From NCBI RefSeq assembly GCF_017305915.1, contig NZ_JAFKJN010000018.1, forward strand, positions 248,001 to 312,000: 64,000 bases of DNA, in the 5' to 3' direction. Shown here piece after piece: positions 1 to 64,000 of the stretch. The translations under genes were made by a program, and so were the position numbers. The DNA is from Reyranella sp. (lineage in GTDB: Bacteria > Pseudomonadota > Alphaproteobacteria > Reyranellales > Reyranellaceae). The notes beneath the pieces are model-generated. The model did no database searches, was not told where the DNA came from, and saw nothing but the letters and a program-made list of their open reading frames with translations. Numbering within the stretch: the stretch's first letter is position 1; every line of letters starts with the position of its first letter.

Positions 1-1568
1 ACCCATAGCCGCTGCGTAGCAACGTCTCGATAGTCAAGCGCCCGGAGGAGGCTGAAGTCGGCCGCAATCTCAGCGCCAGCAATGACGTCGAGCCGTTGCT
101 CGTGCCCCGCGATGGCAATAGCCACGCGCTCCGCCGGCCGCGCGCGAGAGAGTGCCGCACGAAGCCCGTCGAGAAAGGATGCCGATTTGTCGACATCGAG
201 CTGCGCACGTACGGCGTCCGCTGGTGCTCGGCTCGCCGCTAGAACGGCTCCATGAAGCGTGAGCCAGCTACGGATCGCGAGGTGGTGTAGCAGTGCGGAG
301 GCGTCGAAATCGAGCCGCTGTGGGATCGCGCCCAGGAGCGATCTTTCGGCCGCGGGGTCGTGAGGAACGAAATCGAACAAGGCCTCGATAAGCTGAGGCT
401 GCCGCAAAAGCCAAGTCCAGAACGCCATCGCAAACCGAGTAGGCTGGACGGAGGCCATAGCGCGCCCGCCGCGTGTAATTGCCATTCGCCAGTCGGCAAT
501 TGCCTCACCAGGGTTGTGGCTCGCCGCGATAATGCGGGTCAGTTCCACCACTTCCGTCGAAGCGCTTGCGTCTTGTGTCTCCATCCAGCGTTCTGCCGCC
601 TCCCACACCGGCTGCAGGGTCGAGAAACCCGCCAAACTGAAATTTCGCAAGCTCATCATTTGCGCCGCGGTTGCGGTAGGCATCATGGCCGCCAAGCGCC
701 GGATCAGGTCCGCCTTGATCGGTTCGCCACAATCCGCAGGTGCCAGCAAGTTGATGAGCCGCATGCCCCCAGCGAGCGCATCAAAGTCAGTACCCTGTGC
801 AATCAGATCTTGAGCCCGTACGGCTAGCGGGAACTCGGATAGATCGAGGTCGGGCCGACCGATGCTCGTTGCGAAGCCCATCACCAGGGCGGCGTCGGCA
901 TCGCCGGAAAGAATTTCCGCTGCACGCGATGCCGGAGAGGACGCCTGGCCGATCACCGGATAGGCCTGCCAGCGCACCGCCAGCGACTGTGGGCTGTAGA
1001 CGATCACCGGGGCAGGAGCCTCGACAACATCGTCGGGGCCAAAGCTCAGACGAAAGGCGAACTTCCGGCGCATGCCCGGCCAGAGATGCGCCCATAGCGC
1101 CGCAGCGAGCGTTTCGATCCCGTCGGCTCCGAGTTTTACGATCGGCCTCTTTCCGCGTACGCCCAACAGCGCAGCGACCTCGCGAAGCTCTGGCGCCGTA
1201 ACCACGATGGGCGCGTCCTCGATCTCGAACCCAACAGGCTCCGGAATCTGATCAAATCGGACCGCGAGCCGATCGAGCAGGCGCGCGAGCGAGGTGAAAT
1301 CCTGGATGTCATCGAGTGACGTGAACAGTGCATGCGCGAGTACCATGTTACCGCGCGGAGCATCCGTATCGAGGAAGGTCCGCCCCACAACATATCGGCC
1401 ATGCGCCGGGAAACCGCTGATGGCGGGTGACCACACGACGCCGGGAGGTGGGTTGGACGGGAGATCGAAACGCCCGGCAATGCTCCTAGCGAATTCGACA
1501 TCCGCGCTGGCAACGCGAAGAGCGTGGCCATTGGCGACCTCCCCGTAGATAGCGGACTCGACCCGCAT
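1..1568 (-). CDS. GAP1-like protein of a GTPase-centred conflict system (3' part beyond the left edge)
   Basis: The frame stays open from an ATG at 1568 through every stretch I translated (1568 to about 541, plus the last bases at the edge), so at least 522 codons lie in the window. The N-terminus (MRVESAIYGEVANGHAL, then RFDLP, then RGNMVLAHALF) has the look of the GAP1 N-terminal domain, a family named from computational work on GTPase-containing conflict systems. The residues beyond about 150 are mostly helical and probably correspond to the middle and C-terminal GAP1 regions, but I cannot place their borders. The start follows the upstream GTPase stop by 6 bases, and GGAGGGA lies about 10 bases ahead of it on the minus strand. 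It is the last visible gene of a four-gene operon. The biochemical function is unknown. The family assignment is from memory of family patterns, not from a search. Confidence 0.75.
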   Translation of the reverse strand, partial: MRVESAIYGEVANGHALRVASADVEFARSIAGRFDLPSNPPPGVVWSPAISGFPAHGRYVVGRTFLDTDAPRGNMVLAHALFTSLDDIQDFTSLARLLDRLAVRFDQIPEPVGFEIEDAPIVVTAPELREVAALLGVRGKRPIVKLGADGIETLAAALWAHLWPGMRRKFAFRLSFGPDDVVEAPAPVIVYSPQSLAVRWQAYPVIGQASSPASRAAEILSGDADAALVMGFATSIGRPDLDLSEFPLAVRAQDLIAQGTDFDALAGGMRLINLLAPADCGEPIKADLIRRLAAMMPTATAAQMMSLRNFSLAGFSTLQPVWEAAERWMETQDASASTEVVELTRIIAASHNPGEAIADWRMAITRGGRAMASVQPTRFAMAFWTWLLRQPQLIEALFDFVPHDPAAERSLLGAIPQRLDFDASALLHHLAIRSWLTLHGAVLAASRAPADAVRAQLDVDKSASFLDGLRAALSRARPAERVAIAIAGHEQRLDVIAGAEIAADFSLLRALDYRDVATQRLW

Positions 1569-1574
1569 CTCGCG

Positions 1575-2405
1575 CTAAGTCCCTCCGATGAGGCGCGTGA
1601 TCGGCCAAGTGATGTCGTGGTTTTCGGATCCTTCTGGCTGCACGATATACCCGAAGGTTTCAGGCCCCCGGGTGGCGTAATCGATGTCCGACTGCTCCTC
1701 GCTGAGTGGCCGCTCGAGTGCCGACAACCCAACGACAGTTGGTCGCTCCCAAACGCTTTCCACGAAATCACTGAACAAAGGCAGGCTCGACCGGAGCGCC
1801 TCGCGAGGTGAAGTCTTCGCCTCGACCTCGTCCCAGCAACTCAGGAGAATAGTGAGCGAAGGCACTCCGATCGGCATGTCGCGTGATACAGGTGCAACAT
1901 GGAGCAGCATCTGTAGCAACTCGACCAGCCGCGCCTGATCGGAAGGCTTACGCTCGGCTGGCGGCGTCGACGTTTTGCCAAGCTCTGCGAGTGGGCGCGA
2001 GAAAATATCGGCATCGTGCTTCAGGATATGAAGGCGCACCAACAGGATCCAGTCGGTCGCCAAGAGCACGCGATCACGCCAAGCAACGGCGATCCGATGA
2101 TCGGCAATTAGGTTCTTAATCTGCTCGCCGCCATAGTCCGGCCAGATCAGCTCTGCACGATTGCCGCGAGCGTCGACGACCGGCCAGACGCTTTCGTCAT
2201 AGGTCTTGGACGGCGTATGACCGGTCGCGCGACCGTCCGCGAGGCAGTCCATCGCCTGCTCGAACGGCCCGAGATTTGTCGCCTGACCAAACATCTTTAG
2301 GGATGAGCGACCGACGATCAGGCGCTTGAGCACCTGCGCGCCATAATGGGTCTTGCCGACATTGGACTCCCCGAGCAGGAGGATAGATCGTTGAGAACCG
2401 GCCAT
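1575..2405 (-). CDS. Double-GTPase type 1-like P-loop NTPase of the conflict operon
   Basis: A 276-residue P-loop protein. Walker A is GESNVGKT at residues 12-19, the Walker B/G3-like motif is DYGGEQ at about 90-95, and LLSCWDE in the second half resembles the G4 position of TRAFAC-type GTPases in this family. A longer reading frame extends upstream to 2498, but the ATG at 2405 begins two bases after the upstream gene's stop and directly precedes the hydrophobic strand leading into Walker A, so I use it. It is cytoplasmic, with no membrane segment or signal peptide. Together with the next GTPase it fits the paired double-GTPase arrangement predicted for GAP1 systems. The expected role is nucleotide-dependent switching or sensing. 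That role is inferred from family context. Confidence 0.75.
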   Translation of the reverse strand: MAGSQRSILLLGESNVGKTHYGAQVLKRLIVGRSSLKMFGQATNLGPFEQAMDCLADGRATGHTPSKTYDESVWPVVDARGNRAELIWPDYGGEQIKNLIADHRIAVAWRDRVLLATDWILLVRLHILKHDADIFSRPLAELGKTSTPPAERKPSDQARLVELLQMLLHVAPVSRDMPIGVPSLTILLSCWDEVEAKTSPREALRSSLPLFSDFVESVWERPTVVGLSALERPLSEEQSDIDYATRGPETFGYIVQPEGSENHDITWPITRLIGGT

Positions 2406-2407
2406 TA

Positions 2408-3352
2408 CTATCTCCGGCCGAAGAGGAACAGGGGGTCGGTCTTTGCGCCGATATCGCGCGTGAAAACGGCACCTGGTCGCCGGGTCCGAATGATCCATTC
2501 AAACAAGGATACAAAGCTGATCCGGCTCTCCTCTTCCTTTCCAAAGATGCTGATCGTGAATTCTGCTGCATCCTGCATCTCGTCCATGACCGCCGCACGG
2601 ATGACGGCTTCCACTGCACTGCCGATCGCGACATCGCCCTTGGTCCACACAAGGGCGAGGGGCCGCCCGCGTCGCTCGGCCGCGATACGCTTGGCAAGCA
2701 GTTGAAATCCGTTGCGAGCCTGACCGAGCTTTGGTCCAGCCAAAGCCTGCCGATCGGCGACGATCAGGAAGATGTCTGCATGGCGCGCGAGCCAGCGCGC
2801 ACCCTCAGCATCCGTCGCATCAGCGTTCACTGACCATTTCTGAAACCAGGCGCCCGGGGCATCAGCAAAGACCAAGTCGCGCGACCGCCCATTCCTCTTT
2901 CGGATCGCGACGTGGAGAAGACCGGGAGCACGAGCGTCGCGGCTCGTGGTGTGTGGGGGGAAAGTGGGAGGCTGGCCTGGCTCCCATCGCAGAGATCCGG
3001 CGATCGCCTCCCAACCGGCTAGCGAGAAGGAGCCGTTAAAATTCGTCTGGTCGTCGAGCAGCCTGCCCCGCCCCATCAGAAGGTACCAACTGGCGAGTAG
3101 GGTAGTTTTGCCCGCGCTCTCGGGTCCGGCGATGGCGACAGTAAGGGGCTTCTCTCGACCCGAAATGAAGCTCAAGTCCGTTAGGCCAAGCGCCGTGCCC
3201 GTCCAAGGCAGCAAAATCTGTTCATCCGCGCCGGAAACGGTAGGCGACCCGTCCCCGTCGCCTGCCCAGCGCGGGCATTTGCGATAGTCGAGATTGCCGA
3301 GCCCACACAGGGTATCAGGCGCGAAGCATGTCGCTACTGGGCATTTCGCCAT
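2408..3352 (-). CDS. Double-GTPase type 2-like protein with N-terminal cysteine cluster
   Basis: A 314-residue protein. Cysteines at residues 4, 9, 16 and 26 form a likely metal-binding knuckle at the N-terminus. A GTPase core follows: Walker A GPESAGKTT (76-84), G3-like DAPG (164-167) and a clear G4-type TKGD (237-240), which argues for guanine specificity. The segment DILFLIVAD-like (HADIFLIVAD, 191-200) is the usual strand before G4. The start is 3 bases beyond the stop of the upstream helical protein, and the stop is 2 bases before the next GTPase, so translational coupling is likely. The protein matches the second GTPase of predicted GAP1/double-GTPase conflict systems. Its partner, target and trigger are unknown. 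Confidence 0.78.
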   Translation of the reverse strand: MAKCPVATCFAPDTLCGLGNLDYRKCPRWAGDGDGSPTVSGADEQILLPWTGTALGLTDLSFISGREKPLTVAIAGPESAGKTTLLASWYLLMGRGRLLDDQTNFNGSFSLAGWEAIAGSLRWEPGQPPTFPPHTTSRDARAPGLLHVAIRKRNGRSRDLVFADAPGAWFQKWSVNADATDAEGARWLARHADIFLIVADRQALAGPKLGQARNGFQLLAKRIAAERRGRPLALVWTKGDVAIGSAVEAVIRAAVMDEMQDAAEFTISIFGKEEESRISFVSLFEWIIRTRRPGAVFTRDIGAKTDPLFLFGRR

Positions 3353-3355
3353 AGC

Positions 3356-4666
3356 TTAAGCCTTGCGCCGAGGCCGCTTGGGATTGGCCGTTTGCGTAGC
3401 GCGGGCCGCCTGCAGTTCGCGGAAGAGATGCGCTCCCCATTGCGCGGGCCCCATGCGAACGTCGTCTCCGAGGCCAACAGCCTGCCGAAATGCAATGCCG
3501 CTCACCGTCTCGGGCGAGACGTGGCCGATGATGGTAAGGACCGGACGGCGCCCTTCCGACGATGGGGCGCAGCCCTTGGCAACTTCACGCAACGGGGCGG
3601 TCTGCACATCGCTAAGCAAATCGGCCACGATTTTGGGCACGCTCGTGTCTTCACGGGCGGATACTTTTGGCAGAAGGAGGATCGCCTCGTTGAGAAAGGC
3701 CGACACGCTCGCAGGCGAGAACGTCGGCACCTGCTCGAACAGATCTAGTGCCATGATTGACGCTGCGGAAAACGGTTCCATCACGCGGTAGCTGATCCGG
3801 GCACTGGGGGAATAGAGCGCCTCTTTCCACCATAGGAGATTCGCACGTCGCTGCAGCCCGGAGGTGGCCGCACTGAAGGCTTGCATAACGTCGCCGACAT
3901 ACCCACCGACAGCAGATGCGAGATCCTTGAGGGGCGGTGACAGATCCACAGGCGCGATCGCGTTGGCCTTGGAGACGGCATCGATTGCATCCGCGACAGC
4001 CACGGTCATGCGAGAGGCGAATTCCTGAGCCCAGGCACTTGGATTGTTGTTCGGCCAATGCGGGTTGGCGTTATTGCCACCGGTTGCGCCCGCTGCCGCG
4101 AGGATCTTTGCCTGGAGGGACTCTCGTTTAAGAACGCTACCGCCGCCTCCGATCTTTATGTCGCCGGCTCCATCATAGGCCATGGGCGCGATCTGGACGG
4201 CCTCTGGCGTCGTCCACTCAGCCTCTGCCTTGGCGTCGACCAAATCTTCGACACGTTCGACGGCTGCCTGCCACACACCAGCCTCATCGCCGAGCGGCAT
4301 GTGCGGCAGCATGTTCCGCGCACTGTTGGCGAAAGCCACTGCAATCGCGTCGTTCTTGGCAGCGCTCTGAACGAGAGCGTCGAGCAGAGACGCTCGTAGA
4401 AGCGCGATCGGCACAGACTGGTAGCTATTGACGACCGTAACCCAATTCTTCTTGAGGGCTGTCCAAGCCTCAGCGACGATCGGGTCTTGCGCTGGAATCT
4501 CCGGATCAACCGCAACGAGAGTCCATTGTGTCGTTCGCGCAGGCGTCTTCTCCAGAGCAGCAGCAAGATCCTTGGTCGTGTCGCGCAGCTTTTCGAGCTT
4601 CGTATCGTCGGAGCCAACATTCAGTACGCCGGCTTCTAGAAACTTAAGGAGAATCTCGTCGCTCAT
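3356..4666 (-). CDS. All-helical GTPase-associated system protein (GASH-like)
   Basis: A 436-residue, alanine- and leucine-rich, predicted all-alpha protein without signal peptide or membrane span. The N-terminus (MSDEILLKFLEAG) and the segment with SVPIALLRASLLDAL and NSARNMLPHMPLG recall the helical protein that accompanies double GTPases in predicted conflict systems. I recall that domain as GASH, GTPase-associated system helical domain. A GTG 12 bases upstream (4678) is in frame, but AGGTG at 4676-4680 sits 9 bases ahead of the ATG at 4666 and overlaps that GTG, so the ATG is preferred. It is the first gene of the operon, 74 bases behind guaA on the same strand. The first codons contain many A/T-ending triplets (ATT, CTT, TTT, CTA, GAA, GTA, AAT, GTT), unlike guaA. 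Its role may be structural or regulatory; this is not established. Confidence 0.65.
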   Translation of the reverse strand: MSDEILLKFLEAGVLNVGSDDTKLEKLRDTTKDLAAALEKTPARTTQWTLVAVDPEIPAQDPIVAEAWTALKKNWVTVVNSYQSVPIALLRASLLDALVQSAAKNDAIAVAFANSARNMLPHMPLGDEAGVWQAAVERVEDLVDAKAEAEWTTPEAVQIAPMAYDGAGDIKIGGGGSVLKRESLQAKILAAAGATGGNNANPHWPNNNPSAWAQEFASRMTVAVADAIDAVSKANAIAPVDLSPPLKDLASAVGGYVGDVMQAFSAATSGLQRRANLLWWKEALYSPSARISYRVMEPFSAASIMALDLFEQVPTFSPASVSAFLNEAILLLPKVSAREDTSVPKIVADLLSDVQTAPLREVAKGCAPSSEGRRPVLTIIGHVSPETVSGIAFRQAVGLGDDVRMGPAQWGAHLFRELQAARATQTANPKRPRRKA

Positions 4667-4693
4667 GGATGCTTTCACCTATTCCGCCCCGCT

Positions 4694-4722
4694 TTGATGC
4701 TTAGGCACAGGCACAGCATCAA
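4694..4722. repeat. Inverted repeat between guaA and the conflict operon
   Basis: TTGATGCT (4694-4701) and AGCATCAA (4715-4722) can form an 8-bp stem with a 13-base loop. It lies between the guaA stop and the start of the GASH-like gene. No T-tract follows on either strand, so it is not a classical intrinsic terminator. It could be a weak guaA terminator, an operator for the operon behind it, or part of a recombination junction. Confidence 0.4.
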
Positions 4723-4740
4723 CCAAACCGAGAAAAACTT

Positions 4741-6291
4741 CTACTCCCACTCAATCGTCCCCGGCGGCTTGCTGGTGATGTCGTACGTCACCCGGTTGAT
4801 CCCCCGCACCTCGTTGATGATGCGGTTGGCGACCCGGCCCAGAAAGCCGTGGTCGAACGGGAAGTAGTCGGCCGTCATGCCGTCGGTCGAGGTGACGGCG
4901 CGCAGCGCGCAGGCCTGGTCGTAGGTGCGGCCGTCGCCCATCACGCCGACGGTGCGCACCGGCAGCAGCACCGCGAAGGCCTGCCAGATCTGGTCGTAGA
5001 GGCCGGCGCGGCGGATCTCGTCGAGATAGACGGCATCGACCTGGCGCAGCAGGTCGAGCTTCTCCCTGGTGATGTCGCCGGGGATGCGGATGGCCAACCC
5101 GGGCCCGGGGAACGGATGGCGGTTCACCAGGTCGGGCGGCAGGCCGAGCTCGCGGCCGAGCTCGCGCACCTCGTCCTTGAACAGCTCGCGGAGCGGCTCG
5201 ACCAGCTTCATGTTCATGCGCTCGGGCAGGCCACCGACATTGTGATGGCTCTTGATCGTCACCGACGGGCCGCCGGTGAAGGAGACCGATTCGATCACGT
5301 CGGGATAGAGCGTGCCCTGCGCCAGGAACTGCGCGCCGCCGATCTTCTTCGCCTCGGCCTCGAACACGTCGATGAACAGCGCGCCGATCGTCTTGCGCTT
5401 GGTCTCCGGGTCGGTGACGCCGGCCAGCGCCTTGAGGAACAGCCCCGAGGCGTCGGCATGGACCAGCGGGATGTTGTAGTGGTCGCGGAACAGCCGCACG
5501 ACCTGCTCGCCTTCGTCCTTTCTGAGCAGGCCGTGGTCGACGAACACGCACTGGAGCTGGTCGCCGATCGCCTCGTGCAGCAGCACCGCCACGACCGAGG
5601 AGTCGACGCCGCCCGAGAGGCCGCAGATCACCCTGCCCTTGCCGACCTGGGCGCGGACCTGGGCGATCGCCCGCTCGCGGAACGCCGCCATGGTCCAGGT
5701 GCCGCTGCAGCCCGCGATCTTGAGCGCGAAGTTCCGGAGGAGCTTGGCGCCGTCGGGCGTGTGCATCACCTCGGGATGGAACTGCACGGCGTAGTAGCCG
5801 CGAGCCTCGTCGGAGATCGCCGCGAACGGCGCGTTCTCGCTGGTGGCGATCACCCCGAAGCCGGGCGGCAGCCTGGTCACCCGGTCGCCGTGGCTCATCC
5901 AGACCTGCTTGCGGTCGCCCGGCTGCCAGACGCCGTCGAACAGCGCCGACCTGGCCTTGACCTCGACCTCGGCACGGCCGAACTCGCGGTGATGGCCGGC
6001 CTCGACCTGGCCGCCGAGCTGCTGCGCCATGGTCTGCTCGCCGTAGCAGATGCCCAGCACGGGCACCTTGGCGGAAAAGACCGCCGGATCGGCGGAGGGC
6101 GACTGGCCCTCGATCACCGAGGCCGGGCCGCCGGAGAGGATGATGCCGCGCGGGTCGAATTTCTCGATCTTCGACGCATCGACCGACTGGAAGGGATGGA
6201 TCTCGCAGTAGACGCCGGCTTCTCGGACGCGCCGGGCGATCAGCTGGGTGACCTGGGAACCAAAATCGACGATCAGCAGACGGTCGCTCAT
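4741..6291 (-). CDS. guaA: GMP synthase (glutamine-hydrolysing)
   Basis: The 516-residue protein has the full length and domain order of GuaA. The class I glutamine amidotransferase domain holds the nucleophile motif GICYGEQ and the His/Glu motif FHPEVMH (about residues 1-200). The ATP-pyrophosphatase domain carries the PP-loop [10 protein letters not shown]. The dimerisation domain ends in the family-typical [10 protein letters not shown]. It makes GMP from XMP, ATP and glutamine in the cytoplasm. The start [13 protein letters not shown] is the conserved N-terminus. guaB, the preceding step, lies 4.7 kb away on the same strand but is not co-transcribed. The 3' end of guaA is a documented target of genomic-island integrases, and the DNA directly behind it here is a conflict operon. 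Confidence 0.98.
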
Positions 6292-6339
6292 GGGCCGATA
6301 TAAGGGCGTGGGCGGAACGCTGCAATGTGGGATTCGGGT

Positions 6340-6399
6340 GCTGGGAGCGCGGCACTCCAGTGCCGCTCATGAGCGCCTCTGGAGAGGCGCACTCCCAGC
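6340..6399. repeat. 60-bp two-armed palindromic element
   Basis: An outer stem GCTGGGAG (6340-6347)/CTCCCAGC (6392-6399) encloses two hairpins. Arm 1 is GCGGCACT (6349-6356)/AGTGCCGC (6359-6366). Arm 2 is GCGCCTCT (6373-6380)/AGAGGCGC (6383-6390). The palindrome TCATGA (6367-6372) separates them. All pairings are exact. The single-stranded form would be a four-way junction. It resembles the dispersed extragenic palindromes of many bacterial genomes. It is not a coding sequence. Confidence 0.8.
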
Positions 6400-6440
6400 G
6401 AAAAGCCTGTGGATAAGGGCTCGCGGTGCAACCGCATTAT

Positions 6441-6499
6441 GGGCAATGGAACGGCCTGAGAGGGCCCTGTTCCCGAACAAACAGCAGCTTCCATTGCCC
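6441..6499. repeat. 11-bp inverted repeat enclosing smaller hairpins
   Basis: GGGCAATGGAA (6441-6451) pairs exactly with TTCCATTGCCC (6489-6499). The intervening 37 bases can form smaller helices, for example CTGTT (6467-6471) with AACAG (6480-6484). The location is the gene-free stretch between guaA and the GNAT gene. It could be a second extragenic repeat or the folded 3' region of a transcript. No function can be assigned. Confidence 0.55.
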
Positions 6500-6570
6500 A
6501 GAATAGGTGTTCCGGCCGGCCTGAGGCAGTGTGCCCGCATGACGATGCCCGCCTTGCGCCTGATGCCCTT

Positions 6571-6616
6571 CACCCACCCCGGACAGCCCGGCACTCCCGG
6601 CGATGGGTGTTTTTTT
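6571..6616 (+). terminator. Stem-loop with T7 tract, terminator-like on the plus strand
   Basis: CACCCA (6571-6576) pairs with TGGGTG (6604-6609) and seven T residues follow (6610-6616). The loop is 27 bases long and itself GC-rich. No plus-strand gene ends here; both flanking genes are on the minus strand. The element may therefore stop antisense transcription, or be unrelated to termination. Confidence 0.3.
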
Positions 6617-6686
6617 CGGGGGGCCCCTGTGTCGGTGGATTCGTGGACTCGGAGCCCCAAATGCCGATGCCATCGGCCTCCATCCG

Positions 6687-6704
6687 GTCCACTCGCGAGT
6701 GGAC
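6687..6704. repeat. Perfect 18-bp palindrome behind the GNAT gene
   Basis: GTCCACTCGCGAGTGGAC is a perfect 18-bp palindrome 14 bases beyond the stop of the minus-strand GNAT gene. The motif GTGGACTC recurs nearby at about 6643-6650 and at 6709-6716. It could serve as a transcript-end hairpin or as a binding site for a dimeric protein. There is no T-tract. Confidence 0.5.
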
Positions 6705-6717
6705 TCCCGTGGACTCT

Positions 6718-7305
6718 CTAGCCCTCCTCCCCGCCTTCCGATTCTGGCGCGAGCTTGCGGCGGATCAGCGGCGCCTCGAGGTCGCGCCAGGCATAGGCCG
6801 CCTCCTCGACCTCGGTGCTGCCCATGCGGTCGGTCCGCCGCCCGACCAGGGCGCCGCCCAGCCCCTCGTAGAAGAAGCGCGTCGGGTTGTCGGCCAGCAT
6901 CCACAGCACGGCGGTGTCGCAGCCGTCGGCCTGGAGCTGGCGGAACATGGCGTCGAGCAGCCGGCGGCCCAGCCCCCGGTTCTGGAAGTCGGGCTCGACA
7001 TAGAGCGTGTAGACCTCGCCGACTCGGGCTTCGGTGCCGTCGAGCCCCTCGGGGATGTCGCGCACCGGCCCGCAGCTGCCGAAGCCGACCACGCCCATGT
7101 CCTCGTCGTCGGCGACGAAGATGCCGCGCGATTCGCGCGGGTCCTCGATCGCCCGCGACCACCACGCCGACTGGCGCACGCCCGACATGCGCACCAGCAT
7201 CGCGTCGGGCAGCAGCCCGGCATAGGCCGACTGCCAGGTCTCGACATGGACCCGGCCGATCGCCCCGGCGTCACTCTTCCGGGCGCGGCGGATCGTGATC
7301 GACAT
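6718..7305 (-). CDS. GNAT family N-acetyltransferase
   Basis: A 195-residue protein with a single GNAT fold. The N-terminal strand-helix is MSITIRRARKSDAGAIGRVH, the acceptor-side segment is WQSAYAGLLPDAML, the central strand is GEVYTLYVEPDFQNRGLG with the acetyl-CoA pyrophosphate loop QNRGLG, and NPTRFFYEGLG closes the fold. It transfers an acetyl group from acetyl-CoA to an unknown amine. The C-terminal 40 residues are charged. Its first 35 bases overlap the end of rsmB, which runs in the same direction, so the two are likely co-transcribed. No residue pattern points to a specific substrate. Confidence 0.88.
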   Translation of the reverse strand: MSITIRRARKSDAGAIGRVHVETWQSAYAGLLPDAMLVRMSGVRQSAWWSRAIEDPRESRGIFVADDEDMGVVGFGSCGPVRDIPEGLDGTEARVGEVYTLYVEPDFQNRGLGRRLLDAMFRQLQADGCDTAVLWMLADNPTRFFYEGLGGALVGRRTDRMGSTEVEEAAYAWRDLEAPLIRRKLAPESEGGEEG

Positions 7306-8725
7306 CGTCGGGGTGGGGGCCGGTGTCGGGGTCGTCGAGATCGTCGAAATAGCCGTCGGTATGATCGCGATCGCGCGGACGTTCGATTTCCTTATCGATC
7401 CCCTGGCGCGTCAGCACGGCGCCGAAGAAGCCGTCGGTGCCATGCCTGAGGGGCGACAACCGCAGGTACGGCCCGGCCGCGAGCTCCGGCGCCAACTCGA
7501 GCTCGGCGATCGGCGTCACGGCGAACTCGGGATGCCGTTCGAGGAAGGCCTCGATCTGCCGCTCGTTCTCGGCCGGCAGCACCGAGCAGGTCGCATAGAC
7601 CAGCCGGCCGCCCGGCTTCACCAGCCGCGACGCCTGGTCGAGGATATCGGCCTGCTTCGGCACCAGCTCTTCGAGGTCCTTGGGCGCCAAGGTCCAGCGG
7701 CCGTCGGGATTGCGCCGCCACGTGCCGGTGCCGGTGCACGGCGCGTCGACCAGCACGCGGTCGAAGGCGCCTTTTTGCCGCTTAAGCCACTTGGCGTTGT
7801 CGGTTATCGAGCGGCGCTCGACATTGTGCAGGCCGGCGCGGCGCAGGCGCTGGGCGGAGCGGTCGAGCCGCGTCTCCAGCACGTCCATCGCCACCACACG
7901 GCCCTTGTTGTTCATGCCGGCGGCGATCGCCAGCGTCTTGCCGCCGGCGCCGGCGCAATAGTCGGCGACCTGCATGCCCGGCCTCGCGCCGACCAGCACC
8001 GCGATGAGCTGCGAGCCCTCGTCCTGGATCTCGACCAGCCCCTCCTGGAAGGCCGGCCCCGCCACCACCGACAGCCGGCGCTTGAGCCGCAGGCCGTCGG
8101 GCGCGTAGCGCATCGGCTCGGTCTCGATGCCTTCGCCATGCAGCGCCTTGCGCGCCTGCTCCGGCGTCGCCTTGATCCGGTTGACGCGCAGGTCGACCGG
8201 CGGCGGCGTCTCGAGGGCGGCGATCTCGCGGCCCCAGGCGTCGCCGTAGGCATCGCGCAGATGCGGCGCCACCCATTCCTGCACGTTGAGCCGCACCCAG
8301 TCGGGCTGCTCGGGATGGGGCAGCGAATGCCCCTCCATCTGGCGCAGCGCGCGGCGCTCGGCATCGTCGATCGGCGCCGGGCGGTAGCGGCCGCCGTCGA
8401 ACATCGCCTCCAGCTCGGCGAGCTTCACGCCCTCGTGCAGCATCAGGTCGGCCGCGACGATCGCCCGCGCCGAGCGGTCGCCACTTGGCGACCTGTCGGG
8501 ATGGCGCGTGCGCTCGAGCCACCAGTAGAGCTGGCCCCAGCGGCGCAGGATTCCCCAGACGCGATCGGACACGGCGCGGCGGTCGCCGCCGCCGATGAAT
8601 CGGCGGGTGCGGAAGTAGGCGTTGGCGACGCCGTCGGCCGGCCGGGCCCTTCCCTCTCTGAGGGGCTGGCTGACGATCGCGTCCAACAGTTCCATGGTGG
8701 CGGCAACCCGTGCGCCCGGTGTCAC
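7271..8725 (-). CDS. rsmB: RsmB-type rRNA (cytosine-C5)-methyltransferase
   Basis: A 484-residue RsmB/NOL1/NOP2/Sun-family enzyme that would methylate C5 of a cytosine in 16S rRNA (position 967 in E. coli numbering, by family analogy). The SAM-binding loop is DYCAGAGGKTLA. One active-site cysteine is in DAPCTGTGTWRRNPD and the catalytic one in YATCSVLPAEN. The N-terminal third is the helical RNA-binding region. A longer frame reaches 9025, but the GTG at 8725 is preceded by AAAGGA at a 6-base spacing, and the family N-terminus begins here. The acidic tail (DDLDDPDTGPHPDD) is rich in Asp and Pro and overlaps the GNAT start. The exact target base is inferred from homology. Confidence 0.88.
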   Translation of the reverse strand: MTPGARVAATMELLDAIVSQPLREGRARPADGVANAYFRTRRFIGGGDRRAVSDRVWGILRRWGQLYWWLERTRHPDRSPSGDRSARAIVAADLMLHEGVKLAELEAMFDGGRYRPAPIDDAERRALRQMEGHSLPHPEQPDWVRLNVQEWVAPHLRDAYGDAWGREIAALETPPPVDLRVNRIKATPEQARKALHGEGIETEPMRYAPDGLRLKRRLSVVAGPAFQEGLVEIQDEGSQLIAVLVGARPGMQVADYCAGAGGKTLAIAAGMNNKGRVVAMDVLETRLDRSAQRLRRAGLHNVERRSITDNAKWLKRQKGAFDRVLVDAPCTGTGTWRRNPDGRWTLAPKDLEELVPKQADILDQASRLVKPGGRLVYATCSVLPAENERQIEAFLERHPEFAVTPIAELELAPELAAGPYLRLSPLRHGTDGFFGAVLTRQGIDKEIERPRDRDHTDGYFDDLDDPDTGPHPDDVDHDPPRPEE

Positions 8726-8872
8726 AGTCGTTCCTTTCGACCCTGCCGCTACGATGAATGGACCTGCCGCGCAACGGCTAACTCTGCGGCCAACTCTGCG
8801 ACCAACTCTGCGCGCGCTGCGCGCAGGCTCTCGGCGCCCTGCCCGCGACCGCAATGGGCTATGGTGGCCGCG

Positions 8873-9898
8873 ATGAGAGAGTGGATCGGGCGGACCGGCC
8901 TTGCCATCGCGGCCGTCGTGTTGACGTTTGGCGTGCTGGAGATCGGGCTGCGCGCCGTTTACGGCTGGCCGCCTTGGGACAACCTGGTGCTCAACGCGCG
9001 GCAAGTGCTGGCCGACCGCGAGCACAGCCGCTTCATCGACGATCCCCTGCTAGGCTACGAGCCCAGGCCCGGCTACACGGCGGCCGGCGTCACCTTCGAC
9101 GGCGAGGGCTTCCGATTGACCGGCGAGGCCCGGCCCGGCCCGGCCCTGCTGGCCGTCGGCGATTCCTACACCTACGGCGACGAGGTGAGCGACGGCGAGA
9201 CCTGGCCCGCCCATCTGCAGCGGCTCGGCGGCGCGCGCGTGCTCAATGCCGGGGTGAGCGGCTACGGCTTCGACCAGAGCGTGCTGCGCGCCGAGAAGGT
9301 CGCGGCGGGCCGCGCGCTGTCGGCGATCGTGGTCGGCTTCATCGCCGACGACATCCGCCGCACCGAGATGAGCCGGCTGTGGGGCGCCAACAAGCCCTAC
9401 TTCGACATCGCCGGGGACCGCCTGGTGCTGCGCAACGTGCCGGTGCCGCCGCGGCCCGATCCGCGCACGACGCTTTCGATCTGGCAGCGCACGCTCGGCC
9501 ATTCGTTCCTGGTCGACTTCGTGCTGCGCCGGCTGGACCTGCTGCACGACTGGTTCGGCGACCACATCCGCGTCCACGGCGAGGGCGAGGGCGAGCGCAT
9601 CGCCTGCCTGCTGGCGGGCCGGCTGGCCGAGCTGCAGCAGATCAGCGGCGCGCGCGTGCTGCTGATGGCGCAGTACGATCCGGTGGTCTGGCAGGATCCC
9701 AAGTTCGCCGCCGAGCAGCGGCGCCTGACCGCCGGCGTGCTGCGCTGCGGTCAACGGGCCGGCCTCGGCGTGCTCGACACCTTCGAGCCGCTGGCCCGCG
9801 CCGAGCCCAAGCACCTCTACGGCCTGTGGCACATGAACGACGCCGGCAACCGGCTGATCGCTGCGCTGGTCGCGGCGGCGCTGAACGGCGCGCCCTGA
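8873..9898 (+). CDS. Membrane-anchored SGNH/GDSL-type hydrolase, first tandem copy
   Basis: A 341-residue protein with one N-terminal hydrophobic segment (about residues 7-24) that should anchor it with the catalytic part in the periplasm. The block I nucleophile motif is VGDSYTYGDE. Block III is probably NAGVSGYGFDQ. The C-terminal His lies in LWHMNDAGN. Members of this fold remove or transfer acyl esters on glycans. It is closely similar to the next gene along its whole length (shared FIADDIRR/FIADDVRR, RNVPVPP, DPR-TTL/STL, GEGERIAC/GEGERLAC), so the pair is a tandem duplication. An ATG at 8861 is an alternative start. It diverges from rsmB. The substrate is unknown. Confidence 0.75.
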   Translation: MREWIGRTGLAIAAVVLTFGVLEIGLRAVYGWPPWDNLVLNARQVLADREHSRFIDDPLLGYEPRPGYTAAGVTFDGEGFRLTGEARPGPALLAVGDSYTYGDEVSDGETWPAHLQRLGGARVLNAGVSGYGFDQSVLRAEKVAAGRALSAIVVGFIADDIRRTEMSRLWGANKPYFDIAGDRLVLRNVPVPPRPDPRTTLSIWQRTLGHSFLVDFVLRRLDLLHDWFGDHIRVHGEGEGERIACLLAGRLAELQQISGARVLLMAQYDPVVWQDPKFAAEQRRLTAGVLRCGQRAGLGVLDTFEPLARAEPKHLYGLWHMNDAGNRLIAALVAAALNGAP

Positions 9899-9899
9899 G

Positions 9900-10970
9900 A
9901 TGGCCGGACGCCTCGCGCTTCTGGTCGGCTCGATCCTGTTCAGCCTGGTCGTGCTGGAGCTCGGCGTGCGCGCCCTCGACGGCTGGGACGGCCTCACCCA
10001 CTGGCCCAACCTGGTGCTGAAGCAGCGCAACGACAGCTGGGCCCGCGGCGACAGCAGCCGCGCCGTGCCCGATCCGCGGCTGGGCTTCGTCGGCCGGCCT
10101 GGCTACCGCTCGGGCGGCGACGGCGCGCTCACCTACGACGCGCACGGCCTGCGGCCGACGCCGGCGCCGGAGGGCATAGCGCTCGCCGAGCCGCCGGTTC
10201 TGGTGGTGGGCGATTCGTTCGCGCATGGCGACGAGGTGCGCGACGGCGAGAGCTGGCCGGCGCGGCTGCAGCCGCTGATCGGCCGCCGCGTGATCAACGC
10301 CGCGATGAGCGGCTACGGCATCGACCAGATGGTGCTGCGCGCCGAGATCGTGGCGAAAGAGGCGAAGCCCGCGGCGATCATCCTGAGCTTCATCGCCGAC
10401 GACGTGCGGCGGGCCGAGATGAAGCGCGTCTGGGGCGCCGAGAAGCCGTACTTCGAGCCGGTGAACGGCGAGCTGGTCGAGCGCAACGTGCCGGTGCCGC
10501 CCTCGCCCGACCCGCGCTCCACGCTCGACCTCTGGCAGCGGCTGTTCGGCTGGTCGGTGCTGCTCGACACCGTGCTGCGCCCCTGGGGCTGGCAATACGA
10601 ATGGGCGATCGACCATGTGCGCGTGCTGCCGCACGGCGAGGGCGAGCGCCTCGCCTGCCCCCTCTTCAAGCGGCTGGCGGCGATCGGCGTGCCGGTGCTG
10701 GTGGTGGCGGAGTACGACTCGTTCCACTGGCGGGACGAGAGCTGGCGCCGGGTGACGCGGAAGACCGATGACGCGGTGCTGGCCTGCGCCGGAGCGGCGG
10801 GGCTGGCGACCCTCGACCTGTTCGAGACCATCGACGAGGGCGTGCGCCGGCAGGGCCTGGGAACGATCTACCGCCGCGGCCATCCCTCGCCCATCGGCAC
10901 CGAGCTGGCGGCGAAACGCATCGCCGCCGAGCTCGCGGCGCGTCACATCCCGCCGGCCACCGCGCGGTAA
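9900..10970 (+). CDS. Membrane-anchored SGNH/GDSL-type hydrolase, second tandem copy
   Basis: The 356-residue paralogue of the preceding gene starts one base after its stop, so they form a two-gene operon. The N-terminal hydrophobic anchor is about residues 4-23. The nucleophile motif is VGDSFAHGDEVRDGESW. The segment NAAMSGYGIDQMVLRAE matches NAGVSGYGFDQSVLRAE of the first copy. The C-terminal catalytic His is in RRGHPSPIG, more like the usual DxxH block than the first copy. The predicted location is the periplasmic face of the inner membrane, with a probable role in acyl-ester transfer or hydrolysis on a surface glycan. No linked acyltransferase lies next to it. Coordinates and start are well supported by the tight spacing. 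Confidence 0.78.
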   Translation: MAGRLALLVGSILFSLVVLELGVRALDGWDGLTHWPNLVLKQRNDSWARGDSSRAVPDPRLGFVGRPGYRSGGDGALTYDAHGLRPTPAPEGIALAEPPVLVVGDSFAHGDEVRDGESWPARLQPLIGRRVINAAMSGYGIDQMVLRAEIVAKEAKPAAIILSFIADDVRRAEMKRVWGAEKPYFEPVNGELVERNVPVPPSPDPRSTLDLWQRLFGWSVLLDTVLRPWGWQYEWAIDHVRVLPHGEGERLACPLFKRLAAIGVPVLVVAEYDSFHWRDESWRRVTRKTDDAVLACAGAAGLATLDLFETIDEGVRRQGLGTIYRRGHPSPIGTELAAKRIAAELAARHIPPATAR

Positions 10971-10995
10971 TCCGCGCGCTCGCGCGATGTCACAA

Positions 10996-13146
<2,151 letters not shown>

Positions 13147-13215
13147 TCACACAGCTTGGAAATCAGGCTCGGTGGAGTATGGTGCCGGCCGTTTCGCCGG
13201 GATGATGACGAGAGA

Positions 13216-14220
13216 ATGAAAAGCGCGCTGAAGAACATCGTCCTGGTGGCGGTCGTGCTCGTGGTCTGCGGCCTTCTGCTCGAGGCGATGACGCGGCTGT
13301 TCGTCGACGACGGCATGACCTACGAGCTCGAGATGTGGAAGTACGCGACCCAGGTGAAGGAGCGCGACTTTCGTCCCGACATGGGCCACAAGCACGGCGC
13401 CAACCGCAGCGCCTCGCTGATGAGCGTGCCGGTGCGCACCGAGGCGCACGGTTTCCGCGGCCCCGCGATCGGCGAGCAGGCGGCGCCGGGCGTGGCGCGC
13501 ATCGCCTTCGTCGGCGATTCGACGACCATGGGCTGGGGCGTCGCCGAGCAGGACACCTTCGCGCATCTGGTGATCGACAAGCTCGCCAGGCAAGGCCGCA
13601 AGGTCGACGGCTTCAACGAGGGCGTCGGCAACTGGAACACCGCCCAGGAGCTGACGAACTTCAAGGACACCGGGATGAAGATGAAGCCCGACATCGTCGT
13701 GCTGACCTACTTCATCAACGACGGCGAGCCGATGCCGACCTATCCCAAGGAGAGCTGGCTCGATCTGCATTCGGCGGCGTGGATCGTGCTGAACTACCGC
13801 CTCGATTCGCTGATCCGCCAGTTCGGCCCGCGGCCCGACTGGAGGCATTACTATCGCAACCTCTACCGCGACGACGCACCCGGCTGGCAGGCGACACAGA
13901 AAGCGCTCGGGGAGTTCGGCCAGATCGCCAAGTCCACCGGCATCAAGATCATCGTCTTCCACCTGCCCGAGCTGCGCGAGCTCGAGCCCTATCCCTTCCA
14001 GGACGTGACCGACAAGGTGAAGAAGGCTGTCGACGCCGCCGGCCTGCCCTTCGTCGACCTGCTGCCGACGGTCGAGAAGATGGATCCGTCGAGCCTGTGG
14101 GTAACCGTCCCCGACCCACATCCCAACAGCAAGGCCGACGCCGCCTTCACCGACGGCATGATCAAGCAGTTGCTGCCGGTGCTCGACGACCTCTGCCGCA
14201 CCCAGCAGAAGGGCTGCTAG
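13216..14220 (+). CDS. Membrane-anchored SGNH/GDSL-type hydrolase, third copy
   Basis: A 334-residue protein. An N-terminal hydrophobic helix (about residues 8-24) is followed by a periplasmic SGNH fold: nucleophile block [18 protein letters not shown], Gly/Asn blocks around [12 protein letters not shown] and TYFINDGEP, and catalytic Asp/His in [10 protein letters not shown]. It shares the fold and the anchor with the tandem pair at 8873-10970 but is more distant in sequence, so it is a separate paralogue. An in-frame start upstream at 13156 would cross the promoter region; the ATG at 13216 places the basic residue and hydrophobic segment correctly. Its stop overlaps the convergent rlmE stop by 4 bases. 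The substrate is unknown. Confidence 0.75.
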
Positions 14221-14939
14221 CGAGCGCCTGCTCCGCCGCGGAATCCCGTCGCGACCACGTACATCTCCGCTGAATCGGTGCGGCTGGCCTCGGGCTTGAC
14301 GTGCTTCACCTTGACGAAGTCACGCTTCAGGCGATCGAGCAGCTGGCGCTCGGTGCCGCCGCGCAGCACCTTGGCGACGAAGCTGCCGCCGGGCTTCAGC
14401 ACCTCTGACGCGAAATCGTGCGCCGCCTCGGCCAGCCCCATGATGCGCAGATGGTCGATCTGCGGATCGCCGGTCGCCGCGGCCGCCATGTCGCTCAGCA
14501 CCACGTCGGCCGGGCCGCCGAGATGCGCCTTCAGCACCTCGGGCGCATCGTCGTCGTAGAAATCCTTGGCCAGCACCGTGGCGCCGGCGATCGGCTCGAC
14601 CGGCGTGAGGTCGATGCCGACCACCACGCCGCCGCTGCGCTCGGGCCGCACCCGCTCGACCGCGACCTGGGTCCAGCCGCCCGGCGCCGCGCCGAGATCG
14701 ACCACCCGCGCCCCGGGCTTGAGGAAGCGGAACTGGTCGTCGAGCTGCAGCAGCTTGAAGGCGGCGCGCGAGCGATAGCCGCGCTTCTTCGCCTCGACGA
14801 CATAGGGATCGTTGAGCTGGCGCTGCAGCCAGCGCTGCGACGAGGTGGTGCGGCCACGCGCGGTCTTCACGCGCACCGTGGCGGCCCTGCCCGTCGGCAG
14901 ACTTCCCGTCGGCCGGCTCCCCTTGCCCTTCTTCTTCAT
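14217..14939 (-). CDS. rlmE: RlmE/FtsJ-type 23S rRNA 2'-O-methyltransferase
   Basis: A 240-residue SAM-dependent enzyme that 2'-O-methylates a uridine of 23S rRNA (U2552 in E. coli, by family analogy). The FtsJ core reads [14 protein letters not shown], the SAM motif [15 protein letters not shown], the catalytic-tetrad region [12 protein letters not shown], and the lysine near [12 protein letters not shown]. The basic N-terminal extension ([11 protein letters not shown]) is common in alphaproteobacteria. The ATG at 14939 begins after the upstream ppx stop; an ATG at 14978 would overlap ppx. Neither has a clear ribosome binding site, so the start is uncertain. It is probably co-transcribed with ppx, 4 bases upstream. 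Confidence 0.92.
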
Positions 14940-14943
14940 GGGA

Positions 14944-16026
14944 TCAGCCGGGCTGGCGGCGGTGGTGCGGATCGGCATCGCGGTCGGCCTGGCGCATCAG
15001 GTCCATCAGCACGCCCTCGCGCAGGCCGCGATCGGCGACGGTGACCATCGTTGCCGGCCACTGCCGGCATACCGCCTCGAGGATCGCGCCTCCGGCCAGG
15101 GCGAGATCGGCACGGTCGGTGCCGATACAGGGCAAGGTGGTGAGCTCGTCAACCGACATCACCGAAAGTTGGTCGCAGACGCGCAGGATCGATTCGTGGC
15201 TGAGCCGCGAGCCGTCGACCAGGGTGCGGTTGTAGCGCTTCAGCCCGAGGTGATGGGCGCTGACCGTGGTGACCGTGCCCGACGCCCCGATCATCTGGAC
15301 CTCGCCGCGCTGGACGGCACCGCCGATGCTGTGGCGGGCGCAGAACGGCCGCAGGTCGGCGCGGATGCGCGCCACCATCTCGTCGTAGCAGGCGCGCTCG
15401 ACCCGCCGCTCGCGCGGATGGCCGTGCACGCACGACTCGGTGAGCGTCACGACACCCCACGGCACCGAGGTCATGTCGATCAGCTCGATCGAGGTGCCGC
15501 CGCAGCGGCCGCCGCTCCGGCCGACCTTGATCCAGCTCACCTCGGTCGAACCGCCGCCGATGTCGATCAGCAGGCCATAGGGCACGTCCGGATCGAGCAG
15601 GTTCTCGCAGCTCGCGAGCGCCAGCCGCGCCTCCTCGGCGGGCGGGATGACCTCGAAGCGCAGGCCGGTACGGGCATGGACGACGCCCAGGAAGTCCTCG
15701 CCGTTGCAGGCACGCCGGCAGGCCTCGGTGGCGATGTGGCGGGCACGCGTGACGCGATGACGCTCGATCTTGGAGGCGCAGACATCCAGCGCCTCCAAGG
15801 TGCGATCGATCGCCTCGCCGCACAGCGTTCCGCTCAGCGCCACGCCTTCGCCCAGCCGGACCGGCCGCGAATAGGCATCGAGCACCTCGAAGCCGTCGAC
15901 GGACGCCCGGGCCACCAGGAGCCGGCAATTGTTGGTGCCGAGATCGATGGCGGCGAAGGTGTGCGCGAAACGACCGCTGTGCCAGCCTCCCTTTTGCCTT
16001 TGATCCGGCGTTAGGTCCCCGGCCAT
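14944..16026 (-). CDS. Ppx/GppA family exopolyphosphatase
   Basis: A 360-residue single-module member of the Ppx/GppA phosphatase family (actin-like ATPase fold). The phosphate-1 motif is [15 protein letters not shown] near residue 26, the phosphate-2 motif is [14 protein letters not shown], and the adenosine-side loop is ASGTVTTV. The enzyme should hydrolyse polyphosphate or pppGpp in the cytoplasm; sequence alone does not distinguish these. Length is typical for the short alphaproteobacterial form lacking the C-terminal HD-like half. It forms a transcription unit with rlmE behind it. The start has only a weak purine-rich sequence upstream, and an internal start near the first motif is possible. 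Confidence 0.92.
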
Positions 16027-16255
16027 TCCGATCTCTTGTTTCTTCTGTTCGGATGGTAACCGAGGACGGGCCCCGGACCAAATGCCGCGCCACAGCCCGG
16101 CTGCACCCGGCGGTCTCCCGCGAACTGCGGCAAGCCCGCCGCAAGCGACGGAAAGACACGGGATTCCAGTGCCATCGTCGTCAACACTTCATGCATGGTC
16201 ACTGGACCCGACAGCGCCCCCGCGCTACCCTTGCGCGATTTTCTAAGGGGGCTGA
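16027..16255. other. Divergent intergenic region between ppx and the ACP-FkbH operon
   Basis: There is no gene in these 229 bases that I can support. They must contain the promoters for ppx (minus) and for the acyl carrier protein operon (plus). The ribosome binding site AAGGGGGCTGA lies directly before the GTG at 16256. I see no strong consensus promoter and no inverted repeat worth naming. Confidence 0.4.
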
Positions 16256-16498
16256 GTGGGACGGGGTGAGGTTTACGAACGCCTGAAGAAGATCTTTCTC
16301 GACGTATTTGATTCAGAGACCGAAATAGGCGACCGGACCACGGCCGCCGATGTCGAAGGGTGGGACAGCCTGAGCCACATCCGGCTCATTCTCGCCGTCG
16401 AGAAGGAATTCCGTGTGCGTTTCGCGGCATCGGAAGTCGGCATGTTGAAGAATGTCGGCGAGCTTGTGGGGCTCATCACAGCCAAAGCGGGGAGCTGA
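16256..16498 (+). CDS. Acyl carrier protein of the FkbH-MBOAT cassette
   Basis: An 80-residue acyl carrier protein. The phosphopantetheine attachment motif is GWDSLSHI, with the serine at about residue 38, inside the usual helix II context (VEGWDSLSHIRLILAVEKEF). The start is a GTG with AAGGGG about 7 bases upstream; no ATG fits. It needs a phosphopantetheinyl transferase encoded elsewhere. It is the first gene of a plus-strand operon with FkbH (9 bases later), MBOAT and an SGNH-like protein. The inferred role is to carry the three-carbon acyl group loaded by FkbH to the MBOAT acyltransferase, as DltC carries D-alanine to DltB. Confidence 0.9.
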   Translation: MGRGEVYERLKKIFLDVFDSETEIGDRTTAADVEGWDSLSHIRLILAVEKEFRVRFAASEVGMLKNVGELVGLITAKAGS

Positions 16499-16507
16499 GC
16501 GGTCGCC

Positions 16508-18439
16508 ATGACGTGGTCTCTTCCGGAGCTGCCGTGGCTGCCCGCGGCAGAGGAGTTTCGCGAGCGGTGTCGCGCCGTCGACCCTGCCTCGAGCGGCGCG
16601 GATAGCGAGCTTCGGCGCCTTGCCAACCATACCCTCGACATCAACCAGCTCAGCCAGCTCGCCCGCCTCCTCGGCCGCTGCGAGGCCGCCGGCAACGCGC
16701 TGAAGACCCTCGGCACCGTCCGCCTCGCCCTGCTCGGCAACGGCACCCTCTCCTTGCTGGCGCCGGCAATCCGCGCCACGGGCCTGCGTCACGGCCTGCG
16801 GGTCGAAGTGCTCGAGGCGCCGTTCGGCGCCGTCGCCCAGGAGGCGCTCGACGCCCAGTCAACGGTGAGCCAGTGGAAGCCCGACCTGGCGCTACTGGCG
16901 ATCGACCATCGTGCACTACCCTTGATTGAAAGTATCGACAATCCGGGCCAGTCGGAAAACGGCGTCGTCGACAGCTTGTCCCTCATCCAGACGCTGCGGA
17001 CCAACCTGCGCGAGAATGCGGGTGCCGCCTCGATCGTCCAGACCGTGCCGAGCGTCCCGGCCGCGCTGTTCGGCAGCTTCGATGCCGCCCTGCCTGGTAC
17101 CCTCGGGCGCGCGATCGACGGCTTCAACCGCGAGCTGGCCGATTCGATCGGCGCCAGCGGCGACCTGCTGTTCGACGTCGCGTCGCTTGCCGCCACCGTC
17201 GGCCTCGACCGCTGGCACGACTCAGCCAACTGGAACCACGGCAAGCTGCCGTTCGACCCGCACCTGACCCCGCTCTACGCCGACCACCTGTGCCGCCTGC
17301 TCGCCGCCTATCGCGGCAAGAGCCGCAAGGTGCTGGTGCTCGATCTCGACAACACGTTGTGGGGCGGCGTGATCGGCGACGATGGCCTCGAGGGCATCGC
17401 GCTCGGCAACGGCAGCGCGCTGGGCGAGGCCTTCCTGTCGGTGCAGCAGATGGCGCTGCGGCTGCGTCAGCGCGGCATCGTGCTGGCAGTGTCGTCGAAG
17501 AACGACGAGGCGCGCGCCTTGGAGCCCTTCCGCAGCCATCCCGAGATGCTGCTGCACGAGAACCACATCGCCTGCTTCCAGGCCAACTGGGAGGACAAGG
17601 CGACCAACATCCGCGCCATCGCCGAGGAGCTGTCGCTCGGCCTCGACTCGTTCGTCTTCCTCGACGACAACCCGGCCGAACGCGCGCTGGTCCGCCGCTT
17701 CCTGCCGCAGGTCGCGGTGCCGGAGCTGCCAGCCGATCCGTCGCAATACGCCTCGACGATCTGGGCGGCGGGCTATTTCGAGGCGATCGCCTACTCGTCC
17801 GAGGACGGCAAGCGGGCCGACGACTATCAGGCCAATGCCAGCCGCCGAAAGCTCGAGGGCGCCGCCGGCGACCTCGACGGCTACCTGCGGTCGCTCAAGA
17901 TGAAGATCCACTTCGCGCCGTTCGACGATCCCGGTCGCGCACGGATCTCGCAGCTCATCAACAAGTCCAACCAGTTCAACCTGACCACCCGGCGCTATTC
18001 GGAGGTCGATGTCTCCGATATGCAGCGCCAGGCCGGCATCTTCACCCTGCAGGTCCGCCTTGCCGACATGTTCGGCGACAACGGCATGATCTGCGTCATC
18101 GTCTGCCGCGCCGAAGGCTCGATCTGGGAGATCGATACTTGGCTGATGAGCTGCCGCGTGCTGAAGCGGCGCGTCGAGGAAGCCGTGCTGCAGGAGATCG
18201 TCACCCAGGCCCGCCAGGCCGGGATCAAGACCGTGGTCGGCCGCTACATCCCGACCGAGCGCAACGGCATGGTGCGCGAACACTACAAGACGCTGGGCTT
18301 CGATCTGGTCGAGCAAAGCGATGGCGGTGAGAGCGTCTGGCGCCTCGACGTCGCCTCGACGGCGGACAAGAGCCTGCCCATGCAGGTGATCCGCGAAGGC
18401 TTCACCCCGGTCATCCTCGACAGCGCCGCGGCCGAATGA
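16508..18439 (+). CDS. FkbH-like HAD-family protein (glyceryl-ACP loading type)
   Basis: A 643-residue protein. The N-terminal part (about 50-270) is an SGNH-like or helper region. The HAD core begins near residue 279 with VLDLDNTLWGGVIGDDG, continues with SSKNDEA and contains the second acidic motif FLDDNPAERALV. The C-terminal third (about 470-620) is GNAT-like and holds INKSNQFNLTTRRYSE, a signature of FkbH proteins. Studied family members take 1,3-bisphosphoglycerate and load a glyceryl unit onto an acyl carrier protein. An ACP gene directly precedes it, which supports that chemistry here, though the acyl unit is inferred. Its stop overlaps the MBOAT start (ATGA), indicating translational coupling. 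Confidence 0.9.
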   Translation: MTWSLPELPWLPAAEEFRERCRAVDPASSGADSELRRLANHTLDINQLSQLARLLGRCEAAGNALKTLGTVRLALLGNGTLSLLAPAIRATGLRHGLRVEVLEAPFGAVAQEALDAQSTVSQWKPDLALLAIDHRALPLIESIDNPGQSENGVVDSLSLIQTLRTNLRENAGAASIVQTVPSVPAALFGSFDAALPGTLGRAIDGFNRELADSIGASGDLLFDVASLAATVGLDRWHDSANWNHGKLPFDPHLTPLYADHLCRLLAAYRGKSRKVLVLDLDNTLWGGVIGDDGLEGIALGNGSALGEAFLSVQQMALRLRQRGIVLAVSSKNDEARALEPFRSHPEMLLHENHIACFQANWEDKATNIRAIAEELSLGLDSFVFLDDNPAERALVRRFLPQVAVPELPADPSQYASTIWAAGYFEAIAYSSEDGKRADDYQANASRRKLEGAAGDLDGYLRSLKMKIHFAPFDDPGRARISQLINKSNQFNLTTRRYSEVDVSDMQRQAGIFTLQVRLADMFGDNGMICVIVCRAEGSIWEIDTWLMSCRVLKRRVEEAVLQEIVTQARQAGIKTVVGRYIPTERNGMVREHYKTLGFDLVEQSDGGESVWRLDVASTADKSLPMQVIREGFTPVILDSAAAE

Positions 18440-19860
18440 TCTTCGTCGATACGCGGTTCCTGGCCGTCTGCGCGGCCCTCTTCGTCGTCGGCCGCCTGCC
18501 GCCGTCGCGCCTGCTGCGCGGGGCCGTGCTGGTGGCGGCGAACGTCGTCGTCCTCCACCTGATGGTCGGCAACGTGCTGGCGCTGTGGCCGGTGCTGGCG
18601 CTGGCCGCCATGGGCTACGCCTCGCTGTTCTTCATCCGCCAATCGCGCGGCGTGGCGATGGCCTCGATCGCCGTCGTGATCGCCTTCTTCCTCTATGTGA
18701 AGCGCTATCCGCCGTTCGATGCGCTGCCGACCGGACCGGCGGCGATCATGGCGACCGTCGGCCTGTCCTACGTGCTGTTCCGCACGCTGCACATCATGAT
18801 CGACTTCAAGGACGGCAGCCTGGCGGAGCGGCCGTCGATCGCCACGACCTTCAACTACAATTTCCTGTTCCTGTCGTTCCTGTCTGGCCCGATCCAGCGC
18901 CTCGAGGGCTTTGCCGGCAGCAGTTTTCTCGATCGCCGCGTCAGCATCTCGATCGAGGATTTCGGCCGGCAGGCCGCGCGCGTCGTCACCGGCCTGTTCA
19001 AGATCCTCGTCCTGTCGGGAGTGTTCGAGTACTTCTTCCGGACGGCCCTCTCCGACATCCCGACGGCAGCCGACCACGGCGCGCGTGCCTGGTGGATCGC
19101 GGCCGCGATCGTGGCCTTCGTCGCCTATCTCTACGCCAATTTCAGCGGCTACATGGACGTCGTTGTCGCGATCGGGCGGCTGCTCGGCTTCGACCTGCCG
19201 GAGAACTTCGACCGGCCATTCTCCGCCGCCAACATCCAGGAGTTCTGGCAGCGCTGGCACATCACGCTGTCGCTGTGGATCCGCATCTACCTGTTCGGCC
19301 CCCTGCAGCGCTACATGGTCGAGCGCACCGCGACCAAGGCGGCCGCCGCCAATGCCAGCCTCGCCTGCACCTTCATCGCCTTCTTCGTGATCGGCGCCTG
19401 GCACAGCCCGTCCCTCTCGGGCCTGGTCTACGGCACCCTGCTCGGCCTCGGCGCGCTTGCCCATCAGCGCTATCGCACCTGGCTCGCCACCCGGCTCGGC
19501 CGGCAGGGCCTGCGGGCGCTGGATGGCGAGCTCTGGTACCGATCGGCCGCACGGGCGCTGACACTCACGCATTTCTTCGCCAGCGTGGTCTGCCTGTGGC
19601 CCGACCAGGCCATGGTCGCGATCCTGTTGCACAACCTGCCGACGCTCGACATCGCCGGCGGCCTCGCCCTGATCTTTGTTGCGATCTTCGTGCTGGGCAT
19701 TGTCGCGGCAGCGGCCGCCGCCGTGATGGCCGGCATCCCGCGCTGGCCGCCGGCCTATCTCGCGCGCACCTCGCTGGCGACGGCGCAGATCATCATCCTC
19801 GTCTTCTCCACCTTCGTGGTCGACGCCCCGGTTCCCGGCTTCGTCTACGGGGGATTCTGA
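18436..19860 (+). CDS. MBOAT family membrane-bound O-acyltransferase
   Basis: A 474-residue polytopic inner-membrane protein with about 10-12 hydrophobic segments. MBOAT hallmarks are present: the DltB/AlgI-type segment NFNRPF-like (ENFDRPFSAANIQEFWQRW), the conserved WHITLSLW motif, and the catalytic histidine in FFVIGAWHSPSLSGLVYG about 120 bases later. Proteins of this type move acyl groups from a cytoplasmic donor across the membrane to a periplasmic acceptor. The gene overlaps FkbH by 4 bases and is followed 3 bases later by an SGNH-like partner, the same pairing as DltB-DltD or AlgI-AlgJ. The likely donor is the acyl carrier protein encoded two genes upstream. The acceptor is unknown. 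Confidence 0.9.
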   Translation: MIFVDTRFLAVCAALFVVGRLPPSRLLRGAVLVAANVVVLHLMVGNVLALWPVLALAAMGYASLFFIRQSRGVAMASIAVVIAFFLYVKRYPPFDALPTGPAAIMATVGLSYVLFRTLHIMIDFKDGSLAERPSIATTFNYNFLFLSFLSGPIQRLEGFAGSSFLDRRVSISIEDFGRQAARVVTGLFKILVLSGVFEYFFRTALSDIPTAADHGARAWWIAAAIVAFVAYLYANFSGYMDVVVAIGRLLGFDLPENFDRPFSAANIQEFWQRWHITLSLWIRIYLFGPLQRYMVERTATKAAAANASLACTFIAFFVIGAWHSPSLSGLVYGTLLGLGALAHQRYRTWLATRLGRQGLRALDGELWYRSAARALTLTHFFASVVCLWPDQAMVAILLHNLPTLDIAGGLALIFVAIFVLGIVAAAAAAVMAGIPRWPPAYLARTSLATAQIIILVFSTFVVDAPVPGFVYGGF

Positions 19861-19862
19861 CC

Positions 19863-21020
19863 GTGGCCACCGTACAAGTCCCCGCCGCCGGGCTTCCGCT
19901 CCGGAAGATGCTGCTCGCCATGCTGGCGACGGCGATCCTGACGACGGTCGCGATGATGGGATCGGCCGAGATCCTGGCGCGCTGGCTGTGGCCCAAGTAC
20001 AGCGATCCGACCTGCCTCGTGCCGGCGCGGCTCGGCCAGGTCTACGCCCCCAATTGCGTGCGGCGGGAGCGCATTTCCGAAGGCCAGAGCGAGATCCTCT
20101 ATCGCTACAACGCCTGCGGCCTGCGCAGCGACGGGCCGTGCGCCGCCGAGATGCCGACCGGGGTCCGGATCGCTCTACTCGGCAACTCGTTCCTCGCCGG
20201 CAACCGGGTGAACCAGCCCGACTCGCTCGCCGAGGTGATGGCCGATTCACTGCGCAAGCAGTGCACCAGGGGGATCGACCTCCAGAACCTCGCCGTCGAG
20301 GACTACCTGTTCTTCGATCAGTACTTCCGGCTCGACGCGGCGCTGAAGCTGCATCCGTCGGCCGTCGTGCTGATGGTCATGCCGACCGACATGTTCGAGC
20401 CGATGTCCAGGCAGGAGTGGGAGAGCCGGCACGCCCCCAATGTCATGCGCAAGTCGCGGATTCCCACGACCGATGAAAGCGGCATGTCGCTGCTGGTCCG
20501 GGCACGGCGGTCGCTCCGGAAGAGCCGCGTGCTGGAGATCACGCAGCACTACGTGTTCCAGAACCTGCCGCTCTACGTCCGCCTCTACCGCGCCTATACC
20601 GACGCCGCCTTCGGCGATACCTCGGACTACCTGCTGGCCGCGACGTCGCCGGGTTGGCAGAAGCGCTATGACGACGCTCACCTGATCCTGGGCGAGATGG
20701 CCGAGAAGACGCGGCAGGCCGGCGCGCGGCTGGTGCTCGTCGCTTTTCCGCAGCGCGTGCAGGCGGCCTTGCTCGAACTCAAGACCGACGAGACCCGCGC
20801 CTCGGCCACCGCCTTCACCAAGCAGATGGGCGCCATCGCCAAGGCGAGCGGCGTGCCGTACATCGACGGGCTGGAGCTCATCTCCAGCGAACCTCATCCC
20901 TCACGGCTGTTCTATCCGGTCGACGGCCATCTCAACGTCCCATCGCAGCGGCTGGTCGCCGAGAAGCTCGCCAAGACGCTGGAGAAGCTCGGGATCGTCA
21001 CCGGCGATCAGTGCCGCTGA
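19863..21020 (+). CDS. SGNH-like membrane-anchored partner of the MBOAT acyltransferase
   Basis: A 385-residue protein with an N-terminal hydrophobic anchor (about residues 16-38) and an SGNH-type periplasmic domain. The nucleophile block reads LLGNSFLAGNRVNQPDSLAE; the Asp of the usual GDS is Asn. Block III is near NLAVEDYLFFDQY, and the C-terminal catalytic pair is in VDGHLNVPSQ. Proteins of this fold accept the acyl group from the MBOAT partner (compare DltD, AlgJ/AlgX, PatB). The start is a GTG 2 bases after the MBOAT stop; an ATG at 19908 would cut into the region before the anchor. It is the last gene of the cassette and converges with the MaoC-SDR gene, 5 bases away. Confidence 0.75.
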   Translation: MATVQVPAAGLPLRKMLLAMLATAILTTVAMMGSAEILARWLWPKYSDPTCLVPARLGQVYAPNCVRRERISEGQSEILYRYNACGLRSDGPCAAEMPTGVRIALLGNSFLAGNRVNQPDSLAEVMADSLRKQCTRGIDLQNLAVEDYLFFDQYFRLDAALKLHPSAVVLMVMPTDMFEPMSRQEWESRHAPNVMRKSRIPTTDESGMSLLVRARRSLRKSRVLEITQHYVFQNLPLYVRLYRAYTDAAFGDTSDYLLAATSPGWQKRYDDAHLILGEMAEKTRQAGARLVLVAFPQRVQAALLELKTDETRASATAFTKQMGAIAKASGVPYIDGLELISSEPHPSRLFYPVDGHLNVPSQRLVAEKLAKTLEKLGIVTGDQCR

Positions 21021-21025
21021 CCTAA

Positions 21026-22432
21026 CTAACCCCGGAGCTGGCGCAGCAGGTCGAGCGCGAGTGGCGCCGGGTCCTCGCCCGTCACGCCGGAGCGGTTGAT
21101 CGTCTGGTCGGTCTCGAGCCGCGGCAGCCGCGGCGCGAGAAAGCGGATGTCACGATGCTTCGCCGCCAGCGATGCGATCATCGCCTCGGCGGCGGCCTTG
21201 GCCATCGCGTATTCCGTGAGTCCCGGCTGATGCTCGGCGACGGCCACCGATGACGGGAAGAGCACGCTCGACAGCGACCGGCCCTGCGCCTGCACCGTCT
21301 CGAACAGGCGCAGGAACGCCCGGACATAGGCCTCGAGGAAATGCTCGAACAGCGCGTCCGAGAAGCTTCCCTTGGCGCCGACGAAGATCGGCGGCGTCGC
21401 CGTGTAGAGAAGATGGGTGAAGCCGCCGGCATCGTCGGCGATCCTCCGCAGGCCTGCGGTGTCGTGCTCGAAGATGTCGAGCCGCTCGAACCGGCATTGG
21501 CCGGGCCCGCTGCCCAGCTCCTTCGCGAGCGCTGCCGCTTCGTCCTTGCCCATGTTGAAGGTGCCAACCACCTCGGCGCCGCCCACGACCAGCAGCCGGG
21601 TGAGAGTTCCGCCCAGGCCGCGAGTCGCGCCGACCACGAGGGCTTTGACGCCATTGAATTCACCGGAGGCGATCGAGGACAGCAGCACAGCCTCCTTCGC
21701 CGAGCGTTCGGCGACCGGCCGCTCGAACGCGACCATCGTGCCGCGCACCAGGGGCGAGCCGACCTCGAGCGTCAGGCGGCCGAACCGGTCGTCGAACTCA
21801 GCCACCTTCCACGCCAGGGCCGGCGCGGCCTGCTGTTCGAACCCGAGATCGATCTCGGCCAGGATCGAGCGCAGGCCGGGGCAATGCATGCCTACGATTC
21901 GCGTCAGCGCCGCAAGCACGGCAATCTGGCTGCGCGGCAATCCGGAGGCGAGATCGGGAAACAGCGCTTCGAGGCCCGGGCCGAGCTCGAGCCGTTCCTC
22001 GCCCGTCATCGACGCGAAGGCGCTGCTGTCGACCAGAGCCGGCGCCCCGGGTGCGGGCGCCTCGCTCACCGGCATGTCGTCGATGGCCGAGCGGTCCTCG
22101 TATTCGACCGAGCCGCGCGCTGCGACCGTGCCACGCCACAGGATCCTGAACCGGAGCTTCGGCCACTGGCCGCTGCTTTCGAGCGTGAGCTCATCGCCGA
22201 CCGGCGCCGGCTGAAGGAAGAGCGCCTTCAACGCCCGCAGGCGCGCCCGCCCGCCTCCATGCTGTCGCAGTTGATCGTCGAGCAGCCAGGCGATCAGCAT
22301 GACGCCGTGCACGACCGGCCGATTGAAAATCATCCGGCGCGCCGCAATCGGATCGACGTGGATCGGGTTCACGTCGCCCGACAGCCGGCCGAAGCTCTGG
22401 ACTTCCTGCGGGGCGAAAGAACGGACCGTCAC
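21026..22432 (-). CDS. MaoC-like hydratase fused to an SDR-type reductase
   Basis: A 468-residue two-domain protein. The N-terminal hot-dog domain has the hydratase signature FGRLSGDVNPIHVDP, with VVHGVMLIAWLLD behind it, as in (R)-specific enoyl-CoA/ACP hydratases. The C-terminal domain is a short-chain dehydrogenase: GATRGLGGTLTRLL nucleotide loop and the catalytic YAMAKAAAE (YxxxK). A middle segment (about 140-250) joins them. A frame open to 22492 offers a GTG there, but the GTG at 22432 has AGGAG at a 5-base spacing and is preferred. The joined activities would interconvert 3-oxo, 3-hydroxy and 2-enoyl thioesters. It converges with the ACP-FkbH-MBOAT operon. A link to the same acyl chemistry is possible but unproven. 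Confidence 0.85.
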   Translation of the reverse strand: MTVRSFAPQEVQSFGRLSGDVNPIHVDPIAARRMIFNRPVVHGVMLIAWLLDDQLRQHGGGRARLRALKALFLQPAPVGDELTLESSGQWPKLRFRILWRGTVAARGSVEYEDRSAIDDMPVSEAPAPGAPALVDSSAFASMTGEERLELGPGLEALFPDLASGLPRSQIAVLAALTRIVGMHCPGLRSILAEIDLGFEQQAAPALAWKVAEFDDRFGRLTLEVGSPLVRGTMVAFERPVAERSAKEAVLLSSIASGEFNGVKALVVGATRGLGGTLTRLLVVGGAEVVGTFNMGKDEAAALAKELGSGPGQCRFERLDIFEHDTAGLRRIADDAGGFTHLLYTATPPIFVGAKGSFSDALFEHFLEAYVRAFLRLFETVQAQGRSLSSVLFPSSVAVAEHQPGLTEYAMAKAAAEAMIASLAAKHRDIRFLAPRLPRLETDQTINRSGVTGEDPAPLALDLLRQLRG

Positions 22433-22460
22433 GTCGACTCCTGTGCCTTCGAGAGGCCGC

Positions 22461-22489
22461 TTGCCAAGGGCCTGAGAGGCCGCTAAACC
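22461..22489 (+). promoter_or_regulatory. Candidate promoter of tRNA-Gln
   Basis: TTGCCA (22461-22466) and TAAACC (22484-22489) are separated by 17 bases and lie about 30 bases before the tRNA. The fit to a housekeeping promoter is moderate. The region overlaps the 5' side of the divergent MaoC-SDR gene. Confidence 0.35.
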
Positions 22490-22518
22490 CACCCGCCTGC
22501 CGGCCGTTCGGCGCCCGC

Positions 22519-22592
22519 TGGGGGATAGTTTAACGGTAGAACAACCGGCTCTGACCCGGTTAGTCTAGGTTCGAATCCTGGTCCCCCAGCCA
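22519..22592 (+). tRNA. tRNA-Gln (anticodon CTG)
   Basis: A complete cloverleaf is visible. The acceptor stem is TGGGGGA (22519-22525) with TCCCCCA (22582-22588), followed by G and an encoded CCA. The anticodon stem is ACCGG/CCGGT around loop CTCTGAC, giving anticodon CTG, which reads CAG. The T arm contains GGTTCGAATCC. The D arm holds TAGTTTAACGGTAGAACA. No integrase or repeated tRNA 3' end is visible next to it. Confidence 0.95.
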
Positions 22593-22603
22593 GCCGCGCG
22601 CCT

Positions 22604-23491
22604 TCAGGCCGTGCTCCCCATCAACGCATAGAGACAGGCCGCGCCCCACGCCAGGATGCAGGCGATCAGCGGCCAGTCGGTCAGCAGCACGTCGGTCGGC
22701 GATTCGCCGCTCTCGCGCGTCTCGACCAGGTACCAGTAGCGAAACAGGCCGAAGATCACCATCGGGATGGTGATGACCAGCTGCGGGTTACTCGACATCA
22801 CGAACAGGCTGTAGAAGATCAGCGCGCCGACCGCCGACATCTCGGCATAGCGGTCGACCAGGTTGACCGAGTAGTCCTTGAGCACGCGGCGGCCCTCGGA
22901 GCCCGCGGTGACCAGCTCCTGGCGGCGCTTGATGGCGGCGAGGTAGAGCGCAAGGCAGAGCGTGGTGACCGCCATCCAGCTCGACAGCGGCACGTTGATC
23001 GCCTCGGCGCCGGCATAGATGCGCAGCACGAAGCCGCCGGCGACCGAGAAGATGTCGAGCACCGGCTGGTTCTTGAGGTAGAAGCTGTAGGCGAGGTTCA
23101 GCGCGATGTAGCCGCCGATCGGCACGATCAGCGCCGGGTGGAGGATGAAGCCCGCCACCAGCACCGCGTAGAGCGCCGCCAGCAGCGCCATCGCGGCGTT
23201 CAGCGACACGTGGCCGGCCGCGAGCGGCCGGCTCCAGCTCTTGATCGGATGGGCGCGGTCGCGCTCGATATCCTTGATGTCGTTGACGACGTAGCAGGCC
23301 GACGACGCGATGCAGAACATCGCCAGCGCGAACAGCGCCTGCTGGATGGCGACTGGATCCGTGAAGGACCGCGCGAAGACCAGCGGCGCCAGGACGAACG
23401 TGTTCTTGACCCACTGCTTCGGCCGCCCCAGCCGCAGCAGCGAATAGGCTGTGCTCGGAATTGTCCTTACTCCCCTTACCCCGGCACCCAT
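22604..23491 (-). CDS. UbiA-family prenyltransferase, decaprenyl-phosphate phosphoribosyltransferase-like
   Basis: A 295-residue polytopic membrane protein of the UbiA superfamily. The first Asp-rich motif is NDIKDIERDR, just after the start of the bundle, and the N-terminal LGRPKQWVKNTFVLAPLVF is typical of the subgroup that attaches phosphoribose to decaprenyl phosphate. That step starts decaprenyl-phosphoryl-arabinose synthesis in mycobacteria, and related enzymes occur in proteobacterial envelope loci. The epimerase genes that usually complete the route are not in the window, so the end product is uncertain. It sits 11 bases after tRNA-Gln on the opposite strand, upstream of the polysaccharide locus. 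The metallo-hydrolase gene lies 21 bases upstream on the same strand. Confidence 0.8.
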   Translation of the reverse strand: MGAGVRGVRTIPSTAYSLLRLGRPKQWVKNTFVLAPLVFARSFTDPVAIQQALFALAMFCIASSACYVVNDIKDIERDRAHPIKSWSRPLAAGHVSLNAAMALLAALYAVLVAGFILHPALIVPIGGYIALNLAYSFYLKNQPVLDIFSVAGGFVLRIYAGAEAINVPLSSWMAVTTLCLALYLAAIKRRQELVTAGSEGRRVLKDYSVNLVDRYAEMSAVGALIFYSLFVMSSNPQLVITIPMVIFGLFRYWYLVETRESGESPTDVLLTDWPLIACILAWGAACLYALMGSTA

Positions 23492-23512
23492 GATAGCAAA
23501 AGCGGGCCGGAC

Positions 23513-24499
23513 CTAGAGATGGAAGAACTGCAGGGCGGTGTGCAGGTCCGGCTCATATTTGTCAGGGATGCGGCGCATCGAGATATGGCAGCCGATCTCC
23601 GCGTTATTCCAGTGCGACCGCCGGTCGAGAATCCGCCGCAGCAGCCGCGGGTCGAGCGAGCAGTCGAGGACGTCGCCCTCGCGCAGGCAGCGCACGTTGG
23701 TGATACCGCGCTCGCGCAGCCAGTCGGCGCATTCGTCCCAGGTCGTGGTGCCGAGATAGGCGTTCTTATGCCGCAGGTCGCCGCCCAGGACATAGGCGCC
23801 GGCGAAGGGCAGCACGAAGCGCGGCTTCATGGCGAGGATCTCCTCGCGCATCAGCTCGAAATTGCGGCCGAGCACCCACCGCGACTTCTCGACTTTCTCG
23901 GCGTCGGTGAAATGGTCGAAGCAGGACGGGAAACCGCTGGCGCCGTTGTACGGCAGCATCGCCAGGCCGATCGGCCCGTACTCGCGGCCGATCATCTCGG
24001 CAGCGCTGACGTCGCCAAATCGGCCGGGATTGTTGTCGTTGGCGTCGAACGCCGAGACCCCGTCGCAGGAGATCAGCATCGCCGAATCGATCAGGTTACC
24101 GAGCTCGGCATCCTCGTAGGCGTGCTTGACGAACGGCGCGAACAGCGTGATCTCGAGTTCGTTGAACTTGACGGTCTCGCACTCCTTGATCGCGATCAAG
24201 TTGGTGTAGCCCATCGCCTGCAGCTTCTTCGGCAGGAAGTTGCGGCCGTGATCGAGGACGATCAGCGGCTTGTCCTTGGCGAAGTTGAAGTGACGGTCGT
24301 CGAAATGGTCGGGATGGAGATGGGAGACGTAGACCGCATCGACGCCGAGGACATCCTCGACCTTGGTCTTCAGCGGCGGATAATGGCACCAGCTCCCCTC
24401 GAACACGCCGTCCACGAGCCAGGGATCGCAGAGGACCCGGGTCCCGTTTTTGCCGATGAAGATCCCGCAGGCATTGCCGATGAAGCTGAAGCGAAGCAT
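23513..24499 (-). CDS. Metallo-beta-lactamase-fold hydrolase, sugar-hydroxylase-associated type
   Basis: A 328-residue protein with the metal motif HLHPDH (about residue 60) and the start MLRFSFIGNACGIFIGKNG leading to CDPWLVDG. The C-terminus, with HWNNAEIGCHISMRRIPD, resembles the C-terminal region of CMP-sialic-acid hydroxylase-like proteins, which combine a Rieske domain with this fold. No Rieske domain is present here: the protein begins at the hydrolase fold. It is cytoplasmic. The reaction is unknown. The likeness to sugar-nucleotide hydroxylases is an inference from remembered family patterns and would fit a surface-sugar locus. It lies 21 bases from the prenyltransferase gene and is probably co-transcribed with it. 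Confidence 0.7.
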   Translation of the reverse strand: MLRFSFIGNACGIFIGKNGTRVLCDPWLVDGVFEGSWCHYPPLKTKVEDVLGVDAVYVSHLHPDHFDDRHFNFAKDKPLIVLDHGRNFLPKKLQAMGYTNLIAIKECETVKFNELEITLFAPFVKHAYEDAELGNLIDSAMLISCDGVSAFDANDNNPGRFGDVSAAEMIGREYGPIGLAMLPYNGASGFPSCFDHFTDAEKVEKSRWVLGRNFELMREEILAMKPRFVLPFAGAYVLGGDLRHKNAYLGTTTWDECADWLRERGITNVRCLREGDVLDCSLDPRLLRRILDRRSHWNNAEIGCHISMRRIPDKYEPDLHTALQFFHL

Positions 24500-24533
24500 G
24501 GCCGTCTCGAAGGCTCAGCGCGTCTGAGGGAGC

Positions 24534-26777
24534 TCAGCTGCTGTAATAGTCGCGATACTTGGAATAGTAGTAGCCGTAGTCGCCGTAGCCGTACTTGGAG
24601 TGACGGCGGATATCGACCTGCACCAACACCACGCCGATGCTCTTGGGAAGGTCGCGGAACAGCCGCAACGCATTGATCGCAATCTCGCGCGGCGTGCGCT
24701 CCCAGCGCACCAGGAACAGCACGTAGTCGGAGATGCGCGCCGCCACCAGCGCGTCGGCGACCGCCATGATCGGCGGCGTGTCGAGGAAGATCAGGTCGAA
24801 CTGCTCCGACAGCGACTTGATGAACGATTTCATCGCGTTCGAATCGAGGATTTCGGCCGAGTTCGGCGTATTGCTGCGGGCCAGGATATAATAGACGCCG
24901 CTCTGCTCGTCGCGGCCGATCACTTGGTCGAGCGTCTTGGTGCCGGCCAGGTACTCGTCGATCGTGCCCTCGGTGCGCTGTACGCCGAGCGTGCCGGCGA
25001 CCGAGGAGCGCCGCAGATCGCAGTCCATCACCAGGATTTTCTTGTCGATGTTGGAGCGTGCCACCAAGCCTGCCAGCGAGCAGACGAAGGTCGACTTGCC
25101 CTCGGCCGGCAGCGACGAGGTGACCATCACCACGCGCGGCGGCTTGTCGAGGTTGCCGAGCGTCATCGCGGTATAGGCCGAGCGCAGCGCCTCGGCGTAG
25201 GCCGATGTCAGCTTCTCGATGGCGAAGCGTGCCGGCACCATCTTGCCGAGCGTCGAGCGCGACAGGCCGGGGACCATGCCGATCAGCGGCCGGCCGGTCA
25301 GGCGCTCGATCTGCTCGCCGGTACGGAAGCCGCCGTCGAGGCGCTCGAGCAGCAGGATGACGACGGCGCCCAGCACCAGGCCGATCGCCAGCGCGCCAGC
25401 CATGGTCAGCGCATAGCGCGGAAAGGCCGGCGAGGTCGGCAGGTTGGCCGGTGCCAGGATGCGCGCGTCGGGCTGCTGGATGTCCTGCTGCTCGCGCAGT
25501 TCCTTGGAGCGCTTCAGGAAGTCCTCGTAGACAGCGCGGGACGACTGGGATTCGCGCTCGAGTTGGCGCAGTTCGACCTCGTTCAGGCCCAGTCCGCCGG
25601 CACGGCGCTCCAGGTCGTCGACCTGGGCTTGCAACTGCGCCTCCTTGGCGCGCGCGGCCTCGGCGTCGCCCTGGACGCTGGAGATGATCTTCGCGACCTC
25701 CTGGCTGATGCGGCCCTGGATCTGACCCTGCTCGGCGCGCGCCTGCAGGATGCGCGGATGGCTGTCGCCGTAGCGCTGGCCCAGGTCGCCGACGCGGCGC
25801 GCCACCTCGGCCTCCTGGGCACGCAGCGACGAGATCAGCGAATTGGCCAGCACCTCGGTCACGCCGCCCAGCGTGGCGGGGTTGCGCGCCGCCTGCTGCA
25901 AGGCGATCAGGCGCGATTCCTTATCGGCGCGCTGGGCACGCGCCTGGACGAGCTGCGAGTTGAGCTCCGACAGCGACTGCGCGGCGATGGTCGCGTCTTT
26001 GGCGATGGTCAGGCCCGACTTTTCGCGGAAGGCGGCGACGGCGCGCTCGGACACCTCGACGTTGCGCTTCAGCTCCTCGAGGCGGTCGTTGAAGAAGTCG
26101 GTCGCACGCTTGTTGGCGTCGAGCTTCGCCTGCAGCTGGTCGACGATGTAGTAGTCGGTGATGGTGTCGAGGATCCGCTTGGCCTTGACCGGATCGTTCG
26201 AATCCATAGAGATCGCGATGACGTAAGAGCGGCCGCGCGCCAGCGTGGTGAGGTTGCGGGTGAGCGCCGTGATCGCGCGCGAACGCGGGCCGTTGTCGGC
26301 GTTGGCGGGCGTATCGGGTGCCTTGCGGAATGGCACGTACTTGGACACCATCTCCTTGCCGCGCTGGATCAGGTCGCCGATCACGGACCGCCGCACCGCA
26401 CCGAACTCCGGATCTAGGTCGAGATGCAGCTTGTCGGAGACGCGGCCCAGCAGGGCCGCCGAGCGGATGATCTCGATCTCGGTCTGGATCGCCGGGATAT
26501 CGATCACGCCCGTGGTCAGCACGTCGGCGGTGTTGGTCACCTTCGCCTTGCGGGTGTCGAGCATGACCATCGCCGACGAGCGGTACTCCGGCACCAGCTG
26601 CAACAGCAGCAGCGCCGTCAGGGCGCAGACCAGCGCGGTGACACCGACCAGGTGCCACTTGCGGCGGTTGAACATCCGAAGCAGTTCGCGCGCCTCGATC
26701 CGCGCGGTCGCTCCGAACGCCGGCAGGTTGGGCTTGCGCTCTTCGGTCGTCGTCGTGGTCTCGGTCGCGGTGCTCAC
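24534..26777 (-). CDS. Wzz-type chain-length regulator fused to a BY-kinase (module A)
   Basis: A 747-residue polysaccharide co-polymerase with its cytoplasmic tyrosine kinase in one chain. The first membrane helix is about residues 45-60, followed by a long periplasmic coiled-coil region, and the second helix is near AFPRYALTMAGALAIGLVLG. The kinase part has Walker A SSLPAEGKSTF, Walker A' ILVMDCDLRRSS and Walker B LIFLDTPPIMAV. The C-terminal end (KYGYGDYGYYYSKYRDYYSS) holds nine tyrosines, the autophosphorylation cluster. It controls chain length and export through Wza. The start is GTG. It follows the Wza-like gene (26904-27443) and the barrel gene (27544-28872) on the same strand, though a terminator separates barrel and Wza. 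Confidence 0.93.
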   Translation of the reverse strand: MSTATETTTTTEERKPNLPAFGATARIEARELLRMFNRRKWHLVGVTALVCALTALLLLQLVPEYRSSAMVMLDTRKAKVTNTADVLTTGVIDIPAIQTEIEIIRSAALLGRVSDKLHLDLDPEFGAVRRSVIGDLIQRGKEMVSKYVPFRKAPDTPANADNGPRSRAITALTRNLTTLARGRSYVIAISMDSNDPVKAKRILDTITDYYIVDQLQAKLDANKRATDFFNDRLEELKRNVEVSERAVAAFREKSGLTIAKDATIAAQSLSELNSQLVQARAQRADKESRLIALQQAARNPATLGGVTEVLANSLISSLRAQEAEVARRVGDLGQRYGDSHPRILQARAEQGQIQGRISQEVAKIISSVQGDAEAARAKEAQLQAQVDDLERRAGGLGLNEVELRQLERESQSSRAVYEDFLKRSKELREQQDIQQPDARILAPANLPTSPAFPRYALTMAGALAIGLVLGAVVILLLERLDGGFRTGEQIERLTGRPLIGMVPGLSRSTLGKMVPARFAIEKLTSAYAEALRSAYTAMTLGNLDKPPRVVMVTSSLPAEGKSTFVCSLAGLVARSNIDKKILVMDCDLRRSSVAGTLGVQRTEGTIDEYLAGTKTLDQVIGRDEQSGVYYILARSNTPNSAEILDSNAMKSFIKSLSEQFDLIFLDTPPIMAVADALVAARISDYVLFLVRWERTPREIAINALRLFRDLPKSIGVVLVQVDIRRHSKYGYGDYGYYYSKYRDYYSS

Positions 26778-26903
26778 GGGCGCACGATGCTCCGGTATGA
26801 AGGCTTCAAGCGGGCTGAAAACGGCCCCCCGGCCGCTTGGTACTGTGTTACCGCTTTTTCGGCGCGCCCGCCACTGGGCGTCGTTGTCGCGCCGCTCTCA
26901 GGA

Positions 26904-27443
26904 CTAGAAGAAGCGCTCGGGTACTCGAATGATGTCGCCGGGAAAGACCGGGTCGTTTTCCTTGGCCGCCTCCTCGTGCGGCGCGCCGACGCGCTGGATG
27001 GTGATGCGAGTGCGCGACGCGCGATAGGTATAGCCGCCGGCGATCGCAACCGCCTGGGCGACCGTCAGGCCGTTGACGTAGGGATAGGAACCACGCTTCT
27101 CGACTTCGCCCAGGATGAAGAACGGGCGCAGGTTGGTCAGCTCGATGCTGATGCGCGGGTTCTTGAAGAAGCCGCGGCTGCGATACTGCTCGATCATCGC
27201 CTGCTCGACTTCCGACACGGTCATGTTCTTGACCTGGAGGCGCCCGATCAGGCGCGCCGAGATCGCGCCGGTCGCGTCGATCTCGTACTCGCCCGAGGCG
27301 TCGTCCTCGCCGAACACCGTGACCTTGATCTTGTCGCCGGAGCCCAGCCGGTAGCCCCCCTGTGCCCGAGCCGGAGCGGCCATCGCCAACGGCACCATCA
27401 AGGTACCGGCCGCGAGCCTCAAGAACTTCGACCGCGGCAACAT
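26904..27443 (-). CDS. Wza-type polysaccharide export protein (module A)
   Basis: A 179-residue export protein with a cleavable signal peptide (hydrophobic core LAAGTLMVPLAMAAPARA). It carries the polysaccharide export domain (GYRLGSGDKIKVTVFGEDD) and one SLBB-like beta-grasp repeat (RPFFILGEVEKRGSYPYVNG), ending in FPGDIIRVPERFF. There is no lipobox cysteine, unlike the module B copy. It forms or contributes to the outer-membrane/periplasmic export channel. The ATG at 27443 is preferred over a GTG at 27458 because GGAGGGAAGGG immediately precedes it. It sits 126 bases before the Wzz/BY-kinase gene. Confidence 0.93.
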   Translation of the reverse strand: MLPRSKFLRLAAGTLMVPLAMAAPARAQGGYRLGSGDKIKVTVFGEDDASGEYEIDATGAISARLIGRLQVKNMTVSEVEQAMIEQYRSRGFFKNPRISIELTNLRPFFILGEVEKRGSYPYVNGLTVAQAVAIAGGYTYRASRTRITIQRVGAPHEEAAKENDPVFPGDIIRVPERFF

Positions 27444-27483
27444 CCCTTCCCTCCGCACGGCGTGAGGCCGCTGTCATAAACAG

Positions 27484-27512
27484 AAAGCCGCCGATTGAAC
27501 ATCGGCGGCTTT
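27484..27512. terminator. Bidirectional hairpin terminator between barrel and Wza genes
   Basis: AAAGCCGCCGAT (27484-27495) and ATCGGCGGCTTT (27501-27512) form a perfect 12-bp stem with loop TGAAC. It lies 31 bases beyond the stop of the beta-barrel gene and 41 bases before the Wza start. Read-through past it would be needed for full co-transcription of export module A. Confidence 0.75.
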
Positions 27513-27543
27513 CCTCAAGGCAAGGTTATTTCGTCACAGCCGG

Positions 27544-28872
27544 TTACAGCCGCGCGCCCAGCCGGAGCATGACCATGTTTTGGTCATAGTCGTTGAGCGG
27601 CAGGTTCGACGAGCGATGCAGGTACTGATAGGTCGGGCCGACGTAGAAGTTCGCGGTCGGCCGGTACAGCACGCCGGCGCGCAGCGTCAGATACTGCTCG
27701 TTGCGCTGCTGGGTAACGCCCGGGAAGGAACCGTAGTCGGCGATCGCGTAGTCGCCGTGGGCGTCGAGGGTGATGTTGGGCCTGACGTTGTAGGTCACGT
27801 CCGCGCCGAACGCTGTGTTGACGTACGACACCGCCGTCGTCAGCGCCGAGTCCTCGACCGTACGCCGAACGAACGGCCGGATCATCAGCTCGCGGAGCGG
27901 GTTCCAGTAGCCGGTCAGGCCGAACATCGGCGCCGAGATCTGCGACAGCCGGCCGTCGACGTAGTTCTGCTGGATGTAGCCGCCGAACGCCTCGAGCGAG
28001 GTGATGCCGCCCAGGTCGACGGTGACGCCGCCGACCAGGTCCCAGCCGCTCGAATTGCGGTTGAAGCCCGTGCTGTCGGGAATGGTCATGTAGGAGCGCT
28101 GATTCAGGCTGCCGCGCACCCAGACCTGATAGCCCGGCGAGAACTCGTAGCCGAAGCGGGCGGACTCGCGGAACTCGTTACGGTTACGGTCGCTGTTCTG
28201 GATCACGCCCTGCGCCGTGCCCAGGCCGTTGTTGAAGTAGGTGTAGTTGTCGAGACGGCCGTCGATGCGAACGTTCAACCGGTTGAAGCGCTGGTAGTAG
28301 CCGACGTTGCCGACCAGCTGGTTGTAGATGGTCGGCGAGAACAGCGACGTCGTCACGTTGGGTGTGCCGCGGTCCTCGTGGCGACGGTTGAAGGAGCCGC
28401 CGCCGTAGACGTTCCAGTCGCGCTGGATGTCGAACCGGCCGTCGAGGCCGACGCCGAAGTCTTGATAATTCTCGGTCGAGCTCGCGCTGTAGAAGCCGAA
28501 GGCGCCTTTCGCGAACAGGTTCAACATGTGGTTGTTCCAGTCCGAGCGCAGGTCGAGCGTCGGCTTGACGACCTGGATGAAGCTCGCGGTCCGGCCCGAA
28601 GTGCCGTTCGCCGTGGCGTAGATGTTGTCGTTGTAGACCTCGTTCAGCTCGAGGTCCGGGAACAGCCGGAACGATCCGATCGGAACGCCCTGCGCATCAT
28701 AGTTCTCCGCCGCCCTTGCGGGCGCGGTCTGGCTGCCCGGGCGCTCCTCGCGGACGCCCGGCGAACCGACAGCGCCAGGAGTCTGCGCCTGCGCGACCCC
28801 TCCCCCGACGACAACGGCGAGCGCCGCCGCGCCCAAGACCCGCTCAACCCCGAATCGCTTGTCGTTTCTCAT
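27544..28872 (-). CDS. Outer-membrane beta-barrel protein of export module A
   Basis: A 442-residue protein with signal peptide (LGAAALAVVVGGGVAQA) and a Pro/Ala/Gln-rich linker, then a long region of alternating aromatic and polar strands (for example LRSDWNNHMLNLFAKGAFGF, YNVRPNITLDAHGDYAIADY) ending in the terminal strand NMVMLRLGARL. This is the pattern of BBP2-type barrels (Pfam outer membrane beta-barrel family) that accompany Wza/Wzz genes in alphaproteobacteria. It probably serves as or supports the outer-membrane exit for the polysaccharide. It heads export module A. A paralogue is at the right edge of the window. Confidence 0.88.
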   Translation of the reverse strand: MRNDKRFGVERVLGAAALAVVVGGGVAQAQTPGAVGSPGVREERPGSQTAPARAAENYDAQGVPIGSFRLFPDLELNEVYNDNIYATANGTSGRTASFIQVVKPTLDLRSDWNNHMLNLFAKGAFGFYSASSTENYQDFGVGLDGRFDIQRDWNVYGGGSFNRRHEDRGTPNVTTSLFSPTIYNQLVGNVGYYQRFNRLNVRIDGRLDNYTYFNNGLGTAQGVIQNSDRNRNEFRESARFGYEFSPGYQVWVRGSLNQRSYMTIPDSTGFNRNSSGWDLVGGVTVDLGGITSLEAFGGYIQQNYVDGRLSQISAPMFGLTGYWNPLRELMIRPFVRRTVEDSALTTAVSYVNTAFGADVTYNVRPNITLDAHGDYAIADYGSFPGVTQQRNEQYLTLRAGVLYRPTANFYVGPTYQYLHRSSNLPLNDYDQNMVMLRLGARL

Positions 28873-29207
28873 GGTTAGCCGCCCTTACGATGTCTGTGTT
28901 CTTGCGACCGTCAGATCACACTCTAACGGCAGCGCAGCAATGCATTCCAAGACGGCCCTCTTGGAAAGCGGGCTGGGCATCAGACCACCGTCTTTTCGCC
29001 CAAAAGCTGACACTGGCACCCATCCCCGAACTCCCACGCCCCCTGTAGGGGCCTTAATAGCTTGCAGCATCAGGGGCTTGCAACTGCGCGCTTGCGAAGA
29101 TTTCATTCCGCACATACCACAAATGCGTTACTCCGATGTCGATTTCGGAAGAGACCTACGAGATATAGTATCCCGAATCGGGAACATTATCCCATATATT
29201 TTGCACA
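28873..29207. other. AT-richer intergenic region upstream of export module A
   Basis: These 335 bases hold no gene I can support. They are visibly poorer in G+C than the surroundings, especially 29100-29210. The inverted repeat TCCCGAATCGGGA (29171-29183, one central mismatch) lies next to TATCCC and ATATATTTTG. It probably carries the promoter of the beta-barrel gene (minus) and the end of the O-antigen ligase transcript. A 76-codon minus-strand frame here looks spurious. Confidence 0.45.
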
Positions 29208-30590
29208 TCAGGACTGCGACAATCTTTCCTCCACGAGCTGGCTGCTGGTGCTCTGGCTCCAAGCAATGCCCAAGATGGCAAAGTAGCAGCAAGCAACGGC
29301 CGGTATCTGGAGGCTGAAGTCGAACAATGAGTGGAAGCCGGCCAAGGCCGTGGCGAACACGCCCAGGCCGGCCAGCTCACGGTCGCGCCGGCGGGTGACG
29401 AAGCCTACGACGCATTGTCCGGCGATCCAGCCGACGGCGACCACCAAGGCCAGCGCCATCGGCACGCCGAGGTCGAAGGCCAGCTCCAGATACGTGTTGT
29501 GAACCTTGTCGTAGTACTCGTTCAGCGCCGGCGGCTGGAAGACGCTGTAGAGCTGCTCGAAGGAGTTCATGCCCCAGCCGGTCAGGGGCCGTAGCGCGAT
29601 CGCCGTCAGGGCCATGGGAAACAGCAGCTCGCGACCGGACTCGCCTTGCGCGAACAGCTTGGCCATCCGCGTCACCAAACGCTCTCCGCTCGGCACCAGC
29701 AGGACGACGGCCGCCACCATGAGGAGGATCAGCGAGACCACGACGATCCGCGTGGAGCCGCGGACGTAAAAAACGGCGAAGGCGATCAACCCGATCGTCA
29801 GGCTGATCGCGCCGCCGCGAGAGCCCGACAGCACGACCCCCATGCACAGCACCAGGGCCAGCGCGAACCACAGGCCGCTCAGGCCGGTCATCACGGCGAT
29901 CCGCCGGCGCCAGCGCTCCCGCGCGGTCTCCTTGGCGGCCTGCCCGCCAGCCGGCCGGAAGGCGAGCACCAGGGCCGAGAGCGCCGCGATGCCGCAGTAG
30001 GTGGCGTAGTGGTTGGAGCTCATGAAGGTGCCGGTGAAGAATTCCACATCCGGCACCCAGACCGCGACGCCGGTGATCCGCGCCTGGCCGTTGACCGCCT
30101 GCGCCGCCATTGCATAAAGGGTCATGGCCGCCGCGACGATCACAATGGTTGCCAGGATTTGCCGCGCGTCCGAGGCCGAGTGGCTGAGTATGGCCGCCAG
30201 CGCGAAGACGCCAGCGTAGGTGAGCAACCGCATCAAGGCCGTCCATTGCTGTTCGCTGTCGAATGCAATCGACTGACGCGTCTCCGGCAAACCGAGCGAG
30301 GCGCTGTCCGAGATCGAGGTCGCCCAACCCGCCGGCGTCCAGCCCGAGAGCTGTACCAGCCCCCAGATCACAACCAGGCCGAACAGCACGCCGGGCACCA
30401 GCAGCGTGTCAAACCGGACGAAGGCGCGGCGCTGCCAATCGCGATCGAGCCAGGCCAGCGCCGCGATGCCAACCAGCAGCACCCCTACGATCCCGCCGAG
30501 AGGACTAAAGGCCCAGTCATATTTGCTGCCGAAAGGCACCGGCGCCAGGGCGACCGTCGCCGCGAATAGCACCAGGAGCAGACGCCGCAT
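29208..30590 (-). CDS. O-antigen ligase / Wzy_C family membrane protein
   Basis: A 460-residue inner-membrane protein with about 10-12 hydrophobic helices and the Wzy_C-type periplasmic loop, including NHYATYCGIAALSAL, the SGSRGGA motif of O-antigen ligases, and GWGMNSFEQLYSVFQPPALNEYYDKVHN with the conserved HN-(S/T)YLEL context (KVHNTYLELAFDLG). It could polymerise repeat units or ligate glycan to an acceptor. The frame extends further upstream, but the ATG at 30590 gives a normal membrane-start N-terminus (MRRLLLVLFAATVALAPV). The gene lies 10 bases behind pseG on the same strand. Confidence 0.88.
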   Translation of the reverse strand: MRRLLLVLFAATVALAPVPFGSKYDWAFSPLGGIVGVLLVGIAALAWLDRDWQRRAFVRFDTLLVPGVLFGLVVIWGLVQLSGWTPAGWATSISDSASLGLPETRQSIAFDSEQQWTALMRLLTYAGVFALAAILSHSASDARQILATIVIVAAAMTLYAMAAQAVNGQARITGVAVWVPDVEFFTGTFMSSNHYATYCGIAALSALVLAFRPAGGQAAKETARERWRRRIAVMTGLSGLWFALALVLCMGVVLSGSRGGAISLTIGLIAFAVFYVRGSTRIVVVSLILLMVAAVVLLVPSGERLVTRMAKLFAQGESGRELLFPMALTAIALRPLTGWGMNSFEQLYSVFQPPALNEYYDKVHNTYLELAFDLGVPMALALVVAVGWIAGQCVVGFVTRRRDRELAGLGVFATALAGFHSLFDFSLQIPAVACCYFAILGIAWSQSTSSQLVEERLSQS

Positions 30591-30600
30591 ACGCGTCGTC

Positions 30601-31629
30601 CTACCGGGCAGCCGCCAGCCTGTCGAGCAGGATGCGACTGACCCGCTGCGCGCCCGCGCCGTCGACGATCGCTGCGGCGGCGCGCGCCTGGTCAGCGAGC
30701 GTCTGCCGATCATCGTCAAGAGCGGCGAGAGCGGCTGCAATGTGCTGCGGCGTCGCCGCGGCGAGGTCGCCGAGTGAAGTCGCAGCGCCCAGCCGGACGA
30801 GGCTCGCGACACCTTCGCGCTGGTTGTCGGCCAACACGATGACCAGGCTCGGCAAGCCCAGGCAGCAGCGTTCGAGGCCGGTGCCGCCACCACTGCCGAT
30901 GGCGATGTCGGCCTCGGTCATCAACTCGGCCATGCCGCGTGCATCAAGGTCGACATGCAGCCGCAGCGCACCGGCCCGCGCCTGCGCTTCGAGCCACGGC
31001 AGGCTGCCGGCGGTGCGGCCGGTGACGACGTCGATCGCCAGCCCCCTGCCCGCCAACAGTACGCCTTCGACGGCATGCCGGCTGGCGCCACCGACATCGG
31101 TCAGCCCCATCGCGATCAGCACCCGCCGCGGCGCCTGCCCCTGATGGCGCGCCAGTGCCCGCGGCCGCAGCGCGCGGAATTCTGGCCGCATCAGGGCATA
31201 GGTGGGTCCCGTCAGCACAGTGCAGCCGGTCGGCACCAGCCCGGCATAATGGGTGCGCTCGCGGCCTGCGGCATGATCGACCAGCACGTCGCAATCGTGC
31301 GAACGGTTGGCGAGGTCATCGATCGCGACCCGCAGCCCCGCGATACCGTTCCATCCCACTTCGACCGCGTGGTTGAGGGTATAGCCGTCGAAGATCGCGA
31401 TGTCGGTATCGCGCAAGGCCGGATGCCTGTGCGCGATGGCTGGCGTCGTCTCGACCACTTCGGCGCCGCTCGATTCGAGCAAACCGACGGTATCGCGGGT
31501 CACGCGATCAATGGCAAACCGCGATCGCACACCGAGCGCCGCGAGGCTTTCCGCCAGAGCGAGGCATCGGAGCACATGTCCGCCGCCGATTTGCGGCGCC
31601 GCAGCCGTCACGAACGTCGCCTTGATCAC
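30601..31629 (-). CDS. pseG: PseG-like UDP-sugar hydrolase (pseudaminic acid pathway)
   Basis: A 342-residue GT-B-fold protein with the PseG pattern. The N-terminal loop is ATFVTAAAPQIGGGHVLRCLALAESLA (GGGHVxRC motif). The mid-region has AIDDLANRSHDCDVLVD. The C-terminal nucleotide-binding part is TEADIAIGSGGGTGLERC. PseG removes UDP from UDP-2,4-diacetamido-2,4,6-trideoxy-L-altrose ahead of condensation by PseI. A longer frame reaches 31686; the GTG at 31629 begins just before the first conserved strand and is preferred. The gene is separated from pseB, pseC and pseI by 11 kb but lies in the same locus. Confidence 0.82.
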   Translation of the reverse strand: MIKATFVTAAAPQIGGGHVLRCLALAESLAALGVRSRFAIDRVTRDTVGLLESSGAEVVETTPAIAHRHPALRDTDIAIFDGYTLNHAVEVGWNGIAGLRVAIDDLANRSHDCDVLVDHAAGRERTHYAGLVPTGCTVLTGPTYALMRPEFRALRPRALARHQGQAPRRVLIAMGLTDVGGASRHAVEGVLLAGRGLAIDVVTGRTAGSLPWLEAQARAGALRLHVDLDARGMAELMTEADIAIGSGGGTGLERCCLGLPSLVIVLADNQREGVASLVRLGAATSLGDLAAATPQHIAAALAALDDDRQTLADQARAAAAIVDGAGAQRVSRILLDRLAAAR

Positions 31630-31734
31630 GCGGCGCACGCTAGCACAGGCGTGTACGCCGCCGACCCGCTTTATTGTCCCGATCACCGTCGGTCAGTAAG
31701 CTGACCGTGCGGAAACCCGAATCGGAGCGAGTGC

Positions 31735-33729
31735 TTGATTCCACCTCGTGTGACGCGCCGCGGATTGATCGCCACGGGTCCGCTCGCCGTGAGCCTTCCG
31801 GCCGCCGCCCTCGCGGTCGATCTCAAGGATTTCGGCGCCAAGGAAGGCAACGACATCAGTCCGGCGATCACGCGCGCGCTGGCGGAAGCGCCCGGCCGGC
31901 CGATCGGCCTGGGCCCGGGCGAGTACCGGCTGGCGTCGCCGTTCGTCTACATCAACCGCGACCTTCCCGGCGCCTCGCGCGCGCCCGGGCTCGTCCTGAG
32001 CGGAAGTGGCTCCCAGCGCACTTTCATCCACTGCACCGGCCCGGGTGAGGCGGCATTCGAGATCGGCCAGGAGGTCCCCTACCGGTTCTCGGTCGGCGGC
32101 CGCCTTGAAGGCTTCACGCTGGTCGGCAACCGCTCAGCGCCACCGCAGGACGGCCTGCGGTTCTCGGGCGCGTGGAACTACACGCTGTCTGACGTCTGGG
32201 TGCGCGGCTTCAGCGGCAACGGCATGTCCATGCCGTGGCGCCATGACCTGCGCTGGAAACTCGGTGACTTCGAGACGACCAGCGGCTCGACGATCGCCCG
32301 GCGCTTTGCCAAGGGCGGCTTCAACGAAGACATGCGCATTTGGAAACTGATGCGGATTTTCGGTTCCGGTATCCCGCCCGACACCATCGTCGAGCGCATC
32401 ATCGACGAGACTACCCTCGAGATGTCGAAGCCCGCGACCGAAAGTGGTCCGCGCACGATCGAGATCACCGGCAACCTCGATGCCTTCTCCTCGATCATCC
32501 ATGTCAGCGAGTGTGCATTCAGCGACAATCGCGGCTGGGGCGTCCATGACGGCGCCGCCCAGGCCGCCATCCTGAATTGGCAGCGCAGCGAGGCCAACGG
32601 TAACGGCGCCGGCGGCGTCTATTGCAGCGGCAGCGGCTGGAAAATCGACGGCGGCTCGATCGCCGTCAACGGCGGCGTCGGCTTGCTCGTCGAGCGGGTC
32701 GCTGGCACGCCGCTCATCCTAAAGGTCGAGCGCATCGAGTTCGACAGCAACCTCGGCAGCCACGTCTGGCTGAAGGAGGCCGTCACCGCGACCTTCGAGC
32801 GCTGCCGCTTCATCACTCACCACGATCCGGCGGCCGGGAAGAACCGCCCCGAGATCGGCGTCGTGATCGGCAACACGCCCTACAAGCATCTGGTGAGCGA
32901 CGTCGAGCTGAAGGGATGCCAGTTCCGCGCGACGCCGGACAGCGCCCACAAATACTCCGCCATCCGCTTCGGCGCGCCGGGCGGCTACCGCAACATCCAG
33001 ATCGTCGACCCGGCCTGGGTCGACAAGGCGCCGCAGCACCTGCTGCTCGACAACGAGCCGGCGGCCGGCGCCCACGTGCTGGTCCAGGAGAACGGCTTCA
33101 CCCGCTATGCAGATCGCACGCCGCGGGCCTGGGCGATCATGGAACGGGGCGCTGTGCAACGGATTGCCGCCAGCGCGGCCGTCGAGCTGGTGTTCGACCG
33201 CGCGCAGGGCGACTTCGGCCGCGGCGGCGTGACACCGCAGAGCTACATCTCTACCAAGGCGACCCGCGACAGCGATTGGCTCGCGGTGGCGACAACCGCC
33301 GGTTTGCGCGCGGGCCTGCCGGTGTCGGACGGCTCCGGCCGCTTTGTCGCAGACAGCCGCATCCTCGCCGTCGAGCAGGACCGCATCCGGGTTTCAACGG
33401 CGGCGCGTTCGGATGGCGACCTCATGCTCCTGGTGGGCGGCCTCAGCGTGCCCTATGCCCAACTCTATGAAATCGACGCGCTGGTCTGCGTCGAAGGGGC
33501 GACCGCCGGTTCGACGATCGAGCTCGCCCTTGTCGTCGATGGCGTGATCCGCCGACAGGCGATGCTCGCCGCCGGCCCGATCCTGCGACAAAGCCTATCG
33601 CTGCGGGCGCTTTTACCACTCGCCACCGGAGCCCGCGTCGGTCTGCGGCTGACCCATGACGGCGAGCGCGAGATCGTGGCGATGGCCGGGGCAACCGGCG
33701 GCAGCCTGAGCATCATTGCTGCCACCTGA
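31735..33729 (+). CDS. Tat-exported right-handed beta-helix protein
   Basis: A 664-residue protein with a twin-arginine-type signal (TRRGLIATGPLAVSLPAAALA) and then VDLKDFGAKEGNDISPAI, the usual opening of pectate-lyase-type beta-helix proteins. Repeats with G and N turn residues run to about residue 450 (for example AILNWQRSEANGNGAGGVYC, GSIAVNGGVGLLVERVAG). A beta-rich C-terminal domain follows. Such proteins bind, cleave or lyse polysaccharides. The start codon is TTG at 31735 with GGAG upstream; a GTG at 31750 would also give a complete Tat signal. It diverges from pseG. No catalytic residues can be assigned with confidence. Confidence 0.72.
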   Translation: MIPPRVTRRGLIATGPLAVSLPAAALAVDLKDFGAKEGNDISPAITRALAEAPGRPIGLGPGEYRLASPFVYINRDLPGASRAPGLVLSGSGSQRTFIHCTGPGEAAFEIGQEVPYRFSVGGRLEGFTLVGNRSAPPQDGLRFSGAWNYTLSDVWVRGFSGNGMSMPWRHDLRWKLGDFETTSGSTIARRFAKGGFNEDMRIWKLMRIFGSGIPPDTIVERIIDETTLEMSKPATESGPRTIEITGNLDAFSSIIHVSECAFSDNRGWGVHDGAAQAAILNWQRSEANGNGAGGVYCSGSGWKIDGGSIAVNGGVGLLVERVAGTPLILKVERIEFDSNLGSHVWLKEAVTATFERCRFITHHDPAAGKNRPEIGVVIGNTPYKHLVSDVELKGCQFRATPDSAHKYSAIRFGAPGGYRNIQIVDPAWVDKAPQHLLLDNEPAAGAHVLVQENGFTRYADRTPRAWAIMERGAVQRIAASAAVELVFDRAQGDFGRGGVTPQSYISTKATRDSDWLAVATTAGLRAGLPVSDGSGRFVADSRILAVEQDRIRVSTAARSDGDLMLLVGGLSVPYAQLYEIDALVCVEGATAGSTIELALVVDGVIRRQAMLAAGPILRQSLSLRALLPLATGARVGLRLTHDGEREIVAMAGATGGSLSIIAAT

Positions 33730-33852
33730 GCGATAACCACCCTCAACGGTCGCGTACGCCGGGCGGCGGCAACCGTACGCGGGATGGGGCTCTTGTCCCC
33801 CCGGGGCGGACAGCGTATCCACTCCCCTCACCCTTGGCATCGGGCTGTCCGA

Positions 33853-35223
33853 ATGGCGTCTTCGCCGACCTATCCTTCGCTCGATCTGAGCTTCGTGCGG
33901 CACTGGTCGCCCGCTCGATGCATGGCTGTCGGCATGGTCGTCTATGCCGTCGTCGCGGTGACGTCGCCTCTGGAATTCAACTATTCCTACGTGACCTGGA
34001 CGGCGGCGGTCTATGCCCTGGCGATCATGAGCGCGTTCTTCGGCGGATGCTACGTGTCGACGAACACCGGTCCACCTATCGACACCGTCAAGCCGCTGCC
34101 TTTTCAAGCATCGACCGGCCGCTACATCTACCTAACGATCATCATCGCCTTCCTCGGCATTCTCGCCCGCGTCTACGACCGCTTCATCCTGCGCAGCTTC
34201 TCCGTTCAGGAAACCTTCGCTGAGACCCGCGAATCCCTGGAAGGGCAGGTGTCGGTGTTCGGGTACATCGGCGGTCTGGCCTTCTCGTTCGGCCTGATCG
34301 CACTCACCCTGGTCTGGCTGACCAAAACCGACCGCCGCCGGCCGGTCGCCACGGCGATCGCGATGTTGTTGGCCGCCTACCCGATGACCGAGGGCCTTCT
34401 CGGCGCGAGCCGCTCGCCGATGCTCCACACGGCGATCCTGGTCTTCGTGCTGGCGCGGGCGACCAGATCACTGACGTGGCTCGTCCATTCGCGGGTCGCC
34501 CTGCTCGCGGTCGGCCTCGTGCTGATCACCTTCTTCCAGCTGCTGTTCGAGATCCGGACGCTGGAAGGCGGCGGATACGAGGAATCGATCGCCGAAGCCT
34601 TCCGGTTCACCGGCATGGCCGAGTTCGCCGCGCCCCCGGCCTGGATCACCAACGCCATCATCGCGACGGACGGTCAAGGCTTCTACGTCGCCATCCTGAA
34701 GAACCTAGTCCACATCGAGCAGCACATCACCCATTCCTGGGTCGTCTACTTCGCGAACTTTGCTCATTTCGACGAACTGGAATTCGGCGACGGCTACATC
34801 CACTTCAGCCTTCCTCTGCGTGTGATCGCCTACATCACCGGCCAGCAGATCTTCTACAGCCCCTTCGTGCACGGCATGGAGGAAGGCATGTATTCAGCGT
34901 CGCTGTCGAACATCTATTACGATTTCGGCCTTCTCGGCGTGCCCCTCGCCTTCGCGTTCGGCTATGCCCAGACCGTGCTTCACCGTAAGGCGGTCCACCT
35001 GCCCGAGCGCTGGCTGCCGCTGCACATCCTCATGTGCTTCGCCAATTTCATGACGTTCATAGACAATCCCCTGACCGGCGGTCTCGGCGCCTTCGCCGTG
35101 TGGGGAACGCTACTCTACGTCATCATCCACTTCATTGTGGCGACGCTCTCGCGCGAGTCCGAGATCAGCGAGCTGCCCTCGCTGCCGGCTCGATCCGGCG
35201 CCCCCAACGCGGGAGCGACGTGA
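33853..35223 (+). CDS. Wzy-like polysaccharide polymerase, multi-pass membrane protein
   Basis: A 456-residue inner-membrane protein with roughly 10 hydrophobic helices and a large central loop (GGGYEESIAEAFRFTGMAE onward, through HSWVVYFANFAHFDELEFGDG). The overall pattern fits an oligosaccharide repeat-unit polymerase, but no motif is diagnostic, so Wzy is an inference from topology and locus. ATG 33853 is used; an in-frame ATG at 33784 would add 23 hydrophilic residues. Its last codon overlaps the following GNAT start (GTGA), so the two are translationally coupled. The window also has an O-antigen ligase-like protein at 29208-30590. Confidence 0.65.
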   Translation: MASSPTYPSLDLSFVRHWSPARCMAVGMVVYAVVAVTSPLEFNYSYVTWTAAVYALAIMSAFFGGCYVSTNTGPPIDTVKPLPFQASTGRYIYLTIIIAFLGILARVYDRFILRSFSVQETFAETRESLEGQVSVFGYIGGLAFSFGLIALTLVWLTKTDRRRPVATAIAMLLAAYPMTEGLLGASRSPMLHTAILVFVLARATRSLTWLVHSRVALLAVGLVLITFFQLLFEIRTLEGGGYEESIAEAFRFTGMAEFAAPPAWITNAIIATDGQGFYVAILKNLVHIEQHITHSWVVYFANFAHFDELEFGDGYIHFSLPLRVIAYITGQQIFYSPFVHGMEEGMYSASLSNIYYDFGLLGVPLAFAFGYAQTVLHRKAVHLPERWLPLHILMCFANFMTFIDNPLTGGLGAFAVWGTLLYVIIHFIVATLSRESEISELPSLPARSGAPNAGAT

Positions 35224-35699
35224 CGCCTCCGCCGGATGTGGGCTCCTTCGTGCTCCGCGACGCGACGCTCGACGACGCCGCCGAGCTCCTCGAATGGCGT
35301 AATGACGCGGTAACCCGCGCGATGTCGCGCAACACCACGGCGGTCTCCGACGCGGACCACAGGCGATGGTTCGCGCGCACTCTCGACGACCCGGCCAAGC
35401 TCCTGCTGGTCGGCTGCATTGCTGGCGACAAGGTCGGCATGGTGCGCTTCGACCGGCTGGCGTCCAGCACTTGGGAAGTGAACATCAACCTCGCCCCGGG
35501 GCATCGCGGCAAGGGATGGAGCCATGCCCTGCTCGCCGCCGCCCTCGAATCCGTCATGGCGGCGCATCGGCCGGCGGAGATTGTCGCCGAGATCAAGCCG
35601 GAGAACGTGCCGTCCCGCCGGCTGTTCGAGGCGCACGGCTTTCGCCGCATCGGCTCGTTTGGCGAAGTCGACCGCTTTGTGCTGTCGTGCCGCGGTTGA
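35220..35699 (+). CDS. GNAT acetyltransferase, PseH candidate
   Basis: A 159-residue GNAT protein beginning VTPPPDVGSFVLRDATLDD. The segment LLEWRNDAVTRAMSRNTT followed by DHRRWF is the pattern of PseH-type enzymes (WRN motif), which N-acetylate UDP-4-amino-4,6-dideoxy-N-acetyl-L-altrosamine. The acetyl-CoA loop is LAPGHRGKGWSHALL, and NVPSRRLFEAHGF closes the fold. The GTG start overlaps the Wzy stop, with GGGAG 5 bases ahead. It would fill the N-acetylation step of the pseudaminic acid route, the only step otherwise unfilled besides activation. A role on another amino sugar remains possible. Confidence 0.75.
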   Translation: MTPPPDVGSFVLRDATLDDAAELLEWRNDAVTRAMSRNTTAVSDADHRRWFARTLDDPAKLLLVGCIAGDKVGMVRFDRLASSTWEVNINLAPGHRGKGWSHALLAAALESVMAAHRPAEIVAEIKPENVPSRRLFEAHGFRRIGSFGEVDRFVLSCRG

Positions 35700-35780
35700 G
35701 GAAATGGGCCGTGTGCGTTAGTTTCCGTGCGTGTGCCGCGGGCTGGGATGGGCGGCTTTGAGTTCTTTTTGGGGGCGACG

Positions 35781-36704
35781 ATGGGTGCGCTGGCACGGGT
35801 GAGGCGCAAGCTGCGGGACCTGCGGAGCTACGCCAACATCCGCGGCGTCGTGTTCTTCGCGCAACGACGCGTCCGTCAGAGTGCGCCGCGCCGTCGGATC
35901 GCCGGCCTGGTCGCCCGTTTTCTGCCGCCCGCGAAGCCCGTCGACCCGCAGCTGGCTCCGGACGTCAGGCACCTGCAGGACCAGGGCTTCGTCAATCTAG
36001 ACGGGCTCGTGACGCCGGCGATGGCCGAGGAAATGCGGCGGCATTTCGAGAAGAGCAAGGTGTTCGCGCCCTACCTGGAGCACTCGCCGGTGGTGTCGCT
36101 GCAGGAGGCAGCCAAGCTCGACAGCCATGTCCTTCAGATCGCCGACCAGGACCTGATCACCTGTCCGCATCTGCTCGACATCGCCAACGATTCCAAGGTG
36201 CTGTCGATCGTCGAAGGCGCCTTCGGCTGCAAGCCGACGATCGGTCTGATGATGGCGTGGTGGTCGGTGCCGACGACGGACCGCAAGGCACGCCATGCGC
36301 AGCTGTTCCATCGCGACTACGACGACGTCGATTTCCTGAAGCTTTTCATCTATCTCAACGACGTCGATTCCGAGAACGGCCCGCACGAATTCGTTCGCAG
36401 CTCCCAACTCTCACCGAAGCTGCGCGGCGCGGGCCGCTACTCCGACGAGGAGGTCGCTGCGGCTTTCCCGCCGGACCAGATCGTGAGCTTCACCGGCCCG
36501 GCGAGCTCGGCGTTCATCGTCAACACCACGGGGCTTCATCGCGGGCTCAACGTCCAGAAGGGCACGCGGCTGATCCTGCAGGTCGTCTTCTCGATGCTGC
36601 CGATGGCGTACGGCCCCGCAAGGCCGTTCCAGCGCCGCGAGTTCTCGTCGACCAACGCAGCGATCGATCCCTACATCAACCGCGTCTATGTCGACCATGC
36701 CTGA
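35781..36704 (+). CDS. PhyH-type Fe(II)/2-oxoglutarate-dependent dioxygenase
   Basis: A 307-residue protein with the phytanoyl-CoA dioxygenase pattern: the metal-binding HxD in LFHRDYDDVDF, the partner strand KLFIYLNDVDSENGPHEFVR, and the distal histidine in TTGLHRGLNVQKGTR, where the arginine would bind 2-oxoglutarate. It is cytoplasmic and would hydroxylate a small substrate or sugar nucleotide. The ATG at 35781 is preferred over 35727 because it begins at the first alpha-helical basic segment, with GGGGGC ahead. It is followed 21 bases later by an acyltransferase. The substrate is unknown. Confidence 0.8.
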   Translation: MGALARVRRKLRDLRSYANIRGVVFFAQRRVRQSAPRRRIAGLVARFLPPAKPVDPQLAPDVRHLQDQGFVNLDGLVTPAMAEEMRRHFEKSKVFAPYLEHSPVVSLQEAAKLDSHVLQIADQDLITCPHLLDIANDSKVLSIVEGAFGCKPTIGLMMAWWSVPTTDRKARHAQLFHRDYDDVDFLKLFIYLNDVDSENGPHEFVRSSQLSPKLRGAGRYSDEEVAAAFPPDQIVSFTGPASSAFIVNTTGLHRGLNVQKGTRLILQVVFSMLPMAYGPARPFQRREFSSTNAAIDPYINRVYVDHA

Positions 36705-36725
36705 CGCACGCGCCCGCGGCACAGC

Positions 36726-37280
36726 ATGCTGAGGGCCTTCTTCGCCTGCTCGCCGGTGCGGCTGGTCACGCGCGGCATCATCTTCCTGATCCAGCAGGGC
36801 GAGCGCATCGCCAACGTCGCGCGAGCTCGCGCCATGTTGCCGCAGTCGAGGGACGTGGTGATGCACTGGTCGGTCGAAGTGAAGTTCCCCGAGCGCATCA
36901 AACTCGGGACCCGGGTGATCGTCGGGCCGGGCACGACGCTCGGCGGCGACGCCGGTATCGTGCTCGGTGACCATGTCCGGATCTCCAAGGACGTGGTGAT
37001 CGAGACCGCCGGGCTCGACTTCTCCGGCCCGGCGCCCTATCCGCACGTCGCCAAGCCGATCGTGATCGGCGCCGGCGTGTGGATCGGTACGCGGGCTATC
37101 ATCCTGGGCGGCGTCACGATCGGCGAGCGCGCGATCATCGGCGCCGGCGCCGTCGTCACCAAGGACGTCCCGGCCGATGCGATCGTTACCGGCGCGCCGT
37201 CCCTCATCCGCAGTCGCAAGCCAAAAGTCCCCCTCCCCGAAGTGCATCAGGCTAGGGCCCATGAGCCAGACAACGCCTAG
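36726..37280 (+). CDS. Left-handed beta-helix (hexapeptide) acyltransferase
   Basis: A 184-residue protein. About five hexapeptide-type turns begin at [22 protein letters not shown] and include [38 protein letters not shown] and [10 protein letters not shown], the hallmark end of WbbJ-type O-acetyltransferases. The N-terminal ~45 residues contain a hydrophobic helix. It should transfer an acetyl group from acetyl-CoA to a sugar or lipid-linked glycan in the cytoplasm. It overlaps the methyltransferase start by 20 bases. The acceptor is unknown. Confidence 0.85.
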
Positions 37281-38010
37281 TAAGACGGCGGACAAGAAGT
37301 TCTACGACGCCGAAACCCACTATTTCAGCGATCCGTCCTTCATGACGGACCACCAGGCCGTCGTCGAAACCTATGTTGCCAAGTATCGCGCCACTCTTGC
37401 CGCGCTGGCCAAGCGCAAGGGCCGCAAGCTCAAGACGCTGGAGCTCGGCGCCGGCACCTGCACCCTGTCGCTCACCCTGTCGCGCGAGCCGTGGATCGGC
37501 GCGATGCACTGCACCGACATCTCGGCCCATCGCATGGATTCGCTGGCGCGCACCGTCGCCCAGCATATCGGCGGCCGCATCGAGCTGCTGACCTTCGGCG
37601 AGGCCGACTTCACCGACCCGCTCCGGTTCGGCGATGGCCAATTCGACGTCGTGCTGTTCGACGCCGCGCTCCACCATTCGCGCAACATGTGGACCACCCT
37701 GCGCGAGTGCCACCGCGTGCTGGCTGACGACGGCCTGCTGATCGCCCAGCGCGAGCAGTACGCCGCACCCCTCACCTACCCGTGGGCGCTGCGCAAGCTG
37801 CTGCGTTCCGAGGAGGTCGCGGCCGGTGTGACCGAGAACAGCTATCTCAAAGCGCAGTACGAGTACTACATGCGCGCCACTGGCTTCCGGCCGACCTTCC
37901 TGCCGGTCGGCCATCGCCAATTGCCGGGCCTGTGGTTCCTGAACGGCCTGGTCTTCAGCAAATGGGTGATCGTCGCCGAGCGCCGGCTCACCTGCCCGGC
38001 TCTCGACTGA
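37261..38010 (+). CDS. SAM-dependent methyltransferase
   Basis: A 249-residue class I methyltransferase. Motif I is [13 protein letters not shown], the motif III-like region is [14 protein letters not shown], and [12 protein letters not shown] follows. The segment [20 protein letters not shown]-like ([15 protein letters not shown]) is an internal aromatic stretch near the C-terminus. It would methylate a sugar, lipid or nucleotide sugar. The start ATG at 37261 lies inside the preceding gene's last codons. Its end overlaps the convergent KpsS-like gene by 23 bases, so the 3' ends of the two transcripts must be complementary over a short stretch. Confidence 0.85.
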
Positions 38011-39433
38011 GCGCTACCTTGTTGCGGCGGATCGCCTGGGCGAACCGGGCGATGCCCTCGCTCTCGGCAAGCAGATAGTCCGGCTGGGCGCGCGCGGTGG
38101 AGGGCGTCAGCAACCGGGCCGGATTGCCGGCGCACGAATTGGCATGGAGGATGGCCAGGAACTCGACTGAGCGGGCCCGCCGATCGACCGCGGTCGACGG
38201 CGCCGTGGCCTCGTCGAGCAGCGCCTGTATCTGCCATTCGAGCGGATGGCTGCGCGCCACCGGCTGGTTCCACAGCAGCGACGAGAAGAAAACCGGCGCC
38301 AGCCCCAGCGCCGGCACCCCCATCAAGGCCGCCTCGTAGGCCGGCGTGCCGGAGATGGTGACGACGATGTCGGCGCCGCGGATCAGCCCGTAGATGTCCT
38401 GGAAAGGATCGATCAGCCGCACGTTGGGCAGCGCCAGCATCCTCCGGTACCAACCGAGCGACCTGTCGCCGATCGCGCCCTTATGCTCCTTGATCCAGAG
38501 CTTGTGGGTTGCTGACAGGATCCGACTGAGGGTCGCGATCAGGGCCTCCTGGTTGCTGTTCAGAGAGCCATAGACGTCGACCGACGCCTCGGGCTGGTGA
38601 TGCAGGGGGAAAAGCACGTAGCGCTCGCCCGGCGGACCGCGGTCGAACGGGCTGAAGTAGCGTGAGCCCAGCGCATTGACCATGCGCATGGTGCGGTCGG
38701 CGATGCGGCGATGAAGGGGCCACAGCGTCGCATCGTGGCGATCGAGGTCGGGGCGCAACAGCCCGATTACCAGCTCGCGCAGCCAATGCCGCTGGAACAG
38801 CTGATAGCCCTTGGTGTGGCTCTGCATGTACTCGGGCTGCGTCGGCCGGTTCAGCCATTCGTCGAGGAACGCCGTCGCCCAGACCCGATCGTCTTCAGTG
38901 GCCGGCATGAACTGGTGCAAGCCCGCGGTCACCGCGTCGGAGAAATAGAAGCGATCGCCGGGAATGCGCGTCGATGTCGGGGTCAGCACCGGAATGCCGT
39001 GATGCTGGCCCAGAAGCCAGATCAGGATCTCGAAGCCCCAGGTTCCTTCGCCGAACACAGCCTCGACCTTGCGCTGCAGGAGGATCGGCTCGACATGCCG
39101 TCGGGCGACCGCCAGGTAAGCGTAGGCGGAGCGCCGCGGCCAGCGCTTGAGGTTGCGGCACATCTGGATGGCGTTGCTGATCGTGGCTGGCGGCTCGTCC
39201 TCGATGTCGGCGAGCGACGCCACCGCCTGCTCGATCGACAGGTCGCGCCATTCATCCGCATGGTCGGGGAGGTTGACGACGTCCTGCTTCGGCCAGCCCT
39301 CGGCGATCAGCCAATTCGTCCATCGCGTGCTCGGCGACAGCCAGACGATCTCCTCGCCGCGCGCCCTGAGGCGGCGGGCGATGTCCGAGAAGGGAACGGT
39401 CAGATCCTTGTTCGCGATGAAACACAGCGACAT
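37988..39433 (-). CDS. Capsule polysaccharide (KpsS-like) glycosyltransferase-type protein
   Basis: A 481-residue protein beginning MSLCFIANKDLTVPFSDIAR. The second half shows the capsule polysaccharide synthesis pattern: RYVLFPLHHQPEASVDVYG, then LWIKEHKGAIGDR, then LIDPFQDIYGLIRGADIVVTISGTPAYEAALMG, as in KpsS/LipB-type Kdo transferases and related GT-B enzymes. It is probably cytoplasmic and membrane-associated, transferring a sugar acid to a lipid acceptor. A larger in-frame extension up to 40450 lies inside the flippase gene in another frame and is not used. It is followed by only 2 bases to the flippase stop, so the pair is an operon. Confidence 0.78.
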   Translation of the reverse strand: MSLCFIANKDLTVPFSDIARRLRARGEEIVWLSPSTRWTNWLIAEGWPKQDVVNLPDHADEWRDLSIEQAVASLADIEDEPPATISNAIQMCRNLKRWPRRSAYAYLAVARRHVEPILLQRKVEAVFGEGTWGFEILIWLLGQHHGIPVLTPTSTRIPGDRFYFSDAVTAGLHQFMPATEDDRVWATAFLDEWLNRPTQPEYMQSHTKGYQLFQRHWLRELVIGLLRPDLDRHDATLWPLHRRIADRTMRMVNALGSRYFSPFDRGPPGERYVLFPLHHQPEASVDVYGSLNSNQEALIATLSRILSATHKLWIKEHKGAIGDRSLGWYRRMLALPNVRLIDPFQDIYGLIRGADIVVTISGTPAYEAALMGVPALGLAPVFFSSLLWNQPVARSHPLEWQIQALLDEATAPSTAVDRRARSVEFLAILHANSCAGNPARLLTPSTARAQPDYLLAESEGIARFAQAIRRNKVALSREPGR

Positions 39434-39435
39434 CG

Positions 39436-40707
39436 TCACGCCGGCCCTGGCAGGAGGTAAATGAGCCCTGGCGCCGCCAGCAACGGCAGCGCCCAGTAGG
39501 CCCTGCGGAAGTCGATACCCCTGCGCAGCAGGAGCCGCATCTGTGTCAGCAGCAAGATGGCCATCATCACCGAATAGAGGTTGATGACCGTCATGAGGGT
39601 GAGCAGGCCGAGCGCGGTGACCGCGGTGCCGACCGCCAGCCCGCTCGCGGCGATCACCACGCAGGCCACCGACGCCTGGCGCGACAGCAGCTCGCGCACC
39701 ACGAAGATCTCGAGATTGGAGTTCAGCACCCAGAACGACGTCTGAATGACGACCGCCGGGAATACCGCGGCGAAATCGGCCGCCGGGGTGGTCGTCCCGG
39801 CAACCAGCAGCGGTGCGCCGTAGTAGCCGGCGATCGCCACGACCAGAGCGATCGCCGACAGCGCGGGGATCCAGAGACTGAAGGCGCGGGTAATGGCCTC
39901 GCCGCCGGCCTTGTAGATCGGCCGGAACAGCCCCGTCACCAGGGTCTGGCTGACGAAGATCAGCACCAGGCAGATGCGCGCGCACAGCGAGAAGCAGGCA
40001 ACGTCGCGCAGAACCAGCTCTTGGGCGATGGCGATCCGGATCGTGCCGAAGATCAGCGCTATGGCCGCGCCGAACAGCATCATCGGCACGCCGAGAGCGA
40101 GGACGTCCGCGACGATCGGTCTCCAGGGGCCGATCGGCCGCCGCATCAGGCCCCACACGGCGGCGACGCCCGCGGCTGCCGATGTCGCCACGACACCCCA
40201 GGTGAAGGTCGGCAGGTCCGCCCTTCCCAACAGGACCACGAGAACGACCAGGACGAGGGTGATCATGATCGAGATATTGTCGAACCAACCCGACCAGTGG
40301 ACCTGACCGCGGATGCGGGTAAGGCTCGCAGCCGAAACCTGGAAGCCGACGATGCCGATCATGGCCGCGCCACAGATGTACTGCACGGCCCATCCGGCGG
40401 CGGCCAGACCGGCCGCCGCGGCCAGCCCGATCAGGACGAGCCACAGGCAATGGACGAAGACGATGGTTTCGCCGCGCGGCTCGTTGTCGACGAGAGCGCG
40501 TCGTGTGCCGACCGAGGTCGCGCCCAGTCCGACGACCGCAGCGCCCAGCGTGCTGATCGTCAGCGCCAGTTCGATGCCGCCGTACATCTTCGCGTCGATC
40601 AGCCGCGGCAGCGCGAGCGCCGCCAAGAAGGATGTGCCTTTCCCGAGCCCGAAGGACAAAACGAAGGTGACGCCAGTCCGAATGACGTTCGACGACAATA
40701 CCGACAT
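39436..40707 (-). CDS. Wzx-type flippase, polysaccharide transporter
   Basis: A 423-residue, very hydrophobic protein with about 12 transmembrane helices and the MATE/Wzx-like pattern (FVLSFGLGKGTSFLAALALP at the N-terminus). It probably flips lipid-linked repeat units across the inner membrane. No motif discriminates Wzx from related families, so the role is inferred from topology and locus. It is co-transcribed with the KpsS-like gene behind it. A fair minus-strand promoter (TTGGTC and TATAT) lies 50-75 bases upstream. Confidence 0.8.
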   Translation of the reverse strand: MSVLSSNVIRTGVTFVLSFGLGKGTSFLAALALPRLIDAKMYGGIELALTISTLGAAVVGLGATSVGTRRALVDNEPRGETIVFVHCLWLVLIGLAAAAGLAAAGWAVQYICGAAMIGIVGFQVSAASLTRIRGQVHWSGWFDNISIMITLVLVVLVVLLGRADLPTFTWGVVATSAAAGVAAVWGLMRRPIGPWRPIVADVLALGVPMMLFGAAIALIFGTIRIAIAQELVLRDVACFSLCARICLVLIFVSQTLVTGLFRPIYKAGGEAITRAFSLWIPALSAIALVVAIAGYYGAPLLVAGTTTPAADFAAVFPAVVIQTSFWVLNSNLEIFVVRELLSRQASVACVVIAASGLAVGTAVTALGLLTLMTVINLYSVMMAILLLTQMRLLLRRGIDFRRAYWALPLLAAPGLIYLLPGPA

Positions 40708-40752
40708 GTTCGGTTCGATCGAGCTTCCCCAGCGCCTATCGCCCGGCCATCT

Positions 40753-40780
40753 TATATATAGTTCCGCGCGACCCGACCAA
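40753..40780 (-). promoter_or_regulatory. Candidate promoter of the flippase/KpsS-like operon
   Basis: On the minus strand TTGGTC (40780-40775) is followed after 16 bases by TATATA/TATAAG (around 40758-40753), about 45 bases upstream of the flippase start codon. It lies in an 81-base divergent gap. The same A/T run could contribute to a plus-strand promoter for the acetyltransferase fusion. Confidence 0.35.
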
Positions 40781-40788
40781 GGATTGAT

Positions 40789-42420
40789 GTGGCGGGCGAT
40801 TTACGCGAATTTGGACACATGAGAATACTCGAACGGCAGGATCGCGACTTCGAACGCTTTTGGGCGGTTTTGCTACGTAACCACGACAATCCGACCGCGC
40901 TGATCTCGCAATCGCATTTCGCCTACCGCGCCCTCTACCTGGGACAGGCGCTCGAGAAGCAGGTTTGCGCCGTCGTCGTCGAAGGCGATCGGCCGATCAT
41001 CGGCACCTACTTCGAGCTGCTGCGCGACACCGGCGGCCGCCGCGCGCTCGACGCGACGCAGATGGCGAGCCAGATCATCGTCGCCCGCGACACCGCGGCG
41101 CCAATGCGCAACGGCGCCGAGACGCTGCTTCGGAAGTGGATCTACGAGGCGGCCGACAGCAGCAAGGTGGAGCGGCTGACCTTTCGCGACCAGCTCCTCG
41201 ACGGCGGCCTGTCGCCGCTCACCCATTGGGCGCTCGATCAGGGCGCCCACATCGAATCGGAGTTCAACCAGATCGTCGACCTGACGATCGACGAGGAATC
41301 GCTGTGGCGCGCGCTGACCAAGAGCTGCCAGTGGGCGGTGAACTGGGGCCGCAAGCATATGGTCCTGAGGGTTCGGCGCGACCCTCAGGCGCTGAAGGAA
41401 TTGCGGCGCCTGCATCTCGAGGCAGCCGGCGGAGCGACGCGCCAGGCCGCGACCTGGGAACTCCAGGGCAAGATGATGGAGGATGACGAGGCGTTCGTCG
41501 TCACCGCCGAGCTGAACGGCAGCATCGTCTCGGCCGCGCTTTTCCAGGTCTCCCGCTCGGACTGCTACTACGGCGTCAGCGCGTCCGATCGCCTGCTGTT
41601 CGACAAGCCGCTGAGCCACGCCATCATCTGGGAGGCGATCAAGCATACGCGCCAGCGCGGCTGTCTGCGTTTCTGGCTGGGCAGCCAGGTATGGGAGCGC
41701 TACCGCTGGCATCTGACGGCGCCGAGCCGCAAGGAAGTGAACATCTCGCGGTTCAAGCGTAGCTTCGGTGGCCGGTCGCGGCCGGAATTCGTCGTCACCT
41801 TACCCCTGGCCGCATATCAGCCGGCCGCCGCCGCATCGAGCTCGCCTAGCGAGGTCCCTCTGCGCGAGGTCTTACCTGCCGCGCTCGCCGATCCGGCCCT
41901 GTCGCGCGGCGAGCGGGTCATGTTGCGTCCGCTAACGCCGGGGGACGTGACGCCGCGATATCTAAGCTGGTTCGCCGATCCCGAGGTCCACCGCTACCGC
42001 GAGGTTCGGGGGATTTCCGCCGATGAGGCGCGCGAGTACATCGAGGAAGGCCCGAGCAAGAACATCTACTTCATGTGTGCGATCTGTGACGCCGAGACCG
42101 GCTTGCATGTCGGCAACCTGAAGATCGGGCCGATCCGCTGGCAGCAGAGCGTCGCCGACATGGTCACCGTGATCGGCGACAAGAACTACTGGGGACGGCA
42201 GACCGCCACCGAGGCGATCCGACTGGCCAGCCGGCTGGCCTTCCGTACGCTGGGCCTGCAGAAGCTGCATGCCTCGATGTACGCCGACAACATCGGGTCG
42301 CTCCGGGCCTACACGCGGGCCGGCTGGCACGTCGAGGCCAGGCTGAAGCAGCATAGTCTATTCGACGGCCGGCGCCAGGACACGCTTCTCATCGGCCAGT
42401 TCAACCCCGGCAACCGCTAG
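40789..42420 (+). CDS. FemAB-like acetyltransferase fused to a RimJ/RimL-type GNAT
   Basis: A 543-residue protein with two acetyltransferase domains. Residues about 1-340 are a FemAB/BioF2-type GNAT (VLRVRRDPQALKELRRLHLEA, CYYGVSASDRLLFDKPLSHA). A Pro/Ala/Ser-rich linker follows. Residues about 380-540 are a RimJ/RimL-type GNAT (VMLRPLTPGDVTPRYLSWFA, IGDKNYWGRQTATEAIRLAS, NIGSLRAYTRAGW). A GTG at 40789 has AAGGA at 5-base spacing and is used; the ATG at 40819 is also plausible. It is cytoplasmic. Two activities in one chain suggest sequential acylation of one substrate, possibly a diamino sugar. The substrates are unknown. Confidence 0.8.
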   Translation: MAGDLREFGHMRILERQDRDFERFWAVLLRNHDNPTALISQSHFAYRALYLGQALEKQVCAVVVEGDRPIIGTYFELLRDTGGRRALDATQMASQIIVARDTAAPMRNGAETLLRKWIYEAADSSKVERLTFRDQLLDGGLSPLTHWALDQGAHIESEFNQIVDLTIDEESLWRALTKSCQWAVNWGRKHMVLRVRRDPQALKELRRLHLEAAGGATRQAATWELQGKMMEDDEAFVVTAELNGSIVSAALFQVSRSDCYYGVSASDRLLFDKPLSHAIIWEAIKHTRQRGCLRFWLGSQVWERYRWHLTAPSRKEVNISRFKRSFGGRSRPEFVVTLPLAAYQPAAAASSSPSEVPLREVLPAALADPALSRGERVMLRPLTPGDVTPRYLSWFADPEVHRYREVRGISADEAREYIEEGPSKNIYFMCAICDAETGLHVGNLKIGPIRWQQSVADMVTVIGDKNYWGRQTATEAIRLASRLAFRTLGLQKLHASMYADNIGSLRAYTRAGWHVEARLKQHSLFDGRRQDTLLIGQFNPGNR

Positions 42421-42724
42421 CGCCGCCACGGTTGGCGGCCGCCAGATCGAGGGTGCGTTGGAAGGCCGCGGGCGCCGGGTGGCGCGTCCTCCCCAGCACT
42501 TGCCGCTCCGCCTCGCCTATCGGTTGCATGCCGACCGCAAAGGCCGTCGGGCCGATCTAGTCGCAAGTACCGTCCGACCAGTCCGCCGTTTCGACCATCG
42601 TCGTAACGCAAATGCGATCTCGGCAGCCAGCGCCAAAATGCCAGTTGCATGTCTGCAGTGGGAGCGGCATACGGTCGGCTCACTCGCAGACGTCGTCATC
42701 GTTGGGCCATTTGGGGGGCTTACT
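42421..42724. other. Leader region upstream of the pse operon
   Basis: These 304 bases have no gene I can support. They are less G+C-biased near 42570-42660. GGGGGGCTTAC lies just before the TTG start of pseB and may be its ribosome binding site. The GGCGGCCGCC palindrome at 42435-42444 could be part of the end of the previous transcript. No JUMPstart or ops sequence is present. Confidence 0.4.
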
Positions 42725-43732
42725 TTGAGCGCTGAGTCTTTGAAGGATTCCGTCGTCCTGGTGACTGGCGGTACGGGGTCGTTCGGTCGCCGTTTTGTAA
42801 AATTCGCTCTCGACAGCGGTGTACGCCGCCTCGTCGTGTTCTCGCGCGACGAGCTGAAGCAGTTCGAGCTGGGACAGAAGATCGACGATCCGCGCATCCG
42901 CTGGTTCCTCGGCGACATTCGCGACGAGGCGCGCCTGCAGCGCGCCCTCCATGGCGTCGACTATGTCGTGCATGCCGCCGCGCTGAAGCAGGTGCCCGCG
43001 GCCGAATACAACCCCATGGAGTGCATCAAGACCAACGTGCTGGGCGCGGAGAACCTGATCAACGCCAGCATCGATGCCAAGGTGAAGCGCGTCATTGCGC
43101 TGTCGACCGACAAGGCGGTCAACCCGATCAATCTCTACGGCGCCACCAAGCTGTGCGCTGACAAGCTGTTCGTCGCCGCTAACCACCTGGGCGGCCGTGG
43201 CGGCACGCGCTTCGCCACCGTGCGCTACGGCAACGTGGTCGGCTCGCGCGGCTCGGTCATCCCCTTCTTCATCGCCCATCGCAAGCACGGCTGGCTGCCG
43301 ATCACCGACGAGCGCATGACCCGCTTCTGGATCACGCTCGAGGACGGTGTGAAGTTCGTCTCCTCCTGCCTCGACGTGATGGACGGCGGTGAGATCTTCG
43401 TGCCCAAGATCGCCACCATGCGCATCGTCGACCTGGCCAAGGCGATGGCGCCCGAGGCCGAGTTGCGCAACGTCGGCATCCGTCCCGGCGAGAAGCTGCA
43501 CGAGATCCTGGTGCCGAAGGACGAGGCGCGCAACACGCTCGACCATGGCAGCCTCTATGTCATCCGTCCGGCGATGCAGAACTGGACTCGCGACCGGCAG
43601 ATCACCGTGCGCGGCGTGCCCGGCAAGCCGGTCGACGAGGAGTTCGAGTATGCCAGCGACTCCGCCGAGCAGCGTCTCGACGCGGCCGCGCTGCATGCGA
43701 TGATCACCCAGACCGCCGCCGACTACGACTGA
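42725..43732 (+). CDS. pseB: UDP-GlcNAc 4,6-dehydratase (inverting), PseB
   Basis: A 335-residue short-chain dehydrogenase-type enzyme: nucleotide loop VTGGTGSFGRRFVKF, the PseB-typical AAALKQVPAAEYNPMECIKT, and the catalytic LYGATK (YxxxK) after STDKAVNPIN. PseB converts UDP-GlcNAc to UDP-2-acetamido-2,6-dideoxy-L-arabino-hexos-4-ulose, the first step of pseudaminic acid synthesis. The start appears to be TTG (LSAESLKDS) with GGGGGGC upstream; no ATG or GTG precedes the first strand at a sensible distance. It is 3 bases upstream of pseC. Confidence 0.92.
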   Translation: MSAESLKDSVVLVTGGTGSFGRRFVKFALDSGVRRLVVFSRDELKQFELGQKIDDPRIRWFLGDIRDEARLQRALHGVDYVVHAAALKQVPAAEYNPMECIKTNVLGAENLINASIDAKVKRVIALSTDKAVNPINLYGATKLCADKLFVAANHLGGRGGTRFATVRYGNVVGSRGSVIPFFIAHRKHGWLPITDERMTRFWITLEDGVKFVSSCLDVMDGGEIFVPKIATMRIVDLAKAMAPEAELRNVGIRPGEKLHEILVPKDEARNTLDHGSLYVIRPAMQNWTRDRQITVRGVPGKPVDEEFEYASDSAEQRLDAAALHAMITQTAADYD

Positions 43733-43735
43733 GCC

Positions 43736-44923
43736 ATGACCGAGCGCTTCCTCTCCTACGGCCGTCACCTCGTCGACGATGACGACATCGCCGCCGTGGT
43801 GGAGGTGCTGCGCGGCGAGATGCTCACCACCGGCCCGATGGTCGAGCGCTTCGAGCGCGCCGTCGCCGAGCGGGTCGGCGCCAAGCATGCCGTCGTGGTC
43901 AATTCGGCGACCTCCGGGCTGCACATCGCCTGCCTGGCGGCGCGCATCGGCGCCGGCTCCGAGACGGTCACCGCACCGATCACCTTCGTCGCCAGCGCCA
44001 ACTGTGTGAAGCTGTGCGGCGGCACGGTCCACCTGGCCGACATCGATCGCGAATCGCTGTCGCTGTCGCCGGCGGCCCTGCAGCGCACGCTCGCGGCGCA
44101 CCCGTCGGTGAAGGCCGTGATGCCCGTCCACTTCGGCGGGCTTGCCTCGCACGCCGCCGACCTGCGCCGCATCGCCGGCAGCCGGCTTCTGATCGAGGAC
44201 GCGGCGCATTCCTTCGGCGGCGCCTACGAGGACGGCCGGCTGGTCGGCAGCGGCGCCTACGCCGACATGTCGATCTTCTCCTTCCATCCGGTGAAGCCGA
44301 TCACGACAGGCGAAGGCGGCGCCGTGGTCACCAACGACGACGAGCTCGCCCGCCTGCTGCGGCTGTTCCGCGGCCATGGCATCGAGCGCGAGCCGGCGCG
44401 CCTGGTCGCTCTCGACGACGAAGGCACCGACACGCCGCCGCCCTGGTACTACGAGCAGCACGAGCTCGGCCTCAACTACCGCCTTACCGATCTGGGCGCG
44501 GCGCTGGGCCTGTCGCAGATCGGCAAGCTCGACCATTACCTCGCGCGCCGGCGCGCGATCGCCGCCTATTACGACGAGCGGTGGCGCGGCCTGCCGCATC
44601 TCGCCATCCCGCAATCGGCGCCGGGCGAACGCGCCCGCTCGGGCCTGCATCTCTACATCCTGCGCTTCGACTATGCCGGCCTCAAGACGACGCGCCAGCA
44701 GGTCATGGCGGAGCTGCGCAAGAACGGCGTCGGCAGCCAGGTCCACTACATTCCGGTCTATCGCCAGCCCTATCATCGCGACGGCGTCGATCGGGCGGCA
44801 TTCCCCGAGAGCGAGGCGTATTATCGCGAGTGCCTGTCGATCCCGCTGCATCCCGGCCTCACCGATGCCGAGGTCGAGCGCGTGATCGGCGCGGTCCGCA
44901 ATGTCTGCATGCGCAACGGCTGA
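43736..44923 (+). CDS. pseC: UDP-4-keto-sugar aminotransferase, PseC
   Basis: A 395-residue DegT/DnrJ-type PLP enzyme. The cofactor lysine is in SFHPVKPITTGEGG. The N-terminal MTERFLSYGRHLVDDDDIAAV and the substrate-side LLIEDAAHSFGGAY match PseC (UDP-4-amino-4,6-dideoxy-N-acetyl-beta-L-altrosamine transaminase). GLNYRLTDLGAALGLSQ and HYIPVYRQPYH support the assignment. It transfers an amino group from glutamate to C4 of the PseB product. It starts 3 bases after the pseB stop and is followed 7 bases later by pseI. Confidence 0.92.
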   Translation: MTERFLSYGRHLVDDDDIAAVVEVLRGEMLTTGPMVERFERAVAERVGAKHAVVVNSATSGLHIACLAARIGAGSETVTAPITFVASANCVKLCGGTVHLADIDRESLSLSPAALQRTLAAHPSVKAVMPVHFGGLASHAADLRRIAGSRLLIEDAAHSFGGAYEDGRLVGSGAYADMSIFSFHPVKPITTGEGGAVVTNDDELARLLRLFRGHGIEREPARLVALDDEGTDTPPPWYYEQHELGLNYRLTDLGAALGLSQIGKLDHYLARRRAIAAYYDERWRGLPHLAIPQSAPGERARSGLHLYILRFDYAGLKTTRQQVMAELRKNGVGSQVHYIPVYRQPYHRDGVDRAAFPESEAYYRECLSIPLHPGLTDAEVERVIGAVRNVCMRNG

Positions 44924-44930
44924 GGAGCCC

Positions 44931-45980
44931 ATGCATCCGGAGATCGAGATCGCGGGACGCAAGATCGGGCCGGGACACCCGCCCTACGTGATCTGCGAGC
45001 TGTCGGGAAATCACAACGGCAGCCTCGAGCGCGCCCTCGAGCTAGTCGACGCCGCTGCCGCGACCGGCGCCGACGCGATCAAGATCCAGACCTACACGCC
45101 GGACACGCTGACCATCGAATCCGACCGTCCCGAGTTCCGCCTCGAGGGCGGCCTGTGGTCCGGCAAGACGCTGTACGAGCTCTACGGCGAGGCGCACACG
45201 CCCTACGAATGGCACCCTGCGCTGTTCGCCCGCGCGAAGGAGCATGGCGTCACGCTGTTCTCGACGCCGTTCGACGAGACCGCGGTCGATCTGCTCGCGA
45301 GCCTCGATGCGCCAGCCTACAAGATCGCCTCGTTCGAAGTGATCGACCTGATGCTGATCGAGCGGGTCGCGCGCCAGGGCAAGCCGATGATCCTTTCAAC
45401 CGGCATGGCCAACCTCGCCGAGATCCAGGATGCCGTGGCGACGGCGCGCAAGGCCGGCACCTCCGACATCGCCCTGCTGCACTGCGTGAGCTCCTATCCT
45501 GCGCCGGTGGGCGACGCCAATGTGCGCACCGTGCCGCATCTCGCCAGCGCCTTCGGCGTCGTTGGCGGGCTGTCCGACCATACGCCCGGCACGGCGGTTG
45601 CGGTCGCCGCCGTCGCCCTCGGCGCCGCGGTGATCGAGAAGCATTTTACCCTGGCGCGCGCCGATGGCGGCCCCGACGCGGCCTTCTCGCTCGAGCCGGA
45701 CGAGTTCAAGCGCCTGGTCGAGGACTGCCATGCCGCCTGGGAGGCCCTGGGCGACGTCACCTACGACCTGCAGGGCAGCGAGCGCGGCAGCACGACCTTC
45801 CGCCGATCGCTCTACGCGATGCAGACGATCGAGGCCGGCGAGGCCTTCTCGATGCAGAACGTGCGATCGATCCGACCGGGCTTCGGCATGCCGCCGAAGG
45901 AACTGCCCGCGCTGGTCGGACGCAAGGCGCGGCGGCGCATCGAGCGCGGCGAGCCGATCCTGCCGTCGGTCGTGGAATGA
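44931..45980 (+). CDS. pseI: Pseudaminic acid synthase, PseI
   Basis: A 349-residue NeuB-family enzyme. The TIM barrel contains CELSGNHNGSLERAL, ADAIKIQTYTPDTLT, SFEVIDLMLIERVA, ILSTGMANLAEIQD and LHCVSSYPAP. The C-terminal part, from about residue 285, is the SAF/antifreeze-like domain (MQNVRSIRPGFGMPPKELP, ending VGRKARRRIERGEPI). It condenses 2,4-diacetamido-2,4,6-trideoxy-L-altrose with phosphoenolpyruvate to pseudaminic acid. The ATG at 44931 has GAGGAG at a 3-base spacing, better than an upstream ATG at 44901. It completes the core pseB-pseC-pseI set. Confidence 0.93.
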   Translation: MHPEIEIAGRKIGPGHPPYVICELSGNHNGSLERALELVDAAAATGADAIKIQTYTPDTLTIESDRPEFRLEGGLWSGKTLYELYGEAHTPYEWHPALFARAKEHGVTLFSTPFDETAVDLLASLDAPAYKIASFEVIDLMLIERVARQGKPMILSTGMANLAEIQDAVATARKAGTSDIALLHCVSSYPAPVGDANVRTVPHLASAFGVVGGLSDHTPGTAVAVAAVALGAAVIEKHFTLARADGGPDAAFSLEPDEFKRLVEDCHAAWEALGDVTYDLQGSERGSTTFRRSLYAMQTIEAGEAFSMQNVRSIRPGFGMPPKELPALVGRKARRRIERGEPILPSVVE

Positions 45981-46012
45981 CCGGCCGCTTTCATCTCTTT
46001 TAGGGGGCCCTC

Positions 46013-47302
46013 ATGTCGGTACGCTACGCGCATTCGGAAGAGCAGCTGGCGCGGGCGCGCAGGACGATCCCTCTGGGCGCGCAGACCTTCTCCAAGAGCA
46101 TCACCCAGTTCCCGCTGGGCGTCTCGCCCTACTTCGCCGAGCGCGGCCAGGGCAGCCGGCTGTGGGACGTCGACGGCAACGAGTACATCGACTTCATCAA
46201 CGCGCTCTGCTCGGTGACCCTGGGCTACTGCGACCCCGACGTCACCGCGGCGGTGTCGGAGCAGCTCGCCAAAGGCACCATCTTCTCGCTCTCCCATCGT
46301 CTCGAGAGCGAGGTCGCGGAGATGCTCTGCCAGCTCGTGCCGTCGGCGGAGATGGCGCGGTTCGGCAAGAACGGCTCGGACGCCACGGCGGGCGCGGTGC
46401 GCGCTGCCCGCGCCTTCACCGGCCGCGAGCACGTCATCGCCTGCGGCTATCACGGCTGGCAGGATTGGTACATCGGCGCCACCGCGCGCAACAAGGGCGT
46501 GCCGGTAGCGACCGGCACGCTGACCCACGTCGTGCCCTACAACGACCTCGGCGCCCTTGAGCGCGAGCTCGAGAAATGGAACGGCCAGGTGGCCGCGATC
46601 ATCATGGAGCCGATGAACGTCCAGTACCCGGCGCCGGGCTACTTGGAGGGCGTGCGTACGGCGGCGACCAAGGCCGGTGCCGTGCTGGTGTTCGACGAGA
46701 CCATTACCGGCTTCCGCTTCGCCATCGGCGGTGCGCAGGAACAGTTCGGCGTCACCCCAGACCTCACGACGCTCGGCAAGGGCGTCGCCAACGGCTACCC
46801 GCTGTCGGTGGTGTGCGGCCGCAAGGACATCATGGCCGAGATGGAGGAGGTCTTTTTCTCCTTCACCATGGGCGGCGAGACGCTGTCGCTGGCGGCGGCG
46901 CTGGCGACCATGCAGAAGCTGGTGCGCGAGCCGGTAATCGCCACCATGCGCGAGCGAGGCGAGCGGCTGTCCAAGGGCGTGACCGAACGACTGGCGAAGT
47001 ACGGCGCCTCGGGCTTCCTCGCCCATTCCGGCCATCCGACGTGGTCGTTCCTGAATTTCTCCGACGCGGCCGGCGCCACGTCGTGGGAGATCAAGACGCT
47101 GTGGCTGCAGGAGATCTTCGAGCGCGGCATCCTCTCACTCGGCACCCACAACATCAGCTACGCCCACTCGAACGAGGACATCGACCGCCTGCTCGCGGTG
47201 TACGACGAGGTTATCCCCTTCGTCGCCAATGCGGTGCGCGACGGCGCGGTCCGCCAGTACCTGCGCTGTGATCCGCTGGTTCCCCTGTTCAAGGTCCGAT
47301 AG
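46013..47302 (+). CDS. HemL-like class III aminotransferase of the nonulosonate cluster
   Basis: A 429-residue fold-type I PLP enzyme resembling glutamate-1-semialdehyde aminomutase: FPLGVSPYFAERGQGSRLWDVDGNEY near the N-terminus, FGKNGSDATAGAVRAAR, VLVFDETITGFRF, and the PLP lysine in TTLGKGVANGYPLSVV. True HemL is expected elsewhere in the genome, and this copy sits 32 bases after pseI between sugar genes, so a role in amino-sugar or nonulosonate metabolism is more likely than tetrapyrrole synthesis. The substrate is not known. The start ATG at 46013 has AGGGGGC upstream. Confidence 0.85.
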   Translation: MSVRYAHSEEQLARARRTIPLGAQTFSKSITQFPLGVSPYFAERGQGSRLWDVDGNEYIDFINALCSVTLGYCDPDVTAAVSEQLAKGTIFSLSHRLESEVAEMLCQLVPSAEMARFGKNGSDATAGAVRAARAFTGREHVIACGYHGWQDWYIGATARNKGVPVATGTLTHVVPYNDLGALERELEKWNGQVAAIIMEPMNVQYPAPGYLEGVRTAATKAGAVLVFDETITGFRFAIGGAQEQFGVTPDLTTLGKGVANGYPLSVVCGRKDIMAEMEEVFFSFTMGGETLSLAAALATMQKLVREPVIATMRERGERLSKGVTERLAKYGASGFLAHSGHPTWSFLNFSDAAGATSWEIKTLWLQEIFERGILSLGTHNISYAHSNEDIDRLLAVYDEVIPFVANAVRDGAVRQYLRCDPLVPLFKVR

Positions 47303-47309
47303 CGCCCGC

Positions 47310-48923
47310 ATGTCCAACGCCGGCCGCATCGGCCTCGGGACTGTCCAGTTCGGAATGGCGTACGGCATCGCCAATCCGCATGGCCAGGTCGCTCTCGAAA
47401 CCGCCGCCGAGATCCTCCGGCTCGCGCGCGGCGCCGGCGTGCGCCTGCTCGACACCGCGGCGGCCTACGGCCAGGCCGAGGAAGTGCTCGGCCGGCTGGT
47501 CGCGCCGGATGACGGATTCCGGATCATCACCAAGACCGCGCCCGGTGCCGGCATCCAGGGCGTGGTCGACCGCGCCCGCCAGTCGCACCGCGTGCTAGGC
47601 GGCCGGCGCCTGCACGGCCTGCTGGTCCATTCGGCCGCCGACCTGCGCACGACCGACGGCCCGGCGTTGTGGGGAGCGCTGCAGGGTCTGCGCGACGAAG
47701 GCCTGTTCGCGCGCATCGGCATTTCCGTTTACGCCTCGGACGACCCGCTCGAGCTGGCCCGGCGCTTCCGCCCCGACATCATGCAGCTGCCGGTGAGCGT
47801 GCTCGACCAGCGGCTGGTCCGGAGCGGCGTGCTGCGCGGCCTCAAGGATCTCGGCGTCGAGATCCATGCCCGCTCGCTGTTCCTCCAAGGCGCGATCTTC
47901 CTCGATCCGGCAAAGCTGCCGCTCTGCCTCGCCCATGCTGCGCCCCGGCTCGCGGCCTTCCAAGCTCGGCTGGCCGCGCTCGGCCTGTCGCCCGTCGAGG
48001 CCGGCATCGGCTACCCGTTGTCGGTCCCGGAGATCGACTACGCCCTCGTCGGCGTCACCGCGGTCGCGGAAAGCCACCAGATCCTTTACGCCGCGGCACA
48101 GGACCGCAGCGGCGTGCCGTGGCATGAGCTCGCCGTCGATGACGAGGTCCTGCTCGATCCGCGCCAGTGGGTGTCCGACGAGGCATTCCGTGCCCGCGCC
48201 GCGGCCAAGCCGGTCGTGCTAGCGGTCCTTCAGGCTCGCATGAGCTCGACGCGTCTGCCCGGCAAGGTGCTGAAGCCGATCCTCGGCCGGCCGATGCTGG
48301 GCCGCCACATCGACCGGCTGAAGCGCAGTAGGATGATCGACCGCCTCGTGGTGGCGACCAGCGTCGATCCCAGCGACGACCCGATCGCCGCCTTCTGCGC
48401 CGCCGAGGGGATTGGCTGCCATCGCGGCTCCCTGCACGACGTGCTGGCCCGCTACGAGGGCGCCGCCCGGGACAACGATCCGGTCGACCACATCGTCCGG
48501 CTGACCGGCGACTGTCCGCTCGCCGATCCCGAGGTCATCGACCGCACGATCGAGATGCACGTCGCCGGGCAATACGACTATTCGTCGAACACCAATCCGC
48601 CGACCTATCCCGACGGCCTCGACACCGAGGTCATGACCCGGGAAGCCCTGCGCCTGATGGCGGTGGAGGCAGCGACCGCCCACCAGCGCGAGCACGTCAC
48701 GTCGTTTCTCTACACCCAGCCCGAGCGCTTCCGGCTGGGCAAGCTGCACAACGACACAGACCAGAGCCTGATGCGCTGGACTGTCGACACACCGGACGAC
48801 TTCCACATGGTCGACGCGGTCTACCGCGAGCTGCTGCCGGTCAACGAGCGGTTCGGCTCGGCGGACATCCTGGCGCTGCTCGAGCGCCGGCCGGACATCG
48901 CTGCCATCAATCGGCCGCGCTAA
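47310..48923 (+). CDS. Aldo/keto reductase fused to SpsF-type cytidylyltransferase
   Basis: A 537-residue two-domain protein. Residues about 1-290 form an aldo/keto reductase TIM barrel (GLGTVQFGMAYGIANPHGQ, RLLDTAAAYGQAEEVLG, LHGLLVHSAADL). Residues about 305-537 are a CTP-transferase of the SpsF/NeuA superfamily (LAVLQARMSSTRLPGKVLKP, IVRLTGDCPLADPEVIDR, DYSSNTNPPTYPDGLDTEV). The cytidylyltransferase half could be the missing CMP-nonulosonate activating step. The reductase half could modify the sugar chain. The ATG at 47310 is 7 bases after the previous stop. The stop overlaps the glycosyltransferase start (TAATG). Confidence 0.88.
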   Translation: MSNAGRIGLGTVQFGMAYGIANPHGQVALETAAEILRLARGAGVRLLDTAAAYGQAEEVLGRLVAPDDGFRIITKTAPGAGIQGVVDRARQSHRVLGGRRLHGLLVHSAADLRTTDGPALWGALQGLRDEGLFARIGISVYASDDPLELARRFRPDIMQLPVSVLDQRLVRSGVLRGLKDLGVEIHARSLFLQGAIFLDPAKLPLCLAHAAPRLAAFQARLAALGLSPVEAGIGYPLSVPEIDYALVGVTAVAESHQILYAAAQDRSGVPWHELAVDDEVLLDPRQWVSDEAFRARAAAKPVVLAVLQARMSSTRLPGKVLKPILGRPMLGRHIDRLKRSRMIDRLVVATSVDPSDDPIAAFCAAEGIGCHRGSLHDVLARYEGAARDNDPVDHIVRLTGDCPLADPEVIDRTIEMHVAGQYDYSSNTNPPTYPDGLDTEVMTREALRLMAVEAATAHQREHVTSFLYTQPERFRLGKLHNDTDQSLMRWTVDTPDDFHMVDAVYRELLPVNERFGSADILALLERRPDIAAINRPR

Positions 48924-50050
48924 TGGCCCACATCGTCCACGTCCTGAAGTGGTACCCGCCCTCGATCGGCGGCATCGAGAAGGTCGCCGAGTTCTGCGCC
49001 GACGCCGCGCGCAGCGCCGGGCACGATGTCACCGTGCTGGTCTGCGAGAAGGACAGCGAGAAGGCCGGCCGCTCCGTCACGCCGACCGGCGTGATGGTCG
49101 AGCGCCTGCGCAGCCTGGGCATCCTGTTCTCCATGCCGGTCGCGCCCGGCCTGCCGTTCGCGCTGTGGCGCCTGATGCGCAAGGCGGACCTGGTGCACTT
49201 CCACGAGCCCTACCCGGCCGCGACCCTGTCTATGCTGCTGATGCCCAAACCGCGCAGGCTGGTCATCACCTGGCACGGCGACATCCTGCGCCAGAAGCGG
49301 CTGAAGCCCTACGCCGAGTGGCTGCAGGACAAGCTGGCGCGCCGCGCCGATGCCATCCTCGCCACCTCCGAGCGCATGCCGGCCGGCTCGCCGGTATTGG
49401 GCCGCCATACCGACCGCATCCGGATCATGCCGTTCATGATCGACACCACGCCGTTCGACGTCCTGCGCGGCCAGACCGACCGTATCGCGGCGACGCGCAA
49501 GCGCTGGGGCGGCCGCTTCGCCTTCGCCTGCGGGCGGCTCATTCCCTACAAGGGTTACGAGGTGCTGATCGACGCCGTCTCCGGTACCGATCTCAGGGTG
49601 GTGATCGTCGGCGAAGGCCCGCTGCGCGAGTCGCTGCTGGCGCAAGCCAAGGAGCGCGGTGTCGCCGACCAGATCGTGTTCGCCGGCGCCGTCGACGACG
49701 AGACCGTGCGCGACCTCTACTGCGGCTGTGAATTCCTGGTCTTCCCCTCGGTCACCCAGGGCGAGGCCTTCGGCCTCGTCCAGCTCGAGGCCATGGCGGC
49801 CGGCCGGCCCGTGATCAACACCTGGCTGATGACCAGTGTGCCGACGGTCAGTCTGGACGGGGTGAGCGGCCTCACCGTCGAGCCACGCGATCCGGTGGTG
49901 CTACGCGAGGCCATGCTGAAGCTCTGGAACGACACGGAATTGCGGGAGCGACTAGGCGCCGGCGCCTTGACCCGCATTCGCAAGGTCTTCGAGCGGAGCA
50001 GGGTCCTGGGCAAATTGCTGGCATTTTATGACGATATTCTCGCGACTTAA
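48923..50050 (+). CDS. GT4-family glycosyltransferase
   Basis: A 375-residue GT-B glycosyltransferase. The N-terminal domain opens with HVLKWYPPSIGGIEKVAE, the usual glycine-rich start; the interdomain turn is near RLIPYKGYEVLIDA; and the C-terminal nucleotide-sugar site is SVTQGEAFGLVQLEAMAAG, the EX7E signature. It transfers a sugar from a nucleotide donor to a lipid-linked acceptor at the inner-membrane face. Donor and linkage are not predictable. It is the fourth to sixth gene of the long plus-strand operon. ATG overlaps the previous stop by one base. Confidence 0.9.
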   Translation: MAHIVHVLKWYPPSIGGIEKVAEFCADAARSAGHDVTVLVCEKDSEKAGRSVTPTGVMVERLRSLGILFSMPVAPGLPFALWRLMRKADLVHFHEPYPAATLSMLLMPKPRRLVITWHGDILRQKRLKPYAEWLQDKLARRADAILATSERMPAGSPVLGRHTDRIRIMPFMIDTTPFDVLRGQTDRIAATRKRWGGRFAFACGRLIPYKGYEVLIDAVSGTDLRVVIVGEGPLRESLLAQAKERGVADQIVFAGAVDDETVRDLYCGCEFLVFPSVTQGEAFGLVQLEAMAAGRPVINTWLMTSVPTVSLDGVSGLTVEPRDPVVLREAMLKLWNDTELRERLGAGALTRIRKVFERSRVLGKLLAFYDDILAT

Positions 50051-50095
50051 CCGCGCTGTACCTTGGAGCGCGCAGGGCCCCGTGATATTCAAGGG

Positions 50096-51025
50096 ATGGG
50101 ATTTCAGCGCATTTCCACCTGCCGGGGCACCCCGTTGACCGCGCACATCTTCACCATCGATGTCGAGGACTGGTTCCACATCTCGGACCTCGACAACACG
50201 CCGCTGGTCGGTACGTGGCACGAGTACGAATCGCGGGTCGAACGCAACCTTCGCGATCTGCTCGACCTGCTCGACAGCCATGGCGTGAAGGCGACCTGCT
50301 TCTTCCTCGGCTGGGTCGGCGAGAAATTCCCTGGCCTGGTGCGCGAGACCGCGGCGCGCGGTCACGAGGTGGCGAGCCACGGCTACGCCCACGAGCTGGT
50401 CTACGAGATCACGCCCGAGGTGTTCCGCGCCGACATCCGCCGCGCCAAGCAGATCCTCGAAGGCTGCTTCGCCGGCACCGTCCAGGGCTATCGCGCGCCG
50501 GGTTTCTCGATCACGCCGCAGACGCCGTGGGCCTGGGACATCCTCGCCGAGGAAGGCTATCGCTACGACAGCTCGCTGTTCGCCTCGAGCCGCAGCTTCG
50601 GCGGCGATCCCGATGCCTATCCCAAGCCGCACGTCCGCCCGTCAGGCAAGTCAGAGGGGGGCAGCTCCGGAGTCGTTGCGATGCCGCTGCGCCCGGCGCG
50701 CGCCTTCGGCAAGTCACTGATCTTCTCCGGCGGCGGTTATCTCCGCCTGCTGCCGACCTCGGCCATCACCTTCCTCGCCGACAAGCTGGCGCAGCCCGAC
50801 GCGCCGATCATCTACTACATCCATCCGCGCGAGATCGACGTCGAGCAGCCGCGCCTGCCGATGCCGTTCGGCCGCAAGTTCCGCTCGTACGTCAATCTGT
50901 CGTCGACGCGCGGCAAGATCGCAGCGCTTTGCCGGCGCTACGAGTTCGAGCGCATGATCGACTGGGTGGAAGCGAACGAGACCAGGCTGCCGACACTTTC
51001 CGGTCGGATGCACGCCTCCGCCTGA
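50096..51025 (+). CDS. Polysaccharide deacetylase, DUF3473/XrtA-associated type
   Basis: A 309-residue CE4-type deacetylase with the NodB fold: AHIFTIDVEDWFHISD carries the catalytic Asp and the first metal Asp, HEVASHGYAHELVYE carries the metal-binding HxxxH, and GYRAPGFSITPQTPWAWDIL follows. The later part with IYYIHPREIDVEQPRL matches the C-terminal DUF3473 region typical of deacetylases in exosortase-associated polysaccharide loci. It would remove N-acetyl groups from a glycan or nucleotide-linked sugar. Exosortase genes are not in this window. The start could be ATG 50096 or TTG 50135; the first conserved residues begin right after both. Confidence 0.88.
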   Translation: MGFQRISTCRGTPLTAHIFTIDVEDWFHISDLDNTPLVGTWHEYESRVERNLRDLLDLLDSHGVKATCFFLGWVGEKFPGLVRETAARGHEVASHGYAHELVYEITPEVFRADIRRAKQILEGCFAGTVQGYRAPGFSITPQTPWAWDILAEEGYRYDSSLFASSRSFGGDPDAYPKPHVRPSGKSEGGSSGVVAMPLRPARAFGKSLIFSGGGYLRLLPTSAITFLADKLAQPDAPIIYYIHPREIDVEQPRLPMPFGRKFRSYVNLSSTRGKIAALCRRYEFERMIDWVEANETRLPTLSGRMHASA

Positions 51026-51034
51026 CGGATCGCC

Positions 51035-52759
51035 ATGTCCCAAGCGTTGTCCCTCGAGAAGCCGACCGCTGAGAGCCGGGAGACCGCGCCGGCCCGCAGC
51101 GTCTGCCTGCTGTCGAGCGCCAACTGGGACATCCTGCTGCGCCGGCTGTCCGACACTTGCTCGGCCAGCGCCGGCGTCGCGACCAAATTCGAGGCGCCGC
51201 CGTTCGGCCAGTACCGCATCCTGCTGAACGACGAGACGTCCGGGCTGCGCCGCAGCACCTGCGACTTCTACGTCTTCGCCGAGCGTATCGAGGACTTCGC
51301 CGGTCCGTTCGAGACGCTCGATGCCTCGGCCATTCCCAGTATCCGCCAGAAGTTCGCCGACTACGTCGACGACATCCGCCACGCCCGCGCGCTGCTGGGC
51401 GGCCGCTTCCTGGTCAACAATTTCGCGCCCGTGCGCCCGTTCGCCTCGACCATCGCCGAGCAGACCGGCGCCGCGATGGGCATCGAGCGGCTGATTGCCG
51501 AGCTGAACGCCGAGCTGGTCGCGGCGCTCGCGGACCTGCCCGACACCCAGGTCGTGCCGGTGTCCAGCATCGTCGCCGATCTCGGCCGGCAGGCCTGCGA
51601 TCCCGGCAAGTACTGGCTGATCGGCCGCGTCCCCTTCTCGCGCGGCTTCGCCGAGCCCTACGCGCGGCTGGTCGCCGGCATCATGATGGCGCAGACCGGC
51701 AAGACGGCGCGTGCGCTGGTGATCGATCTCGACAACACGCTGTGGGGCGGCGTGGTCGGCGACGACGGCATGGACAACCTGAAGCTCGGCGCCGACCATC
51801 CGGGCAACCAGTTCCTGGCGGTGCAGGGTGTGCTGAAGGCGCTGGCCCGCCGCGGCATCCTGCTCACGCTGGTCAGCAAGAATACCGAGGCCGTCGCTCT
51901 CGAGGCGATCCGCGAGCACGGCGCGATGGTGTTGCGCGAAAAGGACTTCATCGCCTGGCGGATCAACTGGGATCCCAAGTCGATGAACATCGATGCGCTG
52001 GCCCGCGAGCTCGACCTCTCGACGGCGTCGTTCCTGTTCGTCGACGACAATCCGGTGGAGCGCGCCGAGGTCGGCGAGAACGTCGCCGGCATCGCGATCC
52101 CCAACCTGCCGGCCGATCCGTCGGAATGGCCACGCCTGCTGCTTGCCCATCCCGGGTTGACGACGCTGGCGCTCTCGGCCGAGGACCTCAACCGCGCTCG
52201 CAGCTACGAGGTGCGCCGCGACATCCGCTCCGCCGGCAGCCGTCCGGGCGGCCGCGAGGCCTTCCTGCACAGCCTCGGGCTGGTGCTGGAGATGCGCAAG
52301 ATCGACGCCAGGACACAGCTGCGCATCAATCAGCTGTTCGCCAAGACCAACCAATACAACACCACCAGCCGCCGCTATTCCGAGCGCGAACTGAAGGACC
52401 TGGTCGCCAACGGCGACGACGTATTCGCCGTCCGCGTCATCGACAAGCAGGGCTCGGACGAGATCGTCGGCGCGATCGTGGTGCGCTACGACGGGCCCAC
52501 CGCCTCGGTCGACAACTTCGTCATGAGCTGCCGTCTGCTCGGCCGCGGCGTCGAGACGGCGGCGCTTTCGGTCGTCTGCGAGCGCGCGGCCGCGCACCGC
52601 TGCACGACGCTGGCCGGCGCGATCATCGAGACGCCGCGCAACGAGCCCTGCCGCAAGCTCTACAGCGACCACGGCTTCCGCGCCGAGGGCGATGGCCGCT
52701 TCAGCCTCGACCTCGCCACGCCGATCGCGCGCCCCGCCTGGTTCGAGATCCGGACATGA
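51035..52759 (+). CDS. Second FkbH-like HAD-family protein
   Basis: A 574-residue FkbH-type protein. The N-terminal region (about 20-220) precedes a HAD core starting near residue 230 with LVIDLDNTLWGGVVGDDG, then TLVSKNTEAV and FLFVDDNPVERAEV. The C-terminal third contains INQLFAKTNQYNTTSRRYSE and the GNAT-like LLGRGVETAALSVVCERA. It is smaller than the copy at 16508 and clearly a different gene, with about half its residues the same in the HAD core by eye. A VOC protein and an acyl carrier protein follow directly, so it probably loads the downstream ACP. The stop overlaps the VOC start (ATGA). Confidence 0.9.
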   Translation: MSQALSLEKPTAESRETAPARSVCLLSSANWDILLRRLSDTCSASAGVATKFEAPPFGQYRILLNDETSGLRRSTCDFYVFAERIEDFAGPFETLDASAIPSIRQKFADYVDDIRHARALLGGRFLVNNFAPVRPFASTIAEQTGAAMGIERLIAELNAELVAALADLPDTQVVPVSSIVADLGRQACDPGKYWLIGRVPFSRGFAEPYARLVAGIMMAQTGKTARALVIDLDNTLWGGVVGDDGMDNLKLGADHPGNQFLAVQGVLKALARRGILLTLVSKNTEAVALEAIREHGAMVLREKDFIAWRINWDPKSMNIDALARELDLSTASFLFVDDNPVERAEVGENVAGIAIPNLPADPSEWPRLLLAHPGLTTLALSAEDLNRARSYEVRRDIRSAGSRPGGREAFLHSLGLVLEMRKIDARTQLRINQLFAKTNQYNTTSRRYSERELKDLVANGDDVFAVRVIDKQGSDEIVGAIVVRYDGPTASVDNFVMSCRLLGRGVETAALSVVCERAAAHRCTTLAGAIIETPRNEPCRKLYSDHGFRAEGDGRFSLDLATPIARPAWFEIRT

Positions 52760-53226
52760 CCGCGATGGCCGGCCTGGCGCCAGGCGCGCTGGCGCGCCTC
52801 GGCGTGCTCGGGGTCGACCATGTGGCGGTGACCACCCGCCGCTTCGAGGAGACCCTCGCCGACTACCTGTCCGCGCCGGGCGCCAAGCTCGTGAAGGGCC
52901 CGGGCTGGAATCCGACCCAGAAGGTCGACTACGCCTTCGTCGCCGTGAACAGCGGCCTCACGGTCGAGATCCTCGGCTTCAAGGAGGGCGTCGACTCGCC
53001 GATCGAGCAGCATGTCCGGCGCGGCGGCGGTGCCTACCATCTCTGCTTCGTCGTCGCCGATATCGAGGCCGCCCTGGCCGAGGTCAGGGCGGCGCGCGGC
53101 ATGATCGTGCTCAAGCCCACGCCCGACGTCGCCTTTGGGGGGAGACGGATTGCGTTCTTCATGCATCGGGCCCATGGACTGGTCGAATTGGTGGAGGCTG
53201 AAAAGCCGGGGGAAGGGAAAGAATGA
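52756..53226 (+). CDS. VOC-family metalloprotein (glyoxalase/epimerase-like)
   Basis: A 156-residue vicinal oxygen chelate protein with two beta-alpha-beta-beta modules: GVDHVAVTTRRFEETLADYL in the first and GAYHLCFVVADIEAALAEVR in the second, with a metal-type Glu/His context (LGVDHV, TVEILGF, GAYHLCF, LVELVEA). It resembles methylmalonyl-CoA epimerase and glyoxalase-like enzymes. Its place between FkbH and an ACP suggests it acts on the carrier-bound acyl unit, for example by epimerising it. That is inference. ATG 52756 overlaps the FkbH stop; ATG 52765 is an alternative. Confidence 0.8.
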   Translation: MTAMAGLAPGALARLGVLGVDHVAVTTRRFEETLADYLSAPGAKLVKGPGWNPTQKVDYAFVAVNSGLTVEILGFKEGVDSPIEQHVRRGGGAYHLCFVVADIEAALAEVRAARGMIVLKPTPDVAFGGRRIAFFMHRAHGLVELVEAEKPGEGKE

Positions 53227-53462
53227 CGACGACGCTGGACCGCGTCCGCACGGTCGCCGCCAGGGAATTCAAGGTCGATGCTGCTAGTCTCAGCGCCGCG
53301 AGCGAAGCCGCCGATGTTTCGGGTTGGGACTCCTCGACCCACCTGGTGCTGATGATGGCGCTGGAGGAAGAATTCGGCATCGCCTTCGAGCTCGACGAGG
53401 TCACCGAGCTGACCTCCATCGGCGCGATCGCCGACGCCATCGATGCCCGAACCGGCCAGTAA
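53223..53462 (+). CDS. Acyl carrier protein of the second FkbH cassette
   Basis: A 79-residue acyl carrier protein. The phosphopantetheine serine lies in VSGWDSSTHLVLMMAL (motif GWDSSTH, compared with GWDSLSH in the first cassette). The helix III region is FELDEVTELTSIGAIADAI. It is coupled by ATGA overlap to the VOC gene and overlaps the next gene by 20 bases. It is the likely acceptor of the acyl group formed by the FkbH-like protein two genes upstream. Confidence 0.9.
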   Translation: MTTTLDRVRTVAAREFKVDAASLSAASEAADVSGWDSSTHLVLMMALEEEFGIAFELDEVTELTSIGAIADAIDARTGQ

Positions 53463-54549
53463 GAAGCCTGCGCCGCCCAGCGCGCGCATCGTCGCGAGCC
53501 CGTTCGACGAGGCGGTGCTCGCGGGCTACCTCGCCTTGTCCGCGCGCCACTACGGGACCGACTCGCGCAGCGCCCATGCCGGCCACGCGCGCTGGAAGCT
53601 GCAGACGCCGCCGGCCGGGCCAGCCGCGCATTTCGCCCTGACGCGCGAGGACGCAGAGATCGGCCGCATCCTGCTGCAGCGACGCGACCTCAGGCTCGGC
53701 GATCGCCGTCTGCGTGCCGGCTACACCGTCGACTTCCTGGTCGACGCGCAGCAGGCCAAGGCGACAGACGCGCTGAAGCTCGTTGCGTCGGTGCCGAAGG
53801 CAGCCGGCTTCGACCTGGTCTACCAGACCTACAACGAGCGCTCGGCACCGCTCTACGAGCAAATCAAGCAGTTCTTTCCCAACTACGTCGAGCGCTTCCG
53901 TCTGATGCCGTACGGGCTGCCGCTGCGGGTGCGCCGGCCGCTTGCCAGTCTGGCCAGGCTCGACCTCCCTGGCATCGACATCCTGGCCACACCGTGGCGG
54001 CTGGCCCTGTCGGCATTCGCGGCGACGGCGCGGATCGAGGCGACCACCGAGGCGCCGCCGGAGGCCGAGCTCGCCGGCCTGCTCGATCGCTTCGCCGCGA
54101 CGGCCGGCTTGCACAGCGTCCGCGACCCGGCCGTCCTGCGCTGGCGTTTCGCCGACGGGCCGTTCTTCAACGGGCGGGTGGCCTATCTGCGTCGCAACGG
54201 GGCGCTGATCGGCTACTACGCGACCACGGTCACTGAATTCGCCGGTGCGAAGTTCCTGGCGCTGATGGACGCCGTGGTCGATCTGGCGGCCGGTGACGGC
54301 GGAGTCAGGGCAATCAAGCGTCGAGTCCTCGCTGACGCCCTGGCGGCGGATTGCGACATCCTGTTTGCGATGTTCAATCCGCAGTCACCGCTGGCCCAGC
54401 GCTTCCTCGGCTTCCCGTTCCTGCCGCTGCCCGAGCGACTGATGAAGCACCCCACCCCGATCTTCGTCCTCGATATCGACCGTTCGCTAGAAGACGCCGC
54501 AGCGCGGCGCGACGGCTACTTCCTCCTCACCGACCTCGACTACTTCTGA
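53443..54549 (+). CDS. GNAT-like acyltransferase associated with the ACP cassette
   Basis: A 368-residue cytoplasmic protein of no firmly recognised family. The repeated GNAT-like architecture is suggested by a first module with RLRAGYTVDFLVDAQQAKAT and YNERSAPLYEQIKQFFPNY, and a second module with VLRWRFADGPFFNGRVAYLR and ALMDAVVDLAAGDGGVRAIK. Proteins of this type in polysaccharide loci are annotated as GNAT-family. The position directly behind FkbH-VOC-ACP makes it a candidate to transfer the carrier-bound acyl group to a sugar amine. The start overlaps the ACP by 20 bases and its stop overlaps the sugar transferase start (TGATG). Confidence 0.65.
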   Translation: MPEPASKKPAPPSARIVASPFDEAVLAGYLALSARHYGTDSRSAHAGHARWKLQTPPAGPAAHFALTREDAEIGRILLQRRDLRLGDRRLRAGYTVDFLVDAQQAKATDALKLVASVPKAAGFDLVYQTYNERSAPLYEQIKQFFPNYVERFRLMPYGLPLRVRRPLASLARLDLPGIDILATPWRLALSAFAATARIEATTEAPPEAELAGLLDRFAATAGLHSVRDPAVLRWRFADGPFFNGRVAYLRRNGALIGYYATTVTEFAGAKFLALMDAVVDLAAGDGGVRAIKRRVLADALAADCDILFAMFNPQSPLAQRFLGFPFLPLPERLMKHPTPIFVLDIDRSLEDAAARRDGYFLLTDLDYF

Positions 54550-55112
54550 TGGCCAAGCGCGCTTTCGATCTCGCGATGATCCTGGCCACGGCGATGCCCA
54601 TCCTGGCGGTGTGCCTGGTCGTTGCGATCCTGGTGAAGGCCACCTCCCCTGGGCCTGTCCTGTATTGGTCGGACCGGGTGGGCGCGCACAGCCGCATCTT
54701 CCGGATGCCCAAGTTCCGGACCATGCGGACCGATACGCCGGTGGTGGCAACGCATCTACTGCAAAACCCGGCCCAATGGATCACCCCGATCGGCGCCTTC
54801 CTGCGCTCGTCCAGCTTGGACGAACTGCCGCAGCTTTTGAGTGTGCTCCGAGGCGACATGAGCCTCGTTGGACCGCGTCCGGCCCTTTATAATCAGGCCG
54901 ACCTGGTGGCGGCGCGTCGAGAATGCGGGGTCGACGCCCTCCAGCCGGGCATCACGGGATGGGCGCAGATCAATGGGCGTGACGAGCTGCCGATCCCGGA
55001 AAAAGTGGCCTATGATCACGAATACCTTAAGCGGCAGTCGTTTGTCTTCGACTTGCGGATTATCCTGTTGACCGTCGTCAATGTCCTGCAACGCAAAGGA
55101 GTGAGTCACTGA
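54549..55112 (+). CDS. Initiating sugar-phosphate transferase (PglC/WcaJ family)
   Basis: A 187-residue monotopic phosphoglycosyltransferase. One N-terminal hydrophobic helix (about residues 9-32, LAMILATAMPILAVCLVVAI) is followed by MPKFRTMRTD, the catalytic Asp-Glu in SSLDELPQLLSVLRGDMSLVGPRP and YDHEYLKRQSF. It begins repeat-unit assembly by moving a sugar-1-phosphate from UDP to undecaprenyl phosphate at the inner membrane. The short form lacks the extra N-terminal helices of WcaJ. It is tightly coupled to the preceding gene. Confidence 0.93.
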   Translation: MAKRAFDLAMILATAMPILAVCLVVAILVKATSPGPVLYWSDRVGAHSRIFRMPKFRTMRTDTPVVATHLLQNPAQWITPIGAFLRSSSLDELPQLLSVLRGDMSLVGPRPALYNQADLVAARRECGVDALQPGITGWAQINGRDELPIPEKVAYDHEYLKRQSFVFDLRIILLTVVNVLQRKGVSH

Positions 55113-55189
55113 ACTGACGGGACGCAGGTGTAGATCGTTCTTGGCAGCCGGGAGGGGTGGGAACTCAGGGCGCCTAGTGGGTTGGGGAA

Positions 55190-57118
55190 ATGGGCAGGTT
55201 TGGCAACATCCGTAGAAAGCAGATGGTCGCCTTCGTTCACGACGTGGCGATGGCGGTCATTGCCGTGTTCGTGGCCGTGGTCTTCCGTTTCGGCACGTTC
55301 GACTATCTCGAGGAGCGCGGCCTGTTCAGCGGCGCGATCCTGCCGTTCACGGCAGCTGCTGCGATCAGCCTGATCCTGCTGAGGAACTACCGCACGAGCT
55401 GGCGGCACGTCTCGACTGCCGACCTCGTCACCATCGTCCAGACCGCGACGCTCGCGGTGCTCATCTACCTGCCGTTGTCGTTCGTGACGACGCGCCTCAG
55501 CGAGATTCCGCGTACCTTCGTGGTGATCGCCTGGGTGCTGTTCATCGTGCTGATGTCGGGCTCGCGAGTCGCCTACCGCCTGTTCCACGAACGCGGCCTC
55601 CTGTTCATGCGCCGCTCGATGCAGCCGGGCCAAGTGCCCGTTCTGCTGGTCGGCGGCGGCAACAACGCCGAGATCTTCCTGCGCAGCCTCGACGACAAGT
55701 CCGAATTCTACGCCGTCGGCGTGCTCGATGACCTCGCGTCGGGCAACCTGCTGCGCGGCGTTCCCGTGCTCGGCCGGATCGACGAGGCGGAAAAGGTCAT
55801 CGAGAGCTTCGGCGACGACGATAACCGGCCGCGCAAGCTGGTGGTCGTCGAGCGCACCCTGCCGACCGAAGTGCTCGAGCAGCTGGTCGCCCTGGTCGCC
55901 CGGCTCGGCCTCACCATCGCGCGCATCCCCGATCTCAGCCAGCTGCGGCCTGGCACCGAGGACAAGCCGGAACTGCAGCCGATCTCCGTCGAGGACCTGC
56001 TGGGCCGGCCGCAGATCGTGCTCGACCCCGCGCCGGTGATGGGCCTGATCGCCGGCAAGCGCGTGCTGATCACCGGCGCCGGCGGGTCGATCGGCTCGGA
56101 GATCGTGCGCCAGGTCTGCAGCATCGGCCCCGCCGCGCTCTGCCTGGTCGACAGCTCGGAGCTCAATCTCTACACGATCGACGGCGAGGTCGCGCGCGAC
56201 TGGCCGCAGTTCGAGCGGGTCGCACGCGTCATCGACGTCCGTCATCGTCCCGGCATCGGCGCCTGCATGACCGGCTTCAAGCCCGACATCGTGTTCCATG
56301 CCGCGGCGCTGAAGCACGTGCCGATCGTCGAGGCCAATCCGGCCGAGGGCATCTGGACCAACGCGATCGGCTCGCGCAACGTCGCCGACGCCGCCGTCGC
56401 CACCGGCTGTCGCACCATGGTGCTGATCTCGACCGACAAGGCGGTCAACCCGACCAACGTCATGGGCGCCAGCAAGCGCTGCGCCGAGAGCTACGTGCAG
56501 GCTCTCGCTCTGGCCCAGTCGGTCCGCCCCAACGCGACCCGCTTCGTCGCCGTGCGCTTCGGCAACGTGCTCGGCTCGACCGGCTCGGTGGTGCCGCTGT
56601 TCGAGCGCCAGCTTAAGGCGGGCGGGCCGCTCACCGTCACCCATGCCGACATCGAGCGCTTCTTCATGACGATCCGCGAGGCGGTGCAGCTCGTGCTGCA
56701 GGCCTCCGCGCTCGGCACCCAGGATGTCAGCGCCCAGGGCAAGGTGTTCGTGCTCGACATGGGCCAGCCGGTGAAGATCGTCGATCTCGCCCGCCAGATG
56801 ATCCGTCTCGCCGGCCTGCGGCCCGAGATCGACGTCGCCGTCCAGTTCACCGGCCTGCGCCCCGGCGAGAAGCTCTACGAGGAGCTGTTCCATTACGGCG
56901 AGCAGATCGCAGCCACCGCCATCCCGCGGGTCAACGTCGCCTCGCCCCGCACCGCGGGCCTGCGCCAGCTCACGGAGACCTTGTCGCGCCTGCAATTGGT
57001 CTGCGAAGCTGGCAATGCGGCCGAGGCGATAGCCATCGTCAAATCGCTGGTGCCGGAATTCCGTCATGCCGGCGCCGCTCCCCAGCCGGTCGCGGTGCTC
57101 GAGCCCGTCACCATCTAG
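55190..57118 (+). CDS. WbpM/CapD-type UDP-sugar 4,6-dehydratase
   Basis: A 642-residue membrane-bound nucleotide-sugar dehydratase. The N-terminal four hydrophobic helices (residues about 12-120) are followed by a CoA-binding-like Rossmann part (VLLVGGGNNAEIFLRSLD) and an SDR domain: GAGGSIGSEIVRQ, AAALKHVPIVEANP, and STDKAVNPTNVMGASKR, where Met replaces the usual catalytic Tyr (SMK type, as in WbpM). It forms UDP-4-keto-6-deoxy sugar from UDP-GlcNAc. It is preceded by a 77-base gap and followed 28 bases later by a UDP-sugar dehydrogenase. It is a second, non-pse route to 6-deoxy amino sugars in the locus. Confidence 0.92.
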   Translation: MGRFGNIRRKQMVAFVHDVAMAVIAVFVAVVFRFGTFDYLEERGLFSGAILPFTAAAAISLILLRNYRTSWRHVSTADLVTIVQTATLAVLIYLPLSFVTTRLSEIPRTFVVIAWVLFIVLMSGSRVAYRLFHERGLLFMRRSMQPGQVPVLLVGGGNNAEIFLRSLDDKSEFYAVGVLDDLASGNLLRGVPVLGRIDEAEKVIESFGDDDNRPRKLVVVERTLPTEVLEQLVALVARLGLTIARIPDLSQLRPGTEDKPELQPISVEDLLGRPQIVLDPAPVMGLIAGKRVLITGAGGSIGSEIVRQVCSIGPAALCLVDSSELNLYTIDGEVARDWPQFERVARVIDVRHRPGIGACMTGFKPDIVFHAAALKHVPIVEANPAEGIWTNAIGSRNVADAAVATGCRTMVLISTDKAVNPTNVMGASKRCAESYVQALALAQSVRPNATRFVAVRFGNVLGSTGSVVPLFERQLKAGGPLTVTHADIERFFMTIREAVQLVLQASALGTQDVSAQGKVFVLDMGQPVKIVDLARQMIRLAGLRPEIDVAVQFTGLRPGEKLYEELFHYGEQIAATAIPRVNVASPRTAGLRQLTETLSRLQLVCEAGNAAEAIAIVKSLVPEFRHAGAAPQPVAVLEPVTI

Positions 57119-57146
57119 GACGTCATCAGACTAGGACTTCATCGGA

Positions 57147-58424
57147 ATGAACCGCCGGATCTCGGTCATCGGCCTCGGCTATGTCGGCTTGCCGGTGGCC
57201 ACCTCCTTCGCGCGCCTCGGCGGGCCGGTGGTCGCCTTCGACATCGATCCGCGCCGCATCGCCGAGCTCGCCTCCGGCCACGACCGCACCGGCGAGGTCG
57301 CGGGCGGGGACCTGCGCGCCAAGGGCTTGAACTTCACCACCCGCACCGCCGACCTGCGCCAGGCCGACTTCCACATCGTCACCGTGCCGACCCCGATCGA
57401 CGCCAGCAAGCAGCCCGACCTCGAGCCGCTGCGCAAGGCATCGGCGACCATCGCAGCGGCGCTCAAGCAGGGCGACATCGTGGTCTACGAATCGACCGTC
57501 TATCCCGGCGTCACCGAGGATGTCTGCGTGCCGGTGCTCGAGCAGGCCTCCGGCCTGAAGTGGAAGGCCGACTTCAACGTTGCCTACTCGCCCGAGCGCA
57601 TCAATCCGGGCGACAAGGAGCGCCGGTTCGACAACATCCTGAAGATCGTCTCCGGCGACACCCCCGAGACGCTCGACATCGTCGACGCGGTCTACCGGAG
57701 CGTGGTCACCGCGGGCACCCATCGCGCGCCGTCGATCCGCGTCGCCGAGTTCGCCAAGGTGCTGGAGAACACCCAGCGCGACGTCAACATCGCCCTGATC
57801 AACGAAATCGCGCTGATCTGCGATCGCCTCGGCGTCGACACCCAGGACGTGCTGCGGGCTGCCGGCACCAAGTGGAACTTCCTGCCGTTCCGGCCGGGCC
57901 TGGTCGGCGGCCACTGCATCGGCGTCGACCCGTTCTACATCGCCCACAAAGCCGAGGAAGTCGGCTACCACCCGCATGTCATCCATTCGGGCCGGCGGGT
58001 CAATGACGGCATGGGCGTCCATGTCGCAAGCCGCGTCGCGCGCAGCATCATGCGCCGCGCCAGCAACGGCCGGCCGGTCGTGACCGTGCTCGGCGCCACC
58101 TTCAAGGAGAACGTGCCCGACATCCGCAACACGCGCGTCGTCGACATCGTGCGCGAGCTCGAGGATTTCGGCATCACCGTCCAGCTGCACGACCCCGAGG
58201 CCGACGGCGGCCTGCTGCACGAGGAGTACGGCCTGACGCTGATGCCGCTCGAGGCGATGAAGCCCGCCGACGCGGTGGTGCTGGCCGTCGCCCATCGCCA
58301 GTACCGCGAGGCCGGCTGGGATCTCGTCAAGACGCTGATCAAGCCGGGCGCCTTCGTCGCCGACGTGCCCGCCCTGCTCGACCGAGAGGCGACGCCTCCG
58401 GGCGTCAGCCTCTGGCGGCTGTAG
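57147..58424 (+). CDS. UDP-N-acetylglucosamine/galactosamine dehydrogenase (WbpA/TviB type)
   Basis: A 425-residue NAD-dependent UDP-sugar dehydrogenase. The N-terminal Rossmann loop is SVIGLGYVGLPVA. The catalytic cysteine region is RPGLVGGHCIGVDPFYIAHK, and the central dimer helix contains EFAKVLENTQRDVNIALINE. The C-terminal UDP-binding domain ends with ATFKENVPDIRNT. The GGHCIGVDP form is typical of HexNAc-acting members. It makes the uronic acid UDP-sugar. It is the last gene of the plus-strand operon; a minus-strand gene converges 4 bases later. Confidence 0.93.
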   Translation: MNRRISVIGLGYVGLPVATSFARLGGPVVAFDIDPRRIAELASGHDRTGEVAGGDLRAKGLNFTTRTADLRQADFHIVTVPTPIDASKQPDLEPLRKASATIAAALKQGDIVVYESTVYPGVTEDVCVPVLEQASGLKWKADFNVAYSPERINPGDKERRFDNILKIVSGDTPETLDIVDAVYRSVVTAGTHRAPSIRVAEFAKVLENTQRDVNIALINEIALICDRLGVDTQDVLRAAGTKWNFLPFRPGLVGGHCIGVDPFYIAHKAEEVGYHPHVIHSGRRVNDGMGVHVASRVARSIMRRASNGRPVVTVLGATFKENVPDIRNTRVVDIVRELEDFGITVQLHDPEADGGLLHEEYGLTLMPLEAMKPADAVVLAVAHRQYREAGWDLVKTLIKPGAFVADVPALLDREATPPGVSLWRL

Positions 58425-58427
58425 CCG

Positions 58428-59042
58428 CTACATCGGCGGCATCATGCCGTCCTTGCCGACATTGAGGCGGCCGGCGGTCATGCTGCCGTCAGCAGCCTTC
58501 TGCGCGCCGACGAAGACCTTGGCGCCGACCTTGGCATCCTCGCGCTTGCCGGGCTGGAAGGTGACGATCGGCGTGCCCGGCTTGACCTTGATGGTCTGCG
58601 TGCCGCCGCCCTTGTAGTCGAGCTTCAGCGTCTGACCGTCGGCGACGCCCGACACGGTGGCGACGGTGGCGTTGGTCATCATGCTGCTCGGCTGCAGGTC
58701 CCAGGGATAGTGGCCCTCGTTCGAGCCCTTCATGGCGTCGGGGAACACCAGCACCTCGAGCGCGGTGCGATCGGCATCGCTGCCCAGCGACGCAATGCCG
58801 ACGAAGGTGCCCGGCTTGATGTCGGCCAGACTGGCCGGCACGACGAGACCGACCGTCCAGTTGTCGGCCAGCTTGACGTTGACCGTCGTGCCCTCGCGCG
58901 TGGCGATGGTGACGGTCTTGTCGTCGATCGCCGTGATCGCGCCGCGCAGGCGCACCGGCGTGGTCTGGGCCGCAGCGATCGCGGCCGAAAGCAACGCAAC
59001 GCCCGCAACGAGACACGACGTGATCAGCCGAATGGTGCGCAT
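58428..59042 (-). CDS. Secreted DUF5666-like protein
   Basis: A 204-residue exported protein with a signal peptide (LITSCLVAGVALLSAAIAAA). It then has beta-rich repeats resembling OB-fold domains: RLRGAITAIDDKTVTIATRE, LADIKPGTFVGIASLG and TVSGVADGQTLKLDYKGGG. The pattern resembles DUF5666, whose function is unknown. It has a Met-rich tail (KDGMMPPM). A longer frame to 59471 is not used: the ATG at 59042 has GAGGAG about 5 bases ahead and starts the signal peptide. It is periplasmic, with no lipobox seen. It lies after the locus's UDP-sugar dehydrogenase but on the other strand. Confidence 0.75.
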   Translation of the reverse strand: MRTIRLITSCLVAGVALLSAAIAAAQTTPVRLRGAITAIDDKTVTIATREGTTVNVKLADNWTVGLVVPASLADIKPGTFVGIASLGSDADRTALEVLVFPDAMKGSNEGHYPWDLQPSSMMTNATVATVSGVADGQTLKLDYKGGGTQTIKVKPGTPIVTFQPGKREDAKVGAKVFVGAQKAADGSMTAGRLNVGKDGMMPPM

Positions 59043-59139
59043 GCGGTCTCCTCTCACAGAGAGCGCGCAGCTTCCCATGCGGGCCGGGTACGAACCCCTT
59101 ACGTTTGCGTGAGCCGTTCGTGTGCTCCCGGGCATGCGC

Positions 59140-59154
59140 GGCCGTTGCACGGCC
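59140..59154. terminator. Short hairpin behind the metallophosphoesterase gene
   Basis: GGCCGT (59140-59145) and ACGGCC (59149-59154) form a 6-bp stem with loop TGC, 11 bases beyond the phosphoesterase stop on the minus strand. There is no T-tract, so termination is doubtful. Confidence 0.3.
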
Positions 59155-59164
59155 ACTGACAGCG

Positions 59165-59947
59165 TCAGTCGTCGTCGGCCTCGTCGCCGGTCGACAGGAA
59201 GCGGCGCTCGCTGCCGCGCAGCACCAGGCAGGTGAGACGGCCGCTCACGAACGCGCCGGTGTCGATGTTGACGCGATGGTCGCGATTCTGCGGCAGGTCG
59301 CAGATCGTGTGGCCGTGCACCACCACGCGGCCGGGCAGCGGGATGCGCACCCGCAGGAAGTCGTCGCGGATCCACAGCAGGTCGGTCTGGCTCTGCTTCT
59401 CGAAGGCGATGCCGGGCCGCACGCCGGCATGGACGAAGACGTAGTCGCCGACCGTGTGGTGCAGCGGGCAATTGCGGAAGAAGCTGACGTGGCTCTCCGG
59501 CACCGCCTCGAGAAGCGCCTGCTGCAGTGCCTGCACCGCCGCCGCCGTGCTCGGCAGGCTGCGCAGCGGCACTCCGTACGACAGCAGCGTCTCCAGCCCA
59601 CCGAACGACAGCCAGTCGAGGCCGTCGCTCTCGCCGTCGAGGAAGGAGAGCATCGCCTCCTCGTGGTTGCCCAGCAGCCGCACCGCGGCGAAGCCCGGCA
59701 GCGGGTCGGACATCACCGCCTCGACCACGCCGCGGCTTTCCGGACCGCGATCGACATAGTCGCCGAGGAAGACCAGGGTGCGCGCCGCATCGGCTGAGTG
59801 CCGGGCAGCGTCGTCACGGATGCGGGCAAGCAGGTCCTCGAGCAGGTCGAGCCGGCCGTGAACATCGCCGATGGCGTAGACCGCCTGGGCGGCCGGGACC
59901 GTTCCCGGCCGCGTCGCCGGCGCAAGCCCTAACAGACGTCGCAACAT
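59165..59947 (-). CDS. Metallophosphoesterase, Ser/Thr phosphatase-like
   Basis: A 260-residue calcineurin-type phosphoesterase. Dimetal motifs appear in order: YAIGDVHGRLDLLEDLL (GDxHG), LVFLGDYVDRGPESRGVVE (GDxxDRG), VRLLGNHEEAMLSF (GNHE), and a late HGHTI. The set is typical of PrpA/ApaH-like and PP2A-like bacterial phosphatases. It is cytoplasmic. It lies 36 bases behind the Wzz/BY-kinase of module B on the same strand, so it might dephosphorylate the kinase tyrosines. BY-kinase partners are normally of another family, so this is only positional inference. Confidence 0.88.
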   Translation of the reverse strand: MLRRLLGLAPATRPGTVPAAQAVYAIGDVHGRLDLLEDLLARIRDDAARHSADAARTLVFLGDYVDRGPESRGVVEAVMSDPLPGFAAVRLLGNHEEAMLSFLDGESDGLDWLSFGGLETLLSYGVPLRSLPSTAAAVQALQQALLEAVPESHVSFFRNCPLHHTVGDYVFVHAGVRPGIAFEKQSQTDLLWIRDDFLRVRIPLPGRVVVHGHTICDLPQNRDHRVNIDTGAFVSGRLTCLVLRGSERRFLSTGDEADDD

Positions 59948-59983
59948 GTGAAGCGGTTACCCCCGTGCGACAGGGGGCGCAAC

Positions 59984-62464
59984 TCACTTCATCCGCGGCA
60001 CGATGCGCTTGAGCTTGGCGATGCCGCTTTCGTCCTCGCCGGCCACCGGTCGCGGCCGGGTGACCGGGCCGCCGCCTGCTTCGCGCCGCGGTGCGGCCTG
60101 GGCGTTGTCGGGCTTGCCGCTGCCGCCGCTGCGCTGGCCGGGATTGGCGCCGTAGTAGGAGTTGTAGCGCGAGTAGTAGTCGCCGTAGTCGCCGTACTCG
60201 TACAGCGCGTGCTTGGCGAGGTTCACCTTGTTGATGACGATGCCGACGCGGTCGGTGACGCCCAGCAGGGCCGCGACCGCGCTCTTCACCACGTCACGCG
60301 GCGTCTTGGCCCAGTGCACCACGAACACGGTGTAGTCGGCCAGCTGGGCGATGATGCGCGCATCCGACACCGCCATGACGGGCGGGCTGTCGAGCAGCAC
60401 CAGGTCGTAGCGGTCGGCGAAGGTCGCCAGCGCGGCCTTCATGGCATGCGATTCGAGGATTTCCGGCGCGTTCGGCGTGTCGGCCCGGGCGCAGATGTAG
60501 TCGACGCCCGAGGCCTCGTGGCGATGGATGCACTGGTCCAGCGTCTTGGTGCCCATCAGGTACTCGTCGATGGTGCCGCCGCGATCCTTGACGCCGAGCG
60601 CCACCGCCAGCTTGGTCTGGCGCAGGTCGAGGTCGACCAGCAGCACGCGCCGCGAGGCGTTCATCTTGGTCAGCAGGCCGCCCAGGGCGGCGCCGAAGGT
60701 GGTCTTGCCCTCGGCCGGGGTCGACGAGGTGATCGCGATCACCCGCGCCGGACGGTCGAGGTTGCTGAGGCTGATCGCGGTGAACACCGCGCGCATCGCC
60801 TCGGCCGCCGACGAGGTCGTGCGGTCGAGCACGGTGGTGACGATGTTGGCGCGCAGGCCGCCCGAGCTCTTGACCAGCGGCACCATGCCGAGCACCGCGA
60901 CGCCGGTCGCCTTCTCGACCTGCGAGGCCGAGCGGAATACCCGGTCGAGCTTCTCGGCCGCGATCGCGCCCGCCATGCCGAGCAGGCAGCCGATCAGGAA
61001 GGCGGCGAACAGGCCCGACTTGTACTGCGGCGAAGAAGGCGCGCCCGACGGCCAGGCATAGGCCAGGATGCGCGCGTCGGCGCGCTGGATGTCCTGCTGC
61101 TCGCGCAGTTCCTTGAAGCGGTTCAGAAAGCTCTCGTAGAGGGCGCGGTTGGACTGTGCCTCGCGCTCGAGCTGCTTGAGCTCAGCCTCGTACTGGCTGC
61201 TCGCGCCCACCAGGACCGAGGACTTGTCGACCTGGTTGCGCAGCTCCTCTTCTTCCGACTTGGCGGCATCGAGCTCGGCGCGAATCGCCAAGGTGATGCT
61301 CTGCGTGGCGGCGAGGAAGCGGCCGCGCACCGAGGCCAGCTCGGCCTGGGCCTGCACGACCTTGGGATGGTTCGGCCCGAAGGTGGTCTGGTACTCGGCG
61401 ATGCGCCGGTTGAGGTCGGCCTCCTGCTGGCGCAACGTGCTCAAGGTGGCGTTGTTTGCCACCTCGGCGATGTTGGCGACCTCGTTCGGGTTGAGGCTCG
61501 CCTTGCTGAGCGCAACCAGGCGGCTTTCCTTCTCGATGCGCCGGGTCTTGGCCGCGATGTAGCGCTGGTTGAGGTCCGACAGCGTCTGGGTAGAGACCAC
61601 GCTCTCGGGGCTGCCGGCCAGGCCCTTGTCGCGGCGATAGCTGACGACCGCCTCTTCCGCGACCTGCAGGTTGCGGCGCAGCTCGGCCAGGCGCTCTTCC
61701 AGCCATTCGGTGGCGCGCCGGTTGGCCTCGTTCTTGTTGTCGACCTGGTCGGCCAGATAGACCTCGGCGATCGCATTGGCGATGCGCGCCGACATCGTGC
61801 CGTCGGTGCTCTCGACCGTGATCAGGATCACGAAGGTGCGACCGAGCAGCTGGACGCTGAGATGACCGGCGACCGTGCCGATGGCGGTGCGGCGGCCGGG
61901 GTCGTTGTCGTCGGTGCGGCCGGGCTTCGACGCCTGCGGAGGCGACTGCGGCGCGCGCGGCTGCGACGGCGACAGCAGCGAGGCGATGCCGGAATGCCAG
62001 AGCTCGCGGATCGGCGCCAGCGAGCTGTCAAGGAAGCCCGGCGGCTTGGTGCCATTGAACTCGGGATTGGAGGCGAGGCCCAGGCGATCGACCACGCGGC
62101 CGATCAGGAACTCCGACTGGATGACCTCGAGCTCGCTCTGGATCGCGCCCATGTTCATCGTGTCGACGCCCGACAGGGCGGCCTCGGCCTTCACCGGGGT
62201 GAAGGTGCGGGTATCCAGCATGATGCGGGCCGAGGCCTTATACATCGGCGTGGCCTGGGCGATGATCAGCGCCATCAGGGCGACCGCCAGCAGGCCGGCG
62301 CCGATGATCAGCGCCTTCCGCCGGTTGAGCAGGCGCAGCCATTCCCACAGCTCGTTCGGGGCCTCCATCGCGTGCCCCGAGGAGCCGACGGGTTCGCCCG
62401 CCGCTGACATCCGGTTCAGACCGGCCTCGTCATCCATCTGTCCAGCCTTCGACACAGAGCCCAT
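59984..62464 (-). CDS. Wzz-type chain-length regulator fused to a BY-kinase (module B)
   Basis: An 826-residue protein paralogous to 24534-26777. The N-terminal helix is at about residues 52-70 (ALIIGAGLLAVALMALIIAQ), followed by a long coiled coil and a second helix in SGLFAAFLIGCLLGMAGAIA. The kinase has Walker A SSTPAEGKTTF, A' VLLVDLDLRQTK and B LVLLDSPPVMAV. The tyrosine cluster (LYEYGDYGDYYSRYNSYY) is not terminal: about 60 more residues, rich in Pro, Gly, Arg and Lys, follow it. The N-terminal cytoplasmic part is also longer than in module A. It regulates polymer length together with the Wza-like and barrel proteins of module B. Confidence 0.93.
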   Translation of the reverse strand: MGSVSKAGQMDDEAGLNRMSAAGEPVGSSGHAMEAPNELWEWLRLLNRRKALIIGAGLLAVALMALIIAQATPMYKASARIMLDTRTFTPVKAEAALSGVDTMNMGAIQSELEVIQSEFLIGRVVDRLGLASNPEFNGTKPPGFLDSSLAPIRELWHSGIASLLSPSQPRAPQSPPQASKPGRTDDNDPGRRTAIGTVAGHLSVQLLGRTFVILITVESTDGTMSARIANAIAEVYLADQVDNKNEANRRATEWLEERLAELRRNLQVAEEAVVSYRRDKGLAGSPESVVSTQTLSDLNQRYIAAKTRRIEKESRLVALSKASLNPNEVANIAEVANNATLSTLRQQEADLNRRIAEYQTTFGPNHPKVVQAQAELASVRGRFLAATQSITLAIRAELDAAKSEEEELRNQVDKSSVLVGASSQYEAELKQLEREAQSNRALYESFLNRFKELREQQDIQRADARILAYAWPSGAPSSPQYKSGLFAAFLIGCLLGMAGAIAAEKLDRVFRSASQVEKATGVAVLGMVPLVKSSGGLRANIVTTVLDRTTSSAAEAMRAVFTAISLSNLDRPARVIAITSSTPAEGKTTFGAALGGLLTKMNASRRVLLVDLDLRQTKLAVALGVKDRGGTIDEYLMGTKTLDQCIHRHEASGVDYICARADTPNAPEILESHAMKAALATFADRYDLVLLDSPPVMAVSDARIIAQLADYTVFVVHWAKTPRDVVKSAVAALLGVTDRVGIVINKVNLAKHALYEYGDYGDYYSRYNSYYGANPGQRSGGSGKPDNAQAAPRREAGGGPVTRPRPVAGEDESGIAKLKRIVPRMK

Positions 62465-62593
62465 AGCTTACCATCCTGCGACCGGATTGGCCGCAACCCT
62501 TCCCACACCCGACCTGCCGGCGTCCCCACGCCGGCGGCTGCCTATCCGGAACGAGAGCCCCCAACAGCCCCGCCCCGATTTCCTGTCGTGTCC

Positions 62594-63283
62594 CTAGAAC
62601 CACCTCTCCGGGATTCGAATCACGTCGCCAGGTTCCACCAGGGTGTCCTCGGTGACGTACTCTTCTTCGGCACTTGTAGAGTAAAACCGTTTGATCGTGA
62701 GCCGCGTCTTGCCGGCCCGGCGGGTGAAGCCGCCGGCAATGGCAACCGCTTGGATCACACGCAGGCAGTTGACGTAGGGGAACTGGCCCGACCGGGCAAC
62801 CTCCCCGACAATATAAAAGGGCCGCATCGAGACCAGCTCGACGCTCAGCCGCGGCGAGACCAGGTAGCCCTGCTCGCGATAGCGCTCGCGGAGATACTCC
62901 TCGATCTCGCCGACCGTCTTGCCGACCACCTGGACCGGGCCGAGCATGCGCACCGAGATGCCGCCCGAGGCGTTGACCTCGTAGTCGCCCGAGAACTCGG
63001 TGTCCTGCAGGACGACCACCCGGATCTTGTCGCCCGCGCCCAACCGGTAACCCGCGCCGGCCTGCTTGCAGTCGTTGGTCTGGCCGAGCGCCGGGCCGGT
63101 GATCGGCGCCGCGAGGTTGTTGAACGTGGCGGCGTCGCGATTGGGCGGCATCGGCAGCTGCCAGACGCCGGTCGTCCTGGTATCGCAGGCCGCCACCCCG
63201 AGCAGCGCGACCAGGGTAACGCCGGCGATCGCGGCCTTGGCCGGTCTGGGGCGACGGAGGAATTCGGACACGGATCTCAGCAC
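62594..63283 (-). CDS. Wza-type polysaccharide export lipoprotein (module B)
   Basis: A 229-residue export protein with a lipoprotein-type signal (VALLGVAAC, with the cysteine at about residue 33). The polysaccharide export domain (GYRLGAGDKIRVVVLQDTE) and an SLBB-like part (RPFYIVGEVARSGQFPYVNC) follow, ending VEPGDVIRIPERWF. It is clearly homologous to the module A protein (shared PERWF/PERFF end, RPFxIxGEV) but lipid-anchored and longer. The start is a GTG, 4 bases after the barrel stop. A decoy ATG at 63288 on the minus strand hits a stop within three codons. Confidence 0.92.
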   Translation of the reverse strand: MLRSVSEFLRRPRPAKAAIAGVTLVALLGVAACDTRTTGVWQLPMPPNRDAATFNNLAAPITGPALGQTNDCKQAGAGYRLGAGDKIRVVVLQDTEFSGDYEVNASGGISVRMLGPVQVVGKTVGEIEEYLRERYREQGYLVSPRLSVELVSMRPFYIVGEVARSGQFPYVNCLRVIQAVAIAGGFTRRAGKTRLTIKRFYSTSAEEEYVTEDTLVEPGDVIRIPERWF

Positions 63284-63287
63284 GACA

Positions 63288-64000
63288 TCACCGCTTCGCG
63301 ATCAGACGGAGGGAGTAGATTTGGCGATCATAGCTCGGGCCCAGCGTCGAATCCGTCGACGAGCCGCGAGAGTATTCGAAGAACGGGCCGATCTGGATTT
63401 CCGGCTTGATGCTGTAGAGCAGGCCGATCTGGCCTCGCATGAAGAAGTCGGTGCGCGGCCCGACACTCGACCCGGCAGCCGGATTGTAGTCGGCCGTCTG
63501 GAACATCAGGCCGCCGGCCAGCGTCCATTCGTTGTGGATTTCGTAGTTGAAGTCGAGCGCATAGGTCGTCGAGACGTAGTTCTTGTAGTTGCTGAGCGCC
63601 GTCTCGTTGATCGAGCGCAGGATGGTCGGCCGCAAGGTCAGCGGCGCATAGCCGGTCCAGCTGCCCTTCAGCCCGTAGGACAGCGCCGAGGTGCTGCCGC
63701 CCTGGGTCGGGTCGTTCCGGGTCTGCAGGCCGATCTCGCCGTCGAGCTTCGAGATCTCATTGATCTTCCAGCTTGCGCCGATGCCGATGTTCGAGCCGTC
63801 CGCATCGCGCTGCTGGCCCGCCGAGTTGATCTTCTCGAGGTAGCGGACCTGCTGCAGCGACGGCGTGAGGAAGATGTCGACGTCCTCGTTGACGTGGTAG
63901 CCAAGCCGCAACGATTCGCTGTACTCGAAACGGTCGCGGCTCTGCGCCGGCAGGCCCTGGGAAGTGATCACGCTGTTGTCGTAGTGCCAGTAGCGGGTCG
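63288..64000 (-). CDS. Outer-membrane beta-barrel protein of export module B (5' part beyond the right edge)
   Basis: About 237 C-terminal residues of a barrel protein are in the window; the frame is open to 64000 (TRYWHYDNSVITSQG at the edge), so the N-terminus lies outside. Amphipathic strands alternate with Asp/Asn/Gly turns (for example LRLGYHVNEDVDIFLTPSLQ, YALDFNYEIHNEWTLAGGLM, GLLYSIKPEIQIGPFFEY) and end in the terminal strand QIYSLRLIAKR. It belongs to the same barrel family as the module A gene at 27544-28872, judging by position and strand pattern. It heads module B, with the Wza gene starting 4 bases after its stop. Confidence 0.85.
   Translation of the reverse strand, partial: TRYWHYDNSVITSQGLPAQSRDRFEYSESLRLGYHVNEDVDIFLTPSLQQVRYLEKINSAGQQRDADGSNIGIGASWKINEISKLDGEIGLQTRNDPTQGGSTSALSYGLKGSWTGYAPLTLRPTILRSINETALSNYKNYVSTTYALDFNYEIHNEWTLAGGLMFQTADYNPAAGSSVGPRTDFFMRGQIGLLYSIKPEIQIGPFFEYSRGSSTDSTLGPSYDRQIYSLRLIAKR

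Follow-up and report, generated by a model that had tools for sequence, protein, structure and literature searches.

A candidate FkbH-dependent O-acylation cassette for a surface glycan in Reyranella sp.

The 64,000-nucleotide stretch of Reyranella sp. DNA analyzed here (contig NZ_JAFKJN010000018.1, positions 248,001 to 312,000; hereafter the window) carries a compact cassette encoding an acyl carrier protein (ACP), an FkbH-type protein, an MBOAT acyltransferase, and an SGNH protein, followed by a MaoC dehydratase-SDR fusion. We think it probable that this cassette was acquired horizontally and serves to O-acylate a surface glycan by way of a carrier protein, the transferred group being glyceryl or a lactyl derived from it. 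Judging from its family and conserved residues, FkbH would take glyceryl from 1,3-bisphosphoglycerate, remove the phosphate, and place D-glyceryl on the ACP; the MaoC-SDR protein may next convert glyceryl-ACP to lactyl-ACP, by dehydration to the pyruvyl level followed by reduction. On the cytoplasmic side, the ACP would hand its acyl group to the MBOAT for passage through the membrane; transfer onto glycan hydroxyls is the predicted task of the SGNH protein, which is anchored and periplasmic. The preliminary description knew of no characterized example of this combination, and the open literature that we searched likewise yielded no description of ACP-FkbH-MBOAT-SGNH as a glycan system.

The first four genes form one tight operon on the forward strand at 16256-21020 (Table 1), with 9 bp between ACP and FkbH, a 4-bp overlap between FkbH and MBOAT, and 2 bp between MBOAT and SGNH; coordinates, strand, family matches, and diagnostic residues all agree with the preliminary description. 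That description ended the unit at the SGNH gene, a boundary that did not hold, as the unit runs on to the MaoC-SDR gene, which we count as its fifth because similar cassettes repeatedly have it as a neighbor and because a search of 22 congeners gave weak SDR matches only and no ortholog. FkbH likewise lacks an ortholog there. The MaoC-SDR gene is convergent with the cassette and thus lies on a separate transcript here, a point against our preferred explanation. The unit as a whole appears to have been horizontally acquired: it is absent from congeners in an empty-site comparison, and the gap between ppx and tRNA-Gln, only 115-735 bp in five congeners, is here filled by the whole unit. A promoter and terminator scan gave no signal above shuffles, and the tRNA was the sole Rfam match.

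Table 1. Features of the cassette, its boundaries, and the second FkbH module in the window
Feature	Position	Strand	Characteristics
Ppx/GppA-type phosphatase gene	14944-16026	-	Boundary of acquired unit; outside the system; 76-88% conserved in congeners
ACP (80 aa)	16256-16498	+	GTG start; phosphopantetheine serine S38 in WDS motif; PP-binding 25.4 bits (gathering 20.8)
FkbH (643 aa)	16508-18439	+	FkbH_N, HAD-IIIC phosphatase domain, C-terminal GNAT fold
MBOAT acyltransferase (474 aa)	18436-19860	+	PF03062 45.3 bits (cutoff 27); His323
SGNH protein (385 aa)	19863-21020	+	ALGX (PF16822) 29.6 bits (cutoff 26.5); Ser109/Asp354/His356
MaoC dehydratase-SDR fusion (488 aa)	21026-22492	-	MaoC 56.8 bits, adh_short 40.2; convergent with cassette
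tRNA-Gln(CTG)	22519-22592	+	ARAGORN; other boundary of acquired unit
FkbH2 (574 aa)	51035-52759	+	TIGR01686 258 bits; related module, outside MBOAT cassette
VOC protein (Glyoxalase_4)	52756-53226	+	Overlaps FkbH2; Pfam 44.7 bits; FkbH-linked VOC profile E 4e-25
ACP2	53223-53462	+	Overlaps VOC gene; PP-binding 33.7 bits

The loading pair has the residues expected of its families. The phosphopantetheine serine of the ACP is conserved in 75/75 relatives, and the ACP itself has the putative acyl carrier protein 2lml as its closest PDB relative (E 3e-14). FkbH scores 303.2 bits against TIGR01686 (cutoff 146.65) and 34.5 bits against FkbH_N (cutoff 27), and residues D279, D281, S330, K331, D386, and C549, including the HAD Asp pair and the conserved Cys, are 100% conserved across 84 sequences, which bears out the earlier assignment of the activating enzyme to the FkbH type. 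In model-based structural comparison, 3slr matches the N-terminal and HAD part with a TM score of 0.91, alongside matches to many GNAT folds. FkbH-type loaders of polyketide pathways are established to transfer glyceryl from 1,3-bisphosphoglycerate, dephosphorylated, onto an ACP. That the cassette FkbH would load glyceryl from the same donor is a reasonable idea, and for tetronates it is accepted that FkbH and an ACP load glyceryl in this way (PMC7489565).

The MBOAT and SGNH proteins resemble a membrane transfer pair. By hydropathy the MBOAT has about 10 transmembrane segments, it matches the DltB structure 6bug (E 7e-23), and H323 is conserved in 100% of 56 relatives. Against the DltB equivalog it reaches 153.5 bits (cutoff 375), below the 167.7 bits of an AlgI-like MBOAT encoded elsewhere in the same genome; since the latter scores higher, sequence ties the cassette MBOAT neither to DltB nor to an ACP donor. 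In the SGNH protein, S109 and H356 are conserved in 34/34 relatives and D354 in 27/34, and the AF2 model (pLDDT 89) has a single N-terminal transmembrane helix (residues 13-42) and matches SGNH folds in the PDB (best E 2e-7). Its Pfam matches are to ALGX and Lipase_GDSL_2 only, none being to the DltD family, and the PF03062 and PF16822 matches of the two proteins both exceed gathering thresholds, giving the MBOAT plus ALGX-type SGNH combination of AlgI/AlgX systems.

A genome survey for the four-gene order, proposed in the preliminary description, found it recurring in several phyla, with cassettes in Pseudomonadota, Acidobacteriota, Vulcanimicrobiota, and Myxococcota. Neighbors were counted for the 48 FkbH relatives whose flanks extend 5 kb or more. 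An ACP gene lies no farther than 2 kb from FkbH in 46 of them, and an MBOAT gene lies within 5 kb in 36 (31 on the same strand). The FkbH-MBOAT linkage is beyond chance, because the whole 6.47-Mb genome holds only two MBOAT genes, yet an MBOAT lies near 36 of the 48 relatives. A reciprocal search of 385 alphaproteobacterial genomes found FkbH and ACP within 5 kb of all of the best four MBOAT relatives and of none of the next five. FkbH distances correlate with those of the ACP (r 0.89, n 74), the MBOAT (r 0.68, n 53), and the SGNH protein (r 0.58, n 25); a phage search returned two distant FkbH matches only. From these sequence comparisons the cassette is a widespread accessory module rather than a single curiosity. 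FkbH-ACP pairs seem also to serve non-MBOAT transferases, because the other 12 of the 48 loci lack a nearby MBOAT. Co-inheritance as such is compatible with an MBOAT that does not use the FkbH-loaded ACP, a putative donor.

Those data also bear on a reading in which the MBOAT and SGNH proteins are an ordinary acetyl-CoA O-acetylation pair of the AlgI/AlgX type and FkbH-ACP provides a separate cytoplasmic route to an N- or O-acylated sugar nucleotide in the same glycan pathway. This would fit the ALGX match of the SGNH protein, an MBOAT no closer to the ACP-using DltB than is the genome's AlgI-like MBOAT, the 12 loci without a nearby MBOAT, and an FkbH2-VOC-ACP2 module in a pseudaminic-acid cluster that also lacks one (see below). 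We nevertheless regard it as rather unlikely, given the split between the best MBOAT relatives and the next ones (4/4 versus 0/5 beside FkbH-ACP), the correlated FkbH and MBOAT distances, and the translational packing of the four genes here.

Of the 48 loci, 13 have Wzc, Wza, Wzx, or glycosyltransferase families in the flanks retrieved. The present locus is one of them, and here exopolysaccharide or capsule export genes begin about 2 kb past the unit; in Sinorhizobium a distance of about 4 kb separates the cassette from capsule export genes, RkpR among them. The target polymer is most likely that adjoining exopolysaccharide or capsule. Recognition of export or glycosyltransferase genes near 13 loci only would also suit a carrier-loaded group whose acceptor is not a polysaccharide but a lipid, protein, or small secreted glycoside, as would the cyanobacterial suomilide and varlaxin clusters, in which FkbH domains are assigned to NRPS loading and MBOAT enzymes, as separate tailoring enzymes, to a sugar of a peptide glycoside (PMC10143770, PMC13122637). 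Such a destination is unlikely for the cassette, with no NRPS or PKS domain among its genes scanned and with capsule or exopolysaccharide genes adjoining it both in the window and in Sinorhizobium. In known systems, moreover, SGNH partners of the cassette type have periplasmic glycans as their substrates. That the FkbH-like enzyme loads some other phosphorylated three-carbon or larger acid, the group being neither glyceryl nor lactyl, is highly improbable: the cassette FkbH proteins, at about 640 aa and with an FkbH_N domain, do make up a subfamily of their own, in a comparison that left out the characterized polyketide FkbH proteins, but all 84 sequences share the HAD motifs and the MSCR cysteine without exception and the FkbH substrates we know of are all glyceryl from 1,3-bisphosphoglycerate.

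Within the preferred O-acylation reading, the recurrent neighbors of the cassette allow for a group other than plain glyceryl. The MaoC-SDR protein, which has the motifs D-x-N-P-x-H and Y-x3-K, probably tailors the acyl group while it is bound to the ACP; with split MaoC counted, 16 of 87 loci have it in the vicinity of FkbH. Terracidiphilus gabretensis, a culturable environmental bacterium with the cassette, has MaoC-SDR too. At other loci a methyltransferase and a VOC protein recur beside the cassette and are probably tailoring enzymes as well. The mutual exclusion of MaoC-SDR and VOC neighbors suggests two alternative ways of tailoring, to lactyl in one case and to methylated or epimerized glyceryl in the other; after phylogenetic correction their direction was always opposite, with too few pairs and a median p of 0.125.

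The window contains a further FkbH module that escaped the preliminary description, an FkbH2-VOC-ACP2 operon (51035-53462) within a pseudaminic-acid cluster, with no MBOAT. It resembles cj1301-cj1302 of the Campylobacter flagellin dimethylglyceryl-pseudaminic acid locus (cj1295, cj1301-cj1302). The modified sugar is present in strain 11168 and was not detected in 12664, in which the fkbH-type cj1302 is a pseudogene, or in 12661, in which the epimerase gene cj1301 is missing (PMC7099621); from these published strain data we infer a link between those genes and the dimethylglyceryl group. That locus is comparable in pairing an fkbH gene with an epimerase gene amid glycan genes, its decoration being of the glyceryl type; unlike the cassette, it has no MBOAT/SGNH pair known to take part, and the role of cj1302 is putative. 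It is possible, though doubtful, that there is an unnamed, widespread glycan-acylation family drawing on glycolysis, in which FkbH-ACP glyceryl would undergo one of two exclusive tailorings (MaoC-SDR to lactyl, or methyltransferase plus VOC epimerase to a methylated or inverted group) before MBOAT/SGNH export; the window would then hold one MaoC-SDR module and one VOC-type module without an MBOAT.

If our O-acylation reading is true, surface-decorating MBOAT/SGNH machines would have a third feed besides acetyl-CoA-type and DltA-type activation, with an acyl donor drawn straight from a glycolytic intermediate. The cassette could then account for those bacterial polysaccharide esters of glyceryl or lactyl type that lack known genes, and would offer a portable gene set to make modified polymers.

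Several known systems invite comparison. Gellan in its native form bears L-glycerate; outside the operon, a 2015 review lists only a single verified acyl enzyme, which is an acetyltransferase (PMC4443731, PMC9104527). Sphingomonas trueperi and Sphingomonas sp. NFR04 have the cassette plus an rmlA/GelK-type locus, which in S. trueperi follows the order of a sphingan cluster. As a general role, sphingan acylation is unsupported, because the long FkbH occurs in only 2 of 11 genomes having GelK at ≥79% identity and FkbH chemistry would be expected to give D- rather than L-glycerate. Sphingan producers have a different, 516-aa FkbH-like gene and an ACP close to a putative serine-palmitoyltransferase-like gene; from the genes only, these are read as a separate pathway.

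The glycerate-utilization and methoxymalonyl-ACP cassettes (tetronates, FK520, tetromadurin) share FkbH and a free ACP that yield glyceryl-ACP. In contrast to these, the present unit has an MBOAT and an SGNH protein, shows no FabH-like ligase or FkbI/FkbK-type dehydrogenase among its genes scanned, and is expected to place its product on a glycan and not in a polyketide. AlgI/AlgX-type O-acetylation of alginate and similar exopolysaccharides in Gram-negative bacteria also uses an MBOAT and an ALGX-type SGNH protein, but without the dedicated ACP and loader that are linked and co-inherited in the cassette. The preliminary description called the cassette Dlt-like. Membership in the Dlt system (DltA-DltB-DltC-DltD, teichoic acid D-alanylation) does not stand: the loader is FkbH and not the adenylating DltA, no AMP-binding domain occurs in the unit's five genes, the acyl group would not be an amino acid, the MBOAT falls far below the DltB cutoff, and the SGNH protein has no DltD match. 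The Dlt logic does stand, in line with recurrence, co-inheritance, and intact residues: a carrier, a loader, an MBOAT, and an SGNH protein, with the acyl group predicted to pass through the membrane MBOAT to an external polymer.

The four-gene cassette proposed for 16256-21020 is present on the forward strand, in the order and with the assignments listed in the table below, and its genes are tightly packed within a 6.47-Mb alphaproteobacterial genome. Residues diagnostic of each family are retained: S38 of the acyl carrier protein (ACP) is invariant in 75 of 75 relatives; D279, D281, S330, K331, D386, and the MSCR cysteine C549 of FkbH are invariant in 84 aligned relatives, and C549 may be the acyl-carrying cysteine; and among 56 aligned MBOAT relatives, H323 is invariant and H275 is 98% conserved. 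In the SGNH protein, S109 and H356 are invariant in 34 aligned relatives, with D354 found in 27. The predicted FkbH structure (pLDDT 88) matches 3slr over its N-terminal and HAD part (TM 0.91) and ends in a GNAT fold, and the SGNH model (pLDDT 89) combines an SGNH fold with a single N-terminal membrane helix. The cassette is real, intact, recurrent, and sporadic within the genus; its function we infer.

Features of the cassette and its surroundings in the Reyranella window
Feature	Position	Strand	Remark
Three SGNH-type genes	9003-10970 and 13156-14220
ACP	16256-16498	+	above family cutoff (Pfam or NCBIfam)
FkbH	16508-18439	+	above family cutoff (Pfam or NCBIfam)
MBOAT	18436-19860	+	above family cutoff (Pfam or NCBIfam)
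SGNH	19863-21020	+	above family cutoff (Pfam or NCBIfam)
MaoC-SDR fusion	21026-22492	convergent with cassette	profile of FkbH-adjacent MaoC-SDR proteins, E 2e-112
tRNA-Gln(CTG)	22519-22592
UbiA-family gene	22604-23491		213.6 bits, below cutoff of 234
Wzc	24534-26777
KidO-type reductase/cytidylyltransferase-like fusion	47304-48920		pseudaminic acid cluster
Second FkbH, VOC protein, second ACP	51035-53462		overlapping genes, one operon

The fifth gene is a MaoC-SDR fusion, and a gene of this type directly follows MBOAT in several acidobacterial loci (L013, L019, L020, and L025). The tRNA-Gln gene lies close to ppx, at about 114, 117, 120, 134, and 734 bp in five congeners, and the corresponding 6,492-bp gap in the window contains exactly these five genes. 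The five thus arrived here together, or disappeared together from the other genomes, with acquisition the simpler reading. No MaoC-SDR ortholog was found in 22 congeners searched (just weak SDR-domain matches), and FkbH gave just partial matches at 36 to 38% identity in 2 of 36. Sequence past the tRNA also varies among congeners with enough sequence there, and the tRNA-Gln(CTG)/ppx junction is a variable site in the genus.

A genome scan recovered 80 FkbH relatives (38 to 60% identity) from Pseudomonadota, Acidobacteriota, Vulcanimicrobiota, Myxococcota, Verrucomicrobiota, and Planctomycetota. At the 48 of 87 FkbH loci whose flanks each reach 5 kb or more, an ACP lies within 2 kb in 46 and an MBOAT within 5 kb in 36 (same strand in 31), and SGNH, as recognized by profile, is also present at 20. 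The preliminary description had proposed surveying genomes for the four-gene order; ACP, MBOAT, and SGNH accompany FkbH together at 29 of all 87 loci. The whole Reyranella genome holds only two MBOAT genes, so chance FkbH-MBOAT adjacency would be well under 1%. Since these loci were gathered with an FkbH query, the cassette MBOAT (P0003) served as the query in a reverse search of 385 genomes from the class. It gave nine non-self matches: each of the best four, which include the only two full-length matches, lies within 5 kb of both FkbH and ACP, versus neither gene at any of the next five. Pairwise distances correlate with those of FkbH for ACP (r 0.89, n 74), MBOAT (0.68, n 53), and SGNH (0.58, n 25), values inflated by shared ancestry and reached in 0 of 1,000 permutations.

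Recurring FkbH neighbors include a SAM methyltransferase, a Glyoxalase_4-type VOC protein (the superfamily of methylmalonyl-CoA epimerase), and MaoC or MaoC-SDR. Methyltransferase and VOC co-occur (p 0.0016 at 48 loci; 9e-6 at all 87). MaoC(-SDR) occurs at 0 of 18 VOC loci versus 12 of 30 others (p 0.0015; 48 loci), and at 0 of 30 versus 16 of 57 across all 87 (p 8e-4); after tree correction the direction is always opposite, with significance not reached. MaoC could remove water from glyceryl-ACP across C2-C3, giving the enol of pyruvyl-ACP, which the SDR would then reduce to lactyl-ACP; in an alternative route, the methyltransferase would methylate and the VOC protein invert the glyceryl group.

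Exopolysaccharide export genes (Wzc and a Wza-like gene) start ∼2 kb past the unit, and on Sinorhizobium meliloti pSymB (L087/L140) an MBOAT-ACP-FkbH set lies ∼4 kb from capsule export genes (capsular polysaccharide biosynthesis protein, ABC transporter, RkpR, and KpsF type). Within fetched flanks, Wzc/Wza/Wzx or glycosyltransferase families were recognized at 13 of 48 loci. Such proximity supports a glycan target, without naming the glycan. The UbiA-family gene, near the decaprenyl-phosphate phosphoribosyltransferase model, adjoins a metallo-beta-lactamase-fold gene and wzc and hints at a pentose within the exported glycan. Shortly upstream of the cassette, three more SGNH-type genes, which match the cassette SGNH profile weakly, sit among housekeeping guaB and rlmE. 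In Sphingomonas trueperi (L130, L128, and L095), a sphingan (gel/sps-type) cluster is recognizable by gene order and the FkbH cassette lies elsewhere in the genome. A distinct 516-aa FkbH-like protein followed by an ACP (7598-9474 in locus L135; equivalents in L136-L138) is conserved in sphingan-cluster Sphingomonas genomes beside an apparent serine palmitoyltransferase-type gene and is possibly sphingolipid related.

The second FkbH-VOC-ACP operon contains no MBOAT and sits in a pseudaminic acid cluster whose PseB, PseC, PseI, and PseG equivalogs score above cutoff; it is a candidate to modify the nonulosonic acid with an N- or O-linked glyceryl-type group. The same cluster encodes a KidO-type aldo/keto reductase fused to a CMP-sugar cytidylyltransferase-like domain. 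Structurally, glyceryl-type decoration of pseudaminic acid has a precedent: flagellin of Campylobacter jejuni 11168 carries cj1295-dependent dimethylglyceryl derivatives of this sugar (PMC3068675). In a second report (PMC7099621), the dimethylglyceryl group was not seen in strain 12664, where the fkbH-type cj1302 is a pseudogene, or in strain 12661, which is without the epimerase gene cj1301; a link between these genes and the group, drawn here, is suggestive only, as the strains also differ in others.

Formation of glyceryl-ACP by FkbH and ACP is the accepted chemistry of tetronate and methoxymalonyl biosynthesis (PMC7489565). Full-text searches of the open-access literature turned up no paper that treats FkbH and MBOAT together as a glycan system, in agreement with the preliminary description, which knew of no characterized example of the combination. 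It had been called Dlt-like, and membership in that system does not hold: DltA, part of Dlt, is missing, the SGNH protein is not DltD, and the MBOAT falls under the DltB cutoff and is no nearer DltB than an AlgI-like control. As a description of its logic, the comparison with Dlt stands.
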